64,000 bases of DNA from Brachybacterium huguangmaarense (GTDB lineage: Bacteria > Actinomycetota > Actinomycetes > Actinomycetales > Dermabacteraceae), in NCBI RefSeq assembly GCF_025725725.1, contig NZ_CP107020.1, positions 2,294,001 to 2,358,000 on the forward strand, given 5' to 3'. The translations under genes and the position numbers were made by a program. Shown one piece after another: positions 1-64,000 of the stretch. Under the pieces are notes generated by a model. That model was not told the origin of the DNA. It saw nothing but the letters and a program-made list of their open reading frames with translations, and did not search any database. The number at the start of each line of letters is the position of its first letter. Positions within the stretch are counted from its first letter, which is position 1.

Positions 1-14
1 GCGGCAAGGCGCCG

Positions 15-281
15 GTGACGCAGCAGGAGGACTGGGCCACCGTGCTCGAGCCGTGGCTCGCGGACATGGTGGACGCGCTGGGCCTGGACGGCGCCGAGCT
101 CGACGTCGACCGCGTCCACGAGACCACGGGCGTGGTCGCGCACGAGGTGCAGCGGTCGATGGCACCGATCGCCTCGTTCCTCGTGGGCGTCGCCGTGGGA
201 CGCGGCCTCCCGCTCGAGCGGGCGTGCCGGGTCCTCGAGGACGCGACGATGCGCCGGGAGGGCACGCGGCGCAGCGCGTGA
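15..281 (+). CDS. DUF6457 domain protein (possibly 3' end of a larger mobA-type gene)
   Basis: An 88-residue acidic protein. The segment WLADMVDALGLD followed by a Val-rich helix and APIASFLVGVAVGRG resembles DUF6457, a small actinobacterial domain that by my recollection is found beside or fused to molybdopterin-guanine-dinucleotide transferase (MobA). The GTG at 15 has AGGAGG only inside the gene, not upstream, and the frame stays open to the left edge of the window. The domain may therefore be the C-terminal part of a longer protein that starts outside. Function is unknown; a role in molybdenum cofactor metabolism is inference from family context only. Confidence 0.6.
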   Translation: MTQQEDWATVLEPWLADMVDALGLDGAELDVDRVHETTGVVAHEVQRSMAPIASFLVGVAVGRGLPLERACRVLEDATMRREGTRRSA

Positions 282-309
282 CCGGCTCGCAGACGGGCCT
301 GTCGGTCCC

Positions 310-338
310 TTGACCCGCGGTGTCGGCGGGTCCACAGT
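310..338 (+). promoter_or_regulatory. Candidate promoter of the ABC exporter operon
   Basis: TTGACC (310-315) and CACAGT (333-338) are separated by 17 bp, a reasonable housekeeping-sigma promoter, followed by a leader of about 65 nt before the ATG at 410. A short inverted repeat GACCCGC/GCGGGTC (312-318, 326-332) overlaps it and could instead be the terminator of the preceding gene or an operator. Confidence 0.4.
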
Positions 339-409
339 GCAGGGGTGACGACGGCCGACCGGCCGCCCCACGTGGCACCGGGAGCGCGATCCGCCCCGGA
401 GGACGAGGC

Positions 410-1414
410 ATGACGATGGCTGACGCGATCGAGATCCACGACCTGACCAAGACGTTCGGGCGCACCCGGGCCCTCGACGGGCTCGACCTGACGGTCGCGA
501 CGGGGGAGGTGCGCGGGTTCCTCGGCCCCAACGGTGCGGGCAAGTCCACGACCATCCGGATCCTGCTGGGCTTCCTGCGGCCCGATGCCGGGACGGCCCG
601 GGTCCTCGGCGGCGACGCGTGGCGCGACGCGCCCCGGCTGCACCGCCGTCTCGCCTGTGTGCCGGGCGACGTCTCGCTGTGGCCCAACCTGAGCGGGGGA
701 GAGGCGATCGACCTGCTCGCCCGGGCCCGCGGCAGCCTCGACGTGCGCCGGCGCGACGAGCTCGTCGAGCGCTTCGAGCTCGACGTGCGCACGAAGGGCC
801 GCAGCTACTCCAAGGGCAACCGGCAGAAGGTCGCGCTCGTCTCGGCGCTCGCCTCCGACGTCGAGCTGCTCCTGCTCGATGAGCCGACCTCGGGCCTGGA
901 CCCGCTCATGGAGCGCACCTTCCGCGAGGTGATCGCCGAGGAGAAGGCACGAGGCCGCACCGTGCTGCTCAGCTCGCACATCCTCTCGGAGGTCGAGGCG
1001 CTGTGCGACACGGTCTCCATCATCAAGGACGGGCGCATCGTCGAGTCCGGTCCCCTCGAACGGCTGCGCCACCTCCAGCGACTCCACGTGACCGCCGTCC
1101 TCGGCCGCAGGCCCGAGGGCTTCGACGCGCTGCCCGGCGTGCACGGCGTCGAGATCGACGGGGACCGGCTCACCCTGCAGGTCGAGGCCGAGGCCATGGC
1201 GCCCGTGCTCGAGCTGCTCGCCCGCAGCGACGTCCGCAGCCTCACCTCCGTGCCGCCCACGCTCGAGGAGATCTTCGTGCGCTACTACGACGGCCGCGGC
1301 ACGGCACCGGGCGACGGGCCGGCACGGCAGACACCACAGGCACCGCAGGCACGGCAGGCAGAGCCGGCGCGGCGCCACGGGCGCCATGCGGCGCGAGGCG
1401 GCGAGGCGCGATGA
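410..1414 (+). CDS. ABC transporter ATP-binding protein (polyketide/antibiotic exporter type)
   Basis: Nucleotide-binding subunit (334 aa) of an ABC exporter. Walker A GPNGAGKST lies at about 39-47, the signature YSKGNRQ at 133-139 (SKGNRQ in place of LSGGQ, common in the DrrA/CcmA-like branch) and Walker B LLLLDEP at 153-159, followed by the H-loop SSH. The C-terminal tail is rich in Gln/Ala/Arg and probably disordered. I chose the ATG at 410 because GGAGGA precedes it by about 6 nt; an in-frame GTG at 320 would add residues with no homology. The stop overlaps the permease start (ATGA at 1411-1414), so the two are translationally coupled. The substrate cannot be told from sequence. Confidence 0.88.
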   Translation: MTMADAIEIHDLTKTFGRTRALDGLDLTVATGEVRGFLGPNGAGKSTTIRILLGFLRPDAGTARVLGGDAWRDAPRLHRRLACVPGDVSLWPNLSGGEAIDLLARARGSLDVRRRDELVERFELDVRTKGRSYSKGNRQKVALVSALASDVELLLLDEPTSGLDPLMERTFREVIAEEKARGRTVLLSSHILSEVEALCDTVSIIKDGRIVESGPLERLRHLQRLHVTAVLGRRPEGFDALPGVHGVEIDGDRLTLQVEAEAMAPVLELLARSDVRSLTSVPPTLEEIFVRYYDGRGTAPGDGPARQTPQAPQARQAEPARRHGRHAARGGEAR

Positions 1415-3030
1415 CCGGGCTCGCGACGGTGCTGCGGCTCCAGGCGCGTCGCAGCCTCGTGTTCTGGGGGATCTGGGTGCTGGTGCTGCTGTCGATGATG
1501 CCGCTGACCATCTCCCAGTACCCGACACTCGTCCCGGCGGGAGCGGCCGGCGATGCGATGGTCACCCAGCTCGCCGCGAACCCGACCATGCGCGCGATCC
1601 TCGGCCCGCCGTTCGACCTGAGCACCGCGGGAGGCTTCGCGTTCTGGAGGGTCGGCGCGTTCACGGCGGCCGCCGCCGCGCTCATGTCCGTGTTCGGCGT
1701 CATCCGGGCCACCCGCGCGGAGGAGGAGACCGGCCGGCTCGACCTCGTGCGCGCCGGAGCGGTCGGGCGCCACGTCCCGCTCGTCGCCGCGTTCGTCCTC
1801 GCCCTCGTGGCCGACGTCGTGCTCGGCGCGCTGCTGCTGCTCGCCCTGGCGGCGCTCGGCACCCCCGTGGTCGGCGCTCTCGCCTCGGCCCTCGCGATCG
1901 CCGCGACGGGCGCCGCGTTCACGGGCGTCGGCGCCCTGATCGCCCAGGTGTTCACGACCGCGCGCGCCGCCCGGGCCTGGGCCTGCGGGGTCGCCGTCGG
2001 CGGCCTGTACCTGCTGCGCGCGGTCGTCGACGGCTCCGAGGACCCGACGCGGGCGCCCGCGAGCGGCGTGCTGCCGTGGCTGAACCCGCTGTCCTGGCCC
2101 GCGCTCGTGCGCCCCTACGCCCACGAGAGGTTCTGGGTGCTGCTGCTCCCGTTCGCGCTCACCGCGGTGCTCGTCGTGCTCTCCGTGGTGCTCGAGTCCC
2201 GCCGCGACCTAGGATCGGGCCTCGTCGCCGCGCGCGAGGGCCCCGCGCGCGGCCCACGGGGCCTGCGGTCGGCCGGGGCGCTCGCCTGGCGCCTCTCGCG
2301 CGGCGGCGTGATCGGCTGGAGCGTCGCGATGATCGTCACCGGCCTCGCGATCGGCTCCCTCGCGGCGCAGGCGACCGCCGCCGCCCAGGACAGCCCGGGC
2401 CTGTCGGGCGTGCTGGAGCGGCTGGGCGGGGACCCGGGCCGGATCACCGACGCGTTCCTGGGTGCGATGGCGGGGCTCGTGGTCGCCATCCTGACCCTCG
2501 GCGCGACGAGCCTGCTCACGCGCGCCCACGCCGAGGAGGTCGAGGGGCACGCCGAGCTGGTGCTCGCGACGGCGACGAGCCGGCCGCGGTATCTCGGCGG
2601 CCACGTCGTGATCGCCGTCGCGACCGGAGTCCTGCTCGCGGTCCTCACGTGCGCGCTCATGGGCCTCGCGCTCGCCGGCACCGCCGGCGGGGGACGCAGC
2701 GGCGCCATGGCCCTCGCGGGCCTCGCCCTCGTGCCCGGGGTGCTGCTCGTGCTCGGGGTCGCGACGGCGCTCCTGGGCTGGGTGCCGCGCCTGCTCGTGC
2801 TCGTGTGGGTGCTCCTGGGCTGGTCGCTGTTCGCCGCGTGGGTCGGCGCGCTGCTGCGCTTCCCGAGCTGGCTGATCGAGCTCACCCCGTGGGGCCACCT
2901 GCCGCATCTGCCCGGTCCCGCCGTGTCGGGGGAGGCGTGGGACGCGATCGTGGTCGAGACCGTGCTCGCCCTCGTGCTCCTCGTCGTGGGACTGGTCGGG
3001 TTCCGGCGTCGCGATCTGGCCGGGCGGTGA
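1411..3030 (+). CDS. ABC exporter permease, tetronasin/polyketide-export family
   Basis: A 539-aa integral membrane protein with about 12 hydrophobic segments in two similar halves (roughly residues 15-260 and 300-535). This matches the large COG3559-type permeases annotated as exporters of polyketide antibiotics, which pair with one ATPase. The motif EEETGRLDLVRAGAVGR after the early helices is repeated in spirit by EEVEGHAELVLATATSR in the second half, consistent with internal duplication. The start overlaps the ATPase stop. It probably exports a hydrophobic compound or contributes to drug resistance; the actual substrate is unknown. Confidence 0.82.
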   Translation: MTGLATVLRLQARRSLVFWGIWVLVLLSMMPLTISQYPTLVPAGAAGDAMVTQLAANPTMRAILGPPFDLSTAGGFAFWRVGAFTAAAAALMSVFGVIRATRAEEETGRLDLVRAGAVGRHVPLVAAFVLALVADVVLGALLLLALAALGTPVVGALASALAIAATGAAFTGVGALIAQVFTTARAARAWACGVAVGGLYLLRAVVDGSEDPTRAPASGVLPWLNPLSWPALVRPYAHERFWVLLLPFALTAVLVVLSVVLESRRDLGSGLVAAREGPARGPRGLRSAGALAWRLSRGGVIGWSVAMIVTGLAIGSLAAQATAAAQDSPGLSGVLERLGGDPGRITDAFLGAMAGLVVAILTLGATSLLTRAHAEEVEGHAELVLATATSRPRYLGGHVVIAVATGVLLAVLTCALMGLALAGTAGGGRSGAMALAGLALVPGVLLVLGVATALLGWVPRLLVLVWVLLGWSLFAAWVGALLRFPSWLIELTPWGHLPHLPGPAVSGEAWDAIVVETVLALVLLVVGLVGFRRRDLAGR

Positions 3031-3055
3031 GCCGCCATCCGCTAGGGTGACGCCC

Positions 3056-3616
3056 ATGACCACCCTCGTGCTCACGGCGATCGGCGACGACCGCGAAGGC
3101 CTCGTCTCCGCCCTGTCCGGCGCGGTCGCCGAGCACGGCGGCAACTGGCTCGACAGCCAGTTCGCGCGCCTGGCCGGTAAGTTCTCCGGCGTCGTGCTCG
3201 TCGAGCTGGACCCCGCCCGGGCCGACGACCTGGGCCGCGCCATCGTGTCCCTGCTCGACACCGTCGGCTGGCGCGTCGAGATCACGCCCGTCCAGGAGCC
3301 CATGCCGGCCGGGGTGCACGCGCCCTCGACCGCGGCCCCGATGCGGCTGCACCTCGTCGGCCAGGACCGCCCCGGCATGGTGCGCGAGGTGTCCTCGACG
3401 CTCGCCGCGCAGCACGTGACGATCGACGAGTTCCGCTCCTGGACGTCCGCCGCGCCCGAGGGCGGCGGCGTGCTGTTCGAGGTCGACGCGGTCGTGAGGC
3501 TCGGCGAGGGCGCCCAGGAGGGCGACCTGCGCGACGCCCTCGAGACGATCGCCGCCGAGCTCATGGTCGACCTCGACCTCGAGGCCGCCCGCGTCGAGAC
3601 CGGCGCCCGCGGCTGA
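3056..3616 (+). CDS. Tandem ACT-domain protein, glycine cleavage repressor (GcvR)-like
   Basis: A 186-residue protein with two ACT domains: LVLTAIGDDREGLVSALSGA near the N-terminus and LHLVGQDRPGMVREVSSTLA from about residue 98. ACT pairs of this type bind amino acids and occur in GcvR-like regulators. There is no DNA-binding domain, so any regulation must act through a partner. A -10-like TAGGGT (3043-3048) sits 7 nt before the ATG at 3056, so the mRNA is probably leaderless; an upstream in-frame GTG at 3047 falls inside that box and is less likely. It runs convergently with the helicase gene, whose stop lies 3 bp away. Confidence 0.78.
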   Translation: MTTLVLTAIGDDREGLVSALSGAVAEHGGNWLDSQFARLAGKFSGVVLVELDPARADDLGRAIVSLLDTVGWRVEITPVQEPMPAGVHAPSTAAPMRLHLVGQDRPGMVREVSSTLAAQHVTIDEFRSWTSAAPEGGGVLFEVDAVVRLGEGAQEGDLRDALETIAAELMVDLDLEAARVETGARG

Positions 3617-3619
3617 GCC

Positions 3620-6184
3620 TCAGTAGCCGCCGACCTCCCCGACCGCGGTGATCGCGAGTACGGGCTCGCCCGCCTCGTCGGTCGCCTCGAGATCGAGATC
3701 CGCCTCGATCGCCCAGTCGTGGTGGCCCTGCGGGTCGTCGAGCAGCTGGCGGACGTGCCACACCCTCGACTCCTCGTCGATCACGAGGAGCTGCGGCGAC
3801 CGCGCCGAGCCGTCGATGCCGACCTCGTCGTACGTGTCGTAGTACGCGTCCATCGCCTCGGCCCAGCGCCGCCGGTCCCAGCCCGAGGCCGCGTCGAGCT
3901 GCCCCAGCCGCTCCTCACGCTCGAAGGCGAACAGCTCGACGCGTTGCCACATCGCGGCCCTCACCATCTGGCGCAGCACCTTCGTCTGGGCCGAGAGCGC
4001 GCGCGGCGTGCTCGGTCGCAGCGCGCTCGCCGCGTCGTCCTCGGCGTCCTCGGGATGGGCGAGCGCCTCCCACTCGTCGAGCAGCGAGGAGTCGATGCCG
4101 CGCACGAGCACCCCGAGCCACTCGATGACGTCCTCGAGCTCGTCGGTGCGCAGGTCCTGGGGGATCGTGCGGCGCATCGCCTGGTACGCGTCCGAGAGGT
4201 AGCGCAGCACGATGCCCTCGGAGCGCTGCAGGCCGTAGCGCTGCACGAACTCGCTGAAGGTCTGGCCGGTCTCGTAGATCTCGCGGACCACGGACTTGGG
4301 CGAGAGATCGTCCTCGCGCACCCACGGGTGATGCCGCCGGTAGATCTCGAGCGCCGCCTCGAGATCGTCGGCGAGCGGCTTGGGCCACGTGACCTCGTCG
4401 AGCAGAGCCATCCGCTCGGTGTACTCGACGCCATCGGCCTTGAGCTCGGCGAGCAGCTCGCCCTTGGCGGCGCTCTGCTGCGCCAGCAGGATCTGGTGCG
4501 GGTCCTCGAGGATCGCCTCGATGATCGAGACCGTGTCCATCGTGAGGGTCTCGGACTCCTCGTCGAGGGAGTCGATCATCGCGATCGCGAACGGTGCGAG
4601 CGGCTGGTTCATGGTGAAGTCGAGCTGCAGGTCCTCGGTCAGCACGATCCGCCGTCCCAGATGGTCGGGCTCGGCGAGCACCTCGACGATGTCGGCGTCC
4701 CGCAGCCCCCGCAGCAGCTCGAGGGCCTGGCGCGCGAGCGCGACCTGCTGGGTGCGCGTCTGGTGGGAGGCGTAGATCAGGTGGCGTCCTGCGGCGACCG
4801 CGTCGCCAGGGCGGCTCACGAGCGCGAGCAGCATCGAGGACGTGATCCGCAGGTGCGGGCGCAGCGGCTCGGGAGGGTTCTCGACCAGACGCGCGAGGTT
4901 CGCCTCGGACCAGGTCACCGCGCCGTCGGGGATCTTGGGCTTGGGCTCCTTCTTGCGCTTCTTGGCGTTGTTGGGGACCGCGCCCGTCTCCTGGCGGGCG
5001 GCGTGCTTGGCGCGCTCGCGCTCGAACTCGATCGTCCACTCGGGGGCCTGCACGACCACGTGGCCCACCGTGTCGAAGCCCGCCCGGCCCGCGCGTCCGG
5101 CGATCTGGTGGAACTCCCGCGCGTTGAGCAGCCGCGTGCGCCGGCCGTCGTACTTGGCCAGGCCGGTGAGCAGCACCGTGCGGATGGGCACGTTGATGCC
5201 GACCCCCAGGGTGTCGGTGCCGCAGATGATCTTGAGCAGGCCGGACTGGGCCAGACGCTCGACGAGCCGGCGGTACTTCGGCAGCATGCCGGCGTGGTGG
5301 ACGCCGATGCCCTGGCGCACGAGACGCGACAGGATCTGCCCGAATCCCTTGGAGAAGCGGAAGTCGCCGATCAGCTCCCGGATCCGCTCCTGCTCCTCGC
5401 GGTCCAGGACCTTCGTGCCGGCGAGGGCCTGCGCCTGCTCGAGCGCGTCCTTCTGGGTGAAGTGGACGATGTAGACGGGCGCGTCCCGTTCGGCGAGGAT
5501 GCGCTGGATCGTGTCCGGCAGCGGCTCGAGCGACCAGCGGAAGTCGAGCGGCACGGGCCGCGGAGCGTCCGCGACCACGGTGACCCCGCGATCGGTGCGG
5601 GCCTCGAGGTCCTCGACGAAGAAGGACACGTCCCCGAGGGTCGCGCTCATGAGCACGAACTGGCAGCGGGGCAGCTCCACGAGCGGCACCTGCCAGGCCC
5701 AGCCCCGCTGGGAGTCGCCGTAGAAGTGGAACTCGTCCATCACGGCGAGGCCGACATCGGAGGTCTCGCCGTCGCGCAGCGCGTGGTTGGCGAGGATCTC
5801 GGCGGTGCACACGATGATGGGGGCGTCGTGGTTGACCGACGAGTCGCCCGTCATCATGCCGACCATGTCGGCGCCGAACATGGCGACCAGGTCGAAGAAC
5901 TTCTCCGAGACGAGCGCCTTGATGGGAGCCGTGTAGTAGGCGCGCTCGCCGCGGGAGACGGCGGCGAAGATCGCCGCGTAGCCGATCGTGGTCTTGCCCG
6001 ACCCGGTCGGCGTCGCGGCGATCACGTGGTCCCCGCTCGCGACCGCGAGCAGCGCCTCCTCCTGGTGCGGGTAGAGGCTGCGTCCCACGGCCTCCTGGCT
6101 CGCGAGGAACCCGTCCACGATCGCCTCGGGATCGGTGACGGGGTGCGCAGGCGTGCCGGGCAGGAAGGGGGCGAGGGAGGGCAT
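3620..6184 (-). CDS. Ski2-like DEAD/DEAH-box helicase with C-terminal DUF3516
   Basis: An 854-aa superfamily 2 helicase. Motif I ATPTGSGKTT is at about 57-66, motif II reads DEFH (MDEFHFYGD), motif III is MSATLGD, and motif VI is HQIAGRAGRAG. A Lys/Arg-rich linker (KKRKKEPKPK) precedes the actinobacteria-specific DUF3516 region that fills the C-terminal half. Members are thought to be ATP-dependent RNA or nucleic-acid helicases; the precise cellular role is not established. A CAGACT -10-like box 6 nt before the ATG suggests a leaderless transcript. The strand opposite carries a long spurious open frame caused by GC bias. Confidence 0.88.
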   Translation of the reverse strand: MPSLAPFLPGTPAHPVTDPEAIVDGFLASQEAVGRSLYPHQEEALLAVASGDHVIAATPTGSGKTTIGYAAIFAAVSRGERAYYTAPIKALVSEKFFDLVAMFGADMVGMMTGDSSVNHDAPIIVCTAEILANHALRDGETSDVGLAVMDEFHFYGDSQRGWAWQVPLVELPRCQFVLMSATLGDVSFFVEDLEARTDRGVTVVADAPRPVPLDFRWSLEPLPDTIQRILAERDAPVYIVHFTQKDALEQAQALAGTKVLDREEQERIRELIGDFRFSKGFGQILSRLVRQGIGVHHAGMLPKYRRLVERLAQSGLLKIICGTDTLGVGINVPIRTVLLTGLAKYDGRRTRLLNAREFHQIAGRAGRAGFDTVGHVVVQAPEWTIEFERERAKHAARQETGAVPNNAKKRKKEPKPKIPDGAVTWSEANLARLVENPPEPLRPHLRITSSMLLALVSRPGDAVAAGRHLIYASHQTRTQQVALARQALELLRGLRDADIVEVLAEPDHLGRRIVLTEDLQLDFTMNQPLAPFAIAMIDSLDEESETLTMDTVSIIEAILEDPHQILLAQQSAAKGELLAELKADGVEYTERMALLDEVTWPKPLADDLEAALEIYRRHHPWVREDDLSPKSVVREIYETGQTFSEFVQRYGLQRSEGIVLRYLSDAYQAMRRTIPQDLRTDELEDVIEWLGVLVRGIDSSLLDEWEALAHPEDAEDDAASALRPSTPRALSAQTKVLRQMVRAAMWQRVELFAFEREERLGQLDAASGWDRRRWAEAMDAYYDTYDEVGIDGSARSPQLLVIDEESRVWHVRQLLDDPQGHHDWAIEADLDLEATDEAGEPVLAITAVGEVGGY

Positions 6185-6256
6185 GGGGCCAGTCTGCCAG
6201 GCACCGGGCGCGGTCCCGACGTGCGGGGGCGGCCTCCCCGGCGGGCGGCGCGGACG

Positions 6257-7123
6257 TCAGTCGGCGGCTGCGTCCCGATCCTCAGGGGAGAGCGCGTCGA
6301 TCCTCACGAGCGATGCCGCGAGGTCCTCGATCCCGGCGGGGTCGGCCAGGGCGGCGCGCAACGGGGTGTCCGAGGCGGGATCCGACCTCTCCTCGTCGCC
6401 TTCGACGAGCGCGAGACCACGGGGGCCGGCGAGCACGAGGAGCCGATCTCGCGCACCGTCCCGGCGGTCGAGCACCTGGACCCGTGAGCGGCGACGCGCG
6501 TCCTCGAGCACGGGCCCCACCTGCGGGTCCGCGAGCAGCTCGTCCCAGGTGCCGACGGCGCTGGCCGGGTCGACGGCGGGCACCTCGGGCGGCAGGAGCC
6601 GGCCCACCAGGAGGCGCGCCGCGTGCTCGCGGTCGCACATCGCGAAGTGGTGCAGGCCGTCCGGGGACACCTGCTCGACCAGGACGCTGCCGTCATGGTC
6701 GACGAACATCACGACGATCGTGACGCGATCCTGCAGCGGCCCCTCGATGCGCACGACGAGGGGCGACAGGACACGGCGGGCGAGGATCCCCGTCAGGAGC
6801 GCGTCGGGCACGTAGGCGGACGGGTCCCCCTCGACCCGTCGCCCCTCGGCCTGCGCCACGGCGGACTCGGGGGCCAGGACGCCGCGGGCCAGGAGCGACC
6901 GCGCGGCCGACAGCCGTGCCTCGGCGCGCGAGAACCCGGTCGGGCGGGACTCCCGCCCGTCGACCCACGGCAGGTCGAAGCCGGCGAGCGCGTCCTCGTC
7001 GACGAGCGCGATGATCTCCTCGTCGGTCAGGCTGGGCAGCGGACGTCCCGCGCCGGCCGCATGCGGGGCGAGGGCTCCTGCGGCGGCGACCTGGCGTGCG
7101 GTGGCGGGCGGGGGAGTGCTCAT
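6257..7123 (-). CDS. Hypothetical protein of an actinobacterial WXG100-associated type
   Basis: A 288-aa soluble protein with no catalytic motif I recognise. After an Ala/Pro-rich N-terminus it contains LTDEEIIALVDEDAL and AEARLSAARSLLARGVL, a layout reminiscent of small proteins near type VII secretion genes, then a beta-rich region (VTIVVMFVDHDGSVLVEQV). AGGAG precedes the ATG at 7123 by about 7 nt. The start overlaps the stop of the PH-domain gene (ATGA), so it is the second gene of a two-gene operon. The divergent neighbour is WXG100-like, which supports a secretion-associated role, but this is inference. Confidence 0.6.
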   Translation of the reverse strand: MSTPPPATARQVAAAGALAPHAAGAGRPLPSLTDEEIIALVDEDALAGFDLPWVDGRESRPTGFSRAEARLSAARSLLARGVLAPESAVAQAEGRRVEGDPSAYVPDALLTGILARRVLSPLVVRIEGPLQDRVTIVVMFVDHDGSVLVEQVSPDGLHHFAMCDREHAARLLVGRLLPPEVPAVDPASAVGTWDELLADPQVGPVLEDARRRSRVQVLDRRDGARDRLLVLAGPRGLALVEGDEERSDPASDTPLRAALADPAGIEDLAASLVRIDALSPEDRDAAAD

Positions 7124-7701
7124 CGACGGCTCCTGTCCTCGAAGGGGGCTGCGGGAAGCGGGCGGGGCGCCGGCGCGCCGAACTCGCCGCGCAGGTAGCG
7201 GCGATGGGCGTCGACAGCGGCCCGGACGGGGCGTGCCGGGCTGCGGATGTCGGGGCCGTGGTCGTCCGGGCTCTCGCCCCGGCGGAGGGCGAAGCGCGCG
7301 GCCGTGATCGGCGAGCGCACCACGGTGCCGTCGTGCAGCACCACCTCGGCGCCGCCGCGGTCCTGGGGGCGGCCGGAGATCCGCACGAGCTGCACGTCCG
7401 ACCAGGGGATGCGGCGGCCGCCGAGCTGCCCGGTGACCGTGATGCCGCGGGTGGTCACGCTGAACGCCGGCCGCAGGCCGAGCACCACGAGGACCGCGGG
7501 CAGGCCGATCACGAGGAGGGAGCCCAGGACGGACCACGAGGTGGGCCCGTCGCCCCGTGCGAGCAGGGATGCGTTCCAGGCCGCGGCGAGCACGACCAGG
7601 ACGAGGATCAGGGCGGCGCCCGCGAGGCGCAGCCACGGAGCCGTCCGCGCGCGGTAGAGAACGACCTCGGGGGGCGCGGCCCCCACGCTCGTGGCGTCCA
7701 T
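7120..7701 (-). CDS. PH-domain (bPH) membrane protein
   Basis: A 193-aa protein with two predicted transmembrane helices (about residues 24-46 and 56-76) followed by a bacterial PH-like module (FSVTTRGITVTGQLGGRRIPWSDV). This arrangement is common in actinobacterial membrane proteins of unknown function. It is the first gene of the pair with the 288-aa protein and diverges from the WXG100-like gene. Upstream of the ATG at 7701 there is no strong Shine-Dalgarno. Function unknown; a membrane-anchored scaffold is possible. Confidence 0.7.
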   Translation of the reverse strand: MDATSVGAAPPEVVLYRARTAPWLRLAGAALILVLVVLAAAWNASLLARGDGPTSWSVLGSLLVIGLPAVLVVLGLRPAFSVTTRGITVTGQLGGRRIPWSDVQLVRISGRPQDRGGAEVVLHDGTVVRSPITAARFALRRGESPDDHGPDIRSPARPVRAAVDAHRRYLRGEFGAPAPRPLPAAPFEDRSRR

Positions 7702-7881
7702 GGCTCGCCCCCGTCCCGCTCCGCGTCCGGGCACGGAAGGGCCCGGATCGTGGGGCCAGCGTAGCGATCGGGCCGGCCCGAGGGGATGGGGAGTCCTCCC
7801 CATCGCCGGTGCCCGGCGCGGCGCTCTAGCATGCCAGCACATGACGCGCAGGCGGCGCGCATCCGAGCGGGAGGGCCTGCC

Positions 7882-8880
7882 ATGTTCTACGGAGCCGACA
7901 CGGACCAGATGGTCGCGTTGTCCCACCGCGCCGGTGACGCCCGGCAGCGACTGCTCGAGCTCGTGGACCGTCTCGACCCGCTCGTCACGGGCGTCGACTG
8001 GCAGGGTCCGGACGCCGACGCCTTCCGCTCGGACTGGAGCAGCGACGTCGCGACGCACATGCGCGCATGCGCCGGGCAGCTGCACGAGAGGGCACTCGTC
8101 CTCCAGCAGGAGGGCGAGGAGCAGGACTGCGCGAGCGGTTCCGGGGGCGACGGGTCCGGCGGCGACGGCTCCGGTGGAGGCAGCCCCTGGGATCAGTTCG
8201 TCCGCTGGCTCGACGACTACGAGCCGCGGGAGTCCGACGGCTTCTTCGGCGATCTCCTGGGAGGTCCGGAGTCGGGGCTGCTGGGCACCGGCGCGTGGAA
8301 CACGCTGAGCCTCGGCCTCGACGTGTGGGGCATGTTCCCGGGCGAGGTCGCCACCGCCGTGGGCCTGCCCTTCGACCTCGCGAGCGCCGGGATCGGGCTG
8401 TACGACGCCTCGCAGTCGTTCCAGGACGGCGAGCTCTACGGCACGGTGGACGGTCTCGTCTCCTACGGGGTCAACGCGCTCGACTCGGCCTTCGGGATCG
8501 TGAGCCTCGTGCCGCATCCGATCGCGATGGCTGTCGGCGAGGGCGGCGGGATCGTCACGGGCGGGATCGACTCGGTGTGGTCGGCCGCGACGGTCCTCGC
8601 GCAGATGGACGCGGCCCAGGGCGGCGACCACGGCGGCTCGACGACCCGGTTCCTGCTCGAGAGCATGGGTGCTCCGGCGTCGCTGCTCGACACCGCGGAG
8701 TCCCTCTACGGGCAGGGCACGGGGTTCGTGCGCGACGCGGTGCCGATCCTCGACCCCCTCCTCGACGCGCCGCAGTACGTCGTGGAGAACCTGGTGCCGG
8801 GCGACGTGCAGGAGACCGTCGAGTCCTGGGCCGGCGACGTCAACGACTGGGCGGACGACAACATCCCCTGGTGGCACTGA
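7882..8880 (+). CDS. WXG100-like N-terminal domain protein, putative type VII secretion substrate
   Basis: A 332-aa protein. Residues 1-80 form a helical hairpin around WQG (40-42), as in WXG100/LXG proteins exported by type VII secretion. A Gly/Ser/Asp linker (about 85-101) leads to a 230-residue C-terminal region with hydrophobic stretches (TAVGLPFDLASAGIGLYDAS) similar to the central regions of actinobacterial polymorphic-toxin-like proteins. No toxin active site is recognisable and there is no immunity-like gene directly downstream. The ATG at 7882 was preferred over an in-frame ATG at 7786 because GGGAGGG precedes it and homology begins there. No ESX core genes are visible in the window. 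Confidence 0.62.
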   Translation: MFYGADTDQMVALSHRAGDARQRLLELVDRLDPLVTGVDWQGPDADAFRSDWSSDVATHMRACAGQLHERALVLQQEGEEQDCASGSGGDGSGGDGSGGGSPWDQFVRWLDDYEPRESDGFFGDLLGGPESGLLGTGAWNTLSLGLDVWGMFPGEVATAVGLPFDLASAGIGLYDASQSFQDGELYGTVDGLVSYGVNALDSAFGIVSLVPHPIAMAVGEGGGIVTGGIDSVWSAATVLAQMDAAQGGDHGGSTTRFLLESMGAPASLLDTAESLYGQGTGFVRDAVPILDPLLDAPQYVVENLVPGDVQETVESWAGDVNDWADDNIPWWH

Positions 8881-8939
8881 GGATCCTCCGGCGTCGAGGG
8901 CTCCGGCCGGCGTCACGGCCTCGACGCTAGGCTGACCCG

Positions 8940-9869
8940 ATGACCGAGCCGACGTCATCGGGTGGGCGTGCCTCCGCACCGCGCACCGGTCCCCGTGGTC
9001 TCTTCTTCGGGCTCGCGACGCTCGACGTCACGCACACGGTGGCATCGCGTCCCGCGCCCGACTCCAAGGTCACGGCGACCTCGCAGCACGTGATCCCCGG
9101 CGGCCCGGCGCTCAACGCGGCGGTCGCGTTCGCGGGGCTCGGCGGCCGGGCGACCCTCGCCGCACCGGTCGGCGGCACCGCCGTCTCGGGGATCCTCCGG
9201 GCGGACCTGGACCGCTGGGGCGTGCGCCTGCTCGACCTCGCCGCCGAGGACTTCGAGCCGCCGATCTCCTCGGTCACCGTGGTCGCCGACGGCGGTCGCG
9301 ACGTGGTCTCGATCGACGCACGGGGCTTCCCCGCCGACCTCGATCCCTCCGCGATGGCCGAGGCCCTCTCCGAGGCCGACATCGCCTTGTTCGACGGGCA
9401 CGGCGCGGGGGCCGCGGTCGCCGCCGCGCGCCTCGCCGGCGAGGCCGGGGTGCCGCTCGTGCTGGATGCGGGCCGATGGCGCCCCGTGTACGCGGACCTG
9501 TTCCCCCTGGCCCGCGAGGTGGTCTGCTCCGACGACTTCGCCGTTCCCGGCCGGCGGGACGTGCTCCGCGCGGTCCGCGAGGCCGGGCCCGAGGTGGTCG
9601 TGCGCACGGGCGGTGCGGGCCCTATCGGCTACCTCGCCGCCGGGCTCGGCGACGCCGGCGACGCCGAGGGCCGGGTGGCGCCGCCCACCGGGGTCGCCGT
9701 GCGCGACACCAACGGCGCGGGCGACATCTTCCACGGCGCCTACTGCTGGGCGCGCGCCGGGGGTGCCGGTGTGCGCGACGCGGTCGTGCACGCCGCCGAG
9801 GTGGCCTCGTTCTCGTGCGGGGTCGACGGGACCCGGGCATGGATCGAGCCCTGGCGCCGTCGCCGCTGA
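8940..9869 (+). CDS. PfkB-family carbohydrate kinase
   Basis: A 309-aa ribokinase-fold kinase. The N-terminal Gly-rich sugar-binding motif is GGPALNAAVAFAGLGG and the PfkB signature 2 near the C-terminus is DTNGAGDIFHGA, with the catalytic Asp in GAGD. The TNGAGD variant (Asn for Thr/Pro) occurs in ketohexokinase- and sulfofructose-kinase-like branches, so the substrate is uncertain. A TAGGCT box (8928-8933) lies 6 nt before the ATG, indicating a leaderless transcript. It converges on the dehydrogenase/isomerase operon across a strong hairpin and could belong to the same sugar pathway. Confidence 0.82.
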   Translation: MTEPTSSGGRASAPRTGPRGLFFGLATLDVTHTVASRPAPDSKVTATSQHVIPGGPALNAAVAFAGLGGRATLAAPVGGTAVSGILRADLDRWGVRLLDLAAEDFEPPISSVTVVADGGRDVVSIDARGFPADLDPSAMAEALSEADIALFDGHGAGAAVAAARLAGEAGVPLVLDAGRWRPVYADLFPLAREVVCSDDFAVPGRRDVLRAVREAGPEVVVRTGGAGPIGYLAAGLGDAGDAEGRVAPPTGVAVRDTNGAGDIFHGAYCWARAGGAGVRDAVVHAAEVASFSCGVDGTRAWIEPWRRRR

Positions 9870-9877
9870 GCAGTGAC

Positions 9878-9909
9878 GGGCGGCCTGGCACGTCCGTGCC
9901 GGGCCGCCC
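9878..9909. terminator. Bidirectional hairpin terminator
   Basis: A 14-bp stem (9878-9891 with 9896-9909, one G-T pair) closes on the 4-nt loop GTCC between the convergent kinase and dehydrogenase genes. There is no U-tract, as is usual in high-GC actinobacteria. Confidence 0.65.
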
Positions 9910-9925
9910 GCTCATGTCCGTGAGG

Positions 9926-11053
9926 TCAGTCGAGCGTCCGGGCGAAGGGATCGAAGTCGACCGGGACCGCGGGCACGGGTGCGACCGTGCTCTCGACCTC
10001 GACGAACGCGCCGGAGGCGGCCGACTCCTCCGCCGACAGCAGGACGTCGAGCACGTGGTAGCCGAGCTCCCCGCTCGCGACGTGGGGACGGTTCTCGGCG
10101 ATCGCGCGCACCATGTCGAGCAGGCCGGTGCCGCGCCCGGCGACCACGCCCTCCTGCTCGATCTCGATCCACTCCTGGTCGATCGGGCCGCCGTCGGTCG
10201 CGGACGTGAGCGGGCGCGCGAGCGCGATCCGGCCCTCGAAGCGGTTCGGGTCGGGCAGCACGAGCGAGCCCTCGGTCCCGTGGATCTCCACGACGCCGTG
10301 CCGGGCCAGGGGCGAGTCGAAGCTGAGCAGGCTCTGGGCCTGCTGGCCTCCCTCGAACGCCGTGAGCACGGAGATCGTCGAGGGCACCTCGACCGGGAAG
10401 GTGGTCCCGGCCTGGGGACCGACCTGGATGCTGCGCTCCTCCTGCCCCTTGAGCCCGAGCGCGCCGACGCGGGCGACGGGTCCGAGCAGGCTGATCAGCG
10501 CGGACATGTAGTACGGGCCCATGTCCAGGAGCGGACCCGCGCCCTGGGCGAAGAGGAACGCCGGGCTGGGGTGGAAGAGCTCGGGGCCCTGCCACTGCAT
10601 CGACGTCTGCGCGAAGAGCGGCCGACCGATGTCGCCGCGCGCGATCACGCGCTTGGCGGTCTGGAACCCCGGGCCGAGCACGGTGTCGGGGGCGGAGCCG
10701 ACGCGCAGCCCCGCGGAGGCGGCGGCGCGCAGGAGCGCCGCGCTGCTCTCGCGGTCGAGGCCGACCGGCTTCTCGGTCCACACGTGCTTGCCGCTCGCGA
10801 TCGCGCGCGAGGAGACCTCGGTGTGGGCGGCGGGGATCGTGAGGTTCGCGATCACCTGCACGTCCGGATCGGCGAGCACGTCCTCCGCCGTGCCCGCGCG
10901 GGGCACGCCGTGCTTGTCCGCCTGGGCACGGGCGCGCTCGGGCACGAGGTCGCCGACGGCGAGGACCTCGACGTCGGGGAAGGAGCCGAGATGCTCGAGG
11001 TAGGTGTCGCTGATGACGCCCGCCCCGATGATGCCGATGCCGACGGGGCTCAT
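9926..11053 (-). CDS. Gfo/Idh/MocA-family NAD(P)-dependent oxidoreductase
   Basis: A 375-aa two-domain dehydrogenase. The Rossmann motif GIGIIGAGVISDTYL opens the protein and the conserved active-site segment EKPVGLDRE follows at about 95. The C-terminal alpha/beta domain is of the MocA type. Members oxidise hydroxyls of sugars or inositols. The ATG overlaps the stop of the upstream isomerase gene (ATGA at 11050-11053), giving a two-gene operon controlled by the divergent TetR gene. The pairing suggests catabolism of an inositol-like or amino-sugar compound; the substrate is not determinable here. Confidence 0.85.
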   Translation of the reverse strand: MSPVGIGIIGAGVISDTYLEHLGSFPDVEVLAVGDLVPERARAQADKHGVPRAGTAEDVLADPDVQVIANLTIPAAHTEVSSRAIASGKHVWTEKPVGLDRESSAALLRAAASAGLRVGSAPDTVLGPGFQTAKRVIARGDIGRPLFAQTSMQWQGPELFHPSPAFLFAQGAGPLLDMGPYYMSALISLLGPVARVGALGLKGQEERSIQVGPQAGTTFPVEVPSTISVLTAFEGGQQAQSLLSFDSPLARHGVVEIHGTEGSLVLPDPNRFEGRIALARPLTSATDGGPIDQEWIEIEQEGVVAGRGTGLLDMVRAIAENRPHVASGELGYHVLDVLLSAEESAASGAFVEVESTVAPVPAVPVDFDPFARTLD

Positions 11054-11874
11054 CGCACGAACCCCCCGTCGCGCAGGAAGGCGTAGCTCGCGGCGATGTC
11101 CTCGAAGACGTCACCGGGCGCGTGGTCGTACTCGATGACGGCGTGGGCGATGTTCGTCGCGGCCTGCAGGGACTCGACGAGCGGCACGTCGCCCTCGCCC
11201 GGGCGCCGCTGGTCGAGGCTCGCGGAGCTGAAGTCCTCGGCGCCGGGGGCCCAGGGGTTGAGGCCGGGGGAGACGCCGTCCTTGACGTGGATCGCCAGCA
11301 GGCGGTCGCCGAGCCGGGAGACCAGGGCGGGGACGTCCTGGCCGCCCACCATGGCCCAGTACAGGTCGAGCTCGAGGGCCACCCGGTCCTCGGTGAGCGA
11401 CACGAAGCGCTCGTACGGGCTCTGCCCGTCGAAGTCGGCCACGAACTCCATCGCGTGGTTGTGGTAGCCGACGCTCAGCCCGAACGTCGTCGCGAGCTCG
11501 GCCGCCTTGTTGAGGCGCTCGGCGATGTCGGCCACGCCGTCCTCGGTCCGCCAGCGCTCGGGGTCGACGAACGGGTCGATCACGGTGCTCATGCCGATCG
11601 TCGCGGCGGCCTCGAAGACCACCTCGGGCGCAGGCGTCGGGGTCGAGCCGTCGGGGGTCCACAGAGTGTCCGAGAGCAGCGGAGCGTGGCCCGTCGGAGC
11701 GGTCATCCCGGTCGCGTCGAGCGCCTCGCGGATCTTCTGCGGCTCGTCGACGAAGCGGAACGCCTCGACCTCGCGCAGGCCGATGGCCGCGAGCTTCTCG
11801 AGCGAGCCGTGCATGTCGTCGGTGAACTGCGTGGCCAGCGTGTACAGCTGGACGGACGCGGCGGGTGTGGTCAC
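11050..11874 (-). CDS. Sugar phosphate isomerase/epimerase (xylose isomerase-like TIM barrel)
   Basis: A 274-aa AP-endonuclease-2-type TIM barrel. Metal-site segments are visible as VGYHNHAMEF, LELDLYWAM and IHVKDGV, with a last Glu in the C-terminal HAVIEYDHAPGD stretch. It starts with GTG (11874) preceded by AGAAGG. It is the first gene of the operon with the dehydrogenase, and its promoter (TAGCAT, 11935-11940 on the minus strand) lies beside a 26-bp palindrome. Such pairs act in inositol or uncommon-sugar breakdown. Confidence 0.85.
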   Translation of the reverse strand: MTTPAASVQLYTLATQFTDDMHGSLEKLAAIGLREVEAFRFVDEPQKIREALDATGMTAPTGHAPLLSDTLWTPDGSTPTPAPEVVFEAAATIGMSTVIDPFVDPERWRTEDGVADIAERLNKAAELATTFGLSVGYHNHAMEFVADFDGQSPYERFVSLTEDRVALELDLYWAMVGGQDVPALVSRLGDRLLAIHVKDGVSPGLNPWAPGAEDFSSASLDQRRPGEGDVPLVESLQAATNIAHAVIEYDHAPGDVFEDIAASYAFLRDGGFVR

Positions 11875-11934
11875 AGGTGCCTTCTCTCGTACGTCGTTGT
11901 GCAGGGGCGCGGGGCGCCCTCGAGGGTGATGACC

Positions 11935-11986
11935 ATGCTACGGCAAAAACATCCGAGCGGAGGTTTTTTGAGACGCCTCGTACACT
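11935..11986. promoter_or_regulatory. Divergent promoters with TetR-type operator
   Basis: An imperfect 26-bp palindrome (11944-11969; arms CAAAAACATCCG and CGGAGGTTTTTT, 10 of 12 positions paired, 2-bp centre AG) stands out as AT-rich in GC-rich DNA. On its left is a minus-strand -10 TAGCAT (11935-11940) for the isomerase operon; on its right a plus-strand -10 TACACT (11981-11986) for tetR. A regulator bound here would cover the -35 regions of both promoters. This is the expected layout for an autoregulated TetR repressor. Confidence 0.72.
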
Positions 11987-11993
11987 CGAGGGC

Positions 11994-12656
11994 ATGCCGA
12001 CCCCCGAGACCCCCTCCGGCGCCTCGTCCGACGAGACGCCCGCGGTGATCGGGAGGAGGGGGTCCTACGCCAAGGGCGTCGCGCGACGCCGGGAGATCCT
12101 CGACCGTGCGCTCGAGGTCTTCCGGGAGCGGGGAGCGGAGGGGACCTCCCTGCGGCGGATCGCCGAGGCGATCGGCGTCTCCCACGGCGCTCTCCTGCAC
12201 TACTTCCACTCGCGCGAGCAGCTGCTGCTCGCGGTCTACGAGCACGCCGAGGCCCAGCGCCGGGACGACCCCGACGCGCCTCCCGTGCACGGCGCGGTCG
12301 ACACGCTCGTCGAGGCCGCGACCCGGAACGTGCACGTGCCCGGACTCGTGCAGCTGTACTCGACGCTGCTCGCCGCCTCGCTCGAGGAGGAGGCGGCCCA
12401 CGGCGGCCCCCCGGGCGGGCGCGAGGGCACGGCCTTCTTCACCGAGCGGTTCGCGCGGCTGCGGCGCGACCTCGCCGGACGCCTCGCGCTGCAGCAGGCC
12501 GAGGGCAGCGTGCGCGGCGACGTCGACCCCGAGCGGGTGGCCGCCCTGCTGATCGCGGCGTCCGACGGCCTGCAGATCCAGTGGCTGCTCGAACCCTCGA
12601 TACCGCTCGAGAGCACCCTCGAGGAGTTCGCCGTCCTGCTCCGGCCCGCCTCCTGA
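11994..12656 (+). CDS. TetR/AcrR-family transcriptional regulator
   Basis: A 220-aa regulator. The N-terminal HTH reads SLRRIAEAIGVSHGALLHYF (about residues 48-67), followed by a helical ligand-binding domain of the TetR_C type. A TACACT -10 box ends 7 nt before the ATG, so the message is probably leaderless; the ORF extends further upstream in frame but without homology. It is transcribed away from the isomerase/dehydrogenase operon and probably represses both through the 26-bp palindrome. The inducer is likely a sugar-derived metabolite of that operon. Confidence 0.85.
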   Translation: MPTPETPSGASSDETPAVIGRRGSYAKGVARRREILDRALEVFRERGAEGTSLRRIAEAIGVSHGALLHYFHSREQLLLAVYEHAEAQRRDDPDAPPVHGAVDTLVEAATRNVHVPGLVQLYSTLLAASLEEEAAHGGPPGGREGTAFFTERFARLRRDLAGRLALQQAEGSVRGDVDPERVAALLIAASDGLQIQWLLEPSIPLESTLEEFAVLLRPAS

Positions 12657-12676
12657 CGAGGACCGGCCGCGAGCCG

Positions 12677-13690
12677 TCAGAGGGTGGACGGCGCGGTCGG
12701 GCCCGCGACGGCCGCGAGGGGCTCGACGACGGCGAGGATCCGCTCGCGCAGCCCGTCGGCCCGTCCCGCGAGCTCCCGTTGGCGCCGCACGTACTCCGCC
12801 TTGCCCTCGGCCGTCTCGATCGGGACCACGCCGTAGCCGAGCGGCCGCACGTCGTACGGGCTCGCCTCCATGTCGAGCACGCGCGTGTCCCGGGCGTGCT
12901 CGAAGCAGTCGAGCACGAGGTCGGAGGGGACGAGCGGCGTGAGCTTCATGGCCCACTTGTAGAGGTCCATGCCCACGTGCAGGCAGGCCGGGTTGTCGCG
13001 GCGCACCTGGGTCTCGCGCGTGGGACGCACGGCGTTGCGCGGCACGGCCTCGGGTGTGAAGAAGCGGAAGGCGTCGATGTGGGAGCAGACGAGGCGCTCG
13101 CGCTCGACGACCGCATCGGTCGCCTGCTGGCCCAGGCGCAGGGGCAGGTCCTCGTGGCGCTGCGCGCCGGGGGTGAGGCGGTAGACCATCGCCCACTCGT
13201 GCAGGCCGAAGCACGCGAGGTTCGGCGTGCGTTCGCGCAGCGAAGAGGCGCGCAGGAGGCGCGCCATGAAGCCGAGCGCGTCGGCTCGTTCGCGCACGTA
13301 GCGGTCCACGTCCGCGCGTCGCAGGACGACGCCGGCTCCATCGTCGCGGCCCGGGCCGGGCGCGTCGACGTACCAGGACCGCGAGCCGTCCGCGCGCAGG
13401 TCGCCGACCGGCGGTCTCCCGGCTTCCGGCACCGGGTCCGCCGCGGTCGGGTACGCCGCGTGCCACCCGGGGTGCCATCGGCGCAGCCGCGAGGGGGAGA
13501 AGGGGTAGTACGTGAACAGGAAGTCCTCGACGGGATGCTTGACACCCTGAGCTCGGCGCGTCCGGTGCTCGGCCGTCAGACGGTCCGCCCGCGCCTCATG
13601 GGCCTCGCGTGCTGCCTGCGCCTCGTCCAGGCTCAGCAGGTGCGCGGGACCGGGGATCGCGGAGGACGGCTCGACGGGCGGGATGGGCAC
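12677..13690 (-). CDS. Conserved actinobacterial protein (often labelled 3-methyladenine DNA glycosylase)
   Basis: A 337-aa soluble protein with the recognisable block HPVEDFLFTYYPFSPSRLRR followed by WHPGW, and a second conserved block HEWAMVYR. Proteins with these blocks are widespread in actinobacteria and, as I recall, frequently carry a 3-methyladenine DNA glycosylase label, but I see no helix-hairpin-helix or AAG-type active site here, so I do not endorse that function. GTG start at 13690 with CACACT 6 nt upstream suggests a leaderless transcript. It converges with tetR and stands alone. Confidence 0.65.
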   Translation of the reverse strand: MPIPPVEPSSAIPGPAHLLSLDEAQAAREAHEARADRLTAEHRTRRAQGVKHPVEDFLFTYYPFSPSRLRRWHPGWHAAYPTAADPVPEAGRPPVGDLRADGSRSWYVDAPGPGRDDGAGVVLRRADVDRYVRERADALGFMARLLRASSLRERTPNLACFGLHEWAMVYRLTPGAQRHEDLPLRLGQQATDAVVERERLVCSHIDAFRFFTPEAVPRNAVRPTRETQVRRDNPACLHVGMDLYKWAMKLTPLVPSDLVLDCFEHARDTRVLDMEASPYDVRPLGYGVVPIETAEGKAEYVRRQRELAGRADGLRERILAVVEPLAAVAGPTAPSTL

Positions 13691-13818
13691 CGCGCCAGTG
13701 TGCCAGGGAGCGGACGCACCGCGTCCCGGCGCGTCGACGACCGGAGGCGATCATGCCCCGACGGCACCGAGCGCACCGTCCCGATCCGTCGTCGCCGCGG
13801 TCCCGGTAAGGGCCCCGG

Positions 13819-14052
13819 TCAGCTCCGCGAGAAGCGGGAGCCGCCGTACTTGCGGTGGACGGCCTGCCGGCTGACCCCGATCGCCGAGGCCACCGCCGCC
13901 CACGACGCCCCGGCGTTGCGGGCGCGGCGCACGAGTGCGCTCTGCTCTCGCTCGAACGCCGTCTCGGCCTCCTGGCGCGTGCGTGCGAGCGTGCTCAGCC
14001 GGCGCAGGGCGTCGTCGTCAGGGTTCTCGTCCTGGGCGAGCGTGGTGGACAT
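13819..14052 (-). CDS. Small helix-turn-helix protein
   Basis: A 77-aa protein: an acidic N-terminus, a charged helix (ALRRLSTLARTRQEAETAF) and a C-terminal HTH (SWAAVASAIGVSRQAVHRKY) of the type found at the end of many actinobacterial small regulators. GAGGAGG lies 7 nt before the ATG. A good minus-strand promoter with an overlapping inverted repeat sits 40 nt upstream, suggesting autoregulation. Target genes are unknown; the neighbouring ABC cassette has its own PadR regulator. Confidence 0.75.
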   Translation of the reverse strand: MSTTLAQDENPDDDALRRLSTLARTRQEAETAFEREQSALVRRARNAGASWAAVASAIGVSRQAVHRKYGGSRFSRS

Positions 14053-14090
14053 CTCGGACCTCCTCGATCCGTGCGGCGATCTCGCCGTCC

Positions 14091-14130
14091 AGCATCCGCC
14101 TGCACGTCCCGCGTGTCAACCAGTGTTGAC
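14091..14130 (-). promoter_or_regulatory. Promoter and candidate operator of the small HTH gene
   Basis: Read on the minus strand: -35 TTGACA (14119-14114), a 17-bp spacer and -10 GATGCT (14096-14091). A perfect inverted repeat GTCAAC-CAGT-GTTGAC (14115-14130) overlaps the -35 box and could be where the HTH protein itself binds. Confidence 0.55.
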
Positions 14131-14166
14131 GTCGCGAGGGTGTGCGGTGCGGGCGAGGGGTGCGCG

Positions 14167-14910
14167 TCACCGGCTCGCGGCGCGATACACCGCGGTCGCG
14201 GCGAGCTGGGCTGCCACGAGGATGCCCACGCAGCAAGCGAGGGCGATCCAGATGTCGTCGCCGACCGGCTGGGCCGTGAGCAGTCTCCGGATGGTGTCGA
14301 CGATCGAGGTCACCGGCTGGTGCTCGGCGAACCAGCGCACGGGGCCCGACATCGAGTCGGTGGGCACGGACGCGGAGCTGAGGAACGGCAGGAGGATGAG
14401 CGGGTAGGAGAACGCGCTCGCGCCGTCCACCGACCTCGCGACCAGGCCGGGGATCGCCGCGACCCAGGTGAGCGCGAGCGCGACCAGGACGAGGATCCCC
14501 GCCACGCCCAGCCACGCGAGCACGCCGGCATCCGAGCGGAAGCCCAGGAGGAGGGCGACGCCGACGACGACGAGGAGCGAGACGAGGATCGCCACGACCG
14601 AGGTGAGGACGTGGGCCCACAGCACGCTCGACCGCGCGATCGGCATCGAGCGGAAGCGCTCGACGATCCCGCCCTTGATGTCCAGGAACAGGCGGAACGC
14701 GGTGTACGAGATGCCCATCACCACGGTGAGGAGCAGGATGCCCGGCAGCAGGTAGTCCACGTAGGAGCCGCTGCCCACGCCCGAGCCGGTGTCGATCGCG
14801 CCGCCGAGCACGTAGACGAACATCAGCATCATGGCGATCGGCATGAGCGCCGCGGTGATGATGGTGTCGGGGCTGCGCACGACGTCGCGCAGCGAGCGGC
14901 CCGTGAGCAC
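14167..14910 (-). CDS. ABC-2 type transporter permease (DrrB-like)
   Basis: A 247-aa (from GTG 14910) membrane protein with six predicted helices: RSPDTIITAALMPIAMMLMF begins the first, and GIVERFRSMPIARSS is the conserved cytoplasmic loop of DrrB-like permeases. It forms an exporter with the ATPase encoded upstream. The first ordinary start codon is GTG 14910, but it has no Shine-Dalgarno. Homologous proteins usually have about ten more residues, and here those would begin at an ATA codon (14940-14938) that overlaps the ATPase stop codon (ATAA) and has GGGAGG 10 nt before it. See the finding on this start. Confidence 0.8.
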   Translation of the reverse strand: MLTGRSLRDVVRSPDTIITAALMPIAMMLMFVYVLGGAIDTGSGVGSGSYVDYLLPGILLLTVVMGISYTAFRLFLDIKGGIVERFRSMPIARSSVLWAHVLTSVVAILVSLLVVVGVALLLGFRSDAGVLAWLGVAGILVLVALALTWVAAIPGLVARSVDGASAFSYPLILLPFLSSASVPTDSMSGPVRWFAEHQPVTSIVDTIRRLLTAQPVGDDIWIALACCVGILVAAQLAATAVYRAASR

Positions 14911-14936
14911 CGCAGTGTCACTGAAGGCGTGAGCTG

Positions 14937-15722
14937 TTATGACGGTGTTCCCTCCCGCTCGTCGCCGACGATCGCGAGGAAGATCTCCTCGAGCGTCGGC
15001 TGCTTCTCGACGTACTCGGCCCTCGCGGGAGGCAGCAGCCGCCGGAGCTCGGCGAGGGTGCCGTCGGCGATGATCCGGCCGTGATGCAGGATCGCGATCC
15101 GGTCGGCCAGCTGCTCGGCCTCCTCGAGGTACTGCGTCGTCAACAGCACCGTGGTCCCGTTCTCGGCCAGGCCCCGCACCGCCTGCCACACCTCGATGCG
15201 CGCCTGCGGGTCGAGCCCCGTCGTCGGCTCGTCGAGCACGACGACCGACGGGTCGCCGATGAGGCTCATGGCGATGTCGAGACGACGGCGCATCCCGCCC
15301 GAGTAGGTGCCCACGCGTCGGCCGCCGGACCCGGCGAGCGAGAAGCGGGCGAGCAGGTCGTCGGCGATACGGCCGGGATCGTGCAGATGGCGCAGACGCG
15401 CGATCATGACGAGGTTCTCGCGGCCGGTGAGGATCTCGTCGACGGCGGCGAACTGGCCGGTGAGGCTGATCGTCTCCCGCACCTGCTCGGGACGACGCGC
15501 GACGTCGATCCCGCGCACCGCGCAGGCGTCGGCGTCCGCCCGGAGCAGCGTGGACAGGATCCGGACGAGCGTCGTCTTGCCCGCGCCGTTGGAGCCGAGC
15601 AGCGCGACGACGCTGCCGCGCTCCACCTCGAGGTCCACTCCGCGCAGCACGTGCAGGCCGCCGAAGGACTTCTCGAGGCCGGTCACGCGGATCGCGGGCT
15701 CGACGAGGGTCGTCGCGGTCAT
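14937..15722 (-). CDS. ABC transporter ATP-binding protein (DrrA-like)
   Basis: A 261-aa nucleotide-binding subunit. Walker A GSNGAGKTT is at 43-51, the signature YSGGMRRRLDIAMSL follows at about 140, and Walker B with the D-loop is VVLDEPTTGLDP. The C-terminal QPTLEEIFLA tail is typical of daunorubicin-resistance type ATPases. The start overlaps the preceding DUF1048 stop (ATGA at 15719-15722). It is the third gene of a PadR-DUF1048-ATPase-permease operon, a common inducible exporter cassette in actinobacteria. Confidence 0.87.
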   Translation of the reverse strand: MTATTLVEPAIRVTGLEKSFGGLHVLRGVDLEVERGSVVALLGSNGAGKTTLVRILSTLLRADADACAVRGIDVARRPEQVRETISLTGQFAAVDEILTGRENLVMIARLRHLHDPGRIADDLLARFSLAGSGGRRVGTYSGGMRRRLDIAMSLIGDPSVVVLDEPTTGLDPQARIEVWQAVRGLAENGTTVLLTTQYLEEAEQLADRIAILHHGRIIADGTLAELRRLLPPARAEYVEKQPTLEEIFLAIVGDEREGTPS

Positions 15723-16087
15723 GCGCGCTCGCCGCCCTGCTGTCTCTCGGCCTGCTCGACGGCCTCGGTGAGCCGCCGTCGCTCCTTGGTGATCCAGCCC
15801 GCGCCGCCGTAGTTGGCCGCGAAGGTCTCGGCGAAGTCGACCGGGTCGGCGCCGACGATCTCGCGGATCGGGGTGCCGTCGGCGGCCGCCTGCTCGAACA
15901 GGTCGGCGAGGTCCTCGTAGGCCGTCAGCCAGATGTCGCCACCGGTGGCGCCGAAGTACATCAGGTAGTGCTCGAGCGCCTGGGCCGTCGTGCGGTAGCC
16001 ATCCGGGAGCGCCTTCACGCGGGCCCGGTAGTCGCGCCAGCGGCGCTTGTCGCCGGAGTCCCCGACGACCTTCTCGATGATGTTCAT
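15719..16087 (-). CDS. DUF1048 family protein
   Basis: A 122-aa helical protein starting MNIIEKVVGDSGDKRRWRDY, with LPDGYRTTAQALEHYLMYFG in the middle. DUF1048 proteins nearly always sit between a PadR regulator and an ABC exporter, as here. Their biochemical role is unknown; a partner or ligand sensor for PadR has been suggested only by context. Start and stop both overlap neighbouring genes by 4 bp, so all four genes of the cassette are coupled. Confidence 0.82.
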   Translation of the reverse strand: MNIIEKVVGDSGDKRRWRDYRARVKALPDGYRTTAQALEHYLMYFGATGGDIWLTAYEDLADLFEQAAADGTPIREIVGADPVDFAETFAANYGGAGWITKERRRLTEAVEQAERQQGGERA

Positions 16088-16422
16088 GCGTGCGTGTCTC
16101 CTTGGTGGAGCTCGTCCAATCGCCCTGCGAGGACGCTCCACATCCTCCAGAACTCGTCGAGGTCGTCGCGCCCCTGTGCGTTGAGCGAGTACACCTTGCG
16201 AGGCGGTCCCTTCTCCGAGGGGACCTTCTGCACGTCCACGAGTCCTCGCTGCTCGACCCGCACGAGGAGCGCGTACACCGTGCCCTCCGCGATCTCGGTG
16301 AAACCCCGCTCGCGCAGCTGGGCGGTGATCTCGTACCCGTAGGCGGGCCGGATCGCCAGGAGCGCCAGGACCACGCCCTCGAGAACCCCCTTGAGCATCT
16401 CGGTCCTCTGCTTGTCTCCCAC
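16084..16422 (-). CDS. PadR-family transcriptional regulator
   Basis: A 112-aa winged-helix protein: VVLALLAIRPAYGYEITAQL is the PadR signature region, with the wing EKGPPRKVYSLNAQGR. I chose GTG 16422, which follows AGAGGGAG by 4 nt; an in-frame GTG at 16449 would overlap the operator-like palindrome. It heads the four-gene exporter operon and most likely represses it until an exporter substrate binds. Confidence 0.85.
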   Translation of the reverse strand: MGDKQRTEMLKGVLEGVVLALLAIRPAYGYEITAQLRERGFTEIAEGTVYALLVRVEQRGLVDVQKVPSEKGPPRKVYSLNAQGRDDLDEFWRMWSVLAGRLDELHQGDTHA

Positions 16423-16444
16423 GGCACTCCCTCTGCTATTCAGT

Positions 16445-16470
16445 GTCACTGACTACCGGTAGACAGTAAC
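16445..16470. promoter_or_regulatory. Candidate PadR operator
   Basis: A 26-bp imperfect palindrome centred on the perfect decamer CTACCGGTAG, with flanking CTG/CAG and further matches, lies 23 bp upstream of the padR start codon. Its position in the promoter zone of the cassette fits autoregulation by PadR. Confidence 0.6.
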
Positions 16471-17071
16471 GCTAAGTACCGAGGGTGGCAAGGGGGAGGC
16501 GCCGCGCGCCGTGGGGGGGCGTGGGCGTGCCCTGAGGAGCGTGTGTCCCGACGCAGCGTGCGCCCTGGGGGTGTGTTCCGGGAGGGCGCGGGCCTCGAAA
16601 GCCTCGAGGGAACGGGCGCACGGCGAGTCCCTTCGGCACGGAAAAGCGTGTGATCCGGGTGTGCGTGCGCCCCGCGGGGGAGCGGCGTGGCCGTGACCAG
16701 GGGGAGGTGGGGGAGCCGGCTGTGCGGTGCCGTCCTCCGGGGTGCCCTACCGGGGTGCCGTGTTCTGCACGGGACGCTGGTGATGTGCACTGGCTATATC
16801 GCCAGTGCACATCACCAGCGTCCCGCCCGCGACCATGCCCTCCGGTACCGCCTCCGATGTCGACCCCGGCGTCGCCGGTGTCCCCCGGTATCCCATGCTT
16901 CCCCGGTCTTCACCCCGCCCACGCCCCACGGCCCCGGCACCCATCCCTCCGCGGCCCCGCCCCACGGCTTCGGCGCCCACTCTCGCCTCACGCCCCCGCC
17001 GCCCCCGGCCGTCGTCGCGAGCACCCGGGAGGCCACGGATCCGCCCGGGATCCCGGCCCTCGCCGGGCCCG
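16471..17071. other. Gene-free interval between padR and the FAH hydrolase gene
   Basis: About 600 bp between divergent genes with no supportable coding frame. It contains a G-rich stretch (16495-16530), the 56-bp palindrome described separately, and a C-rich low-complexity stretch (about 16860-17000). The open frames across it have Arg/Pro/His-rich translations without homology. Confidence 0.6.
16770..16825. repeat. 56-bp perfect palindrome (25-bp arms, 6-nt loop)
   Basis: The left arm 16770-16794 is exactly complementary to 16801-16825; the loop is TATATC. The arms contain GTGATGTGCACTGGC. It lies in a gene-free region between divergent genes, so a simple terminator role is unlikely. It could be a small transposable-type repeat, a large operator or a structured RNA. 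Confidence 0.85.
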
Positions 17072-17084
17072 TAGACTGGCGGGC

Positions 17085-17861
17085 ATGCGTATCGCCCGAT
17101 TCACCACCGGCGAGGATCCCCAGTACGGCATCATCCAGCCCCGCGACGGGCAGGAGATGGTCTACGCGATCACCGGGGACCCCCTGTACACCGAGATCCG
17201 TCCCACCGGCACCGTGCTCCCGCTCGAGGACGTGCGCCTGCTCGCCCCCGTCATCCCACGGTCCAAGGTCGTGTGCGTGGGCCGCAACTACGCCGCGCAC
17301 GCCGCCGAGCTGGGCAACGAGGTCCCCGCCCAGGCGCTGTACTTCCTCAAGCCCAACACCGCCGTGGTCGGCCCCGGCGACCCGGTCGTGCTGCCCTGCT
17401 ACAGCGACGAGGTGAGCCCCGAGGCCGAGCTCGCGGTCGTCATGAAGACGATCGTCAAGGACGTCGAGCCCGACGACGTGCGCGAGCTGATCCTCGGCTA
17501 CACGTGCGCCAACGACTTCACGGCCCGCGACGCCCAGCGCTCCGAGAACCAGTGGTTCCGCGCCAAGGCCTTCGACACCTCGTGCCCGCTGGGCCCGTGG
17601 ATCGAGACCGACCTCGACGTGAGCGACCTCGCCGTCCGCTCCGCCGTGGACGGCGAGACGACCCAGGACGGCACCACCGCCGACATGCTCCGCTCGATCC
17701 CCGAGCTCATCTCGGAGATCTCGCGCGTCACGACCCTGCTTCCCGGCGACGTCGTGCTCACCGGCACGCCCGCGGGCGTGCGCACCGTGCCCGAGGGCGC
17801 GAGCGTCACCGTCGAGATCGAGGGCATCGGCACCCTCACCAACCCCGTCGTGCGGCGCTGA
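17085..17861 (+). CDS. Fumarylacetoacetate hydrolase (FAH) family protein
   Basis: A 258-aa protein: an N-terminal beta domain and the FAH core. The core begins [16 protein letters not shown] and includes the metal-binding segments [13 protein letters not shown] and [15 protein letters not shown], and ends with [15 protein letters not shown]. Relatives are acylpyruvases, oxaloacetate decarboxylases or 2-hydroxyhepta-diene-dioate isomerases; the family alone does not tell which. A TAGACT box (17072-17077) lies 7 nt before the ATG (leaderless). gltX follows 35 bp downstream and may be co-transcribed, an arrangement often seen in actinobacteria. Confidence 0.86.
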
Positions 17862-17896
17862 CGCGCCGCCCCGTCCCACCGCCAGGAGAACCCTCC

Positions 17897-19444
17897 GTGA
17901 CCTCTGCGTCCGTCGAAGCCCCGGACCCCCGCCCCGTCCACGCCCAGCAGGAGCTCGAGCCCGAGCAGGTGCGCGTGCGCTTCTGCCCGAGCCCGACCGG
18001 CACCCCGCACATCGGCATGGTGCGCACGGCCCTGTACAACTGGGCGCACGCCCGCCACACGGGCGGCCGGCTCGTCTTCCGCATCGAGGACACCGACGCC
18101 GCGCGCGACAGCGAGGAGTCCTACCACGAGCTGCTCGACGCAATGCGCTGGCTCGGCATCGACTGGGACGAGGGCGTCGAGGTGGGCGGCCCCGACGGGC
18201 CCTATCGCCAGTCCCAGCGCAGCGCCATCTACGCCGACGTCATCGAGCGCCTCCGGGCCGCCGGACACATCTACGAGTCGTACTCGACGGCCGAGGAGTC
18301 GGCCGCGCGCCACCGTGCCGCGGGCCGCGACCCGCAGCTCGGCTACGACGGCTACGACCGCGACCTGACCGACGAGCAGCGCGCCGCCTTCCGGGCCGAG
18401 GGGCGCGAGCCCGTCTGGCGCCTGCGCATGCCCGACGAGGACATCACCTTCACCGACCTCGTGCGCGGCGAGATCACCTTCCGCGCCGGCTCGACCCCGG
18501 ACTACGTGGTCGTGCGCGCCAACGGATCGCCGCTCTACACCCTCGTCAACCCCGTCGACGACGCCCTCATGCGCATCACCCACGTGCTGCGCGGCGAGGA
18601 CCTGCTGTCCTCGACGCCCCGCCAGGTGGCCCTGTACCGCGCCCTCATCGACATCGGCGTGACCGACCGGGTGCCCGTGTTCGGCCACCTCCCGTACGTG
18701 ATGGGCGAGGGCAACAAGAAGCTGTCCAAGCGCGACCCGGAGTCCAACCTGTTCCTCTACCGCGAGCAGGGCTTCCTGCCCGAGGGCATGGTCAACTACA
18801 TCGCCCTGCTGGGCTGGGGCTACAGCGCCGACCAGGACATCTTCACGCGCGAGCAGATGGTCGAGCGGTTCGACGCCGCCGACGTCAACCCCAACCCGGC
18901 GCGCGTGGACATCAAGAAGGCCACCGCGATCAACGCCGACCACATGCGCCTGCTCGCGCCCGAGGACTTCACCGAGCGCATGGTGCCCTATCTGCAGGCC
19001 GCCGGCGTGGTGTCCGATCCGATCACCGAGCGCGAGCACGCGCTGCTCGCGAGCGCGACTCCGCTCGTCCAGCCGCGCATGAACCTGCTCGGGGAGGCGC
19101 CCGACATGCTGCGCTTCCTGTTCGTGGCCGACGAGGACCTCGTGATCGAGGAGGACGCGACCCGGAAGCTGGGAGAGGATCCCGGGGCCGTGCTCGACCG
19201 CGCGATCGCCGAGGTCGAGGCCCTGGACGCCGACGCCTTCGCGACCGCGACCCTCGAGAAGCGCCTGCGCGGCGCGATCGTCGACGAGATGGGCATCAAG
19301 CCGCGGCTGGCCTTCGGACCCCTGCGCAGCGCGATCTCCGGGCGCCGGATCTCCCCGCCGCTGTTCGAGTCGATGGAGCTGCTCGGACGGGACTCCTCGC
19401 TCGCGCGGCTGCGGTCCTTCCGCGACCGCCTCGCGGCCGCCTGA
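17897..19444 (+). CDS. gltX: Glutamyl-tRNA synthetase
   Basis: A 515-aa class I aminoacyl-tRNA synthetase that charges tRNA-Glu. The HIGH-type motif is [11 protein letters not shown] near the N-terminus, and the KMSKS-type motif is KKLSKRD in the centre. The C-terminal anticodon-binding region ends in [22 protein letters not shown] start with AGGAGA 8 nt upstream. In actinobacteria this enzyme is usually non-discriminating and also charges tRNA-Gln, but I cannot test that here. Its tRNAs, one Gln and two Glu, are encoded just downstream. Confidence 0.95.
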
Positions 19445-19451
19445 GCTGCGC

Positions 19452-20219
19452 ATGGCCGACCCTCGTCTGCGCGACGCCCTGTGCGGGGTGGAGGCCGTGT
19501 TGTTCGACATCGACCACACCCTCGTCGACACGGCGGGCGCCTTCGCGGCAGCCCTGCGCCATGCCGTGACCCCGCTGCTGGGCGCGGACGCCGACCACGA
19601 CGCGATCGCCGCCCAGTGGTCGCGCGACCGCTCCGGCTGGTACCGCGCCTACACGCGCGGCGAGGTCGGCTACGGCGAGCAGCGCCACCGCCGCATCGAC
19701 GAGGTCCTCACCGACCGTGACGCCCGCCCGCTCGACGCCGACGGCTTCGCTGTCTTCGACCGGGCCTTCGACGAGGCCTTCGCCGCGGCGTGGAGGCCGT
19801 TCCCGGATGCGATCATCGCCGTGCGCCGCCTGCGTGCCGCGGGCCTGCCCCTCGGCGCGATGAGCAACGCGGCCGCGGCGCTGCAGACGCGCAAGCTGAC
19901 CGCGGTGGGGCTCGCCGAGTCGGTGCCGCTGCTGGCCACGATGGACACCTTCGGGGTGGGCAAGCCCGATCCGCGCATGTTCCTCGAGGGGGCGCGCCGG
20001 CTGGGCACGGATCCCGCGCACGTCGTCTACGTGGGCGACGAGCCCGACATCGACGCGGACGCCGCCACGGCGGCCGGCCTGATCGGCGTGCACCTGCAGC
20101 GGGAGCACGATCGCCGCTTCGAGAGATGCCGCCCCGACCAGCGTCGCCACCTCGAGGTGGGAGACCTCACAGCCCTCGCGGACGCTCTCGCTTTGCCCTC
20201 ACCTGGGCCGACCGGCTAG
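19452..20219 (+). CDS. HAD-superfamily hydrolase (phosphoglycolate phosphatase-like)
   Basis: A 255-aa HAD enzyme. Motif I is LFDIDHTLVDT (nucleophile in DIDHT), motif II is MSNAA, motif III Lys lies in VGKPDPRMF and motif IV is VYVGDEPDIDADAA. The helical cap is of the C1 type. It starts 7 bp after the gltX stop and is probably co-transcribed. Substrate is unknown; such phosphatases act on small phosphorylated metabolites. Confidence 0.82.
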   Translation: MADPRLRDALCGVEAVLFDIDHTLVDTAGAFAAALRHAVTPLLGADADHDAIAAQWSRDRSGWYRAYTRGEVGYGEQRHRRIDEVLTDRDARPLDADGFAVFDRAFDEAFAAAWRPFPDAIIAVRRLRAAGLPLGAMSNAAAALQTRKLTAVGLAESVPLLATMDTFGVGKPDPRMFLEGARRLGTDPAHVVYVGDEPDIDADAATAAGLIGVHLQREHDRRFERCRPDQRRHLEVGDLTALADALALPSPGPTG

Positions 20220-20277
20220 AGTTGTACCTCGGTACGGCCCCGCCCCTGTGATCGCAGGAGAGGGATCGATACCCCCT

Positions 20278-20349
20278 TGGGGTATGGTGTAATTGGCAAC
20301 ACGGCTGATTCTGGTTCAGTTGTTCTAGGTTCGAGTCCTGGTACCCCAG
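20278..20349 (+). tRNA. tRNA-Gln (anticodon CTG)
   Basis: Seventy-two nt folding into a cloverleaf: acceptor TGGGGTA pairs with TACCCCA, anticodon stem GCTGA/TCAGT closes the loop TTCTGGT with CTG at 20311-20313, and the T arm reads GGTTCGAGTCC. G73 discriminator; CCA is not encoded. It reads CAG codons. Confidence 0.95.
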
Positions 20350-20390
20350 CGCAACGTCGATCGTGCTCCGGCACGGCAGACGAGGCCCGC

Positions 20391-20463
20391 GCCCCGTTCG
20401 TCTAGCGGCCTAGGACGTCGCCCTCTCACGGCGGTAACACCGGTTCAAATCCGGTACGGGGTA
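20391..20463 (+). tRNA. tRNA-Glu (anticodon CTC), copy 1
   Basis: Seventy-three nt: acceptor GCCCCGT pairs with ACGGGGT (terminal G-U as in other actinobacterial tRNA-Glu), D arm with TCTAGCGGCCTAGGA, anticodon loop CTCTCAC with CTC at 20425-20427, T arm CCGGTTCAAATCCGG. CCA not encoded. Confidence 0.95.
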
Positions 20464-20550
20464 CGAGCGAACCTCCGGGTTCGTCGCGAGGAGCCGGCTC
20501 CGGTCGGCCGTCGCTGGTCCCTCGCGGACCGGATCCCTCCGGGATCGCAC

Positions 20551-20623
20551 GCCCCGTTCGTCTAGCGGCCCAGGACGTCGCCCTCTCACGGCGGTAACAC
20601 CGGTTCAAATCCGGTACGGGGTA
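20551..20623 (+). tRNA. tRNA-Glu (anticodon CTC), copy 2
   Basis: Identical to copy 1 over 73 nt except for C instead of T in the D-loop (GGCCCAGG against GGCCTAGG). It lies 87 bp downstream of copy 1, so the array Gln-Glu-Glu is probably one transcript or a recent tandem duplication. Confidence 0.95.
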
Positions 20624-20628
20624 CGAGC

Positions 20629-20656
20629 AGAGCCGGCGCCTTCGGGCGCCGGCTCT
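20629..20656 (+). terminator. Terminator of the tRNA cluster
   Basis: A perfect 12-bp stem (20629-20640 with 20645-20656) closed by the stable tetraloop TTCG, 5 nt after the last tRNA, followed by CGTCGTCT. No other gene ends nearby. Confidence 0.8.
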
Positions 20657-20751
20657 CGTCGTCTGCACCCGGCTCTCGTCCCCGCGCGTCGTACGTCCCG
20701 GCCCGCCTCGGGTCCCGGTGTGACGGGCGTCGCACTGGCTAGAATCAGGCC

Positions 20752-21615
20752 ATGGAGACCAACGACCTTCCCCCTCGCGTTCCCGACCTCCCGGCGTCGG
20801 CGCCCCGCCCGCGGGTCGTCGTCGGCGTCGCCGACACCGACGAGTCCGACAAGGCCGTGCGCTGGGGCGCCGAGCACGCCGCCCGCACCGGCGGCTCCCT
20901 GCACCTGGTCCACGCCTTCGTGTGGCCGCTCATGAACGTCGACGTGGACCCCGTGCCGGGGGTCGCGGGCTCGGGCCTGCGCTCGGCCGCCGAGACCCTC
21001 ATGCTGCACGCGGTCCAGCATGCGCACGAGATCGCCCCGGACGTGCCCGTCACCTCGCAGATCGTCGAGGGACGCGGCGCCGACGTGCTGCTCGCGGCCT
21101 CGCGCGAGGCCGACGTGCTCGCCGTCGGCAGCCGTGGGCTCGGTCGCTTCCTGTCGATGGTGATGGGCTCGACGAGCCTGGCCCTGGGTCGCCGCGCGGA
21201 CTGCCCGGTCGTCGTCGTGCGCGGCGACGAGGCGACCGACGGACCCATCGGCGTGGCCTACGAGGGCTCCGACCTGGGTACCCAGGCCCTCCGGCGGGCG
21301 GGCGAGCTGGCCGCCCTCTACGGCGCCGAGGTGCACGTGGTGATCGGCGTCGCGACGCCGCTGTCGGAGCATCCGCGCATCCTCGAGACCGCGCGGCGCC
21401 TCATCCACGAGGGCCACCCGGACGTGACCGTCGAGCTGGCCGACGGCTCGGCGGCCCATGACGCCAAGAGTCTCGTGCGCCTGAGCGAAGGGGTGCGCGC
21501 CCTCGTCGTCGCCGCCCGCGGCGAGGGGGCGGTCTCGGCGTCCTCGCAGACCGGCGCCGTCGTGCAGTACGCCCACACCCCGATCTGGATCGAGCGGCCG
21601 CTGCGCCGTCGCTGA
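20752..21615 (+). CDS. Universal stress protein, two UspA domains
   Basis: A 287-aa tandem UspA protein. Domain 1 (about 20-160) has the nucleotide-binding signature [17 protein letters not shown]; domain 2 (about 165-285) is shorter and its equivalent signature is degenerate ([17 protein letters not shown]), so only the first half is expected to bind ATP. TAGAAT (20740-20745) sits 6 nt before the ATG, indicating a leaderless mRNA. Members help survival under stress or hypoxia in actinobacteria. Confidence 0.86.
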
Positions 21616-21622
21616 CCGCCCT

Positions 21623-21670
21623 GACGCGCACGGGGCGCCCGGCCGGATGGCCGGGCGCCCCGTGCGCGTC
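21623..21670. terminator. Bidirectional terminator with 22-bp perfect stem
   Basis: Arms 21623-21644 and 21649-21670 are exactly complementary around a GGAT loop, between the convergent stress-protein and IclR genes. No U-tract on either side. Confidence 0.75.
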
Positions 21671-21685
21671 GCAGGAGGTCTGCGG

Positions 21686-22423
21686 TCAGACCGACGCGCG
21701 GCGCAGGACCTCCGTGAGGTGGTTGGCCGAGGAGATGACGGCGGCGGCGTGCAGGCGGCCGGGCTGACGGGTGATGCGCTCGATCGGACCGGACACGCTC
21801 AGGGCCGCGACCACACGACCGTTGGGCCCGCGCACGGGGGCCGAGACGGAGCCGACGCCGCTCTCGCGCTCACCGATGGACTGGGCCCAGCCGCGGCGCC
21901 GCACGGCCGAGAGCATGGTGGCCGTGAAGCGGGCGCCGTGGAGGCCCCGGTGCAGACGGTCCGGCTCCTCCCAGGCGAGCAGGATCTGGGCGGCGCTGCC
22001 GGCCTTCATGGTGAGCGTCGCGCCGAGCGGCACGGAGTCGCGCAGACCGATGGGGCGCTCGGCCGCGGCCACGCAGATGCGGTGCTCTCCCTGGCGGCGG
22101 TAGAGCTGCGCGGACTCGCCCGTGTGGTCGCGCAGCGCCGCGAGCACGGGGCCCGCGGCGGCGAGCAGCCGGTCCTCGCCCGCGGCGGCGGCGAGCTCGC
22201 CGAGCCGGCCGCCGAGGATGAAGCGGCCCTGCATGTCGCGGGCGACGAGCCGGTGGTGCTCGAGGGCGACCGCGAGACGGTGCGCCGTGGGGCGTGCCAG
22301 ACCCGTCGCCTGCACGAGCTGTGCGAGGGTGGCGGGCCCCGCTTCCAGGGCGCCGAGCACGGTCGCGGCCTTGTCCAGGACTCCGACGCCGCTGCCCGCG
22401 TCCTCCATCTGCGTGTCGTTCAT
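21686..22423 (-). CDS. ltbR: IclR-family regulator, LtbR-like (leucine/tryptophan biosynthesis regulator)
   Basis: A 245-aa IclR protein: N-terminal winged HTH ([19 protein letters not shown], then [18 protein letters not shown]) and the C-terminal effector domain. It is divergent from leuCD, exactly the position of LtbR in Corynebacterium and its mycobacterial counterpart, which bind between the regulator and leuCD. I therefore infer repression of leucine biosynthesis genes. The start is uncertain: ATG 22423 is used here, and an in-frame ATG at 22435 would add four residues; neither has a clear Shine-Dalgarno. Confidence 0.78.
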
Positions 22424-22618
22424 GGGCACGATCATGTCGTCTTGAACGGTGAGACGCAAGTGCATCGAAGTGTGGACAGTCCCACGATGGCTGGACGAAC
22501 ACCCGAGCACGCCCGGCCGTCGCCCCCATCGATGCCGGCGGCGGGGTTCCTCGAACCAGCATCCCGATCCACGACCGGTGACCCCGGCGCACGGATCGGT
22601 CCTAAGGAGATGACAGCA

Positions 22619-24061
22619 ATGGCGGGCACGCTCGCGGAGAAGGTCTGGGCAGACCATGTGGTGCGACCGGGGGAGGGCAACGAGCCCGACCTCCTCTACA
22701 TCGACCTCCAGCTCCTGCACGAGGTGACGAGCCCGCAGGCCTTCGACGGCCTGCGCCAGGAGGGCCGCCCCCTGCGCCGTCTGGACCAGACGATCGCGAC
22801 CGAGGACCACAACACCCCGACGATCGACATCGACAAGCCGATCGCGGACCTCACGAGCCGCACCCAGATCGAGACGCTCCGACGCAACTGCGAGGAGTTC
22901 GGGGTGCGCATCCACCCCCTCGGCGACAAGGACCAGGGCATCGTGCACGTCGTCGGCCCGCAGCTGGGCCTCACGATGCCCGGCATCACCGTGGTGTGCG
23001 GGGACTCCCACACCTCGACGCACGGGGCCTTCGGCGCCCTCGCCTTCGGCATCGGCACGAGCGAGGTCGAGCACGTGATGGCGACCCAGACGCTCCCGCT
23101 CAAGCCGTTCCGCACCATGGCCGTCAACGTCGAGGGCACCCTGCGCCCGGGCGTGACCGCCAAGGACATCATCCTCGCCGTGATCGCGAAGATCGGCACC
23201 GGCGGCGGCGCGGGCTACGTGCTCGAGTACCGCGGCCAGGCCATCCGCGACCTCTCGATGGAGGGGCGCATGACGATCTGCAACATGTCGATCGAGGCGG
23301 GTGCCCGCGCCGGCATGATCGCCCCCGACGACACCACCTTCGCCTACCTCGAGGGCCGCCCGCACGCCCCCCGCGGCGAGGCATGGGACGAGGCCGTCGC
23401 GTACTGGCGCTCGCTGCGCAGCGACGACGACGCGACCTTCGACGCCGAGGTCACGATCGACGCCGACACCCTCGAGCCCTTCGTCACGTGGGGCACCAAC
23501 CCCGGTCAGGGCCTGCCGCTGTCGGCGTCCGTGCCGGCCCCCGAGGACTTCACCGACGACACCTCCCGCGTGTCCGCCGAGAACGCCCTGGCCTACATGG
23601 ACCTCGTGCCGGGCACCCCGCTCAAGGACATCCGGGTCGACACGGTCTTCATGGGCTCGTGCACCAACGGCCGCATCGAGGATCTGCGGGCCTTCGTCGA
23701 CATCATCCGCGGACGCCAGAAGCATCCCGACGTGCGCGTGCTCGTGGTGCCCGGCTCGGCCCGCGTGCGCCTGCAGGCCGAGCGCGAGGGCCTCGACCGC
23801 GACATCCTCGCCTTCGGCGCCGAGTGGCGCCAGGCCGGCTGCTCGATGTGCCTGGGCATGAACCCCGACCAGCTCAAGCCGGGCGAGCGCGCCGCCTCGA
23901 CCTCCAACCGCAACTTCGAGGGGCGCCAGGGCAAGGGCGGGCGCACCCACCTGGTCTCGCCCGTGGTCGCCGCGGCGACCGCCGTGCGCGGGACTCTGTC
24001 CTCGCCCTCCGACCTCGAGGCCGACGGCTCGATCGCGCCGCTCGCCCAGCAGTCGGCCTGA
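22619..24061 (+). CDS. leuC: 3-isopropylmalate dehydratase large subunit
   Basis: A 480-aa aconitase-family subunit that isomerises 2- to 3-isopropylmalate in leucine biosynthesis with LeuD. The signature [19 protein letters not shown] is present. The three [4Fe-4S] Cys lie in [11 protein letters not shown] and [16 protein letters not shown] 22619 is preferred to ATG 22610 because AAGGAG (22604-22609) is 9 nt before the former and abuts the latter. The roughly 185-bp leader to the ltbR start holds GTGG-ACAGT-CCCAC dyads (about 22472-22485) that may be the LtbR site, but no obvious leader peptide. Confidence 0.95.
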
Positions 24062-24087
24062 CCCCTCGCCACCAGGAGCTCATCACC

Positions 24088-24699
24088 ATGGAGAAGTTCA
24101 CCTCCCACACCGGCATCGGCGTCCCGCTGCGCCGCTCCAACGTCGACACCGACCAGATCATCCCCGCGGTCTACCTCAAGCGCGTCACCAAGACGGGCTT
24201 CGAGGACGGTCTGTTCTCGGCCTGGCGCAACGACCCCGACTTCGTGCTCAACCGCGAGCCCTACAGCGCGGGCTCCGTGCTCGTCGCCGGCCCCGACTTC
24301 GGCACCGGCTCTTCGCGCGAGCACGCCGTCTGGGCGCTGCGCGATTACGGCTTCCAGGCCGTGCTCGCGAGCCGCTTCGCGGACATCTTCCGCGGCAACG
24401 CCGGCAAGCAGGGCCTCGTGGCCGCGCAGCTCGCCCAGGACGACATCGAGCAGCTGTGGAAGATCCTCGAGGAGAACCCCGGCACCGAGGTGACCGTCGA
24501 TCTCGCCGAGCGCCAGGTGCGCGCGGGGGAGAGCGTCTTCCGCTTCGACATCGACGACTACACCCGGTGGCGCCTCATGGAGGGCCTCGACGACATCGGC
24601 CTGACCCTCCGGCACGAAGCCGACATCGACGCGTTCGAGGCGCGGCGCCCGCGCTGGATGCCCAAGACCCTGCCCGTGCGCACCGCCGACACGCACTGA
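24088..24699 (+). CDS. leuD: 3-isopropylmalate dehydratase small subunit
   Basis: A 203-aa swivelling-domain partner of LeuC. The N-terminal block [20 protein letters not shown] and [17 protein letters not shown] are diagnostic. It begins 26 bp after leuC with CAGGAG upstream, forming the leuCD operon under the divergent IclR regulator. Length is normal for the family. Confidence 0.95.
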
Positions 24700-24862
24700 C
24701 CCCTCTCCTGCCCAGCGGCGCCGACCGCCCGGTATCCGCGCCGGTCGTGGGCGCTCGACGGGATCACACCGCCGACCCCGTCCACGGCCAGCGCGCTCCG
24801 GTATGGTGGGCCGGTCACCCAGGGTCCCCCCGGCCCCGGACCAGTGAAGCTGCAAGGACACG

Positions 24863-26188
24863 ATGAGCCCCTCGAACTCGACATTCCACGTCCGCGGTGG
24901 TCGCCCCCTGAAGGGGGAGATCACGGTCCGCGGAGCGAAGAACCTGGTCTCCAAGGCCATGGTCGCGGCCTTGCTCGGCGAGGAGCCCAGCGTCCTGCAC
25001 TCGGTGCCGGACATCCGCGACGTGCAGATCGTCGGCGATCTGCTCTCGATCCACGGCGTCAAGGTCGCCCGTGACGTCGAGGCCGGCGAGATCCGCATGG
25101 ACCCCTCCAACGTCGAGCGGGCCCATGTGACCGACATCGACGCGCACGCCGGGAGCTCCCGGATCCCGATCCTCTTCTGCGGACCGCTGCTGCACCGTCT
25201 CGGCGAGGCGATCATCCCTGACCTCGGCGGCTGCCGGATCGGCGACCGCCCCATCAACTACCACCTCGACGTGCTGCGCAACTTCGGTGCGAAGGTCGAC
25301 AAGCGCGAGCAGGGCATCTACATCACCGCGCCCGACGGACTGCACGGCGCCAAGATCCACCTCGAGTACCCGAGCGTCGGCGCGACCGAGCAGGTGCTGC
25401 TGACGGCGGTGCGCGCCGACGGCGTCACCGAGCTGACCAACGCGGCCGTCGAGCCCGAAATCGAGGACCTCATCGCGGTCCTGCAGAAGATGGGCGCGAT
25501 CATCTCCCTGCAGACCGATCGCACCATCACGATCGAGGGCGTGAGCCGCCTGGGCGGCTACGAGCACGTCGCCATCCCGGACCGCATCGAGGCCGCGAGC
25601 TGGGCCTGCGCCGCGCTCGTCACCCAGGGCGACGTCTTCGTCCGGGGCGCCCAGCAGAAGCCGATGGCCACGTTCCTCAACGTCATGCGGCGCGTGGGCG
25701 CGGGCATGGACATCCTCAACGACGGGATCCGCTTCTACCATCCCGGCACGCCCCTGCACGCGATCGCCGTCGAGACCGACGTGCACCCCGGCTTCATGAC
25801 CGACTGGCAGCAGCCGCTCGTGGTCGCGCTCACGCAGGCCGAGGGCATCTCCATCGTGCACGAGACGGTGTACGAGAACCGCCTCGGCTTCACCGACGCG
25901 CTCAACGACATGGGCGCCCACATCCAGGTGTACCGCGAGTGCCTCGGCGGCTCGCGCTGCCGCTTCGGGCGCCGCAACTTCAACCACTCGGCCGTCATCT
26001 CCGGCCCCAAGCCGCTCCACGGCGCGGACATCACCGTGCCGGACCTGCGCGGCGGGTTCTCCTACCTCATCGCCGCGCTCGGCGCCGAGGGCGTCTCCGC
26101 GATCCACGGCATCGACCTGATCGACCGCGGTTACGAGCGCTTCCGGGATAAGCTCACGGCGCTCGGCGCGGAGTTCTGGGAGGACTGA
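24863..26188 (+). CDS. murA: UDP-N-acetylglucosamine 1-carboxyvinyltransferase
   Basis: A 441-aa EPSP-synthase-fold enzyme that transfers enolpyruvate to UDP-GlcNAc, the first committed step of peptidoglycan synthesis. K26 in RGAKN and the catalytic Cys124 in LGGCRIGDRP are present; because Cys is retained, fosfomycin sensitivity at the target is expected (many actinobacteria have Asp instead). A -10-like TATGGT (24802-24807) lies upstream of a roughly 50-nt leader with AAGGA before the ATG. The sequence is longer than E. coli MurA by about 20 residues in the C-terminal part. Confidence 0.92.
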   Translation: MSPSNSTFHVRGGRPLKGEITVRGAKNLVSKAMVAALLGEEPSVLHSVPDIRDVQIVGDLLSIHGVKVARDVEAGEIRMDPSNVERAHVTDIDAHAGSSRIPILFCGPLLHRLGEAIIPDLGGCRIGDRPINYHLDVLRNFGAKVDKREQGIYITAPDGLHGAKIHLEYPSVGATEQVLLTAVRADGVTELTNAAVEPEIEDLIAVLQKMGAIISLQTDRTITIEGVSRLGGYEHVAIPDRIEAASWACAALVTQGDVFVRGAQQKPMATFLNVMRRVGAGMDILNDGIRFYHPGTPLHAIAVETDVHPGFMTDWQQPLVVALTQAEGISIVHETVYENRLGFTDALNDMGAHIQVYRECLGGSRCRFGRRNFNHSAVISGPKPLHGADITVPDLRGGFSYLIAALGAEGVSAIHGIDLIDRGYERFRDKLTALGAEFWED

Positions 26189-26241
26189 CCGCCCCCGCGC
26201 GGCACACCCCGCCGAGCATCACGAAGGGAAAGGCACCTGAC

Positions 26242-26817
26242 ATGACGGAGCCGTCGCACGAGATCTCGCACGTCGTCCCGAGCCCGGCGACCTCGCTGGC
26301 CCTGCGCGACATCCCCGTGCCCGACTACTGCGACGTCGTCATCGTGCCGACCCGCGGGGTCGACGAGCCGGACCCGCGGGTCTGGGCCGAGGCGATCTTC
26401 TCCCACGAGAACACCCCGCTGTCCCAGCGCGGCCTGCGTGCGCTGCGCGACGAGGCGGTGCGCCTGTTCGACATGGTGCCGCCGCCCGCCAAGGAGTACG
26501 TGACCGACGAGGTGCGCGGCTCCGAGGCGCTCATCGTGGACGACGACGAGAACCTCCGGGTGCGCATCGGCGTCGCCCTGCTCCCCGGCGGACAGCTGCT
26601 GCAGGTCACGACGGCCGTCAAGTTCCTCTCGGTGCGGGGCCGCCTCGCCTTCGCACCGCGGCGCCTCCTGCATGCGACAGCCGTCAACACGCTCGCCCGC
26701 CGCGCCCCGGCGACCATCCGCCGACAGGCCGTCGCGACGGGCGCGACACCGCGCCGCAGCCTGCCCGGCCAGGTCGCGCGGCGCGTGATCGGCCGCGGCG
26801 GCTCCGGCGCGCACTGA
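26242..26817 (+). CDS. Hypothetical protein between murA and plsC
   Basis: A 191-aa protein I do not assign. After a 30-residue N-terminus it contains DVVIVPTRGVDEPDPRVWAE and RGLRALRDEAVRLFDMVPP, then a beta-rich part and a basic, Arg-rich C-terminus. A polyketide-cyclase or DUF2867-like fold is conceivable but unproven. AAGGGAAAGG precedes the ATG. It lies 53 bp after murA and 14 bp before the acyltransferase gene, so it is likely in their transcript. Confidence 0.7.
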   Translation: MTEPSHEISHVVPSPATSLALRDIPVPDYCDVVIVPTRGVDEPDPRVWAEAIFSHENTPLSQRGLRALRDEAVRLFDMVPPPAKEYVTDEVRGSEALIVDDDENLRVRIGVALLPGGQLLQVTTAVKFLSVRGRLAFAPRRLLHATAVNTLARRAPATIRRQAVATGATPRRSLPGQVARRVIGRGGSGAH

Positions 26818-26831
26818 CCGACGGACCGTCC

Positions 26832-27581
26832 ATGCCCGCCCGTCGGCGCGACGCGTCCCGCCGCACGCCGCCCCTGATCGCGATCGGCCAGGTGGCCGTG
26901 CGGCCCCTGCTGCGGCTTGTCACCCGACGCCACTGGATCGGACTCGAGAACCTCCCCGCGACCGGCGGCGCGATCGTCGTGTGCAACCACCTGAGCGTCT
27001 ACGACCCCTTCGCGATCGGCAACGCGCTCCTGGACGCGCACGTGCCGCCGCGCTTCCTCGCCAAGGACTCCCTGTTCGAGGTGCCCGTCCTACGGGGGAT
27101 CATGCGGGCCACCGGCCAAATCCCCGTCCGGCGCGGCACCCGCCAGGCGGGCGACTCGGTCGCCGCCGCCGGGCGGGCCGTCGCCGCCGGCGAGATCGTG
27201 ACCGTCTTCCCGGAGGGCACGCTCACGCGCGACCCCGAGGACTGGCCCATGCGGGCGCGCCTCGGCGCGGCGCGCATCGCGCTCGCGACCGGCGCGCCCG
27301 TCATCCCCGCGGCGCTGTGGGGCACCCGCGCCGTCTGGCCGCGCGGGACCCATGCCCCGCGGCTGCTCCCGCGCCACGACGTGACCGTCGCCTTCGGCCC
27401 TGCGTTCACGGCATCGCAGCGGGATGATGAGACCGAGCACGAGGCCGCGATCCGCGTGACCACCCAGATCATGGGGCACATCGTGCCGATGGTCGGGGTG
27501 CTGCGCGGCCGGCGGCCCCCTGCCGTGCTGCACGACCCGCGCACCGACGCGTTCCGACCCGAGGAAGGGGCCCGGCGATGA
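26832..27581 (+). CDS. 1-acyl-sn-glycerol-3-phosphate acyltransferase (PlsC-like)
   Basis: A 249-aa acyltransferase of phospholipid synthesis. The catalytic NHLSVYD (HX4D) and the substrate motif FPEGTLTRD are both seen, with a hydrophobic N-terminal part suited to membrane association. It overlaps gpsA by 4 bp (ATGA at 27578-27581). The grouping with gpsA, which supplies glycerol-3-phosphate, is functionally sensible and conserved in actinobacteria. Confidence 0.88.
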   Translation: MPARRRDASRRTPPLIAIGQVAVRPLLRLVTRRHWIGLENLPATGGAIVVCNHLSVYDPFAIGNALLDAHVPPRFLAKDSLFEVPVLRGIMRATGQIPVRRGTRQAGDSVAAAGRAVAAGEIVTVFPEGTLTRDPEDWPMRARLGAARIALATGAPVIPAALWGTRAVWPRGTHAPRLLPRHDVTVAFGPAFTASQRDDETEHEAAIRVTTQIMGHIVPMVGVLRGRRPPAVLHDPRTDAFRPEEGARR

Positions 27582-28633
27582 CCGCCGCATCCGCATCGTC
27601 CGCATCCGGCCAGCCTCGTGCGACCCGGCGCCTCGCCGTGCTCGGCGCGGGGAGCTGGGGCACCACCTTCTCCCTCGTGCTCGCCCGGGCGGGGGCTGAG
27701 GTCGCCGTCTGGGCCCGGCGCGAGGAGGTCGCGCGCGAGATCCGCGAGCAGCATCGCAACCACGCCTACCTCGGCGACCGGAAGCTGCCGGACGCCATCA
27801 CCGCCGACTCGCGCGTCGAGGCGGTCCTGGAGGCGGTCGACGGCATCGTCCTGGCCGTGCCCGCCCAGTCCCTGCGCGAGAACCTCGAGGCGTGGAGGCG
27901 CGCGCCGGGGCTCGAGCACGGCCTGCCCGACGTGCCCGTGCTGTCCCTCATCAAGGGGATCGAACGGGGCACCGACCGCCGCATGAGCCAGGTCATCGTC
28001 GAGGCGGGCGGCATCGACCCCTCGCGCGTGGCCGTCCTCTCGGGCCCCAACCTCTCGGTCGAGATCGCGGCGGGGGAGCCGTGCGCGAGCGTCGTCGCCG
28101 CCCAGGACGAGAGGCTCGCTCGCGAGCTCGCCCACTGGTGCGCGGGCCCCGCCTTCCGCGCGTACACCTCGACCGACGTGATCGGCGTCGAGGTCGCGGG
28201 GGCGACCAAGAACGTCGTCGCGATCGGCGTGGGCGCGGCCGCCGGGCTCGGCTTCGGCGACAACGCCCGGGCGAGCCTCATCACGCGCGGCCTGGCCGAG
28301 ATCGCACGGCTGGGCGCCGCCGCGGGGGCCGACCCCGCGACCTTCTCGGGTCTCGCCGGCATGGGGGACCTCGTGGCCACGTGCGCCTCGCCGCTGTCGC
28401 GCAACTTCCGCCTCGGGCGAGCGCTCGGGGAGGGCATGGACGTGGCGCAGGCCGCGGCCGCCGTCGGCCAGACCGCCGAGGGTGTCGCGACCGCACGGGC
28501 CGTCGCCGACATCGCCGAGCGCCTCGGGATCGACATGCCGCTCACCCGCGGCGTGGTGGACGTCGTGGACCACGGACGGGACATCCGCGAGGCCACCGCG
28601 GCCCTGCTTGCACGGTCCGTCCGCCCCGAATGA
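27578..28633 (+). CDS. gpsA: Glycerol-3-phosphate dehydrogenase [NAD(P)+]
   Basis: A 351-aa enzyme that reduces dihydroxyacetone phosphate to sn-glycerol-3-phosphate for phospholipids. The N-terminal dinucleotide site is VLGAGSWGTTFSLVLARAG; SLIKGIERGT, VLSGPNLSVEIA and the catalytic-Lys helix GVEVAGATKNVVAIGVG match GpsA throughout. The start overlaps plsC and the stop is followed at 15 nt by ddl. Confidence 0.93.
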   Translation: MTAASASSASGQPRATRRLAVLGAGSWGTTFSLVLARAGAEVAVWARREEVAREIREQHRNHAYLGDRKLPDAITADSRVEAVLEAVDGIVLAVPAQSLRENLEAWRRAPGLEHGLPDVPVLSLIKGIERGTDRRMSQVIVEAGGIDPSRVAVLSGPNLSVEIAAGEPCASVVAAQDERLARELAHWCAGPAFRAYTSTDVIGVEVAGATKNVVAIGVGAAAGLGFGDNARASLITRGLAEIARLGAAAGADPATFSGLAGMGDLVATCASPLSRNFRLGRALGEGMDVAQAAAAVGQTAEGVATARAVADIAERLGIDMPLTRGVVDVVDHGRDIREATAALLARSVRPE

Positions 28634-28647
28634 CTACTGTGACCTGC

Positions 28648-29763
28648 ATGAGAGCCACCGTCGCCCTGCTCTTCGGAGGCCGCAGCGCCGAGCACGGCAT
28701 CTCGTGCGTGACCGCCGGCGGCTTCCTCGCCGCGATCGACCGGGACCGCTACGACGTCGTCGCCGTCGGCATCACGCGCGACGGCAGGCTCGTGCTCGCC
28801 TCGGACGACCCGGCGCACTGGCAGATCGAGGACGGCCAGGCGCCCGAGGTGCCCGCCGACGGCGACGAGGTGCTCCTGCCCGCGCGCGTGCACCGCCCGG
28901 GCCTGCGCAGCGAGCTGCGCGTCATCCGCGACGGCCGGGTCGAGCACCTCGCCGACATCGACGTGGTGCTGCCGCTCCTGCACGGCCCCTATGGTGAGGA
29001 CGGCACCGTGCAGGGCCTCCTGGACCTCTTCGACATCCCCTACGTGGGCAGCGGCGTGCTCGCCTCGGCCACGTGCATGGACAAGGCCGCGACCAAGGCG
29101 GCGCTGCGCACCGCCGGCATCCCGTGTGCGCGCGACGTCGTGGTGACCGAGGACGCCTGGGCCGCCGACGCCGCGGGCGTCGCCGAGCGCATCCGCCGCG
29201 ACCTCCAGCTGCCCTGGTTCGTCAAGCCCGCCCGCGCCGGCTCGAGCATCGGCGTGACGCGCGTGGCCGATCCCGCCGAGCTCGACCACGCCATGAAGAC
29301 CGCCTTCGCCGAGGACCCCAAGGTGCTCGTCGAGCAGGGCGTCGTGGGCCGCGAGGTCGAGTGCGGCGTGCTCCAGGGAGCACCCGGCGAGGGCGCCCGG
29401 ACCACCGCGCCCGGCGAGGTGCGCATCGGCGACGACCTCGACTTCTACGACTACGAGTCGAAGTACTTCGGCAAGGGCACCGTCGACATCGAGGTGCCCG
29501 CCCAGCTCACGGGCGAGCAGATCGCCGCGGTTCGTGCGATCGCCTCCCACGCCTTCGCGGCGCTCGGCCTCGAGGGGCTGGCCCGCGTCGACACCTTCGT
29601 GACCGCCGACGGGCAGGTGCTCGTCAACGAGGTCAACACGATGCCCGGCTTCACCCCGTTCTCGATGTTCCCCGTGCTGTGGGATCACATGGGGCTGTCC
29701 TACCCGGATCTCATCTCCGAGCTGATCGAGCTCGCGCGCACCCGGCGCATCGGTCTGCGCTGA
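28648..29763 (+). CDS. ddl: D-alanine--D-alanine ligase
   Basis: A 371-aa ATP-grasp ligase making D-Ala-D-Ala for peptidoglycan. Visible are LFGGRSAEHGISC (N-terminal), HGPYGEDGTVQGL, PWFVKPARAGSSIGV (ATP-grasp) and VNEVNTMPGFTPFSMFP (metal and substrate site). ATG 28648 is 7 nt after a TACTGT box (28635-28640), suggesting a leaderless start; ATG 28630, overlapping the gpsA stop as ATGA, is in frame and would add six residues. Both may be used: one from its own promoter, the other by coupling. Confidence 0.92.
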   Translation: MRATVALLFGGRSAEHGISCVTAGGFLAAIDRDRYDVVAVGITRDGRLVLASDDPAHWQIEDGQAPEVPADGDEVLLPARVHRPGLRSELRVIRDGRVEHLADIDVVLPLLHGPYGEDGTVQGLLDLFDIPYVGSGVLASATCMDKAATKAALRTAGIPCARDVVVTEDAWAADAAGVAERIRRDLQLPWFVKPARAGSSIGVTRVADPAELDHAMKTAFAEDPKVLVEQGVVGREVECGVLQGAPGEGARTTAPGEVRIGDDLDFYDYESKYFGKGTVDIEVPAQLTGEQIAAVRAIASHAFAALGLEGLARVDTFVTADGQVLVNEVNTMPGFTPFSMFPVLWDHMGLSYPDLISELIELARTRRIGLR

Positions 29764-29874
29764 CCGTGAGGCATCGGCGCCTGTCCATTCGATGCCCCGC
29801 CGCCGCGAGGGCGTGGCGTCTTCGATCCGGCCTCCGCTAGCCTCCTGGCACGATCGGCGACGCAAGGAGCAACG

Positions 29875-30843
29875 ATGTCGAACGTGCAGGCGGTCAAGGG
29901 CGCGCCCACCAGGCTCTCGGGCCTGCTCACGATGATGGCCGGCGTGCTGCTCATGACGAGCTGCTCGCTGGTCGCCGGCGGTGACGGCGGGCAGGAGCAG
30001 GGCTCGACGTCGGCCCCGGGAGGCTCCTCGGAGCCCTCGTCCGCCTCGGCGACGGAGGAGCCGAGTGATGGCGGCGCAACCTCCTCCGCGAGTGATGGCG
30101 GCGGCACGGCGGCGCCTGCATCGGTGGGCACTCGATGCGCGGAGAACGACGGATGGGCCGTCGTGGTCGCGCAGGGCGAGGTCGACTGCGCCACGGCGGC
30201 TTCCGTGATCGCCGACTACGAGGACACCGAGGACATCGCCCCCGGCGGCCGCCCGGCGAATCCCGAGAGCGTGCAGGGCTGGACGTGCGAACCGATCATC
30301 TTCGCCAAGATGGGGTTCGAGCCGGACACCTACACGTCCTGGTGCCAGAGCGGACAGCGCGCGATCATGACGATGGACGCGCGCACGGAGCTTCCGGCGA
30401 CGGGAACCATCCGCAAGCCCTCGGACTTCTCGCTGCACGGGCTGGGCGACAAGGAGGCCCACTGGGGCTTCATGAGCCCGAGCGGGTCCTGGTACTGCGG
30501 GCTCGTCGACAACCCCCGCCCGGAGGACGGCCTTCCCTCCGGCGCCCACTGCTTCGTGATCGACAGCACCGGCATCCCCGGCACCGATGTCGAGCAGCCT
30601 GGGGGCGGAGGCACGGCCACGGCCGTGAGCCTCGACGACACCGTGGCGACCGCTGAGCCGTACTACTCCGGCGATCTCGCTCTCGTGTTCGTCCTGGAGC
30701 AGACACCGGTCACCCTCGACTACGGCGAGGTGCTCTACGCCCGGGGCGGGGCGTGCACCATCGACCGTGAGGCGGGCGTGACCTGCACCTACGGCGGACG
30801 AGGCTTCACGGTCTCGACCCACCGGGGACTGAGCACCTCGTGA
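29875..30843 (+). CDS. Secreted lipoprotein of unknown function
   Basis: A 322-aa protein with a signal peptide and lipobox LMTSC, Cys30 being the lipidated residue. A Ser/Gly/Ala-rich linker (about 35-82), containing a repeated SDGG unit, leads to a Cys-containing extracellular domain with an aromatic-rich core (HWGFMSPSGSWYCGL). Cys residues in pairs suggest disulfides. AAGGAG precedes the ATG. No enzymatic motif is recognised; it is probably anchored on the outer face of the membrane. Confidence 0.78.
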   Translation: MSNVQAVKGAPTRLSGLLTMMAGVLLMTSCSLVAGGDGGQEQGSTSAPGGSSEPSSASATEEPSDGGATSSASDGGGTAAPASVGTRCAENDGWAVVVAQGEVDCATAASVIADYEDTEDIAPGGRPANPESVQGWTCEPIIFAKMGFEPDTYTSWCQSGQRAIMTMDARTELPATGTIRKPSDFSLHGLGDKEAHWGFMSPSGSWYCGLVDNPRPEDGLPSGAHCFVIDSTGIPGTDVEQPGGGGTATAVSLDDTVATAEPYYSGDLALVFVLEQTPVTLDYGEVLYARGGACTIDREAGVTCTYGGRGFTVSTHRGLSTS

Positions 30844-30893
30844 GCCGGCGCCCGGGTCGCGCGGCCGCGCCGCCGCCGTGAAAAGTCCGCTGC

Positions 30894-30921
30894 CGGACCG
30901 TGTCGGCGCGGGCACGGTCCG
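30894..30921. terminator. Bidirectional hairpin between convergent lipoprotein genes
   Basis: A perfect 9-bp stem (CGGACCGTG, 30894-30902, with CACGGTCCG, 30913-30921) and a 10-nt loop, between two genes that end toward each other. Confidence 0.55.
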
Positions 30922-30951
30922 CAGGCGGGATCATCCGCGGGGCACCAGTGC

Positions 30952-31452
30952 TCAGGCGACGTCGCCCGCGCCGACGCAGCGGTCGGTCGCGGGGATCTCC
31001 GAGATCAGCCGGGTCATGTCGAGCACGGCCGCCGAGGGCTGATCGGGCGCTGCGGCGCGCGGGACCGTCATGTCGACGGCGGGCGTGCGGCCGAACGTCG
31101 TGAAGGTGACCACGTCGTCCTTCTCCGAGACGAGCCAGTCGACCGTCGCGCCCCCGGCATCGGCGATCGTCGTGCACGGGTCCGTGGTCGGGCCCGGGGG
31201 CGTGACGCCGCAGCGCAGCACGATGGTGGCGTCGCCATCCCCCCATGCGACCGTGCCCTGGCTCGTCGTCTCGTGCCGCTTCTGGCCCAGCAGCTCCTCG
31301 GGCGCGTTGGCGACGAGCGGCGCGCATGCGGGGTCGGCGGCATCAGGACCGGCCGGGACGGTCACGGCGCCGCAGCCGGAGAGGCCGAACGCGGCCAGGA
31401 GGCACGCCGCGCCGGCCAGGACACGACGGGGCGGGGGAAGCGGCACGGGCAC
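30952..31452 (-). CDS. DUF3515 family lipoprotein
   Basis: A 166-aa putative lipoprotein with signal peptide and lipobox LSGC (Cys27). The mature part, CAPLVANAPEELLGQKR followed by WGDGDATIVLRCG, is characteristic of DUF3515, an actinobacterial family nearly always found next to thiL as here. A TACCCT box (31459-31464, minus strand) lies 6 nt before GTG 31452, which sets the start. Function unknown. Confidence 0.82.
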   Translation of the reverse strand: MPVPLPPPRRVLAGAACLLAAFGLSGCGAVTVPAGPDAADPACAPLVANAPEELLGQKRHETTSQGTVAWGDGDATIVLRCGVTPPGPTTDPCTTIADAGGATVDWLVSEKDDVVTFTTFGRTPAVDMTVPRAAAPDQPSAAVLDMTRLISEIPATDRCVGAGDVA

Positions 31453-31494
31453 CCCAGCAGGGTAGCGCGGGCACGGCTCTGGCACAGTGTCCCC

Positions 31495-32502
31495 ATGACC
31501 AACGAGCCGACGCCCGCCCCCGCGCCGATCGCCCATCTCTCCGAGTCCGGTCTGCTCGAACGCATCCTGCCCGCCCTGCCGAGCTCCGACGCCGTCGAGA
31601 TCGGCCCCGGCGACGACTCCGCCGTGGTCCGCCTGGCCTCCCCGCGGCTCGTCGTCAGCACCGACACCCTCACCGAGGGCCAGGACTTCCTGCTGCCCGC
31701 GACCCGGCCGGAGTGGATCGGGGCCAAGGCCGCCGTGCAGAACCTCGCCGACGTCGCCGCGATGGGGGCCCGGCCCACCGCCCTCGTTGTCGCGCTGAGC
31801 GCCCCCGGCACCGCCGACGTGACGACCCTCGAGGGCATCAGCCGCGGGCTCGCCGCGCGTGCCGGACGGGACGGCGCGGTCGTGGTGGGAGGCGATCTGG
31901 GCGCGGCGGACGCGCTCTCGCTCACCGTGACCGCCCTCGGCGCACTGGCCGAGGGCCACGCCCCGATCCTGCGCACGGGAGCACGGGCGGGCGACGTGCT
32001 CGCTGTGGGCTCGCCCCTGCTGGGACGCTCGGGGGCCGGTCTCGCCTGGATCCTCGCCGACCGGCACCACGAGGCCCTCGCGGCGGACGTCGTGGCCTGG
32101 CACAACGCGCCCGATCCGCGTCTCGAGCTGGGGTGGACAGCCGCCCGGCGCCCGGACGGCACGGCGCGTGCGAGCGCCATGATCGACGTGTCCGACGGCC
32201 TCGTGCGCGACGGCGGACGTCTCGCCCGGCGCAGCGGCGTGGTCATCGATCTGGACCGCGAGGCCCTCGCAGCCGACGTCCGCGCGCTCGTGGACCTCGC
32301 CGCACCGCTCGGCGCCGACCCGTGGAGCTGGGTGCTGCACGGCGGCGAGGAGCACGCGATGCTCGCGACCTTCCCCGCCGACGACGTGCCCGAGGGTTTC
32401 CGTCCGATCGGCGTCGTCCATCGTCCGGCGGCGGGGGAGGAGCCGTTCATACTGCTGGACGGCCGGACGGTCCCGGGTGAGGGCTTCGACCACTTCGCGT
32501 GA
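31495..32502 (+). CDS. thiL: Thiamine-monophosphate kinase
   Basis: A 335-aa PurM/ThiL-fold kinase that makes thiamine diphosphate. IGPGDDSAVVRL, STDTLTEGQDFL, KAAVQNLADVAAMGARPTAL and MIDVSDGLVRDGGRL cover the nucleotide and Mg sites. The ATG at 31495 is preceded by CACAGT at 6 nt, a possible leaderless promoter. It is divergent from the DUF3515 gene and convergent with kup. Confidence 0.93.
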   Translation: MTNEPTPAPAPIAHLSESGLLERILPALPSSDAVEIGPGDDSAVVRLASPRLVVSTDTLTEGQDFLLPATRPEWIGAKAAVQNLADVAAMGARPTALVVALSAPGTADVTTLEGISRGLAARAGRDGAVVVGGDLGAADALSLTVTALGALAEGHAPILRTGARAGDVLAVGSPLLGRSGAGLAWILADRHHEALAADVVAWHNAPDPRLELGWTAARRPDGTARASAMIDVSDGLVRDGGRLARRSGVVIDLDREALAADVRALVDLAAPLGADPWSWVLHGGEEHAMLATFPADDVPEGFRPIGVVHRPAAGEEPFILLDGRTVPGEGFDHFA

Positions 32503-32524
32503 GGGGCCGCTCGCGCGGTGGCCG

Positions 32525-32580
32525 CGCTGAGGCGGCGCCACCGCTGAGGCGGCGGCCGCGCTGAGGCGCCGGCCGCGGCT
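32525..32580. repeat. Short degenerate tandem repeat between thiL and kup
   Basis: Three copies of CGCTGAGGCG at 32525, 32542 and 32559 (period 17) plus a partial fourth ending in CGGCTCAG. It fills the gap between convergent genes and abuts the kup stop codon. Confidence 0.7.
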
Positions 32581-34703
32581 CAGAGCTCGGCCTCGGCCCC
32601 CATCACGATCGTCCGGGTGGGCGGCAGGTGCAGCACCTGGGTGCGGTTGGCCGAGAACTTCTCGAGGAAGCGGAACAGGCTCTTCTGCCAGTGCGGCATG
32701 CAGCGGTCGTCCCCGGGCTCGATCCTGAACACCGAGAGCATGTAGGTGGCCTCCTCGGGGTCGATGTCGAGCTCGCGGCACTTGCCGGCCGCGAGCCGCA
32801 GCGCCTTGGGCACGTCCTGGGAGTCGTTGAAGCCGACGCGGCACAGCACGTGCACGATCCCGTCGTCCTCGTCCCCGAGGTCGGACACCGAGATGCGCGC
32901 ATCGTGGCGCACATGGGGCACCCCGATGTTCTTGATGGTCACGATCACGACGTGCTCGTGCAGGACGTGGTTGAACTCGACATTGCTGCGCAGGGCCAGC
33001 GGCGTGGTCCGCACGTCGCCGTGCGGGTAGACGGCCAGACCGGGCACACGGGGCACGCCGAGCCGCTTGACCTCCGCGACGAAGTCCTCGATCGGCCCCT
33101 CCATCTCGGCCCGTCGCCCGAACATGATCTTCGAGCCGCGCTTCCAGGTGAGCATGACGGTCAGCGCGATCGCCGCGATCACGAGCGGGAGCCAGCCGCC
33201 CGAGGCGACCTTGACGACATTGGCGCCGAAGAGGGACAGCTCGAGGCCGCCCACGACGACGGCCATCAGGACCACCCGCCACAGCGCCCACTTCCACACC
33301 CGGTAGGCGAGCAGCAGGAACAGGGACAGCTCGAGCATGAGCGTGCCCGTCACCGACAGGCCGTAGGCCGAGGCCAGCCGCTCGGAGGACCGGAACGTCA
33401 GGACCAGGGCGAGCACGCCCACGAACAGGATCGCGTTGACGACGGGCACGTAGATCTGGCCGCCCACCTCGCGCGACGTCTGCATCACGCGCAGCCGCGG
33501 GAGGATCGAGGAGCGCGTGGCCTGGCGGGACACCGAGAACGCGCCCGAGATGACCGCCTGGGAGGCGATCACGGTCGCGCACGTCGCGAGCACCACGAGG
33601 GGGATGCGCGCCCACGGGGGCGCGAGGTGGAAGAACGGGTTGTCGACCGTCGAGGCGTCCCGCAGGATCATCGCGCCCTGGCCGTAGTAGTTGATCAGAA
33701 GGGCCGGGAGGATCAGGCAGAACCACGCGAACGCGATCGGACGACGTCCGAAGTGGCCCATGTCGGCGTACAGGGCCTCGGCGCCTGTGACCGCGAGGAC
33801 CACGGCGCCCATCGCGATGAACGCGACGACGGGACGGTCGAGGGCGAACGCGAACGCGTAGGTCGGCGAGACGGCGCGCAGGATCGACGGGTTCTCGAGG
33901 ATCCGCGGCAGCCCGAGCACGCCGATCACGACGAACCAGAGCACCATGATCGGGCCGAACGCGCGACCGATGACGCCGGTGCCCCAGCGCTGGACCAGGA
34001 ACAGCAGGGCGAGGACCGTCACGGCGGCCGGCACGACGTAGGCGGCGAGCGATGGATTGGCGACCTCGAGGCCCTCGAAGGCGCTGAGCACCGAGATGGC
34101 GGGGGTGATGAGCGAGTCGCCGTAGAAGAGGGAGGCGCCGATGATCGCGAGGATCATGCCGATCGCGGCCTGGCGCGAGCGGAGCCCGAGCTTGCGGCGC
34201 ACGAGGGCGGCGAGGGAGAGGATCCCGCCCTCGCCCTGGTTGTCGGCCCGCAGGATGACGCCCACGTAGGTGAACGACACGATCAGCATGAGGCACCACG
34301 TGACCATCGAGATGATGCCCAGCACGTCCTCCTCCGAGGGGCTGACCGCGTTGTGGTGCACGCTGAACACCGTCTGCAGCGCGTACAGCGGGCTCGTGCC
34401 GATGTCGCCGAAGACCACGCCGATCGCGCCGATCATGAGCGCCATGAGCGGGCGGCGCGCGCGGGGGCGCCCGTCGGGCCCGAGCACAGGGGTGTGGGAG
34501 TGCGTCTCGGCGGCCGGTTCGGGGGCGGCGGTCGAGCCGCTCGGAGGCGGTGCCGTGGAGCTCTCGGTGATCGCGGTGCCGTCGGGTGCGGGGGAGTGCC
34601 CCGCCGGGGCGGGTTCCGCGTCCTGGGTACCCGTCGCGGCGGGCTCGGTGTGGGGGTTGCCCGCCTCGTCGGACGGCGAGGGCGGGCGCAGGTTCTGTGC
34701 CAC
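32580..34703 (-). CDS. kup: KUP-family potassium uptake permease
   Basis: A 707-aa membrane protein. The signature IGVVFGDIGTSPLYALQTVF begins the first helix, followed by about 12 transmembrane helices (including RADNQGEGGILSL and the DMGHFGRRPIAFAW loop) and a C-terminal cytoplasmic domain of some 200 residues. The first 85 residues are an unusual Pro/Ala/Thr/Glu-rich, probably disordered extension. GTG start; TATA-like CATGAT upstream is weak. KUP proteins import K+ with H+; here a single gene without regulators beside it. Confidence 0.92.
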   Translation of the reverse strand: MAQNLRPPSPSDEAGNPHTEPAATGTQDAEPAPAGHSPAPDGTAITESSTAPPPSGSTAAPEPAAETHSHTPVLGPDGRPRARRPLMALMIGAIGVVFGDIGTSPLYALQTVFSVHHNAVSPSEEDVLGIISMVTWCLMLIVSFTYVGVILRADNQGEGGILSLAALVRRKLGLRSRQAAIGMILAIIGASLFYGDSLITPAISVLSAFEGLEVANPSLAAYVVPAAVTVLALLFLVQRWGTGVIGRAFGPIMVLWFVVIGVLGLPRILENPSILRAVSPTYAFAFALDRPVVAFIAMGAVVLAVTGAEALYADMGHFGRRPIAFAWFCLILPALLINYYGQGAMILRDASTVDNPFFHLAPPWARIPLVVLATCATVIASQAVISGAFSVSRQATRSSILPRLRVMQTSREVGGQIYVPVVNAILFVGVLALVLTFRSSERLASAYGLSVTGTLMLELSLFLLLAYRVWKWALWRVVLMAVVVGGLELSLFGANVVKVASGGWLPLVIAAIALTVMLTWKRGSKIMFGRRAEMEGPIEDFVAEVKRLGVPRVPGLAVYPHGDVRTTPLALRSNVEFNHVLHEHVVIVTIKNIGVPHVRHDARISVSDLGDEDDGIVHVLCRVGFNDSQDVPKALRLAAGKCRELDIDPEEATYMLSVFRIEPGDDRCMPHWQKSLFRFLEKFSANRTQVLHLPPTRTIVMGAEAEL

Positions 34704-34781
34704 GAACGGAGATCATGCCACCGCGGGATGCGTCTGGGTACTCCCGGGGTCCCTCTCGTCGTGCGAGCCCGCACACACCCG

Positions 34782-36191
34782 TCAGCCGGCCGGCATCTCC
34801 ACGTGCACGACCTTGACGCGTGTCATCTCATCCAGCAGCTCGGGGCCGTACCCGAAGCCGTCGCCGCTGTCGCCCCGGGGCTGCGCGGAGCCTCCCGGGG
34901 CTCCGCCGAAGACGTTGTTGACCTTGAGCGTGCCGACCGAGAGGTCCGCGAGCGCCTGCTGCGTGTGCGCGAGACGGCCCGTCAGGACCGTCGCCGCGAG
35001 GCCGTACCGTCCCTCGCCGGCGCGGCGCAGTCCCTCGGCGAAGCTCTCGACGATCTGCACCGGCGCGACGGGCCCGAAGGTCTCCTCGCGCATGACGGTC
35101 ATCTCCGCGGTGCAGTCCCGCAGCACGGTGGCCGGATAGGCCGCTCCGGGTCCCTCGGGGACGACCGCTCCCGTGAGCGCGACCGCGCCCGCCTCGAGGG
35201 CCTGCGTGACCTGCTCGTGGACCGCCCGCCGCAGCCGGCGGTCGACGAGGGGCGCCAGGGCGCCGTCCCGGTCCCGGCGCGCCGCCTCCTCGGTGAGAGC
35301 CGTGAGGAACGGTGCGGCGATGGCTTGATGGACGTAGATGCGTTCGACGGAGGTGCAGATCTGTCCGGCGTTGGCGAAGGCGCCGAGCGCGGCCTGCGCG
35401 GCCGCCCACGTCGGGTCGACGTCGTCGTCGATGACCAGGGGATCGTTGCCGCCGTTCTCGCGGACGACATGCGCTCCGGTTTCGGCGGCGGCTCGGGCGA
35501 TGGCGTGTCCGGTGGCGCTCGAGCCGACGTGGGCGATGACGTCGACGTCCGGGGACGAGCTGAGCGCACGTCCCACGTCGGGGCCGCCGACGAGCGTGGT
35601 CAGGACGCCCTCGGGCAGGACGCCGGCGAGCACCTCGCCGAGGCGTCGTCCCACATGCGGGCAGCGCTCGCTGGGCTTGTGGATGACCGTGTTGCCGGTG
35701 ACCAGAGCGGCTCCGAGGAGGCCGGCGGCGACCGCGATCGGATCGTTCCACGGGGTCAAGGCCACGACCAGGCCCCGCGGCTCGGGAACGGTCCAGTCGG
35801 CGGCGAGCACGCCTCCCCGCAGACTGTGCCCGCGATGCACGGGCCCCAGCTCGGCATACTGGCGCAGCGTGCCCACGCCTGCGCGCACGCCGCCGAGGGC
35901 GTCGTCGGCGAGCTTGCCCGTCTCCCGGGTCGTCAGCTCGGCGAGCTCCTCCGCGTGCTGCTCGACGGCGTCGGCCGCCTCGTGCAGCAGCGCTCCGCGT
36001 CGCTCGGGCTCGGTGCGCGACCAGGTGCGAGCGGAGCTCAGGGCGGCGGTGATCGCGGCGCGGACCTGTGCCGGAGCGGCGCAGGGGAGCGTCCCCACCG
36101 GCGTGCCGTCGCGGGGATCGACCACGGAGATGGTGGGGAGGGGATCGGCGTCGGTGCGGCCGTCGAGGGATCCGTTGCGGGCGTCGCTCAT
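34782..36191 (-). CDS. NAD(P)-dependent aldehyde dehydrogenase
   Basis: A 469-aa ALDH-superfamily enzyme. The catalytic Cys lies in NAGQICTSVERIYV and the general-base Glu in RENGGNDPLVI (the usual ELGGK is altered to ENGGN). VVALTPWNDP and the NNVFGG C-terminal motif also fit. AGGAG precedes the ATG at 36191. It diverges from an SDR gene, so the two might act on the same alcohol/aldehyde. Substrate unknown. Confidence 0.86.
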   Translation of the reverse strand: MSDARNGSLDGRTDADPLPTISVVDPRDGTPVGTLPCAAPAQVRAAITAALSSARTWSRTEPERRGALLHEAADAVEQHAEELAELTTRETGKLADDALGGVRAGVGTLRQYAELGPVHRGHSLRGGVLAADWTVPEPRGLVVALTPWNDPIAVAAGLLGAALVTGNTVIHKPSERCPHVGRRLGEVLAGVLPEGVLTTLVGGPDVGRALSSSPDVDVIAHVGSSATGHAIARAAAETGAHVVRENGGNDPLVIDDDVDPTWAAAQAALGAFANAGQICTSVERIYVHQAIAAPFLTALTEEAARRDRDGALAPLVDRRLRRAVHEQVTQALEAGAVALTGAVVPEGPGAAYPATVLRDCTAEMTVMREETFGPVAPVQIVESFAEGLRRAGEGRYGLAATVLTGRLAHTQQALADLSVGTLKVNNVFGGAPGGSAQPRGDSGDGFGYGPELLDEMTRVKVVHVEMPAG

Positions 36192-36362
36192 GATGCTCCT
36201 GTCGCGGAAGGGGTCATGGGTCCGTCGCGAGCGTATCCAACGGACCCACGCCGCGCTTACCGCCTGGCCCGGGTGGTCGCAGCCGGGGACGGCCGTCGAT
36301 ACGGTGGGGCGAGCAGAGCGGCGCCCGGACAGGACGGCGCCGGAGACGAGTGAGGACCATCC

Positions 36363-37058
36363 ATGCCCATGACCAGCCCTGGACGCGTGCTCGTGACCGG
36401 AGGGGCCTCCGGCCTCGGTGCCGCGGTCGTCGCCGCGGTCCGTGCCGGCGGCGGCACCCCGATCGTCGTGGACCGCGACATCGCCGACGTGCAGGATGCC
36501 GCCGCCTACCAGGCGGACGTCGCGGACGCCGATGTCGTCGCCGACACCGTGGCACGCGCGATCGCTGACGCCGGAGGACTCGATGCCGTCGTCACGGCGG
36601 CGGGGATCGACCGCCCCGGAGCGCTCGAGGACGTCTCCTGGGCCGAGTGGGAACGGGTGGTGCTGGTCAACCTGATGGGCACGGTCTCGACCGTCCGGTC
36701 CGCCCTGCCGGCGCTCCGGGCCTCGCGCGGACGCGTCGTCACGGTCGCCTCGACGCTCGCGCTCAAGGGGGCCTCCGACGCGACCGCGTACTGCGCCTCC
36801 AAGTTCGGGGTGCTGGGGTTCACCCAGGCCCTCGCCGCCGAGCTCAAGGGCGAGGTCGGGGTCACCCAGCTGATCCCCGGGGGGATGCGGACGCGCTTCT
36901 TCGACGACCGCACCGAGCAGTACCGTCCGGCGGACGATGCGAGCCTGAACGATCCCGCCCATGTGGCCGACGCGGTCCTGTTCGCGCTCACGCAGCCTGC
37001 GGGATGCGAGGTGCGCGAGCTCTTCATCGCGCATGCCGACGAGCCCTCCTGGCCGTGA
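36363..37058 (+). CDS. Short-chain dehydrogenase/reductase
   Basis: A 231-aa SDR. TGGASGLGAAVVAAV is the cofactor loop, VTAAGIDRPG replaces the NNAG motif, and the active site is S with YCASK (Tyr and Lys present). The usual catalytic Ser is in VVTVASTLAL. It is followed 5 bp later, or with a GTGA overlap, by a GT2 gene, so both form an operon running toward the heptose cluster. Confidence 0.85.
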   Translation: MPMTSPGRVLVTGGASGLGAAVVAAVRAGGGTPIVVDRDIADVQDAAAYQADVADADVVADTVARAIADAGGLDAVVTAAGIDRPGALEDVSWAEWERVVLVNLMGTVSTVRSALPALRASRGRVVTVASTLALKGASDATAYCASKFGVLGFTQALAAELKGEVGVTQLIPGGMRTRFFDDRTEQYRPADDASLNDPAHVADAVLFALTQPAGCEVRELFIAHADEPSWP

Positions 37059-37063
37059 TCGCC

Positions 37064-37936
37064 ATGGAGGAGACCAGCACGGACCCGGCCGCGCAGGTCA
37101 CCGTGGTCGTCGCCACGCGGGACCGGCGCGAGGAGCTCGTCCGCCATCTCGGTCGGCACACCGCGCCGGTGATCGTCGTCGACAACGGCTCGACCGACGG
37201 CTCGGTCGCCGCCGTGCGCGCGGCGCACCCGCAGGTGCGCGTGCTCGCGCTGGGCCGCAATCTCGGGGCGGCGGCGCGCACGATCGGCGTCCAGCTCGCC
37301 GACACGCCGTATGTGGCCTTCGCCGACGACGACTCCTGGTGGGAGCCGGGTGCCCTCGAGCACGCCGTCTCGATCTTCTCGGCACGTCCGCGGCTCGCGG
37401 TGATCGCCGGCGCGATCCTGGTGGGCCCCGAGGAGCGGCCCGATCCGCTCAACGCGGTCCTGGCCTCCTCGCCGCTGGGCACGCCGCCCGACGGCCCCGG
37501 CCCCGCCCTGCTGGGCTTCGTCGCCTGCGGGGCGATCGTCCGGCGCAGCGCCTTCCTCGCGGTGGGAGGGTTCGACGACGTGGTGCGCTTCCCGGGGGAG
37601 GAGGAGCGCGTGGCGCTCGACCTGTTCGACGCCGGGTGGCAGCTGTGCCACGTGCCGGCGGTGCGGGCGCACCACCACCCCTCGCCGCGGCGGGACGCCC
37701 CGGACGCCCGCCGGGCCGCCCTGACCCGCAGCGCCGTGCTGACGGCGATCATGCGCCGGCCCGGAAGCGTGGTCGCGGCGCAGACCGTCGCCGCGGTGCG
37801 AGCCGGCGCACCGGGGCGCCGAGGACTGTTCCGAGCGCTTCCGGACGTGCCCGCCGCCCTCCGGCGACGTCGAGGCGTGTCGCCGTCGACCGAGGCCGTG
37901 CTCGCTGCCCTGGCGTCCGGCGGCGAGGGGGACTAG
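37064..37936 (+). CDS. Family 2 glycosyltransferase
   Basis: A 290-aa GT-A enzyme. VTVVVATRDRREELVRHL and IVVDNGSTDGS form the nucleotide-binding N-terminus, the metal-binding motif is FADDDSWW and the acceptor-site region is FPGEEERVALDLFDAGW. ATG 37064 is used; an in-frame GTG at 37055 overlaps the SDR stop and may be the coupled start. It ends next to the heptose-glycan operon on the other strand and may contribute a sugar to the same glycan. Confidence 0.82.
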   Translation: MEETSTDPAAQVTVVVATRDRREELVRHLGRHTAPVIVVDNGSTDGSVAAVRAAHPQVRVLALGRNLGAAARTIGVQLADTPYVAFADDDSWWEPGALEHAVSIFSARPRLAVIAGAILVGPEERPDPLNAVLASSPLGTPPDGPGPALLGFVACGAIVRRSAFLAVGGFDDVVRFPGEEERVALDLFDAGWQLCHVPAVRAHHHPSPRRDAPDARRAALTRSAVLTAIMRRPGSVVAAQTVAAVRAGAPGRRGLFRALPDVPAALRRRRGVSPSTEAVLAALASGGEGD

Positions 37937-37966
37937 GACCCGAGGCCGCTCGAGCTGCCTCGGGTC
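37937..37966. terminator. Bidirectional terminator at the end of the heptose-glycan operon
   Basis: A perfect 10-bp stem GACCCGAGGC/GCCTCGGGTC around a 10-nt loop that itself contains GCTCGAGC. It lies directly after the GT2 stop and 25 bp beyond the last codon of the convergent operon. Confidence 0.65.
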
Positions 37967-37973
37967 GACCCGC

Positions 37974-38002
37974 CCTCAGGCGACCCGTCCTCAGGCGACC
38001 CG
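37974..38002. repeat. 14-bp tandem duplication at the 3' end of the epimerase gene
   Basis: CCTCAGGCGACCCG occurs twice with a period of 15 bp (37974-37987 and 37989-38002). The second copy holds the stop codon of the nucleotide-sugar enzyme, so the duplication added a second stop-containing copy beyond it. Confidence 0.8.
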
Positions 38003-39052
38003 CGAGGCGTCGTCGGACAGCTCCTCGCGGAACCACGCGACCGTGCGGTCGAGCCCGGTGCGCCAGGAGATGGAGGGCTCCCAGCCCAGCACCTGGGTGG
38101 CGAGCGTCGTGTCCGGGCGTCGGACGGTGGGGTCGTCCACGGGCCGGGCCACGTGCTCCACGCTCGAGGAGGACCCGGTCGCGGCGATCACGTCGTGGGC
38201 GATCTGCAGGACGCTCTGCTCGTGCGGGTTGCCGATGTTCATGGGGCCGCTGTGTCCGCTCGCGGCCAGGGCGAGGACGCCCCGCACGAGGTCGTCGACG
38301 TAGCACACGCTGCGGGTCTGCGACCCGTCGCCGGCGACCGTGAGGGGCTCGCCCGCGAGCGCCTGCCGGATGAACGTCGGGATCGCGCGGCCGTCGAAGG
38401 GCCGCATCCGGGGACCGAAGGTGTTGAAGATGCGCACGATCGCCGTGTCGACGTCGTTCTCGGACCGGTAGGCCACCGTGAGGGCCTCGGCGAAGCGCTT
38501 GGCCTCGTCGTAGACGCCGCGCGGACCGACCGGGTTCACGTGGCCCCAGTAGTCCTCCGGCTGGGGGTGCACCTGCGGATCGCCGTACACCTCGGAGGTG
38601 GAGGCCAGGAGGAAGCGCGCGCCCTTCTCCTTGGCGAGCCCGAGGGCGTGCAGGGTGCCCAGCGCCCCCACCTTGAGGGTGTGGATCGGCAGCTTCAGGT
38701 AGTCGACCGGCGATGCGGGGGACGCGAAATGCAGCACCAGGTCGACCTCGTCGGGAACGTGCATGTAGTCGGTGATGTCGCACTGCACGAGGCGGAAGCC
38801 GGGGTCGCCGAGAAGATGGGCGACGTTGCGGGGGGTGCCGGTGAGGAAGTTGTCGACGCACAGCACCTCGGTGCCGCGTCGCCGCAGCTCGCTGCACAGA
38901 TGGCTGCCGAGGAAGCCCGCCCCGCCGGTGACGACCGCTCGCCGGAAGGGCGCGCCGTCGGAGAGATGAGGACGCGTGCTCGAGCGTTCCTCCGCAGGGG
39001 TCGCAGGGAGGGCGTCCGGGCGTCGGGTGGTCGGGAGGTCGGGCGATGTCAT
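37991..39052 (-). CDS. NAD-dependent nucleotide-sugar decarboxylase/epimerase, UDP-xylose synthase-like
   Basis: A 353-aa extended SDR. After a 35-residue disordered N-terminus come TGGAGFLGSHLCSELRRRG (NAD), LVLHFASPASPVDY, LLASTSEVYGDPQVHPQPE and the catalytic YDEAK. The PASPVDY and HPQPEDYWGHVNP stretches are typical of UDP-glucuronate decarboxylase, which makes UDP-xylose, rather than of the heptose epimerase HldD. Last gene of the seven-gene heptose operon; its ATG overlaps the stop of the kinase-transferase fusion. It probably supplies a pentose to the glycan; other UDP-sugar epimerase activity cannot be excluded. Confidence 0.82.
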   Translation of the reverse strand: MTSPDLPTTRRPDALPATPAEERSSTRPHLSDGAPFRRAVVTGGAGFLGSHLCSELRRRGTEVLCVDNFLTGTPRNVAHLLGDPGFRLVQCDITDYMHVPDEVDLVLHFASPASPVDYLKLPIHTLKVGALGTLHALGLAKEKGARFLLASTSEVYGDPQVHPQPEDYWGHVNPVGPRGVYDEAKRFAEALTVAYRSENDVDTAIVRIFNTFGPRMRPFDGRAIPTFIRQALAGEPLTVAGDGSQTRSVCYVDDLVRGVLALAASGHSGPMNIGNPHEQSVLQIAHDVIAATGSSSSVEHVARPVDDPTVRRPDTTLATQVLGWEPSISWRTGLDRTVAWFREELSDDASRVA

Positions 39053-41559
39053 GGTGCTCCTTCGATCGGATCGGGGTGGACGACGCAGGGGACGGCGGCG
39101 AGCTCGGAGGCACCGGCGCCCCCGCCTCCCGGCGCAGGCGGGCGGGCCGCGAGATGGTGGGCGGCCGCCTCCAGCACCTCGGTGACGGTCACCCGTTCCA
39201 GGCGCGGGTCGAGCGCCTCGGCATGGGGATCGCCCGGACGGTCGGCGTCGGGACCGGTCGAACCGTGCCACAGCACGGTGTGCAGCTCAGGATCGATGCG
39301 GGGCCCCCAGAGAGCGGGAGGTGTGGGCCCGAACAGCACCACCGACGGCACGGCGAGCGCCGTGGCGAGGTGGGCGATGCCGGTGTCGCCGCTCAGGACG
39401 AGAGATGCCCGGGAGACGGTCCGCGTGAGGCCGTCGAGGTCGAGGGTGCCCGACAGGTCGGTCACGCCGTCGATCCCCACGGCGACGGCCCTCGCCAGCT
39501 CGCGCTCGCCCTCGGAGCCCGTGATCAGCACGCGGTGCCCGGCCCGCGCGAGCGCGGCGGCCACGGTGCGCCACCGCTCGCGGGGCCAGCGACGGGACCC
39601 GGCCGCGGCACCGGGGTGGAGCACGACGGGGGCACCCGGCATGACGGGGTGATGGGCCCGGAGGCGGAGGTCGGCCGGTCCGCACGGGCCGCCCGCGGCG
39701 GTGACCAGGCGGCACCAGCGATCCACCTCGTGCTCGTCGGCGCACCAGCGCGGGCCGTGCCGTCCGCTGACGGGGTCCGCGAAGGCGATCAGGCGGCGCG
39801 GCCCGGTCGCCTCCAGCACGGCATGGCTGCGGGGTCCGCGGCCGTGCAGGTTGACGGCCATGTGGCCTCCGCCCGTCGTCGGCAGATCAGTGAGCCCGGA
39901 GCTCGGCAGCACGGCGTCGACCAGTCCGAGGCCCGTGAGCCAGGCGCCGATGCCCTCCGGCGCGGCCAGCACGATCCGATGGTCGGGCAGGAGCCGGCGG
40001 ATGCCCCGCAGTGGGGCGATGCCGGTCAGCGCATCGCCCAGACCGAGAGCGCGCAGCACGAGCACGTCACCGTCCCCGAGATGCTCCGGGGCGGCGTGAG
40101 CAGGCTCCGGGACGTGGCTCCCGGCATGGCTCCCCGGGTCACGGTCGTCGAGACCGCGGACCGTCTCCAGGATCGCGGTGGTCGATCGACCCGGCAGCTG
40201 CGGGAGCGTGACGACGACGCCGCCGAGGGCCTCGACGACCTCCGTCTCCGGGAGGCTGCGGGGGTCGTAGTCACCGCCCTTGACCCAGACGTCCGGGCCG
40301 AGTCGGCGCAGGGCGACGCGCGGATCGTCCTCCTCGAAGACGAGCACGGCGTCGACGCTGCGCAGCGCCTGGAGGATGCGGATGCGATCGTCCTGGGTGG
40401 TGACGGGGCGGTCCGGGCCCTTGAGACGCCGGACGGAGTCGTCCGAGTTCAGCAGCACGACGAGGGCGTCACCGAGGCGGCGGGCCTCCTCGAGGCAGCG
40501 GACGTGACCGGCGTGCAGGACGTCGAAGCAGCCTCCCGTGGCGACCAGGCGGCCGCCACGGCGCCGCACGTCCTCGACCACGGTGCGCACGTCGATCGGC
40601 AGGTCCGTGCCGAGGCCGTGCGCGGCGGGCCTCTCCGCCGCGCGCGCCCGGAAGGCCGCGGCCCCGCCCGCTGCGACCCACTGCCCGGAGGCGGCGACGG
40701 CGCGCTCGACGGCGACCGGCGGGGCGAGGTGGGCGGCGAGGGCGAGCGCCGCGGTCGAGGCGAACCGGTCGCCGGCACCGCACGGATCACCGTCATGGAC
40801 GGCGCGCGCGGGGACGTGCACGCTCGCATCGGCGGTCGCGAGGTGCGCGCCGTCACCGCCGGCCGTGACGACGACGGCGTGGGCGTCCCACTGCTCGCGC
40901 AGCCGGGCGGCCAGCTCCTGGCCCGAGACGGCCGACTCCTCGGTCACCGGTCCGCAGAGGGCCTCCGCCTCGGCCCGGTTGGGCGTGACGAGCGCGCACC
41001 CGGGCACGGGGGGCGCACCGCGCGGATGTGGATCCCAGACCACGATGCCGCCGGCCAGGGCGTGGTCGGTGAGCGCCGCGCGGACGGCCGGGTCGTGCGT
41101 GATGCCGCCTCCGTAGTCGGAGACCAGCACGGCGTCGGCGGCCGCCAGGACACGGGCGACATGTTCGGCGTCGACGTCGACGGGGGTGCCCGGCCCGCCC
41201 TCGTCGAGGCGGGCGAGGCCGTGTCCGCCGCTGCGGACGCGGGTCTTGGTCCGAGTGGCGCCGCGGTGGCCGAGACGGGCGATGCGAACCGGTCCCAGGG
41301 TCGCGACGAGCTCCCGGCCGGCCTCGTCATCGGCCAGCGGGGCGAGCAGGGTGACCTCGACGGCGGGGGCCTCGGCATCCTGGTCCGCCGGTGTCTCGGC
41401 ACACAGCAGCGCCGCGAGCCCGGCTCCTCCGGGGCTCGAGCGCGTGGTCGCGACGTCGACCACGGGCACCGGGGCGTCCGGTGCCAGTCGCGTGGACGAG
41501 CCGTCGATGTCCCGGTCCAGCAGGGCGTCCCCCACCACCACGATCCGCAGGGTGCTCAT
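39049..41559 (-). CDS. Trifunctional fusion: HldE-type heptose kinase, heptose-1-P nucleotidyltransferase and GT9 heptosyltransferase
   Basis: An 836-aa single reading frame with three enzymes. Residues 1 to about 310 are a PfkB/HldE kinase (GGAGLAAL near 44; DPCGAGDRF at 258-266). Residues about 335-470 are an HldE-type nucleotidyltransferase with TGGCFDVLHAGH (341-352) and VWVKGGDYDP (424-433). From about 496 to 815 is a GT9 heptosyltransferase-like domain (VLRALGLGDALTG; GDTGIAHLATAL). Order kinase-transferase is that of bacterial HldE; the GT9 extension is new to me. It would phosphorylate heptose-7-P, activate heptose-1-P and transfer the heptose. Starts and stops overlap neighbours by 4 bp. 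Confidence 0.85.
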   Translation of the reverse strand: MSTLRIVVVGDALLDRDIDGSSTRLAPDAPVPVVDVATTRSSPGGAGLAALLCAETPADQDAEAPAVEVTLLAPLADDEAGRELVATLGPVRIARLGHRGATRTKTRVRSGGHGLARLDEGGPGTPVDVDAEHVARVLAAADAVLVSDYGGGITHDPAVRAALTDHALAGGIVVWDPHPRGAPPVPGCALVTPNRAEAEALCGPVTEESAVSGQELAARLREQWDAHAVVVTAGGDGAHLATADASVHVPARAVHDGDPCGAGDRFASTAALALAAHLAPPVAVERAVAASGQWVAAGGAAAFRARAAERPAAHGLGTDLPIDVRTVVEDVRRRGGRLVATGGCFDVLHAGHVRCLEEARRLGDALVVLLNSDDSVRRLKGPDRPVTTQDDRIRILQALRSVDAVLVFEEDDPRVALRRLGPDVWVKGGDYDPRSLPETEVVEALGGVVVTLPQLPGRSTTAILETVRGLDDRDPGSHAGSHVPEPAHAAPEHLGDGDVLVLRALGLGDALTGIAPLRGIRRLLPDHRIVLAAPEGIGAWLTGLGLVDAVLPSSGLTDLPTTGGGHMAVNLHGRGPRSHAVLEATGPRRLIAFADPVSGRHGPRWCADEHEVDRWCRLVTAAGGPCGPADLRLRAHHPVMPGAPVVLHPGAAAGSRRWPRERWRTVAAALARAGHRVLITGSEGERELARAVAVGIDGVTDLSGTLDLDGLTRTVSRASLVLSGDTGIAHLATALAVPSVVLFGPTPPALWGPRIDPELHTVLWHGSTGPDADRPGDPHAEALDPRLERVTVTEVLEAAAHHLAARPPAPGGGGAGASELAAVPCVVHPDPIEGAP

Positions 41560-43460
41560 GCGCGTCCGCCCGTCTCCGCGCTCGCCGCGGCCGGGATCGG
41601 GGTCGGCGGTGCGAGCGCGACCGTCGGCGCCGGAGAGGTCGCGGTCGTGGCCGTCGACGTCGAGACGGGGAGCAGGCGCGCGTCGACGGCGGCGCACAGG
41701 GCGTGCACGAGGGCCAGGTGGAGCTCCTGGACCACCGAGCCGCTCGGTGCGTCGACGGCGATCGCCTCGTCCGCGAGACCGGCCAGCGGATTGGGGCCGG
41801 GTCCGGTGAGCGCCCAGACCCTCAGACCGCACGCGCGGGCCCGCTCGGCGGCTGCGAGCACGTTGGAGCTGCGGCCGCTCGTGGACAGCAGCACGAGGAC
41901 GTCGCCGCTCCGGCCATGGGCCGCGACCTGCCGAGCGAACACCTCGTCGCGGCCGTAGTCGTTGAGCAGCGCGGTCAGGCTCGACGTCTCGGACGACAGG
42001 CAGAGGGCGGACAGGGGGACGCGTTCGTCGACGAAGCGCCCGACGAGCTCCGCGGTGAGGTGCTGCGCCTCGGCGGCGCTGCCCCCGTTGCCGGCTGCCA
42101 GCAGGCGCCCTCCCGCGGTGAGCACGCCCGCGAGGTGAGCCCCCCAGCGGTCGATGGTCGTCGCGTGCGCGGAGGCGCGGGCCGATGCGGTCCGCAGCTC
42201 GTCGAGGTGGCGCTCGAGCCACCGGCCGGCCCGGTCACCCGAGGGACGCCGTCCGCGGTAGCGGCTCAGCACCTGGCGATACGCCCGCTCGGTCGCCTCG
42301 GCGACGCGTTCCCAGCCGTAGAGGCGCTCGACGCGCTCGCGGCCGGCGCGGCCCATCTCGGCGGCCTCTCGCGGGTCCGTCAGGATCCGGCGCAGGGCGG
42401 CGGCCGTCGCGGACGCGTCCCGCGGCGGGACGTGCAGTCCCGTGCGCTCGTGCTCGATGGTGTCCAGGAACCCTCCGACGGCGCTGCCCACGATCGGCCG
42501 GCCCGCGGCCATGGCCTCGAGCGGGACCATGCCGAAGGGCTCGTACCACGGGGCGCAGGCGACGACGTCCGTGTCGGCGAGCAGCTCGCCGATCGTCTCG
42601 TGGTCGATGCGCCCGAGCAAGTGCACGCGCTCGGCGACGCCGCACTCCCGGGCGACGGCACGTAGGCGGAGCGCCTCGGGGTCCCCGTCGAGGTCGTCGC
42701 GGTCCGGCCCGCCGGCGATCACCAGCTCGGTGTCCTCGAGTCCGTCGGTCGCGGTGAGCTGGGCGAGGGCGCGCACGAGCGTCTCGACGCCCTTGCGCTC
42801 GACCAGGCGTCCGAGCGACAGGATGCGAGGCGGCCGCGCCTCGCCGGGCGGGGGCGACGGCGTGAAGGCGTCGAGATCGACGCCGCAGGGCACGATCTCG
42901 ATGCGGGCGGGATCGGCGCCGAGGGCGAGCAGCTCCTCGCGCTCGTCACGGCACGTCGCCAGCACCAGATCGGCACCGGCCGCGAGCTCCCGCTCGACGT
43001 CAAGCCGGTCCGGCGGGCTGGTGTCGGCCGAGCCCTGATGGCGGCGCTTGACCACGCCGAGCGCATGGAACGTCTGCACGACGGGGATGCCCGCGGCGGC
43101 GGCGGCGCGTCGCGCGGCGATGCCCGACATCCAGAAATGGGCGTGCACGAGGTCGGGGGTCCCGACGGTGGACCAGTGCCGGGCGGTCCAGCGTCCGAAG
43201 TCGTCCATGAACGGCTCGAGCTCGTCCTTGGGCAGTGGCGCGGGAGGCCCTGCCGGCACGTGGACCACGCGGACGCCGTCGGCGAGGTCGACGCTCTCGG
43301 CGAGGTCGGGATCGTCGCGTCGGGTGTAGACGGTCACGTCGTGGCCGCGTCGTGCGAGGTGCTGTGCGAGGGCGGCGACCACGACGTTCTGGCCCCCGGC
43401 GTCGACGCCGCCGAGGGCGGCGAGGGGGCTGGCGTGCTCGGAGATCATGGCAAGTCTCAT
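41556..43460 (-). CDS. Fusion of family 4 glycosyltransferase with GmhA-type sedoheptulose-7-phosphate isomerase
   Basis: A 634-aa protein. Residues 1 to about 405 are a GT-B family 4 transferase (GGVDAGGQNVVVAAL; PWYEPFGMVPLEAMAAGRP). From about 413 to 600 is a GmhA isomerase: AAGNGGSAAEAQHLTAELVG carries the conserved SIS loop and catalytic Glu, and QELHLALVH the catalytic His; LLSTSGRSSNVL binds phosphate. GmhA converts sedoheptulose 7-phosphate to D-glycero-D-manno-heptose 7-phosphate, the first step of the pathway. The last 35 residues are a Thr/Ala/Pro-rich tail. Both ends overlap neighbouring genes by 4 bp. Confidence 0.86.
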   Translation of the reverse strand: MRLAMISEHASPLAALGGVDAGGQNVVVAALAQHLARRGHDVTVYTRRDDPDLAESVDLADGVRVVHVPAGPPAPLPKDELEPFMDDFGRWTARHWSTVGTPDLVHAHFWMSGIAARRAAAAAGIPVVQTFHALGVVKRRHQGSADTSPPDRLDVERELAAGADLVLATCRDEREELLALGADPARIEIVPCGVDLDAFTPSPPPGEARPPRILSLGRLVERKGVETLVRALAQLTATDGLEDTELVIAGGPDRDDLDGDPEALRLRAVARECGVAERVHLLGRIDHETIGELLADTDVVACAPWYEPFGMVPLEAMAAGRPIVGSAVGGFLDTIEHERTGLHVPPRDASATAAALRRILTDPREAAEMGRAGRERVERLYGWERVAEATERAYRQVLSRYRGRRPSGDRAGRWLERHLDELRTASARASAHATTIDRWGAHLAGVLTAGGRLLAAGNGGSAAEAQHLTAELVGRFVDERVPLSALCLSSETSSLTALLNDYGRDEVFARQVAAHGRSGDVLVLLSTSGRSSNVLAAAERARACGLRVWALTGPGPNPLAGLADEAIAVDAPSGSVVQELHLALVHALCAAVDARLLPVSTSTATTATSPAPTVALAPPTPIPAAASAETGGRA

Positions 43461-44416
43461 GGGATGAGCCTTTCCAGGAGGTGGTTCCAGTCCGTGAGGA
43501 ACCGGTCGATGCCGAAATGGGCCAGGGCGTGGTCGCGGGCCGCCGCGCCGGCGGCCGCGGCCTCGCCCGGGTCGTGCAGCCAGAGGCGGGCGCGGGTCGC
43601 GAGCTCGCTGAGATCGGCGGACAGCAGTCCGGCGGCGGGTGGCACGGCGCGCGGTGCCTCGGTGGTGGGGAGCCCGAGCACGGGCATCCCGATCATCATG
43701 GCTTCGAGCAGCGCCAGGCCCAGGCTGGTCCAGCGGTAGGGGTGCAGGTAGAGGCGATGGCGTCCGAGCGTCGGATGCAGCTGGTCGTGCGAGAGGCTCT
43801 CGTGGACATGGCCCGCGAGGTGCTCGGCCACGTCGGCCAGGCGCTGGGTCTGCATCCCGTACACCTCGACGGGGAGGCCGCGCGCGAGGTACACGAGAAG
43901 GTCGGTGCCGGCGATGCGCTCGCGGCGCACCGGCTCGTTGACCACGACGGCGGCCGACGGGATGGTGCCGGTGTAGAGAGGGCCGGGGTCGAGGATGCCG
44001 TGCTCGATCACCGCGGTCGGCGCGAGCCCGTTGTCCCACATGATCCGGTTGAAGTGCGTGACGTGGACCAGGGGGATGTCATCACGATCGGCGACCGGGT
44101 GGCGGGTGGCGGCGGCCGGGCCGCGTGGCGTGTCGTGCTCGAGGTAGACGGCGGGCAGCTCGCTCCCCGGGCGCCGACCGGTCCAGGCGCGGGCCAGGTC
44201 GAGCTCGTGGGGACGCTGGAGCACGACCGCGTCGATCTGCTCGTCCGCGAGCTGCTCGGGGGTGACCTCCACGGCCGCGGCGGGCCAGTCCCAGGTGCGG
44301 GCGCGACCGCGCCCGTCAGGGCCGCGGTCCTCGACGACGGGCAGCAGATAGGTGTGCTCGCCCTGGACGAACGAGGTGGTCCACGAGCCGTGGACATGCC
44401 AGATCAGGATGCGCAT
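43457..44416 (-). CDS. Glycosyltransferase-like protein, GT-B fold
   Basis: A 319-aa protein starting MRILIWHVHGSWTTSFVQG. The C-terminal half has the GT-B donor-site pattern HPYRWTSLGLALLEAMMIGM (E-x7-E type), and the N-terminal half has VVLQRPHELDLARAW and HVTHFNRIMWDNGL. It belongs to a family I know only as a companion of heptose-type glycan clusters. It overlaps the next gene by 4 bp and the preceding GT9 gene by 13 bp. Specificity unknown. Confidence 0.75.
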   Translation of the reverse strand: MRILIWHVHGSWTTSFVQGEHTYLLPVVEDRGPDGRGRARTWDWPAAAVEVTPEQLADEQIDAVVLQRPHELDLARAWTGRRPGSELPAVYLEHDTPRGPAAATRHPVADRDDIPLVHVTHFNRIMWDNGLAPTAVIEHGILDPGPLYTGTIPSAAVVVNEPVRRERIAGTDLLVYLARGLPVEVYGMQTQRLADVAEHLAGHVHESLSHDQLHPTLGRHRLYLHPYRWTSLGLALLEAMMIGMPVLGLPTTEAPRAVPPAAGLLSADLSELATRARLWLHDPGEAAAAGAAARDHALAHFGIDRFLTDWNHLLERLIP

Positions 44417-45522
44417 CGATGTCCTCCTGTCAGCGGGGTCGCGGTGGCTGCGGTCGGGCCGCCGAGCTCGTCGACCGCGGCGACGACCTCCTCGGGTGTG
44501 ACACCGGACAGGCACGGGTGGCCGGGCACCGGGCACTGCCGGGCACGGCTGTCCCGGCACGCGGCGTGCTGGTCGCCGAGCACGACGGTGGGGACGCCGT
44601 AGGGAGCCCACCGCAGGGCGGGCACGACCGGGGAGAACAGCGAGACGACCGGGGTGCCGACGGCTGCGGCCAGGTGCGCGGGCCCCGTGTTCCCGACGAC
44701 CGCGCAGTCCGCGGCCTCGAGCACGGCGGCCAGGCCCGCGAGATCGGTGCGGCCGGCGAGGTCGACGAGGGCGTCCGCTGCGGTTCCGCGCCACCGGGAT
44801 CCGTCGGCGCCGAGGATCGTGAGGGCGCCATGGCGGGCCCGGAGCACCAGGTCACGCTCACCCGGTCCGCCGGTGAGGACCACCCGGCGTCCCGATCGCA
44901 CGAGGGCGGCCGTCAGCTCCGCCGCGTGATCGGGTCGGAGCGCGCGGGAGGGAACGGACGCTCCCGGATGCAGGACCACGTAACGCTCGCCCTCGAGGGC
45001 CGGCGGCACGGGCGGCAGAGGGCGCCGCACGGCCAGGAGCCGCTCGGCGCCGACGGCGGGAGGGGCGCCGGCGGCGGCCGCGAGCGCGAGCGCGGCCTCC
45101 ACCTCGTGCCCGCCCCCGGGCGGATCGGCTCGGTGGTGCCGCACGTCCAGGAGGGTGCCGGGATAGTCGGCGCTGGTCGCCGCGATGTGCCCGATGCCCG
45201 CGAGGCGCGCGAGCAGCGCCATCGGCAGTGGGCTCTGGTGGAAGGAGGTGAAGATGACCGCGGTCGTGAAGTCGCGGTCGGCGAGGGTCGCGATGAGCCG
45301 ATGGGTGGCCACCGGGTCGACCTCGGGCGGCGCGACACCGGACCACGGCGCAGCGAACTCGAGCACCTCGTCGACCCCGGGCAGGAGCCGCGCGGCGGCG
45401 GAGCCCGCAGGGGAGGCCAGCACGTCGACGGGGTGGCCGAGACGTCCGAGCGCACGGATCGCCGGCCCCGTGAGCAGCACGTCACCGTCGGAGTCGAGGC
45501 GGACCGCCAGGACGCGGGTCAT
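44404..45522 (-). CDS. Family 9 glycosyltransferase (heptosyltransferase-like)
   Basis: A 372-aa GT9 protein: AVRLDSDGDVLLTGPAIRAL (N-terminal), VLHPGASVPSRALRPD (acceptor/donor hinge) and VGNTGPAHLAAAVGTPVVSL plus CPVPGHPCL near the C-terminus. GT9 enzymes transfer heptose from ADP-heptose in LPS-producing bacteria. A second GT9 domain is fused to HldE two genes downstream, so at least two heptoses are probably added. The start overlaps the GT2-GmhB stop (ATGA). Confidence 0.86.
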   Translation of the reverse strand: MTRVLAVRLDSDGDVLLTGPAIRALGRLGHPVDVLASPAGSAAARLLPGVDEVLEFAAPWSGVAPPEVDPVATHRLIATLADRDFTTAVIFTSFHQSPLPMALLARLAGIGHIAATSADYPGTLLDVRHHRADPPGGGHEVEAALALAAAAGAPPAVGAERLLAVRRPLPPVPPALEGERYVVLHPGASVPSRALRPDHAAELTAALVRSGRRVVLTGGPGERDLVLRARHGALTILGADGSRWRGTAADALVDLAGRTDLAGLAAVLEAADCAVVGNTGPAHLAAAVGTPVVSLFSPVVPALRWAPYGVPTVVLGDQHAACRDSRARQCPVPGHPCLSGVTPEEVVAAVDELGGPTAATATPLTGGHRCAS

Positions 45523-47120
45523 CGCCGGCCCCCGGCGGCATCCCGACCGGGCAGGACGAGAGCGACGGCCTCGCCCAGGGTCGCCGCGACCTCGGGGGCC
45601 GACGTCACCTCGGCGGGCAGTGTCTGCGGCGTCGGCACCAGGACGCTGCGGGCGCCTGCCGCGTGCGCGGCCTCGACATCGGCCCCGATGTCACCGATGA
45701 CGACGCACTCCTGGGGCCGCACACCGAGGGCGGCCGCCGCTGCCGTCACCATGCCGGGCATCGGCTTGCGGCACGTGCACCCGGCATCGGGTGCATGGGG
45801 GCAACGCTGCCACGTGCCGAACGGGCCGAGGAGCTCCCGGATGCGGTGGTCGACCGCATCGACCTGCGCGGTCGTCAGCCGGCCCCGCCCGATGCCGCTC
45901 TGATTGGAGACCACGCCGAGCGCGAGGCCCGCGTCGCGGAGCGCGGCCAGCGCCTCGCGGGCCCCCTCGACCGGGCGCACCCGCTCGGGGTCACCGTTGT
46001 ACGGCACGTCGTGCACGAGCGTGCCGTCGCGGTCGAAGAGCACGGCACGGACAGGGGGCGGCCAGGGGACGGTGCGGCGGTGGCGGATCGTCCCGCGGAG
46101 GCGGTGGCGCACGGCGGCGACGGGGATCGCGGCGCTCGTGACGCCCATGCGCGCGAGCTCGGAGGCGAAGCGGTCATCGCCCGGTCGCGGCCCCGGGAGC
46201 ACGCGGCGCGCGAGGAAGCGTGTGTACTGCACGCCCCACACGGCCAGACCCGCTCCCAGGAGGCCCCGACCGGCGCGCGCGGTGGAGCACCGTCCCACCG
46301 CGGTGGCGAGGACGGTCCCGGATGCGGCCGCCGCGAGCGCAGCGGTGGTGACCAGGTGAGCGCGGAGGGCGCCGCGGGGCGCCTCCGCCTGCTCCCGCCA
46401 TCGCGGACCGTGGAGGCGGCGCATGAGCGCGTCGTCGGCGTTGCCGGCCTGGACGCGGAGGCTCACGAGGGCGTCGGCGGGTCGGGCGGGGTGGAGCACC
46501 CGGCGCTCGCCGCGCACGAGCTGCCATCCCGCGTGCCTCACGCGCAGGGCCAGATCGGCGTCCTCGCGGTAGGCACGGGGGAAGCGTTCGTCGAATCCGT
46601 CGACGGCCTCGAGCGCGGCGGGACGATAGGCCATGTCGGCCGTCGCCCAGGCGGCCTGCTCGAGGGAGGCGGTATTGCGCTCCCAATCGGTGGGTCGCCG
46701 ATCCGCGGGGCGCGGGACCTCGATGCGACCCTGGCTGCCCCCGGTTCCCGGCGCACAGGACGCGAGATCCCGCGTGAGCCGGCCCGCCCAGTCCCGGGGG
46801 AGCTCGACGTCGTCGTCCAGGAAGGCGATCCACGTCGCACCGCTGCGGCGTGCGCTGCGCCAGCCCCGGTTGCGAGCGGCCGCAGGACCGCGGCCGTACC
46901 CGCGCACCGCGCGCACCGGGCCGCCGGCGTGAGCGGGCAGGTCGAGCGGCGGCAGGTCGGCGCCGCGCCGGTCGTCGACCACGACCACCTCGAGCGGGAC
47001 GGCGCCTCCGGCGGCCAGGTCCTGGTCGGCGAGGGTCTCGAGCAGGCGAGCGAGCGAGGGGCGGCCGAGGGAGGGGATGACGACCGCGTAGGTCTCCGAC
47101 CCCGTCGGCACAGCGCTCAC
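45519..47120 (-). CDS. Fusion of family 2 glycosyltransferase with GmhB-type heptose-bisphosphate phosphatase
   Basis: A 533-aa protein. Residues 1 to about 250 are a GT2 domain (VVIPSLGRPSLARLLETL; the metal site FLDDDVEL; acceptor-side PRAYREDADLALRV). A hydrophobic stretch at 255-305 may touch the membrane. From about 355 to 515 is a HAD phosphatase: FDRDGTLVHDVPYNGDP (nucleophile D363), and the zinc loop with C440, H442, C448, C450 that marks GmhB. GmhB removes the 7-phosphate of heptose 1,7-bisphosphate. GTG start 47120 overlaps the carbamoyltransferase stop as GTGA. Confidence 0.85.
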   Translation of the reverse strand: MSAVPTGSETYAVVIPSLGRPSLARLLETLADQDLAAGGAVPLEVVVVDDRRGADLPPLDLPAHAGGPVRAVRGYGRGPAAARNRGWRSARRSGATWIAFLDDDVELPRDWAGRLTRDLASCAPGTGGSQGRIEVPRPADRRPTDWERNTASLEQAAWATADMAYRPAALEAVDGFDERFPRAYREDADLALRVRHAGWQLVRGERRVLHPARPADALVSLRVQAGNADDALMRRLHGPRWREQAEAPRGALRAHLVTTAALAAAASGTVLATAVGRCSTARAGRGLLGAGLAVWGVQYTRFLARRVLPGPRPGDDRFASELARMGVTSAAIPVAAVRHRLRGTIRHRRTVPWPPPVRAVLFDRDGTLVHDVPYNGDPERVRPVEGAREALAALRDAGLALGVVSNQSGIGRGRLTTAQVDAVDHRIRELLGPFGTWQRCPHAPDAGCTCRKPMPGMVTAAAAALGVRPQECVVIGDIGADVEAAHAAGARSVLVPTPQTLPAEVTSAPEVAATLGEAVALVLPGRDAAGGRR

Positions 47121-48754
47121 CGGGGGCCCTCCACGAACGCGGCCCGTCGCACCAGGTGAGGGCCGAGCACGAGCGCGGCCACGGGGGCGGAGCCGAACAG
47201 CTCGAGGGCGTCGCGCGGGTCGTCGACCATGGGGCGGCCGGCCGTGTTCAACGAGGTGTTGACGACCACGGGCACGCCCGTGCGCTCCTCGAACGCGCGC
47301 AGCAGCGCGGCGATGCCCGGGACGTCGTCGTCCGAGATCGTCTGGATCCGCGCCGTGCCGTCGACGTGGGTGACCGCCGGGATCCGCTCGCGCCACTCGG
47401 GGGCGACCGTGTGCACGAAGAGCATGAACGGGCTCGGGATCGGCCCGTCGGAGAAGATCTCCGCGGCCCGCTCCTCGAGCACCATCGGCGCGACGGGCCG
47501 GAACTGCTCGCGACCCTTGACGTCGTTGAGGCGTTCGAGGTTCTCGGCCCGCATCGGGTTGGCGAGCAGCGAGCGACGTCCGAGCGCGCGAGGCCCGAAC
47601 TCGCTGCGGCCCTCGAACCAGGCGATCACGCCGTCGTCGGCCAGGATGTCCGCGACCTCCCCGGCGAGATCGTCGGGCGTCGTGAACGGGACCTGAGCCG
47701 TGCGCAGCCACTGTGCCAGCTCCTCGTCGTCCCAGGACCGCCCGAGGGCAGCGGTGGGCTGCGGCGCGCCGAGCTCGCCCGCCTCCTGCGCCACGTGGAG
47801 AGCGGCGCCGAGCGCGGTGCCGGAGTCGCCCGAGGCGGGCTGGACCCACACCTCGGTGAAGGGCGACTCGCGCCAGATCCGCGAGTTCGCGACGCAGTTC
47901 AGCGCGGTGCCACCCGCCATGGTGAGCACGCTGTCCCCGGTCTGCTCATGCAGCCAGGTGGCCAGGTCGACGAGCGTCTCCTCGACGACGGCCTGCACGG
48001 ACGCCGCGAGGTCGGCATGGTCACCTCCCCAGGTGCCGTCGTCGACACGGCGGGGGGCGAAGCGGCTCCAGTCGGGGGTGAGGGCCCGGAAGCCGCCGTC
48101 ACCGGTCGCGTGGATGTGCTCGCGGAGCTCACCGGCGAAGCGGGGCCGGCCGTAGGAGGCGAGCGCCATGACCTTGAACTCGTCGCTCGAGCGCAGGAAG
48201 CCGAGATGGTCGGTGAGGGACTCGTAGACCAGCCCCAACGAGTCCGGGAGTTCCTGGCGCCGCAGGATCTCGAGCTCCCCGTCGCGGTATCGGCCTGCCA
48301 GGTGGGAGTGCGCCTCGCCCCTGCCGTCGAGCACCAGGACGCTGCTGGTCCGCGACGGGGCGGCCAGGCCGGCGGAGGCGGCGTGGGCCACGTGGTGCGG
48401 GACGTACCGGACCCTCCCGGGGTCCAGCCCCGGCAGCGCCTCGGCCAGGAAGGCGGGTGCCCGACGCACGTAGTCGATCCGCAGGGGGTCCGACGGATCG
48501 TCGGGGATGTGGGCGGCGAGATCCGGATCGAAGCCGTACGCGACGACGTCGAGGTCGGCCGGTTCGATCCCGGCCTCCTCGAGGCACCAGCGCATGGAGA
48601 GCTCGGGCAGCTCCCACGCCGAGAACGGCACGGGGCGTTTGGCGTGTTTACGGCGCGAGAAGCGCTCTTCCTCCGCAGCGGCCACGATCTGCCCGTCCAC
48701 GACCAGTGCCGCGGACGAGTCGTGGAAGACGGCGTTCACTCCCAGGATTCGCAT
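47117..48754 (-). CDS. Carbamoyltransferase, NodU/CmcH family
   Basis: A 545-aa two-domain O-carbamoyltransferase. The N-terminal Kae1-like part has ILGVNAVFHDSSAAL, EEERFSRRKH, and the metal-binding HHVAHAASA; GGTALNCVANSRI follows. The C-terminal domain has FEGRSEFGPRALGRRSLLA and VNTSLN. Such enzymes use carbamoyl phosphate and ATP to carbamoylate a sugar hydroxyl. It is the first gene of the seven-gene operon. A CACACT -10-like box ends 7 nt before the ATG, and a nested palindrome lies 100-145 bp upstream. It probably decorates the heptose glycan. Confidence 0.87.
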   Translation of the reverse strand: MRILGVNAVFHDSSAALVVDGQIVAAAEEERFSRRKHAKRPVPFSAWELPELSMRWCLEEAGIEPADLDVVAYGFDPDLAAHIPDDPSDPLRIDYVRRAPAFLAEALPGLDPGRVRYVPHHVAHAASAGLAAPSRTSSVLVLDGRGEAHSHLAGRYRDGELEILRRQELPDSLGLVYESLTDHLGFLRSSDEFKVMALASYGRPRFAGELREHIHATGDGGFRALTPDWSRFAPRRVDDGTWGGDHADLAASVQAVVEETLVDLATWLHEQTGDSVLTMAGGTALNCVANSRIWRESPFTEVWVQPASGDSGTALGAALHVAQEAGELGAPQPTAALGRSWDDEELAQWLRTAQVPFTTPDDLAGEVADILADDGVIAWFEGRSEFGPRALGRRSLLANPMRAENLERLNDVKGREQFRPVAPMVLEERAAEIFSDGPIPSPFMLFVHTVAPEWRERIPAVTHVDGTARIQTISDDDVPGIAALLRAFEERTGVPVVVNTSLNTAGRPMVDDPRDALELFGSAPVAALVLGPHLVRRAAFVEGPR

Positions 48755-48856
48755 GGATCGGAGTGTGCCATTCAACTCACCTCCCGACGAATGGTCCGCG
48801 GCCTCCCCGCCGGCGGTGATGAGGAGAAGAGAAGCGCTGACCACTGCCGTCTTCGC

Positions 48857-48898
48857 CGAGAAGCGCTTCTCGACCACGTGGTCGAGAAGCGCTTCTCG
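48857..48898. promoter_or_regulatory. Nested 42-bp palindrome: two LacI-type operator-like boxes
   Basis: CGAGAAGCGCTTCTCG, itself a perfect 16-bp palindrome, occurs at 48857-48872 and 48883-48898 with centres 26 bp apart; the spacer ACCACGTGGT is also palindromic, so all 42 bp form one perfect palindrome. A third partial copy, GAGAAGCGCT, is at 48829-48838. Central AAGCGCTT fits LacI-family operators. It sits upstream of the carbamoyltransferase gene, in the divergent promoter region (48755-49152). Confidence 0.7.
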
Positions 48899-49038
48899 CC
48901 CCGGCTGCCTGTCTCGTCAGGCCCATCGATCCCCGAAACGGCCCTGACCGGGGATGGGACCGCCCCGTCGCCATCGCCGAGGGGCGGAGGCATCGTCGCC
49001 CGCCTCGCGTTCCGCGCGCCGTTCGATGCCCGTGAACC

Positions 49039-49067
49039 TTGTTCCGACGAGTCCCCGTGCCTAGGCT
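49039..49067 (+). promoter_or_regulatory. Promoter of the 92-aa protein gene
   Basis: TTGTTC (49039-49044) and TAGGCT (49062-49067) spaced by 17 bp give a good housekeeping promoter, with a leader of about 80 nt before the ATG at 49153. Confidence 0.5.
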
Positions 49068-49152
49068 CATGAGCCCATCGATCACCACGGAGCGAACGAA
49101 TCTCCGCTGATGCCGCAGGGTGCCGGCGGAGATGCGACGGACAGGAGAGACC

Positions 49153-49431
49153 ATGGCATCGGAGAGCCGCACGACCACCGATCACGACGAGATCCGCCGC
49201 TGGGTCGAGGACCACGACGGGCATCCGGCGAGCGTCCGTGGCACGGCCGAGGACGACGACCTCGGAGTGCTGCGGTTCGACTTCCCCGGCGGGGCGGGCT
49301 CGGACGACCTCCAGCGCGTCTCGTGGGACGACTGGTTCGTGAAGTTCGACCAGGAGGAGCTCGCGCTGCTGTACCAGGAGAAGCACGCCGACGGCTCGGA
49401 CTCGACGTTCTTCAAGCTCGTCCAGCGCTGA
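49153..49431 (+). CDS. Small conserved acidic protein
   Basis: A 92-aa protein, acidic and without a signal peptide. HDEIRRWVEDHDGHPASVRG, LRFDFPGG and VSWDDWFVKFDQEELALLYQ with a terminal FFKLVQ are shared with a widespread bacterial family of roughly this length that I recall being mislabelled as branching enzyme. AGGAGA precedes the ATG. It is cytoplasmic; function unknown. Confidence 0.8.
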   Translation: MASESRTTTDHDEIRRWVEDHDGHPASVRGTAEDDDLGVLRFDFPGGAGSDDLQRVSWDDWFVKFDQEELALLYQEKHADGSDSTFFKLVQR

Positions 49432-49471
49432 GCGCGCCCGGGCAGGACGCCGGTGTGACGCGGCCGTCGCG

Positions 49472-50275
49472 CTAGGCGTCCTCGAGCAGCGTCTCGCCGA
49501 GGCGGTCGATCTCGTCGTCGGACAGCCCGAGCCCGTCGCGCACGTAGCCGTCGATGCCGTCGAAGCGCGCCCGGGCCTCGTCGAGCGCCGTGTCGAGGTA
49601 TTCCTCGCGCACGCCGAGCACGGGCTCGAGCAGCTCGGGGTCGCCGACCGCCTGCTCGAAGCGGTCGAAGAGGGGCCGTAGCGCGGGCAGCAGGTCGTCG
49701 TTCGTGCGCAGGTAGTCCGCGCGCACCTCGTCCTCGTCGACGCCGAGGGCGAGCAGGAGCGAGGCGGCACCCCAGCCCGTGCGGTCCTTGCCCGTCGTGC
49801 AGTGGAAGAGCGCAGGCTCGCGGCCGTCGTCGAGGAGCCCGCGAAACAGCCCGCGATAGGAGCGGCGCGCGCTCGGCAGCGACACGAGATCGCGGTAGGC
49901 GTCGCGGAACACCCGCGCCGCCCCTCCCGCGCTCAGGATGCGCTCGGCCTGCTTGGGGTCCTCGACCACGGGTCCGAGCTGGGCGGCAGCATTGTCCGAG
50001 GCATCGGCCAGCACGTCGAGCTCGACGCGGCGCATGCCCTCGGGGACGCGATCGGGACGCTGCTCGGACTCCTGGGCGGTGCGCAGGTCGTAGACCGTGC
50101 GGATCCCGAGGCCCACGACGGCCGCGGTGCCGTCCTCGTCGAGACGGCTCAGATCCACCGAGCGGAACAGGATGCCCGGGCGCACGCGCCGGCCATCGCC
50201 GGTGCTCTTCCCACCGAGGTCGCGCAGGTTGGGCAGGGTCGGGATGACCGGGGTGGTCGGCTGCGAGGTGGGCAT
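49472..50275 (-). CDS. Tyrosine-protein phosphatase (PtpB-like)
   Basis: A 267-aa phosphatase of the PtpB/DUF-type dual-specificity group. The P-loop is HCTTGKDRTG (158-167), with nucleophile Cys159 and Arg165; the preceding NLRDLGGKSTGDGRRVRPG and RSVDLSRLDEDG are typical. Lid and C-terminal helices are present. PtpB-like enzymes hydrolyse phosphotyrosine or phosphoinositides in actinobacteria; the substrate here is unknown. The ATG has no strong Shine-Dalgarno, and a plus-strand gene starts 230 bp away. Confidence 0.87.
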   Translation of the reverse strand: MPTSQPTTPVIPTLPNLRDLGGKSTGDGRRVRPGILFRSVDLSRLDEDGTAAVVGLGIRTVYDLRTAQESEQRPDRVPEGMRRVELDVLADASDNAAAQLGPVVEDPKQAERILSAGGAARVFRDAYRDLVSLPSARRSYRGLFRGLLDDGREPALFHCTTGKDRTGWGAASLLLALGVDEDEVRADYLRTNDDLLPALRPLFDRFEQAVGDPELLEPVLGVREEYLDTALDEARARFDGIDGYVRDGLGLSDDEIDRLGETLLEDA

Positions 50276-50504
50276 GCGCGCTCTCCGTTCGTGGGCGGTG
50301 ACAGACGGTGCCCTGCGGAACCGGGCGAGAGTCCCGACACTATCGCCACCGGACCGGTCGCGGACCGGGTGCGAGCGGGAGGAGCGGCAAACCCTCCCGG
50401 CCGTCTGTCATCCAGCGGGACTAGGCTGGGGCGAGCGTCCGCGGAGAGCCCCGCGCCCACGGCCGGCCCCCGACGCATCCACATCCGAACTCGAGGAGGC
50501 CCCC

Positions 50505-51581
50505 ATGCCCATCACCGTCAAGGCCCTGCAGAAGACCGGTCCGGACCAGCCCTTCCGGGTCGTCGAGATCGAGCGTCGCGACCCGCGCGAGGACGACGTC
50601 GTGATCGACATCAAGGCGGCAGGCATCTGCCACAGCGACATCCACACCGTCCGCAACGAGTGGGGCGAGGCCCGCTTCCCCCTGACCGTGGGCCACGAGA
50701 TCGCCGGCGTCGTCGAGGCGGTCGGCGAGGGCGTCACCCGCTGGAAGGTCGGCGACCGCGTGGGCGTGGGCTGCATGGTCGACTCGTGCGGCGAGTGCGA
50801 GCAGTGCCTGGCCGGCCTCGAGCAGAACTGCCTGCGCGGCAACGTCGGCACCTACAACTCGATCGACGTCGACGGCAGCGTGACCCAGGGCGGCTACGCC
50901 CAGAAGGTCGTCGTCAACGAGCGCTTCGTCTGCCGGATCCCCGACGCCCTCGACTTCGACGTGGCCGCGCCCCTCCTGTGCGCGGGCATCACCACCTACT
51001 CGCCGCTCGCACGGTGGGGCGCCGCCGAGGGCAAGAAGGTCGCGGTGCTCGGCCTGGGCGGCCTGGGCCACATGGGCGTCCAGATCGCGGCCGCCAAGGG
51101 CGCCGAGGTCACGGTGCTCTCGCGCAGCCGCAAGAAGGAGCAGCTCGCGATCGACCTGGGCGCGAGCGAGATGCTCGCGACCACCGAGGACGGCTTCTTC
51201 GAGGCGCACCGCGGCGAGTTCGACCTGATCCTCAACACCATCAGCGCCGACATCCCGGTGGACAAGTACCTCGGGCTGCTCAAGCCGCGCGGCGTGATGG
51301 CCGTCGTCGGGCTGCCGCCGGCCGCCCAGGAGCTGCACTTCGGCCCGCTCATCGGCGGCGGCAAGGTGCTCGCCGGCTCCAACATCGGCGGCATCGCCGA
51401 GACCCAGGAGATGCTCGACTTCTGCGCCGACCACCACTTCGGGGCGGTCATCGAGACGGTGGGCGTCGAGGAGGTCGAGGCGGCCTACGACCGCGTCGTG
51501 AGCGGCGAGGTCTACTTCCGTGCCGTGATCGACACCGCGACCTTCGACGAGGCCGAGACCGAGGCCGTCCCCGCCGCCTGA
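50505..51581 (+). CDS. Zinc-dependent NAD(P) alcohol dehydrogenase
   Basis: A 358-aa medium-chain dehydrogenase of the cinnamyl/AdhC group. Catalytic zinc ligands: Cys42 (GICHSD) and the GHE motif with His64. Structural zinc: Cys95, Cys98, Cys101 and Cys109. The Rossmann motif is VAVLGLGGLGHMGVQIAAA. GAGGAGG lies before the ATG, and TAGGCT (50422-50427) is the likely -10. These enzymes reduce aldehydes with NADPH. Monocistronic by position. Confidence 0.9.
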   Translation: MPITVKALQKTGPDQPFRVVEIERRDPREDDVVIDIKAAGICHSDIHTVRNEWGEARFPLTVGHEIAGVVEAVGEGVTRWKVGDRVGVGCMVDSCGECEQCLAGLEQNCLRGNVGTYNSIDVDGSVTQGGYAQKVVVNERFVCRIPDALDFDVAAPLLCAGITTYSPLARWGAAEGKKVAVLGLGGLGHMGVQIAAAKGAEVTVLSRSRKKEQLAIDLGASEMLATTEDGFFEAHRGEFDLILNTISADIPVDKYLGLLKPRGVMAVVGLPPAAQELHFGPLIGGGKVLAGSNIGGIAETQEMLDFCADHHFGAVIETVGVEEVEAAYDRVVSGEVYFRAVIDTATFDEAETEAVPAA

Positions 51582-51775
51582 CGGCCGCGCGCCGCCTGCC
51601 GTGCGTCGGGCGCGCGCGGCGAGGCGCGGGGACGCATCGTCGTGCCTGTCGGCGGACCGTGCGGGGCCGACCACGGTCCCCCGGCGGGCTTCACGGCGCG
51701 CGGGGTGGGCCTCCGGCGTTTCCGCTCACGGCGGAGACCGGGGCGCCGGCCGCCCCTGCTCCGTAGTCTCGGGAC

Positions 51776-52135
51776 ATGGACGAGCACCTGCAGCCCCTGC
51801 TCCGCGAGCTCCTCGGCGACGCCCTGCGTCGTGAGCGGCATCGGCAGGGTCGCACGCTCGCACAGCTCTCGGCCGCGAGCGGCGTCAGCATCCAGCACCT
51901 GTCCGACGTCGAGCGCGGCCGCAAGGACCCGTCGTCCGAGGTGCTCGCCGCGATCACCGGCGCCCTCGCGATCGACGTCCTGGACCTGCTGCGCCGCATC
52001 GACGCCTCGGCGGCGGTCGCACCCGTGCTCGACCTGACCGGGCGTGCCGCCTCCCTGCCGCGACCGACCGTGACGAGCCTGCCGGGCGGGGGAGCGGGCG
52101 GCGCCGTCAGCGGCGCCCTGCTGCTGGCCGCCTGA
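51776..52135 (+). CDS. XRE-family regulator, ClgR/PopR-like
   Basis: A 119-aa regulator with a Cro/CI-type HTH: TLAQLSAASGVSIQHLSDVE followed by RGRKDPSSEVLAAI, as in ClgR and its Streptomyces paralogue PopR, activators of clp protease genes. The C-terminal tail ends in LLLAA, and alanine-rich ends of this type make ClgR a ClpP substrate. TAGTCT (51764-51769) is 6 nt before the ATG (leaderless). It converges on two clpP genes and overlaps the second by 29 bp on opposite strands. Control of that clpP pair is a strong inference from position. Confidence 0.78.
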   Translation: MDEHLQPLLRELLGDALRRERHRQGRTLAQLSAASGVSIQHLSDVERGRKDPSSEVLAAITGALAIDVLDLLRRIDASAAVAPVLDLTGRAASLPRPTVTSLPGGGAGGAVSGALLLAA

Positions 52136-52715
52136 CGAGCACCCGGTCGGCGATGCCGTAGGCGACCGTCGCCTCGGCGTCGAGCACCCGCTCGCGCTCG
52201 AGGTCGTGGCGCACCCGGTCCAGGCTCTGCCCGGTGTGCTCGGCCAGCAGCGCTTCGAGGGACCGTCGCACCCGCTCGACCTCCTCGGCGGCGAGGATCA
52301 GGTCCGGCACCGCCCCGCGCCCGCTCGCCTCGAGCGGATGCAGGACCACCCGGGCGTGCGGCAGGATCGCGCGCAGCCCGGGTGTGCCCGCGGCCAGCAG
52401 GATGGTCGGTGCGGCCACGACCTGCCCGATGCACGTCACGGCCACGTCGCAGCGCACGTACGCGAGCGCGTCGTGGACGGCGAGCACGGCCTGGGCGTCC
52501 CCGCCCTCGCAGTTGACGTAGAGCTGGATCGGCTGGTCCGGGGCGTCGTTCTCGAGGTGCAGGACCTGCGCGATCACGGTGTTGGCGACGCCGTCGTCGA
52601 TCGGCGTGCCGATGCACACGATGCGGTCCGAGAGCAGCCGGGAGAACACGTCGGCCGTGCGCTCGGTGCCCGAGGCGGTGCGCTCGATGACGTGGGGGAT
52701 CGTGTACGTGCTCAT
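52107..52715 (-). CDS. ClpP-like protein lacking the catalytic serine
   Basis: A 202-aa ClpP-fold protein. Aligned by eye to ClpP, the catalytic Ser is Ala101 (CIGQVVAAPTILL instead of ...AASMG...), the His is kept (His126, RVVLH) and the Asp is Glu175 (LERERV). It is thus likely inactive as a protease but may form heteromeric rings with the adjacent active ClpP. It overlaps that gene by 4 bp (ATGA). Streptomyces has an accessory clpP3-clpP4 pair of this sort, controlled by PopR. It ends overlapping the convergent XRE gene, with a GGCGCC/GGCGCC hairpin at 52100-52117. Confidence 0.8.
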   Translation of the reverse strand: MSTYTIPHVIERTASGTERTADVFSRLLSDRIVCIGTPIDDGVANTVIAQVLHLENDAPDQPIQLYVNCEGGDAQAVLAVHDALAYVRCDVAVTCIGQVVAAPTILLAAGTPGLRAILPHARVVLHPLEASGRGAVPDLILAAEEVERVRRSLEALLAEHTGQSLDRVRHDLERERVLDAEATVAYGIADRVLVRRPAAGRR

Positions 52716-53455
52716 CGGGACTCCTCCGTGGTGGTCTCGGGCCGGGGCTCCGGTCTCTCGGCGGGGCGGGTGCTCGCCTCGGGACGGTCGGAGGCGGCGG
52801 GCGTGGCCGCCGAGAACCCGGCCGGATCCCGCCGGTCGGCAGGGGAGAGGTCGTCGCCGCTCGGTCCGCGGCCGGGCAGGATCTGGGCGAGGTCGCTCAG
52901 CACCGCGTCGCAGAAGCCATACGCGACGGCCTCCTGCGCGTCCCACATGCGGTCGCGCTCGGAGTCCCGGGCGATCTGCTCGACGCTGCGGCCGGTCCGG
53001 GCAGCGGTGAGACGAATGAGGAGGTCCCGGTTGCGCCGCAGGTCCTCCGCCTGGATCTCGATGTCGGCCGCGCTGCCGCCGAACCCCGCCGACCCCTGAT
53101 GCATGAGCACCTTGCCGTGCGGCAGGATGTAGCGCTTGCCCGGGGCGCCCTGCGTGAGCAGGAACTGACCGGCGCTGTAGGCCATGCCGAGGGCGACGGT
53201 CCGCACGTCGCACGGCAGGAGCGTCATGAGGTCGCCGATGGCCAGCATGGCCGGCACGAGGCCGCCGGGGGAGTTGATGAGCAGGGTGATGTCGCGATCG
53301 GGGCGCTCGGCGGCGAGCAGGATCAGCTGCGAGCACAGCTGGGCTCCGTTGTCCTGATCGAGCTCGCGGTCGAGGATCAGCACGCGCCGGTCGAGCAGGC
53401 TCGCGGCGGTCAGGTCGGCCAGGGCGGGTGGGCGGTTCTGGGCGGTGGTGGTCAT
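52712..53455 (-). CDS. clpP: ATP-dependent Clp protease proteolytic subunit (accessory copy)
   Basis: A 247-aa ClpP with intact triad: Ser94 (GMAYSAG), His119 (KVLMHQ) and Asp168 (SERDRM). The usual AASMG is AYSAG. A C-terminal extension of about 55 residues (Pro/Glu/Arg/Ser-rich) is unlike housekeeping ClpP. It is the first gene of the pair, followed by the Ser-less paralogue. The neighbouring XRE gene supports a PopR-type regulatory circuit. The main clpP1P2 must be elsewhere. Confidence 0.87.
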   Translation of the reverse strand: MTTTAQNRPPALADLTAASLLDRRVLILDRELDQDNGAQLCSQLILLAAERPDRDITLLINSPGGLVPAMLAIGDLMTLLPCDVRTVALGMAYSAGQFLLTQGAPGKRYILPHGKVLMHQGSAGFGGSAADIEIQAEDLRRNRDLLIRLTAARTGRSVEQIARDSERDRMWDAQEAVAYGFCDAVLSDLAQILPGRGPSGDDLSPADRRDPAGFSAATPAASDRPEASTRPAERPEPRPETTTEESR

Positions 53456-53612
53456 GGCTCGATCCTGCGTCCGCGCGCGGCTCGGGACGACGGTTCTCCG
53501 CGCGGGGCGGATCCACGGTGGGCTGATCCGCCGGAGGCGGAGAGAGCACATCGCCGCGACGGCGCCTCCGCGGTGGCAGGATGAGCGGCGAGCCTCGACC
53601 TGGGAGACACCG

Positions 53613-54224
53613 ATGTCCGACACCACGTGCCACATGTCCATCTCGCTCGACGGGTTCGTCGCCGGGCCCGACCAGAGCCTCGCCAACGGCCTCGGCGTCC
53701 GCGGCGGTGAGCTGCACCCCTGGCACATGGGCGATCCGCGGGCCACCGAGAACGACCGGATCGCCGAGGGCTGGCTCATGAGGCCTCGCGGCGCCTACGT
53801 CATGGGGAGCAACATGTTCAGCCCGGGCCGCGGCGAGTGGGACCCCGACTGGACGGGATTGTGGGGGCCCGAACCGCCGTATCACGCGCCGGTCTTCGTG
53901 CTCACGCACCACGCACGCGAGCCGATCGAGATGGAGGGCGGCACCGTCTTCCACTTCGTCACCGAGGGCTTCGACGCCGCCTACGCGCGGGCGGTCGAGA
54001 CGGCCGAAGGGCGCGGCGTCGACATCGCCGGCGGCGCCTCGACCGTGCAGCAGGCGCTGCGCGCCGGGGTCATCGACGAGCTGACCCTCGACGTCGCGCC
54101 CGTCCTGCTCGGACGCGGCGAGCGCCTGTTCGACGGCGTCGAGGACTTCGACCTCGAGCCCGTCGAGGTGCTGGGGTCGCCGCTCGCCACACACATCCGA
54201 TACCGCCGGGCCGAGGCGCGCTGA
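53613..54224 (+). CDS. Dihydrofolate reductase-like / RibD C-terminal domain protein
   Basis: A 203-aa protein with the RibD/DHFR-like fold: CHMSISLDGFVAGPD at the start, YVMGSNMFSPGRG, and GVDIAGGASTVQQALRAGVIDEL near the C-terminus, a nucleotide-binding segment. These stand-alone domains are common in actinobacteria, reduce small pyrimidine-like or other compounds, and are largely uncharacterised. GGGAGA precedes the ATG. It converges with a HAD gene. Confidence 0.84.
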   Translation: MSDTTCHMSISLDGFVAGPDQSLANGLGVRGGELHPWHMGDPRATENDRIAEGWLMRPRGAYVMGSNMFSPGRGEWDPDWTGLWGPEPPYHAPVFVLTHHAREPIEMEGGTVFHFVTEGFDAAYARAVETAEGRGVDIAGGASTVQQALRAGVIDELTLDVAPVLLGRGERLFDGVEDFDLEPVEVLGSPLATHIRYRRAEAR

Positions 54225-54258
54225 CCGGCAGGAGCCATTCGGAACTGCGGCCGGTCAG
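54221..54258. terminator. Bidirectional hairpin over two stop codons
   Basis: A perfect 9-bp stem CTGACCGGC (54221-54229) / GCCGGTCAG (54250-54258) with a 20-nt loop. Its arms include the stop codons of the convergent DHFR-like and HAD genes. Confidence 0.5.
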
Positions 54259-54914
54259 TCGGCGCGGTGCAGGACGGCCTGCCAGCCGAAGGTCTCGGCG
54301 CCCCGGACGTGAGAGGGGCTGTCGTCGAGGAAGGCCACGGCGCGATGCTCGACATGGCGCCCGAGCACGTGCTCGATCCGGGCATGCGCCGCGGCGTACG
54401 CCGTCTGCTCGGGTTTGGCGGCGCCGAAGTCGACGGAGTTGAGCAGGTGAGTGCCGTCGGCGCCGACCTGGGCTGAGAGCCCCAGCTCCTCGATCTCGGC
54501 GCGGACTCGATCGGTGCCGTTGGTGAACACGAAGACCGCCATGCCGTGGTCGCGGGCGTCGTCGAGGACCCCCTGGACCTCCCGGTCCACGGTCGCCGGA
54601 GTCGTGGACCAGATCTCGACGGCACGCTGAGCCGCCGCCGAGCCGGCCCCCTCAGCTCGCAGGTCCCGCGTCGCGCGAGCGCGCCACTGGGCATGCGTGA
54701 CACGTCCCCGCACGACGTCGTGCAGAGCGGGGTTGCCCAGGATCGCGCCGAAGACGGTGGGCGCGGGCAGGCCCGTGAGATCGGCCAGGTCGGTCCAGAG
54801 GGTAGGGTCGAATCGCCGCAGCACGCCGTCCAGATCGCTCACCGCCACCTCGGTGTGCTCCGCGCTGAGCGCACGTCGGAAGGCGGTCAGATCGGCGCGG
54901 GACGAACGGGACAT
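54255..54914 (-). CDS. HAD-superfamily hydrolase (small)
   Basis: A 219-aa HAD protein. Motif I is VSDLDGVLRRFD, motif II FVFTNGTDR, the Lys is in FGAAKPEQTAY, and motif IV VAFLDDSPSHVRGAE. The cap is of the C1 helical type. TACACT (minus strand, 54922-54927) lies 7 nt before the ATG, so it is leaderless. The 58 bp around its start are duplicated at 55812-55869. Substrate unknown. Confidence 0.82.
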   Translation of the reverse strand: MSRSSRADLTAFRRALSAEHTEVAVSDLDGVLRRFDPTLWTDLADLTGLPAPTVFGAILGNPALHDVVRGRVTHAQWRARATRDLRAEGAGSAAAQRAVEIWSTTPATVDREVQGVLDDARDHGMAVFVFTNGTDRVRAEIEELGLSAQVGADGTHLLNSVDFGAAKPEQTAYAAAHARIEHVLGRHVEHRAVAFLDDSPSHVRGAETFGWQAVLHRAD

Positions 54915-54950
54915 GCGGGAGAGTGTAGGAGCCGTGCGTGGGAGTCCGGC
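54893..54950. repeat. 58-bp direct repeat, copy A (start of the HAD gene)
   Basis: This segment contains the first codons, ATG and -10 box of the HAD gene. It reappears in the same orientation at 55812-55869 with 3 mismatches by eye. Confidence 0.85.
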
Positions 54951-55180
54951 GATGGCACCGACCTGGCGGACGGCTGCGCTGCTGCGATCACGACCGCGCC
55001 AACGTCGCGATCGGAGGTCATCCACGGATCACCCGGCTGACCAACTTCTCCGGGCATCACCGCCGGGAACGTCGGCACACAGGTCAACGAGGCCCGCAGA
55101 CGGCGCGCTGACCTGCAGAGCAACAATTCTCAGCAAGGAGCGGGGCGAGCGTGGCAGTTCCCCTCGTCCACGGCAGGTGG

Positions 55181-55714
55181 TCAGGGGACAGCGGAGCCGC
55201 TGACGATGGAGCGGATGACGGGGAGCCCGGCGTGGGCTTCCTCTCCCGCCTCGTCGACGATGACGGACAGGTTCACGAGCTCGGCGCCGGTCGACTCGAT
55301 CAGCTGTCGTGCGGCGATCGCCTGGCTGCCGGTCTCGACCCAGTCGTCGACGAGCGAGACCCGCATCCCGGGGCCCAGGTGGTCGGTCCTGACCGAGAGG
55401 ACCTGCGTGCGGCCCCGATAGTCGGGTGAGCTCTCCATGGTGGCGGTGTCCCCGGGGAACAGCGCGCCGCCCTTGCGGATCGGTGAGAATCCGACCCCCA
55501 GGGTCAGGGCGACCATCGGCGCGAGCACGAATCCTCGGGCCTCGATGCCGACGACGAGGTCCGGCCGCTCCGGCGCGCTGAGCCGGGCCAGCTCGGCCAC
55601 GATGGCGCTGAGCGCCGAGGGGTCCCTGAGCATGTTCCAGGTGTCGGCATCGCCGTCCACCCATCGGAAGTGCTGGAGGACCGCGGCGGTGGCCGAGGAG
55701 AGGTTCGCCGTCAT
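55181..55714 (-). CDS. apt: Adenine phosphoribosyltransferase-like protein
   Basis: A 177-aa type I PRTase. VGIEARGFVLAPMVALTLG holds the purine/pyrophosphate loop and RVSLVDDWVETGSQAIAARQL the PRPP motif (WVETGSQ rather than LLATGGT). It salvages adenine to AMP, or an analogous base: the divergent PRPP motif leaves substrate open. TAGGGT (55722-55727, minus strand) sits 7 nt before the ATG (leaderless). Confidence 0.8.
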   Translation of the reverse strand: MTANLSSATAAVLQHFRWVDGDADTWNMLRDPSALSAIVAELARLSAPERPDLVVGIEARGFVLAPMVALTLGVGFSPIRKGGALFPGDTATMESSPDYRGRTQVLSVRTDHLGPGMRVSLVDDWVETGSQAIAARQLIESTGAELVNLSVIVDEAGEEAHAGLPVIRSIVSGSAVP

Positions 55715-55811
55715 GCGGCCGACCCTAGCGGGGCGACTCGGCCCCACCAACGGGTTTATGCAGGCCGCTCTTGGGCGTAGCCGTCCCGACTACTGCCCGT
55801 GGAGAGGGAGC

Positions 55812-55869
55812 CGGCGCGGGTCGAACGGGACATGCGGGAGAGTGTGGGAGCCGTGCGCGGGAGTCCGGC
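55812..55869. repeat. 58-bp direct repeat, copy B (orphan)
   Basis: A near copy of 54893-54950. It would start the same MSRS frame on the minus strand but has lost the -10 (TGTGGG in place of TGTAGG on the plus strand) and does not continue as a HAD gene. It lies upstream of apt, beside a 58-bp palindrome. The rest of 55715-56117 has no gene that I can support. Confidence 0.85.
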
Positions 55870-55879
55870 CCCGCACGAG

Positions 55880-55937
55880 TGTGACGCTGAGAGCCGCAGC
55901 CCTCCGAATTCGGGGGGCTGCGGCTCTCAGCGTCACA
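55880..55937. repeat. 58-bp palindrome with one G-T mismatch
   Basis: A 23-nt left arm (55880-55902) and right arm (55915-55937) match exactly; between them TCCGAATTCGGG contains the 10-bp palindrome CCGAATTCGG. Only the pair at 55903/55914 (T-G) is not Watson-Crick. It is downstream of the rpmB terminator and next to repeat copy B. Confidence 0.85.
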
Positions 55938-56050
55938 TCTGTGCAGGCGCGGCGGCTCAGGCTTGTCACGCGCAGTGCCCGAGCGCGCCCTCCTGGCTGC
56001 TCGGAACACACCTCGTCGGACATGCGCCGCGACGGCGCCCGGACATGCGA

Positions 56051-56079
56051 CGAGGGCCTCTCCGATGGAGAGGCCCTCG
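56051..56079 (-). terminator. Terminator of rpmB
   Basis: A perfect 13-bp stem CGAGGGCCTCTCC/GGAGAGGCCCTCG around a GAT loop, 39 bp beyond the rpmB stop on the minus strand. Confidence 0.75.
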
Positions 56080-56117
56080 TGGTCCGCGGACGACGCCGCG
56101 GATGATGCTGGATGCGA

Positions 56118-56312
56118 TCAGGCGCTGATCTGCTGCACCTTGCCGGCCTTGAGGCACGAGGTGCACACGTTCAGACGCTTGGGGGTGCCGTTGATGACGG
56201 CGCGCACGGTCTGGATGTTCGGGTTCCAGCGGCGCGAGGTGCGGCGGTGCGAGTGGGACACGCTCTTGCCGAAGCTCGGGCCCTTGGCGCAGAGTTCACA
56301 CGTAGAAGCCAC
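56118..56312 (-). CDS. rpmB: 50S ribosomal protein L28
   Basis: A 64-aa L28 with both zinc-ribbon Cys pairs (Cys5, Cys8 and Cys50, Cys53), the C+ form that needs zinc. SHSHRRTSRRWNPNIQTVRA is the signature. GTG start with AGGAG 8 nt upstream. Its -10 is probably TACAGT (minus strand, 56432-56437), giving a leader of about 110 nt. No Zur box was recognised. Confidence 0.93.
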   Translation of the reverse strand: MASTCELCAKGPSFGKSVSHSHRRTSRRWNPNIQTVRAVINGTPKRLNVCTSCLKAGKVQQISA

Positions 56313-56431
56313 GGTAGTCTCCTGAAGAATCGATTCGCTGAGGGTGGCCCCGGCATCCGCTCTGCCGTTCATCCCGGGCCACAGGGGCATCGGGCGTGAT
56401 CGAAGGATCCGGCGCGCAAGGCAACTTGACC

Positions 56432-56437
56432 ACTGTA
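56432..56437 (-). promoter_or_regulatory. Likely -10 element of rpmB
   Basis: TACAGT on the minus strand, 120 nt upstream of the start codon. The 313-bp gap between rpmB and the divergent recG contains this and little else that I can interpret; the recG side carries no clear promoter, only GAGGAG before its ATG. Confidence 0.45.
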
Positions 56438-56625
56438 GCCCATCGCTCGCGCCCTCCCCACCTCGCGAGCCGCCGGGGCCTGTGGAGTCTGCCACAACGG
56501 CACTCCGAGCGGGCCTGACGCCCCTCGGACGCCGGCGGCGCGTGTGGATGACGCGCTGAGTTGTCCGACCCCGGTGGCACGATGGGCGATGACCGGGCGA
56601 CGGATGATCGGGATCGAGGAGAGCC

Positions 56626-58824
56626 ATGAGCGGGGACGAGGAGACGATGCGTCGCGCTCCTCGCCGCACCGGCGGCGTGCCCGAGCTCTCGGAGATGCTC
56701 ACGGCGCGCGAGCTCAAGGCGGCCCGGACCCTCGGCGTCGCGGACCTGGGCCACCTGCTGCGCCTGCCCCCCAACCGCTACGTCGTCCCCGGGCCGCTGA
56801 ACTTCCTGGGCGACATGACCGAGGGCGAGGAGGTCTCGGCCGTCGCGACCGTGCGGGACGTCCGTGATCGCTCGATGCGCAACCGCCCCGGATCGATCCT
56901 GTCCGTGCTGATCGACGACGGCACCGACGCCATCTCCCTCACCTTCTTCCTCGCCAAGGCGCATCTCGTCGCCTGGCACCGTAAGAACCTGCGTCCCGGT
57001 GTGCGGATCCACGTCTCGGGCACCGTCGGCAACCACAACGGCGAGCGGCAGATCGTGCACCCGGACTACGTCGTGCTCGACGAGGACCACACGATCGACG
57101 AGGCGATGCGGCCCATCCCCGTGTACCCGCTGCGCGGCCGGGTGACGCAGGCCGCGATGCGCCAGGCCTTCCGCTCGGCCCTCGAGTTCGCGCCCCTGCT
57201 GCCCGACGTCATCCCCTCCGACATCCTGCGTGAGCAGGGCCTGCCGTCCCTGCAGGAGGCGCTCGCGGCGCTGCACGCCCCGCACACGATCGACGACACC
57301 CGCCGCGGCATGGCCCACCTCGCGTTCGAGGAGGCGTTCGTGCTGCAGACGATCTTCGCGCAGCGTCGGGCCGCCGACGAGCTGACGCCCGCCCCGCCGC
57401 TCCGGGCCGAGGGGCCTCTCCAGGGGCTGCTGCGCGACCGTCTGCCCTTCACCCTCACGCAGGGACAGGAGGAGGTCGCGGCCGCGATCGCGGAGCGGAT
57501 CTCGCGCGACATGCCCACGAGCGTCCTGCTCCAAGGAGATGTGGGCTCGGGCAAGACCGTCGTGGCGCTGCTGGCGATGCTGCGCGCCGTCGACTCGGGC
57601 CACCAGGCCGCGCTGCTCGCGCCGACCGAGGTGCTCGCCGAGCAGCACCATCGCACGATCATGGAGCTGCTCGGGGAGCTGGGCCGGGCCGGGCGCATCG
57701 ACGGGGTGCCCGAGGCCACGCGGGTCAGGCTGCTCACCGGCTCCCAGCGGGTGGCGCGACGGCGAGAGACCCTGCTCGACGTGACGAGCGGGGAGGCCGG
57801 GCTCGTGGTCGGCACGCACGCCCTGCTCACCGAGTCCGTCGAGTTCGCCTCCCTGGGCCTTGTCGTGATCGACGAGCAGCACCGCTTCGGCGTGGACCAC
57901 CGCCGCCGGCTGCGCACGCGCGGCGCGGACGGTCGAAGCCCGCACGTCGTGGTCATGACCGCCACTCCCATCCCGCGGTCCGCGGCGCTCGCGATCGTGG
58001 GGGACCTCGACGTGCTGTCGCTGCGCGAGATGCCGAGCCGGCGCGCCGGGACCACGAGCTTCGTGGTTCCCGAGACCCAGCGCAGCTGGCACGACCGCAT
58101 GTGGGAGCGCGTGCTCGAGGAGGTCAGGGCGGGGCGCCAGGCCTTCGTCGTGTGTCCTCGCATCAACGACGCCGACGAGACCGAGGCGCCCGTGGCCCCC
58201 GACGGCGGCGGCGCGCCGCGCGGCGTCGAGGAGACGTACGAGAGGCTGCGCGCCGATCCCCGTTTCGCCGACGTCCGCATCGGCATGCTCCACGGACGCC
58301 TCCCGGCCGAGGAGAAGCAACGGAGCATGCAGGCGATGGCCAATCGGGAGCTGGACCTGCTCGTGGCGACCACCGTGATCGAGGTCGGCGTGGACGTGCC
58401 CACCGCGAGCGCCATGGTCGTCCTGGACGCCGAGCGCTTCGGGGTCTCCCAGCTCCATCAGCTGCGAGGACGTGTGGGCCGCGGCGAGCACCCCGGGATC
58501 GTCTTCTTCGCCACGACGGCCGCGCCTGGCAGCGAGAGCCTCGAGCACCTGGGCCGGATCGCCGGCACCCAGGACGGCTTCGAGCTCGCACGGCTCGACC
58601 TCGAGCGGCGCGGTGTCGGCGACCTCGTCGGTTCCCAGCAGTCCGGGCTGCACCGCACGCTGCGCCACCTCGACGTCCTCCATGACAGCGAGGTGATCGA
58701 GGCCGCGCGTACCTCCGCGGCGGCGCTCGTCGCGGTCGACGCGGACCTCGACGCCCATCCGGGCCTCGCCGAGGCGGTCGACGACCGTCTGCGCGACGCC
58801 GACCCCGACGTGGAGAGGAGCTGA
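56626..58824 (+). CDS. recG: ATP-dependent DNA helicase RecG
   Basis: A 732-aa SF2 helicase that remodels stalled forks and Holliday junctions. An N-terminal wedge with OB fold (about 60-155) precedes Walker A GDVGSGKT (304-311), the DEQH box (VVIDEQHRFGVDHR), MTATPIPRS, and the C-terminal QLRGRVGRG motif VI. Length is normal for the family. It begins GAGGAG-ATG and is followed with 1 bp gap by rsmD, the usual actinobacterial recG-rsmD-coaD grouping. Confidence 0.93.
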   Translation: MSGDEETMRRAPRRTGGVPELSEMLTARELKAARTLGVADLGHLLRLPPNRYVVPGPLNFLGDMTEGEEVSAVATVRDVRDRSMRNRPGSILSVLIDDGTDAISLTFFLAKAHLVAWHRKNLRPGVRIHVSGTVGNHNGERQIVHPDYVVLDEDHTIDEAMRPIPVYPLRGRVTQAAMRQAFRSALEFAPLLPDVIPSDILREQGLPSLQEALAALHAPHTIDDTRRGMAHLAFEEAFVLQTIFAQRRAADELTPAPPLRAEGPLQGLLRDRLPFTLTQGQEEVAAAIAERISRDMPTSVLLQGDVGSGKTVVALLAMLRAVDSGHQAALLAPTEVLAEQHHRTIMELLGELGRAGRIDGVPEATRVRLLTGSQRVARRRETLLDVTSGEAGLVVGTHALLTESVEFASLGLVVIDEQHRFGVDHRRRLRTRGADGRSPHVVVMTATPIPRSAALAIVGDLDVLSLREMPSRRAGTTSFVVPETQRSWHDRMWERVLEEVRAGRQAFVVCPRINDADETEAPVAPDGGGAPRGVEETYERLRADPRFADVRIGMLHGRLPAEEKQRSMQAMANRELDLLVATTVIEVGVDVPTASAMVVLDAERFGVSQLHQLRGRVGRGEHPGIVFFATTAAPGSESLEHLGRIAGTQDGFELARLDLERRGVGDLVGSQQSGLHRTLRHLDVLHDSEVIEAARTSAAALVAVDADLDAHPGLAEAVDDRLRDADPDVERS

Positions 58825-58825
58825 C

Positions 58826-59410
58826 ATGCCCCGCATCATCGCCGGCGCCCTGGGAGGTCGCACCGTGCCCGGCCCTCCCGGATCCGGAACGCGCCCGACG
58901 AGCGACCGGGTCCGCGAGGCGGTGTTCTCGCGCCTGTCCGGATGGGACGCGATCGCCGACCGTCGTGTGCTCGACCTGTTCGCCGGCACGGGAGCGCTCG
59001 CCTTCGAGGCGCTCTCCCGTGGAGCCCGCGACGCCGAGCTGGTCGAGGCCCACGCCCGGACCGCAGGTCAGATCGGCCGCACCGCCCGCGAGCTGGGCAT
59101 CGCCATGCGCTGCCGCGTGCGCTCGGCACGCGCCGAGGCCGTCGTCGCGGTACTCGCCTCCGACGTCGCCGCCGGTCGCGTCGACCCCTTCGGGCTCGTC
59201 TTCATCGACCCGCCGTACGAGGTCCCGACCTCGGCCGTCGAGTCGCTCGTCGCAGCGCTCGCGCCGGCCCTCGAACCGGACGCGGTGGTCGTCGTCGAGC
59301 GGTCGTCGCGATCGACGAGCCTCACCTGGCCCCGCGGATTCGCCGACGACGGCACGAAGTCCTACGGCGAGACGGTGGTGCAGTACGGCGGGCCCTCCGC
59401 GGAGACATGA
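58826..59410 (+). CDS. rsmD: 16S rRNA (guanine966-N2)-methyltransferase
   Basis: A 194-aa SAM methyltransferase. RIIAGALGGR, RPTSDRVREAVFSRL and DLFAGTGALAFEALSRG precede the catalytic DPPY motif (FIDPPYEV). It is co-transcribed with recG. Together with coaD it normally forms a neighbourhood, here interrupted by a toxin-antitoxin pair on the opposite strand. Confidence 0.92.
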   Translation: MPRIIAGALGGRTVPGPPGSGTRPTSDRVREAVFSRLSGWDAIADRRVLDLFAGTGALAFEALSRGARDAELVEAHARTAGQIGRTARELGIAMRCRVRSARAEAVVAVLASDVAAGRVDPFGLVFIDPPYEVPTSAVESLVAALAPALEPDAVVVVERSSRSTSLTWPRGFADDGTKSYGETVVQYGGPSAET

Positions 59411-59495
59411 CCAGGGTCTGCTGATCTCGAGACACCGCTGCGCTGTCCACGGGCGCGGTGCGCCCGCCCGGGCTCCGCCTCGCCGCGCCACAGCC

Positions 59496-59858
59496 TCAGG
59501 CGTCGATCATGATCGCCACGATCCCTCGGATCTGTCGGAGCACGACCGGGCCGACGTTGCCGAGCTGTGCGCTCACGCGGGTCGTGGCGACGGAACGGAT
59601 GTGCTGGCACTGTGCCGCCGAGGCGGCGCGCAGACCGTTGTGCTCGTCGGGCTCGATGATGACCTCGGACCCGCTGACACGCAGGGTGCGGGTGAGAGGG
59701 ACCACCTGCACGACGTTCGGGCCGCCTTGGAGTACGCGATCGGCCGTGATGACGACAGCGGGCCTGCGCAGGCCCGCCTCGGCGCCCGCGGGCGCACCGA
59801 GATCGAGGTCGACCACGTCACCCGGCGTCAGCATCGAGCCAGGCACGTTCGTCGTCAT
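59496..59858 (-). CDS. Type II toxin, PemK/MazF family
   Basis: A 120-aa PemK-like protein. PGDVVDLDLG, LRRPAVVITADRV and VVPLTRTLRV are the PemK/MazF signature segments. The family cuts mRNA or other RNA. ATG 59858 is used; an ATG at 59834 (MLTPGDVV) resembles the usual family start better. Neither has a Shine-Dalgarno. It overlaps the antitoxin gene by 41 or 17 bp and is translated second. Confidence 0.83.
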   Translation of the reverse strand: MTTNVPGSMLTPGDVVDLDLGAPAGAEAGLRRPAVVITADRVLQGGPNVVQVVPLTRTLRVSGSEVIIEPDEHNGLRAASAAQCQHIRSVATTRVSAQLGNVGPVVLRQIRGIVAIMIDA

Positions 59859-60015
59859 GGAGGGGAGCGGCGAGGTCGCGTCCGATGGCCTCCTGCTCGA
59901 GCAGGCGTGCGCCGCGGGAGACGGTCTCCGTCAGGGTCTCACCCCGTCGCTCCGCGAGGTCACGGAGAAGATCGCGCGTGGCACGGCTGACCCGGATCGT
60001 GGTGCTCTCGCTCAT
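59818..60015 (-). CDS. Type II antitoxin, ribbon-helix-helix-like
   Basis: A 65-aa protein: TTIRVSRATRDLLRDLAERR is a ribbon-helix-helix-like N-terminus, with an acidic C-terminal tail ERAWLDADAG that would bind the toxin. TAGGCT (minus strand, 60022-60027) is 6 nt before the ATG (leaderless). An inverted repeat covers the upstream promoter. It should bind its own operator with the toxin as co-repressor. Confidence 0.8.
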   Translation of the reverse strand: MSESTTIRVSRATRDLLRDLAERRGETLTETVSRGARLLEQEAIGRDLAAPLHDDERAWLDADAG

Positions 60016-60021
60016 GGCCCG

Positions 60022-60053
60022 AGCCTACCGACTGTAGATGATTCGGTCTACAG
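60022..60053 (-). promoter_or_regulatory. Promoter and operator of the toxin-antitoxin pair
   Basis: Minus-strand -10 TAGGCT (60022-60027) with a perfect inverted repeat CTGTAGA-N8-TCTACAG (60032-60053) immediately upstream, over the spacer and -35 region, as for autoregulated TA operons. Confidence 0.7.
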
Positions 60054-60066
60054 CCGCGTCGGTCCC

Positions 60067-60138
60067 CTTCGACGACTCCGCCTCCTTCGACGACTCCGCC
60101 TCCTTCGACGACTCCGCCTCCTTCTGCGACTCCGCGCG
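60067..60138. repeat. 18-bp minisatellite, three perfect copies and one degenerate
   Basis: The unit CTTCGACGACTCCGCCTC occurs at 60067, 60085 and 60103, with an altered fourth copy at 60121. It lies between the TA operator and coaD. In one plus-strand frame it reads FDDSAS repeats, but no gene is supported there. Confidence 0.85.
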
Positions 60139-60227
60139 ACGAGCGACCGGAAGGGGCTCCGCGCGCGGGCGTTCCGGCGACCTGCTCCTGCTGCCGCACG
60201 ACCACCCCGAGTGGATACCCTCATGCC

Positions 60228-60731
60228 ATGAGCACCGTCGTCCTGCCCGGCTCCTTCGACCCCTTCACCCGGGGTCATCTCGATCTCGCGCGGCGGGCCG
60301 CCGACCTCGCCGGTCGCGTCGTCATCGCCGTCTCCCACAACCCGTCCAAGCGGAACCTGCTGGACCTCGAGACGCGCTGCGCCGTCATCTCCGAGGTGCT
60401 CGAGGCGGAGGCGCTCGCCGACCGGGTCCAGGCGCGCCCGCTGCCCTCCGGCCTGCTCGTCGACTTCTGCCGCGAGCTCGGCGCCCGCGCCGTCGTGCGC
60501 GGCCTGCGGTCCCAGGTGGATCTCGCCTACGAGGAGCCGATGGCGCGCATGAACGCGCACCTGGCCGAGGTCGACACCATGTTCCTGCTGACCGACGCCT
60601 CGCTCGCCCACATCTCCTCGTCCCTCGTGCGGGAGGTGGCGGCCCTCGGCGGCGACGTCGACGACATGCTCCCGGTCGCCTCCGCGCGCGCTCTGCGCGC
60701 GGCTCTCGCCGATCGCGAACAGGACGACTGA
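60228..60731 (+). CDS. coaD: Phosphopantetheine adenylyltransferase
   Basis: A 167-aa hexameric enzyme of coenzyme A synthesis. VLPGSFDPFTRGHLDLARRA (with the TxGH motif as RGH) is the nucleotide-binding start, and the C-terminal half has VRGLRSQVDLAYEEPMARMN and SSSLVREVAALGGDV. TACCCT (60216-60221) lies 6 nt before the ATG (leaderless). The gene order coaD-DUF177-rnc-mutM is typical. Confidence 0.94.
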   Translation: MSTVVLPGSFDPFTRGHLDLARRAADLAGRVVIAVSHNPSKRNLLDLETRCAVISEVLEAEALADRVQARPLPSGLLVDFCRELGARAVVRGLRSQVDLAYEEPMARMNAHLAEVDTMFLLTDASLAHISSSLVREVAALGGDVDDMLPVASARALRAALADREQDD

Positions 60732-60770
60732 GACCCGGGGAACGTCGGCCCGCCCCCGTATCCTGAACAC

Positions 60771-61370
60771 GTGAGCACCACCGAGACCCCCACCCCCCTG
60801 CCGGACCTCCGCTTCGACGCCGTCGACCTCATCGGTCGCCCCGGCGCGCACCGCGACATCTCCCGCACCGTCACCGCGCCCGCAGCACCCGAGGCCCCGG
60901 CCGCGATGTGGATCCCGGCCGGCGACCCCATCGAGGTGGAGGGATCGCTCGAGTCGGTCGTCGAAGGCGTCTACGCGGGCGGCACCGCCCGCACGCATCT
61001 GGCGGGGGAGTGCTCGCGCTGCCTGGACCCGCTCGAGGACGACATCGAGGTCCGCTTCGACGAGCTGTTCACCTACCCCGAGAAGATCCCCCACGAGATG
61101 TCCGCCGAGGAGCGCGAGGAGGTCGTCGTGCTCGACGGCGACACGGTCGACCTCGGGCCGCTGATCTACGACGCCCTCGTGCTCGCCGCCCCCACGGCCC
61201 CGCTGTGCCGCCCGGACTGCGCGGGGCTGTGCCCGCAGTGCGGGATCCGCCTCGAGGACGAGCCCGGCCACCACCACGACGTGATCGACGACCGCTTCGC
61301 TGCGCTCCAGGGCTTCTTCGCCGATCCGGAGCCCGGCTCCGATGCCCAGGCGGACGAGGACGTGCGCTGA
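60771..61370 (+). CDS. DUF177 (YceD) family protein
   Basis: A 199-aa metal-binding-like protein: an N-terminal beta region, CSRC in ECSRCLDPLEDDI, and a cysteine cluster CRPDCAGLCPQCG near the C-terminus. In most bacteria it lies just before rpmF and is linked to 23S rRNA maturation. Here rnc follows directly (TGATG overlap) and rpmF is missing. GTG start at 60771 with TATCCT 6 nt upstream. Confidence 0.88.
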   Translation: MSTTETPTPLPDLRFDAVDLIGRPGAHRDISRTVTAPAAPEAPAAMWIPAGDPIEVEGSLESVVEGVYAGGTARTHLAGECSRCLDPLEDDIEVRFDELFTYPEKIPHEMSAEEREEVVVLDGDTVDLGPLIYDALVLAAPTAPLCRPDCAGLCPQCGIRLEDEPGHHHDVIDDRFAALQGFFADPEPGSDAQADEDVR

Positions 61371-62122
61371 TGACCCGGTCGCGCCGCGGCCGGCAGGCCG
61401 CCGACCCGGCCGCCCTGCTCGAGGTCCTGCCTCTGGACGCCGAGGAGGGCCGGATCCTGCGTGATTCCGGGCTTCTCGAGCTCGCCCTGACCCACCGTTC
61501 GTACGCGTACGAGCACGAGGGGACCCTCCACAACGAGCGGCTCGAGTTCCTGGGCGACGCGGTGCTGGGCCTCGCGACCACCGAGGAGCTCTACCGCACC
61601 CACCCGGAGCTGCCCGAGGGCGAGCTCGCCAAGCGCCGCGCGGCGATCGTCAACACGCGCGCGCTCGCCCTCGTCGGCCGCCGCATCGAGCTCGGCGCCT
61701 ACATCCGCCTGGGCCGCGGGGAGGACCTCTCGGGAGGCCGCGAGAAGGCCTCGATCCTGGCCGACACGATGGAGGCCGTGATCGGCGCGGTCCACCTCGC
61801 CCTCGGCGAGACGACCTCGCGCCGGTACGTGCTCGCGCTGCTGGCGCCCATGCTCGACTCCGACGAGATGCTCGAGGCCGGCTACGACTTCAAGACGCGT
61901 CTGCAGGAGATCGCCGCCCAGGCCGCCCTCGTGCCGGTCTACCGGATCACGGAGTCCGGCCCCGAGCACGCCAAGACCTTCCGGGCCACCGCGACGATCG
62001 AGGGCATCGTGACCGCGACCGGCGAGGGCGCCTCGAAGAAGGACGCCGAGCTCGCGGCCGCCGCCGGCGCCGTGCGCGCCGTGCTCGCCGAGCGTGGCGA
62101 GTCGCTCCTGACCCGGGGCTGA
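61370..62122 (+). CDS. rnc: Ribonuclease III
   Basis: A 250-aa double-strand-specific endonuclease. NERLEFLGDAVLGLATTEEL is the signature with catalytic Glu/Asp, a second acidic pair in LADTMEAVIGAV, and a C-terminal dsRNA-binding domain (about 175-245; GEGASKKDAELAAAAGAVRA). It starts one base into the DUF177 stop codon and ends 2 bp before mutM, so translation is coupled. Confidence 0.94.
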   Translation: MTRSRRGRQAADPAALLEVLPLDAEEGRILRDSGLLELALTHRSYAYEHEGTLHNERLEFLGDAVLGLATTEELYRTHPELPEGELAKRRAAIVNTRALALVGRRIELGAYIRLGRGEDLSGGREKASILADTMEAVIGAVHLALGETTSRRYVLALLAPMLDSDEMLEAGYDFKTRLQEIAAQAALVPVYRITESGPEHAKTFRATATIEGIVTATGEGASKKDAELAAAAGAVRAVLAERGESLLTRG

Positions 62123-62124
62123 CG

Positions 62125-63108
62125 ATGCCCGAGCTCCCCGAGGTCGAGGTGGTCCGCCGCGGCCTCCTGCCGCGCGTGCACGGCCGTGTCATCGAGCGGG
62201 TCGAGGTCCTCGATCCCCGCGCCGTGCGCCGCCAGCACGGCGGTCCTGAGAGCCTCGCCGCCGACCTCGTGGGCGCACGCATCACCGCCGTGGCCCGTCG
62301 CGGCAAGTTCCTGTGGTGGCGTCTGGCGGAGGGCCCCGGCACCGACGACGTGGCCCTCATGACCCACCTCGGCATGAGCGGACAGCTGCGCGTGCGCGAC
62401 CGCGCCGGGGCGCGAGAGGTCGAGCTGCCCGCCCCGGCCGAGCCGCCGGGAGAGGGCCCGGCCCCCGATCCGCGGCGCCATCGCCGTCTCACGCTGACCC
62501 TGGACGACGGCACGGAGGTCGACTTCCTCGACCAGCGTCTGTTCGGCGGCATGTGGACCTCGGCGCTCGCCCCTTCGGCCGACGGCCGGCTCGCCGCCGC
62601 CGGCAGCCCCGACACCCTGCTGCCCGTCGACGCCGCGCACATCGCGCGCGACGTGCTGGACCCCGCCGTCGACCTGGCCGCGGTCGCCCGTCGTCTCCGC
62701 GCGCGCAGCGCAGCCGTGAAGTCCCTGCTGCTGGCCCAGGACCTCATCAGCGGGATCGGCAACATCTACGCCGACGAGGCCCTGTGGGCCGCGCGCACCC
62801 ACTACGCCACGCCGGGGGAGGCACTGTCCCAGGTGCGGGCCCATCGCCTCCTCCAGGAGACCCGCCAGGTCATGGAGCGCGCGCTCGAGGTGGGCGGCAC
62901 GAGTTTCGACGCCCTCTACGTGAACGTCGAAGGCCGTAGCGGTTTCTTCGCCCGCTCCCTCGCGGCCTACGGCAAGGAGGGCGAGCCGTGCCCGCGCTGC
63001 GGGACCCCGATCCGCCGTGCCGTGCACCAGGGACGCTCCTCGTTCTTCTGTCCGCACTGCCAGCGCAGACGCCAGCTCGCCGCCCGGCCGATCACGACGT
63101 CGAGGTGA
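62125..63108 (+). CDS. mutM: Formamidopyrimidine-DNA glycosylase
   Basis: A 327-aa base-excision repair enzyme removing oxidised purines. MPELPEVEVVRRGL gives the catalytic N-terminal Pro2 and Glu3; the helix-two-turn-helix reads AQDLISGIGNIYADEALW; the zinc finger is CPRCG ... FFCPHCQ at the C-terminus. It has an extra insertion around residues 90-115. The final 142 bp are overlapped on the other strand by a hypothetical frame. Confidence 0.93.
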   Translation: MPELPEVEVVRRGLLPRVHGRVIERVEVLDPRAVRRQHGGPESLAADLVGARITAVARRGKFLWWRLAEGPGTDDVALMTHLGMSGQLRVRDRAGAREVELPAPAEPPGEGPAPDPRRHRRLTLTLDDGTEVDFLDQRLFGGMWTSALAPSADGRLAAAGSPDTLLPVDAAHIARDVLDPAVDLAAVARRLRARSAAVKSLLLAQDLISGIGNIYADEALWAARTHYATPGEALSQVRAHRLLQETRQVMERALEVGGTSFDALYVNVEGRSGFFARSLAAYGKEGEPCPRCGTPIRRAVHQGRSSFFCPHCQRRRQLAARPITTSR

Positions 63109-63503
63109 CGGGGCGCGGGGTCCTGCGGCCGATCGAGCGTGTCCGACGGAACGGCGTCGAGCGGCGACACCCCGTGGACGCTCACCGCACCGGGGTAGGA
63201 GCCGCTCGCGAAGTACGGTCGCATCTCAGGCCGCACCGACGCGAGATGGCCGGGGTCCTCGACCAGGTTCACGTCCAGCTCGGTGACGGCCTCGCCGTCG
63301 ACGGTCGATGCTCGGATGCCGAGCGCATCCCAGACCAGCCAACGGTTCCTCGGCGGCTCCGCGCCGTCCTCCCGCGTGGGGGGAGCGGGCTTCACCGGCT
63401 CCCCGAAGGTGCTGATCAGCGCCAATACGGGCACGGGATCGTAGGTCCTGTCACCGATCCGGACTCCTCTCGCCGTGAAATCGATGGGGGGTACATCGAC
63501 CAT
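62967..63503 (-). CDS. Hypothetical protein running into antisense mutM
   Basis: A 178-aa frame starting MVDVPPIDFTARGVRIGDRT, with WLVWDALGIRAS and SVHGVSP. The first roughly 130 residues look like a real soluble protein of unknown family (GAGG precedes the ATG). The last 45 residues are the complement of the mutM zinc-finger region and are unlikely to be original. The gene may have lost its own stop codon by a frameshift or deletion. Treat the 3' end as doubtful. Confidence 0.5.
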   Translation of the reverse strand: MVDVPPIDFTARGVRIGDRTYDPVPVLALISTFGEPVKPAPPTREDGAEPPRNRWLVWDALGIRASTVDGEAVTELDVNLVEDPGHLASVRPEMRPYFASGSYPGAVSVHGVSPLDAVPSDTLDRPQDPAPRHLDVVIGRAASWRLRWQCGQKNEERPWCTARRIGVPQRGHGSPSLP

Positions 63504-63738
63504 GTCGCCTCGCTGTGATGGAGATCGGTGCCGACCTGGCGGCCTCGTCGTGGGTTCACGGGTGTCGTCCGTGGACGGCTGTGCGCACACGATACAGGGC
63601 GGGGCCGCGGTGCTCCGGGCGGATCGGGGCGGCACGGATGGCGTGCTCCCAGTGCCTGAGACACCCCGCGTCGAGTGCCCTCGATCGACGAACCTCGGGT
63701 ACGGTCGGGACAGCTGCTCGACCAGGAAGGGAACCCCC

Positions 63739-64000
63739 ATGACCGTTCGGACCACGGACACGCCTGTGCGCGTGATGATCGTCGACGACCACGAGGTGGT
63801 CCGCCGCGGCATCGTGACCGTGATCGACGCGAGTCCTGCCCTGACGGTCGTCGGCGAGGCCTCGACGGTCGACGAGGCGCGTCGCCGTCTGCCCGCCGTG
63901 CGCCCGGACGTCCTGGTCGTGGACCTGCAGCTTCCCGACGGCACCGGCATCGACGTGATGACGCGCGCCCGCGAGCTGAGCCCCGAGCAGCGCATGCTCG
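63739..64000 (+). CDS. Response regulator receiver domain, NarL/LuxR type (partial, runs off the window)
   Basis: The gene starts at ATG 63739 with AGGAAGGG upstream and is cut by the window end after 87 codons. VRVMIVDDHEVVRRGI has the acidic pocket, VLVVDLQLPDGTGIDVM contains the phosphoacceptor Asp. A C-terminal LuxR HTH is expected but lies beyond the window. No kinase gene is visible upstream; it may follow. Confidence 0.85.
   Translation, partial: MTVRTTDTPVRVMIVDDHEVVRRGIVTVIDASPALTVVGEASTVDEARRRLPAVRPDVLVVDLQLPDGTGIDVMTRARELSPEQRML

Follow-up and report, generated by a model that had tools for sequence, protein, structure and literature searches.

What does an operon of fused nucleotide-heptose enzymes and glycosyltransferases make in an actinobacterium, and why should its enzymes be fused? 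This question is raised by a run of genes in a 64,000-nucleotide stretch of Brachybacterium huguangmaarense contig NZ_CP107020.1, to which we refer as the window. We found an operon of an already known type to which extensive fusion has given a new form, and it lies inside an insert; the presence of this insert and the gene content and order of the locus, its homology to the cwg operon of Streptomyces and its fusion states can be read from the DNA itself. We put the probability at about 0.8 that the locus is of the cwg type, most probably came by horizontal transfer, and builds a carbamoylated heptose/pentose glycan of the cell envelope.

Gene content and relation to the cwg operon

The operon occupies positions 37991-48754 of the minus strand. 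Its seven genes, with stops taken from the sequence and starts chosen by us, overlap by 4, 4, 4, 13, 4, and 4 bp in ascending coordinates, in agreement with the overlaps of 4-13 bp described in an earlier note on this DNA. The first gene (47117..48754, 545 aa) encodes a NodU/TobZ-type O-carbamoyltransferase (CT; Pfam PF16861/PF02543) at the position of cwgB. It is followed by a fusion of a GT2 with the HAD phosphatase GmhB (45519..47120, 533 aa; positions of cwgC and cwgD; Pfam, NCBIfam, and structure matches), in which the peak hydrophobic stretch lies between both domains at residue 257, by a stand-alone GT9 (44404..45522, 372 aa; cwgE position; PF01075, 1.3e-20), and by a GT-B glycosyltransferase (43457..44416, 319 aa; cwgF position; PF13524, 2.5e-8), the gene that served as the cluster marker in our genome surveys. 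Next come a fusion of an MshA-like GT4 with GmhA, a SIS-domain protein (41556..43460, 634 aa; cwgG and cwgH positions; Pfam, NCBIfam, and structures), and a fusion of HldE kinase, HldE nucleotidyltransferase, and a second GT9 (39049..41559, 836 aa; cwgI and cwgJ positions). The last gene encodes an SDR of the UDP-glucuronate decarboxylase (UXS) type (37991..39052, 353 aa), a homologue of cwgA. As the earlier note had read them, the GmhA-GT4, GmhB-GT2, and HldE-GT9 fusions have their domains in single frames, and the stand-alone GT9, GT-B, UXS-type protein, and carbamoyltransferase were found in the same operon by Pfam and NCBIfam. None of the seven genes was matched by Pfam to a flippase, a polymerase, or a priming transferase, again as described, nor did the cluster show an exporter, polymerase, or ligase.

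All four heptose activities (GmhA, HldE kinase, GmhB, and HldE nucleotidyltransferase) were matched by both Pfam and NCBIfam, and a domain-by-domain search against Pfam and solved structures recovered the named families. By sequence, the best solved-structure matches were phosphoheptose isomerases for GmhA (1e-38), a heptose-7-P kinase (2.1e-20) and a ‘putative cytidylyltransferase’ (2.9e-31) for the two halves of HldE, a D,D-heptose-1,7-bisphosphatase for GmhB (1.1e-20), heptosyltransferase I for the fused GT9 (7.6e-15), human UDP-glucuronate decarboxylase (UXS1) for the UXS-type protein (3.8e-106), and carbamoyltransferases for the CT (1.6e-95), ranked as PDB 7xb6, then the novobiocin enzyme, GdmN, and TobZ. 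Residues that we take to be catalytic or metal-binding align with structures: His/Glu and Gln/His in GmhA, GAGD and HxGH in HldE, DxD and CxH..CxC in GmhB (with GmhB structures), and SxE and YxxxK in UXS. Homology supports the proposed full route from sedoheptulose-7-P to NDP-heptose, the beta route of NDP-heptose synthesis. All heptose domains scored below the NCBIfam equivalog cut-offs (HldE, 277.9 against 521 bits; gmhA, 146.9 against 209.45; HldE-NT, 175 against 181.5; GmhB, 113.4 against 178), so we infer their exact substrates. The sections consulted of PMC11573728 give (F/L)XXGRSTT as the motif of promiscuous nucleotidyltransferases. The nucleotidyltransferase of the window contains GRSTT, including the arginine; the first motif position is Q there, and the 14 aligned relatives have Y (10) or F (4). 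Two genes of the UDP-Glc/GDP-Man dehydrogenase family elsewhere in the same genome could supply UDP-GlcA.

The earlier note had the gene content right and overlooked that such an operon was already described in Streptomyces. According to the consulted parts of the ArgR and sigmaE papers, SCO6179-6190 of Streptomyces coelicolor constitutes the cwg (‘cell wall glycan’) operon, cwgA-L, with CwgA annotated as a nucleotide-sugar dehydratase, cwgH as a phosphoheptose isomerase, and cwgI as bifunctional. The promoter string of cwg, tabulated in the portion of PMC6767563 consulted, had an exact match in 1 of the 392 genomes of a Streptomyces-type genus (g65, presumably Streptomyces itself). Directly downstream of that match lie twelve unfused genes, UXS-CT-GT2-GmhB-GT9-GTB-GT4-GmhA-HldE-GT9-GT2-GT2, like cwgA-L, with which the window pieces share 42-69% identity. 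This identifies the window operon as the cwg module, and the evidence of gene identity is strong. Eleven of the 12 cwgA-L gene roles are present in the insert, where the second terminal GT2 was not found. The order of cwgB-J is identical, CT-GT2-GmhB-GT9-GTB-GT4-GmhA-HldE-GT9 being common to both operons together with UXS and one GT2. In contrast, the window carries three fusions where the promoter-linked set has none, adds an SDR and an aldehyde dehydrogenase (ALDH), has one GT2 in convergent orientation, and has a different upstream element without a sigmaE-like promoter close by. UXS stands first in S. coelicolor but last in the window, on the same strand after HldE-GT9, as it also does in loci L034, L072, L074, L131, and L147. 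(Further literature drawn on, likewise in part: PMC5839063, PMC3902916, PMC4630627, PMC5563000, PMC13011467, PMC3123327, PMC10148868, PMC10948575, and PMC7725333.)

The span originally assigned to the system does contain the seven genes but leaves out three that accompany the cluster elsewhere. The second GT2 (~37046-37936, plus strand; PF00535, 1.5e-18) is convergent to the operon, homologous to the two terminal cwg GT2 genes, and 71% identical to its counterpart in L072; it is present in 58 of 109 sampled GT-B-bearing loci, window included. On the same basis, the SDR (36363..37058, plus strand; Pfam match) is present in 60/109 and the ALDH (34782..36191, minus strand; PF00171) in 30/109, with identities to relatives of up to 72% over ~160 aa and up to 67%, respectively. 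The SDR lies between HldE and GT9 in many other loci. Sugar oxidation would be our guess for these two companions.

Fusion states among related loci

Layout was compared across 118 fetched loci and the window. A search of the order matched 76 of 149 genomes at E 0.001, many through generic domains alone, and a search of named genomes returned at least 576 confirmed places, of which the best 80 were kept for likeness to the window; the additional loci were those of the order with the highest-scoring HldE matches. Two own-genome controls (L070 and L071) had no cluster and were excluded from fusion counts, two duplicate pairs were removed before the second set of counts, and ‘same frame’ was scored between successive pieces only. 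Among the sampled loci, the conserved operon comprises CT, GT2, GmhB, GT9, GT-B, GT4, GmhA, and HldE, with another GT9 and UXS nearby. All nine core pieces, CT to HldN, occur in 81 of 117 sequences (controls excluded) and are collinear on one strand in 67 of these 81; in most of the 14 exceptions, GmhB and GT-B face away from the rest.

That every enzyme is fused to a glycosyltransferase holds in the window and proved atypical among its relatives. With duplicates removed, GT2 and GmhB share one frame in 48/86 sampled loci, GT4-GmhA is fused in 19/101 (including the doubtful L146, counted only via a frame-shifted GT4), GmhA-HldE in 19/103, and HldK-HldN in 101/102, whereas HldE-GT9 is fused in 1/87, the window only. 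GmhA was found fused upstream to GT4 or downstream to HldE, never on both sides. Streptomyces-titled loci have no GT2-GmhB (0/24) or GmhA-HldE (0/28) fusion and one doubtful GT4-GmhA case in 28; the fusions are thus dispensable for the pathway, as streptomycetes keep the same set unfused. Tridomain NDP-heptose synthetases (GmhA-HldK-HldN) of actinobacteria have been described (PMC11573728, consulted in part). They comprise the same enzymes, and theirs is the fusion seen in 19 of the 103 loci above, but the window instead joins GmhA to GT4 and HldE to GT9.

On a midpoint-rooted FastTree phylogeny of 97 loci (2322 columns), the GmhA partner state changed at least 11 times. Individual fusions required 4, 8, and 5 changes versus shuffled means of 27.6, 16.9, and 15.9, some nodes being weakly supported. 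Because these numbers are below the shuffled means, the fusions were inherited in clades, yet they were gained or lost repeatedly. The fusions observed, as scored between successive pieces, join neighbours of conserved order, and they are better explained by recurrent merging of translationally coupled neighbours than by selection for a single pairing of donor and transferase.

L034, L072, L074, and L076, the four near relatives that we examined, all have HldE and GT9 as separate genes with differing frames. The HldE-GT9 fusion of the window thus lies a single net frame change from this state, and an error of sequencing or assembly might account for it. The junction is moreover poorly conserved and contains three 4-base homopolymers. 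However, the frame stays open through 836 codons, the assembly record gives 99.99% completeness and 2 contigs, and other neighbour fusions in the operon are common, which makes error a possible but doubtful explanation. A structural model of the fusion (mean pLDDT 85.2, pTM 0.48) has folded HldE and GT9 units joined by a linker, residues 466-490, at pLDDT below 50; we saw no sign of a fixed interface in it, which may be taken as weak evidence.

The fusions had been proposed to channel a scarce sugar nucleotide to its transferase, a proposal that found little support. A metabolon in which NDP-heptose, being unstable or scarce, passes from the enzyme that makes it to the transferase would agree with the joining of all four pathway activities to transferases in the window, with the recurrence of GT2-GmhB and GT4-GmhA in many other loci, and with the chemically sensible pairing of HldE-NT with GT9, a heptosyltransferase family. 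However, GmhA and GmhB make early intermediates, at steps 1 and 3 of 4, their products are not known to be used by glycosyltransferases, and their partners are GT4 and GT2 rather than GT9. The partner of GmhA also varies among relatives, some having GT4 and others HldE. The sole channel-capable fusion, HldE-GT9, is that of the window only, one net frame change from separate genes, with a low-confidence linker. Channelling by fusion is thus weakly supported and not our main reading, and we consider such a metabolon quite improbable.

The insert and the element upstream of the operon

The cluster lies in an insert of ~16 kb (approximate ends 34490..50476) flanked by genes for a K+ transporter and an alcohol dehydrogenase. 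A full-length GT-B match was found in the own genome only among 38 genomes of the genus; at E 0.001 the GT-B profile matched 36 of the 38, all but the own match being partial and at most 42.8 bits. The right end of the insert carries a gene for a Y_phosphatase3-type phosphatase (49472..50275, minus strand; PF13350), which was likewise found, at E 1e-20, in the own genome alone (1/38). The left-flank K+ transporter is present in 21/38. Of four same-genus relatives fetched around this gene, three carry both flanks, separated by 0.46, 2.2, and 4.5 kb versus 16 kb in the window, and the right-flank match is absent from the stretch of the fourth, which stops at a contig end. G+C is 74.6% inside the insert and 72.9% in the remaining window. 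In the tree, the window joins Kocuria polaris L072 (support 0.52), then L034 (0.99), with Dietzia and Citricoccus loci next out (1.0). Its nearest kin would thus be Kocuria-type, with the sister node at 0.52. Horizontal acquisition is most likely, and loss in the relatives instead of gain in the window lineage is less likely.

The carbamoyltransferase start is preceded, at a distance of 104-143 bp, by two perfect GAGAAGCGCTTCTC palindromes (48858-48871 and 48884-48897), 26 bp apart. We counted a site wherever the 420 bp before the CT match held the 12-base core with no more than two mismatches. Sites so defined were found in 29/87 loci, 5 of which have two, as compared with a mean of 0.7 and a maximum of 3 of 87 in 40 rounds of shuffled upstream sequence and a best of 5/87 for up to 60 permuted palindromes; the loci are not independent of one another, and these numbers overstate the evidence somewhat. 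Sites occur in 29/61 loci without UXS directly before CT versus 0/26 with UXS there (28/59 and 0/26 with duplicates removed). By title, the site-bearing loci include Georgenia, Cellulomonas, Knoellia, Pedococcus, Planobispora, Planomonospora, Microbispora, Streptosporangium, Sphaerisporangium, and Nonomuraea; no site lies upstream of CT in the nearest relatives L034, L072, L074, and L076. A regulon in the own genome was looked for and set aside: the search gave one other exact site (C1:3017714) and a one-mismatch site (C1:690878, at a start reading (V)KRFS), both apparently inside coding sequence, and 23 further two-mismatch places, one of them within the operon. Among the papers listed in a literature search by motif, we recognised none as describing this palindrome. 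The conserved, operator-like element would be new here, and the twin palindrome is a putative operator of a repressor, perhaps of the LacI type.

In S. coelicolor, cwg is a sigmaE ChIP target and is induced by vancomycin (sigmaE literature, including PMC6767563, consulted in part). A sigmaE promoter was rejected as the shared regulator: of the 26 other UXS-first loci listed, 25 had sufficient sequence before the operon, and the strict pattern occurs in none of these 25, nor in any of 61 CT-first loci; looser patterns occur in at most 2 of the 25. The window operon has no close match upstream and one loose match ~520 bp from its first gene. Therefore, the link to wall stress rests on S. coelicolor, and the sigmaE promoter marks the regulation of that organism rather than the gene set.

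The predicted product

To our knowledge, LPS is not expected in the actinobacterial phylum. The operon shares GmhA, HldE, GmhB, and GT9 transferases with the ADP-L,D-heptose LPS pathway (GmhA, HldE, GmhB, HldD, WaaC/F), the first four activities being the same, but the genome has no HldD 6-epimerase over cut-off (best match, 106.7 of 274.6 bits). We therefore rejected an LPS-like destination, and the earlier proposal of a different glycan stands. Heptose antibiotics of actinobacteria are known, and a secondary metabolite bearing heptose, of which septacidin and hygromycin B are examples, would suit the carbamoyltransferase, whose nearest solved structures after 7xb6 are antibiotic enzymes (novobiocin, GdmN, and TobZ). 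However, no scaffold genes are present among the seven, and, with a threshold of E 1e-40, the GT-B marker was found in 39/396 phylum-sample genomes and 26/237 genera, own included, mostly in conserved order. The S. coelicolor operon is furthermore a wall-stress target in the literature consulted in part. A secondary metabolite is accordingly very unlikely.

In the pathway that we favour, that of an envelope glycan, we infer the sugar identities, the carbamoylation, the envelope destination, the direction of transfer, and the effect of the fusions. UXS would convert UDP-glucuronate to UDP-xylose, which, with NDP-heptose, would feed about six transferases. Two GT9, two GT2, one GT4, and one GT-B would assemble a heptose- and pentose-containing oligosaccharide, which the NodU/TobZ-type enzyme would carbamoylate, and the finished glycan would become part of the cell envelope. 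On this reading, the merging of translationally coupled operon neighbours gave rise to the fusions, and merging would fix stoichiometry and co-localise the enzymes. Publications call the cwg product a ‘predicted’ or ‘putative’ cell wall glycan, and its structure is not given in the parts of the cwg literature consulted. A bolder version, in which a whole envelope-glycan pathway has merged into a few multi-enzyme proteins, HldE-GT9 passes NDP-heptose on directly, the product is a carbamoylated heptose-xylose wall glycan new for Gram-positives, and a putative repressor sits at the twin palindrome, strikes us as unlikely.

A heptose-containing, probably carbamoylated envelope glycan is thus predicted in many actinobacteria, and more than 100 actinobacterial loci give a testable prediction of the product: heptose, pentose, and carbamate. 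NDP-heptoses activate the vertebrate receptor ALPK1 (PMC11573728, consulted in part), so Gram-positive producers may be of wider interest. The cwg module apparently moves between genera, and its natural split and fused forms of the same enzymes are material with which to test whether fusion matters.

Palindromic element upstream of the carbamoyltransferase gene

The window carries a perfect 40-bp palindrome (48858-48897), which is built from two 14-base palindromes. Near-matches to this element, either single or twin, were found upstream of the carbamoyltransferase gene in 29 of 87 related loci, and none of these 29 had the UXS (UDP-glucuronate decarboxylase-type) gene directly upstream of the carbamoyltransferase gene.

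Surroundings of the heptose operon

In many genomes, the operon is accompanied by SDR and aldehyde dehydrogenase genes, located here at 36363-37058 and 34782-36191, respectively. A Y_phosphatase3-type phosphatase (49472-50275) lies at the edge of the insert and was found in one of 38 genus genomes, the one holding the window. Elsewhere in the window, a tRNA-Gln gene and two tRNA-Glu genes stand side by side (20278-20624). Outside it, the same genome encodes a second strong SIS_2 domain at G000:C1:2251027-2251425 (L001; L070, a control locus without the cluster).

Loci with a second HldE-type gene

A second, diverged HldE-type gene was observed beside the cluster in loci L057, L059, L061-L064, L067, and L120. 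Its kinase part is 30-36% identical in seven of them (all except L120). Both the carbamoyltransferase and UXS are absent from all eight loci, which possibly represent a sister system.
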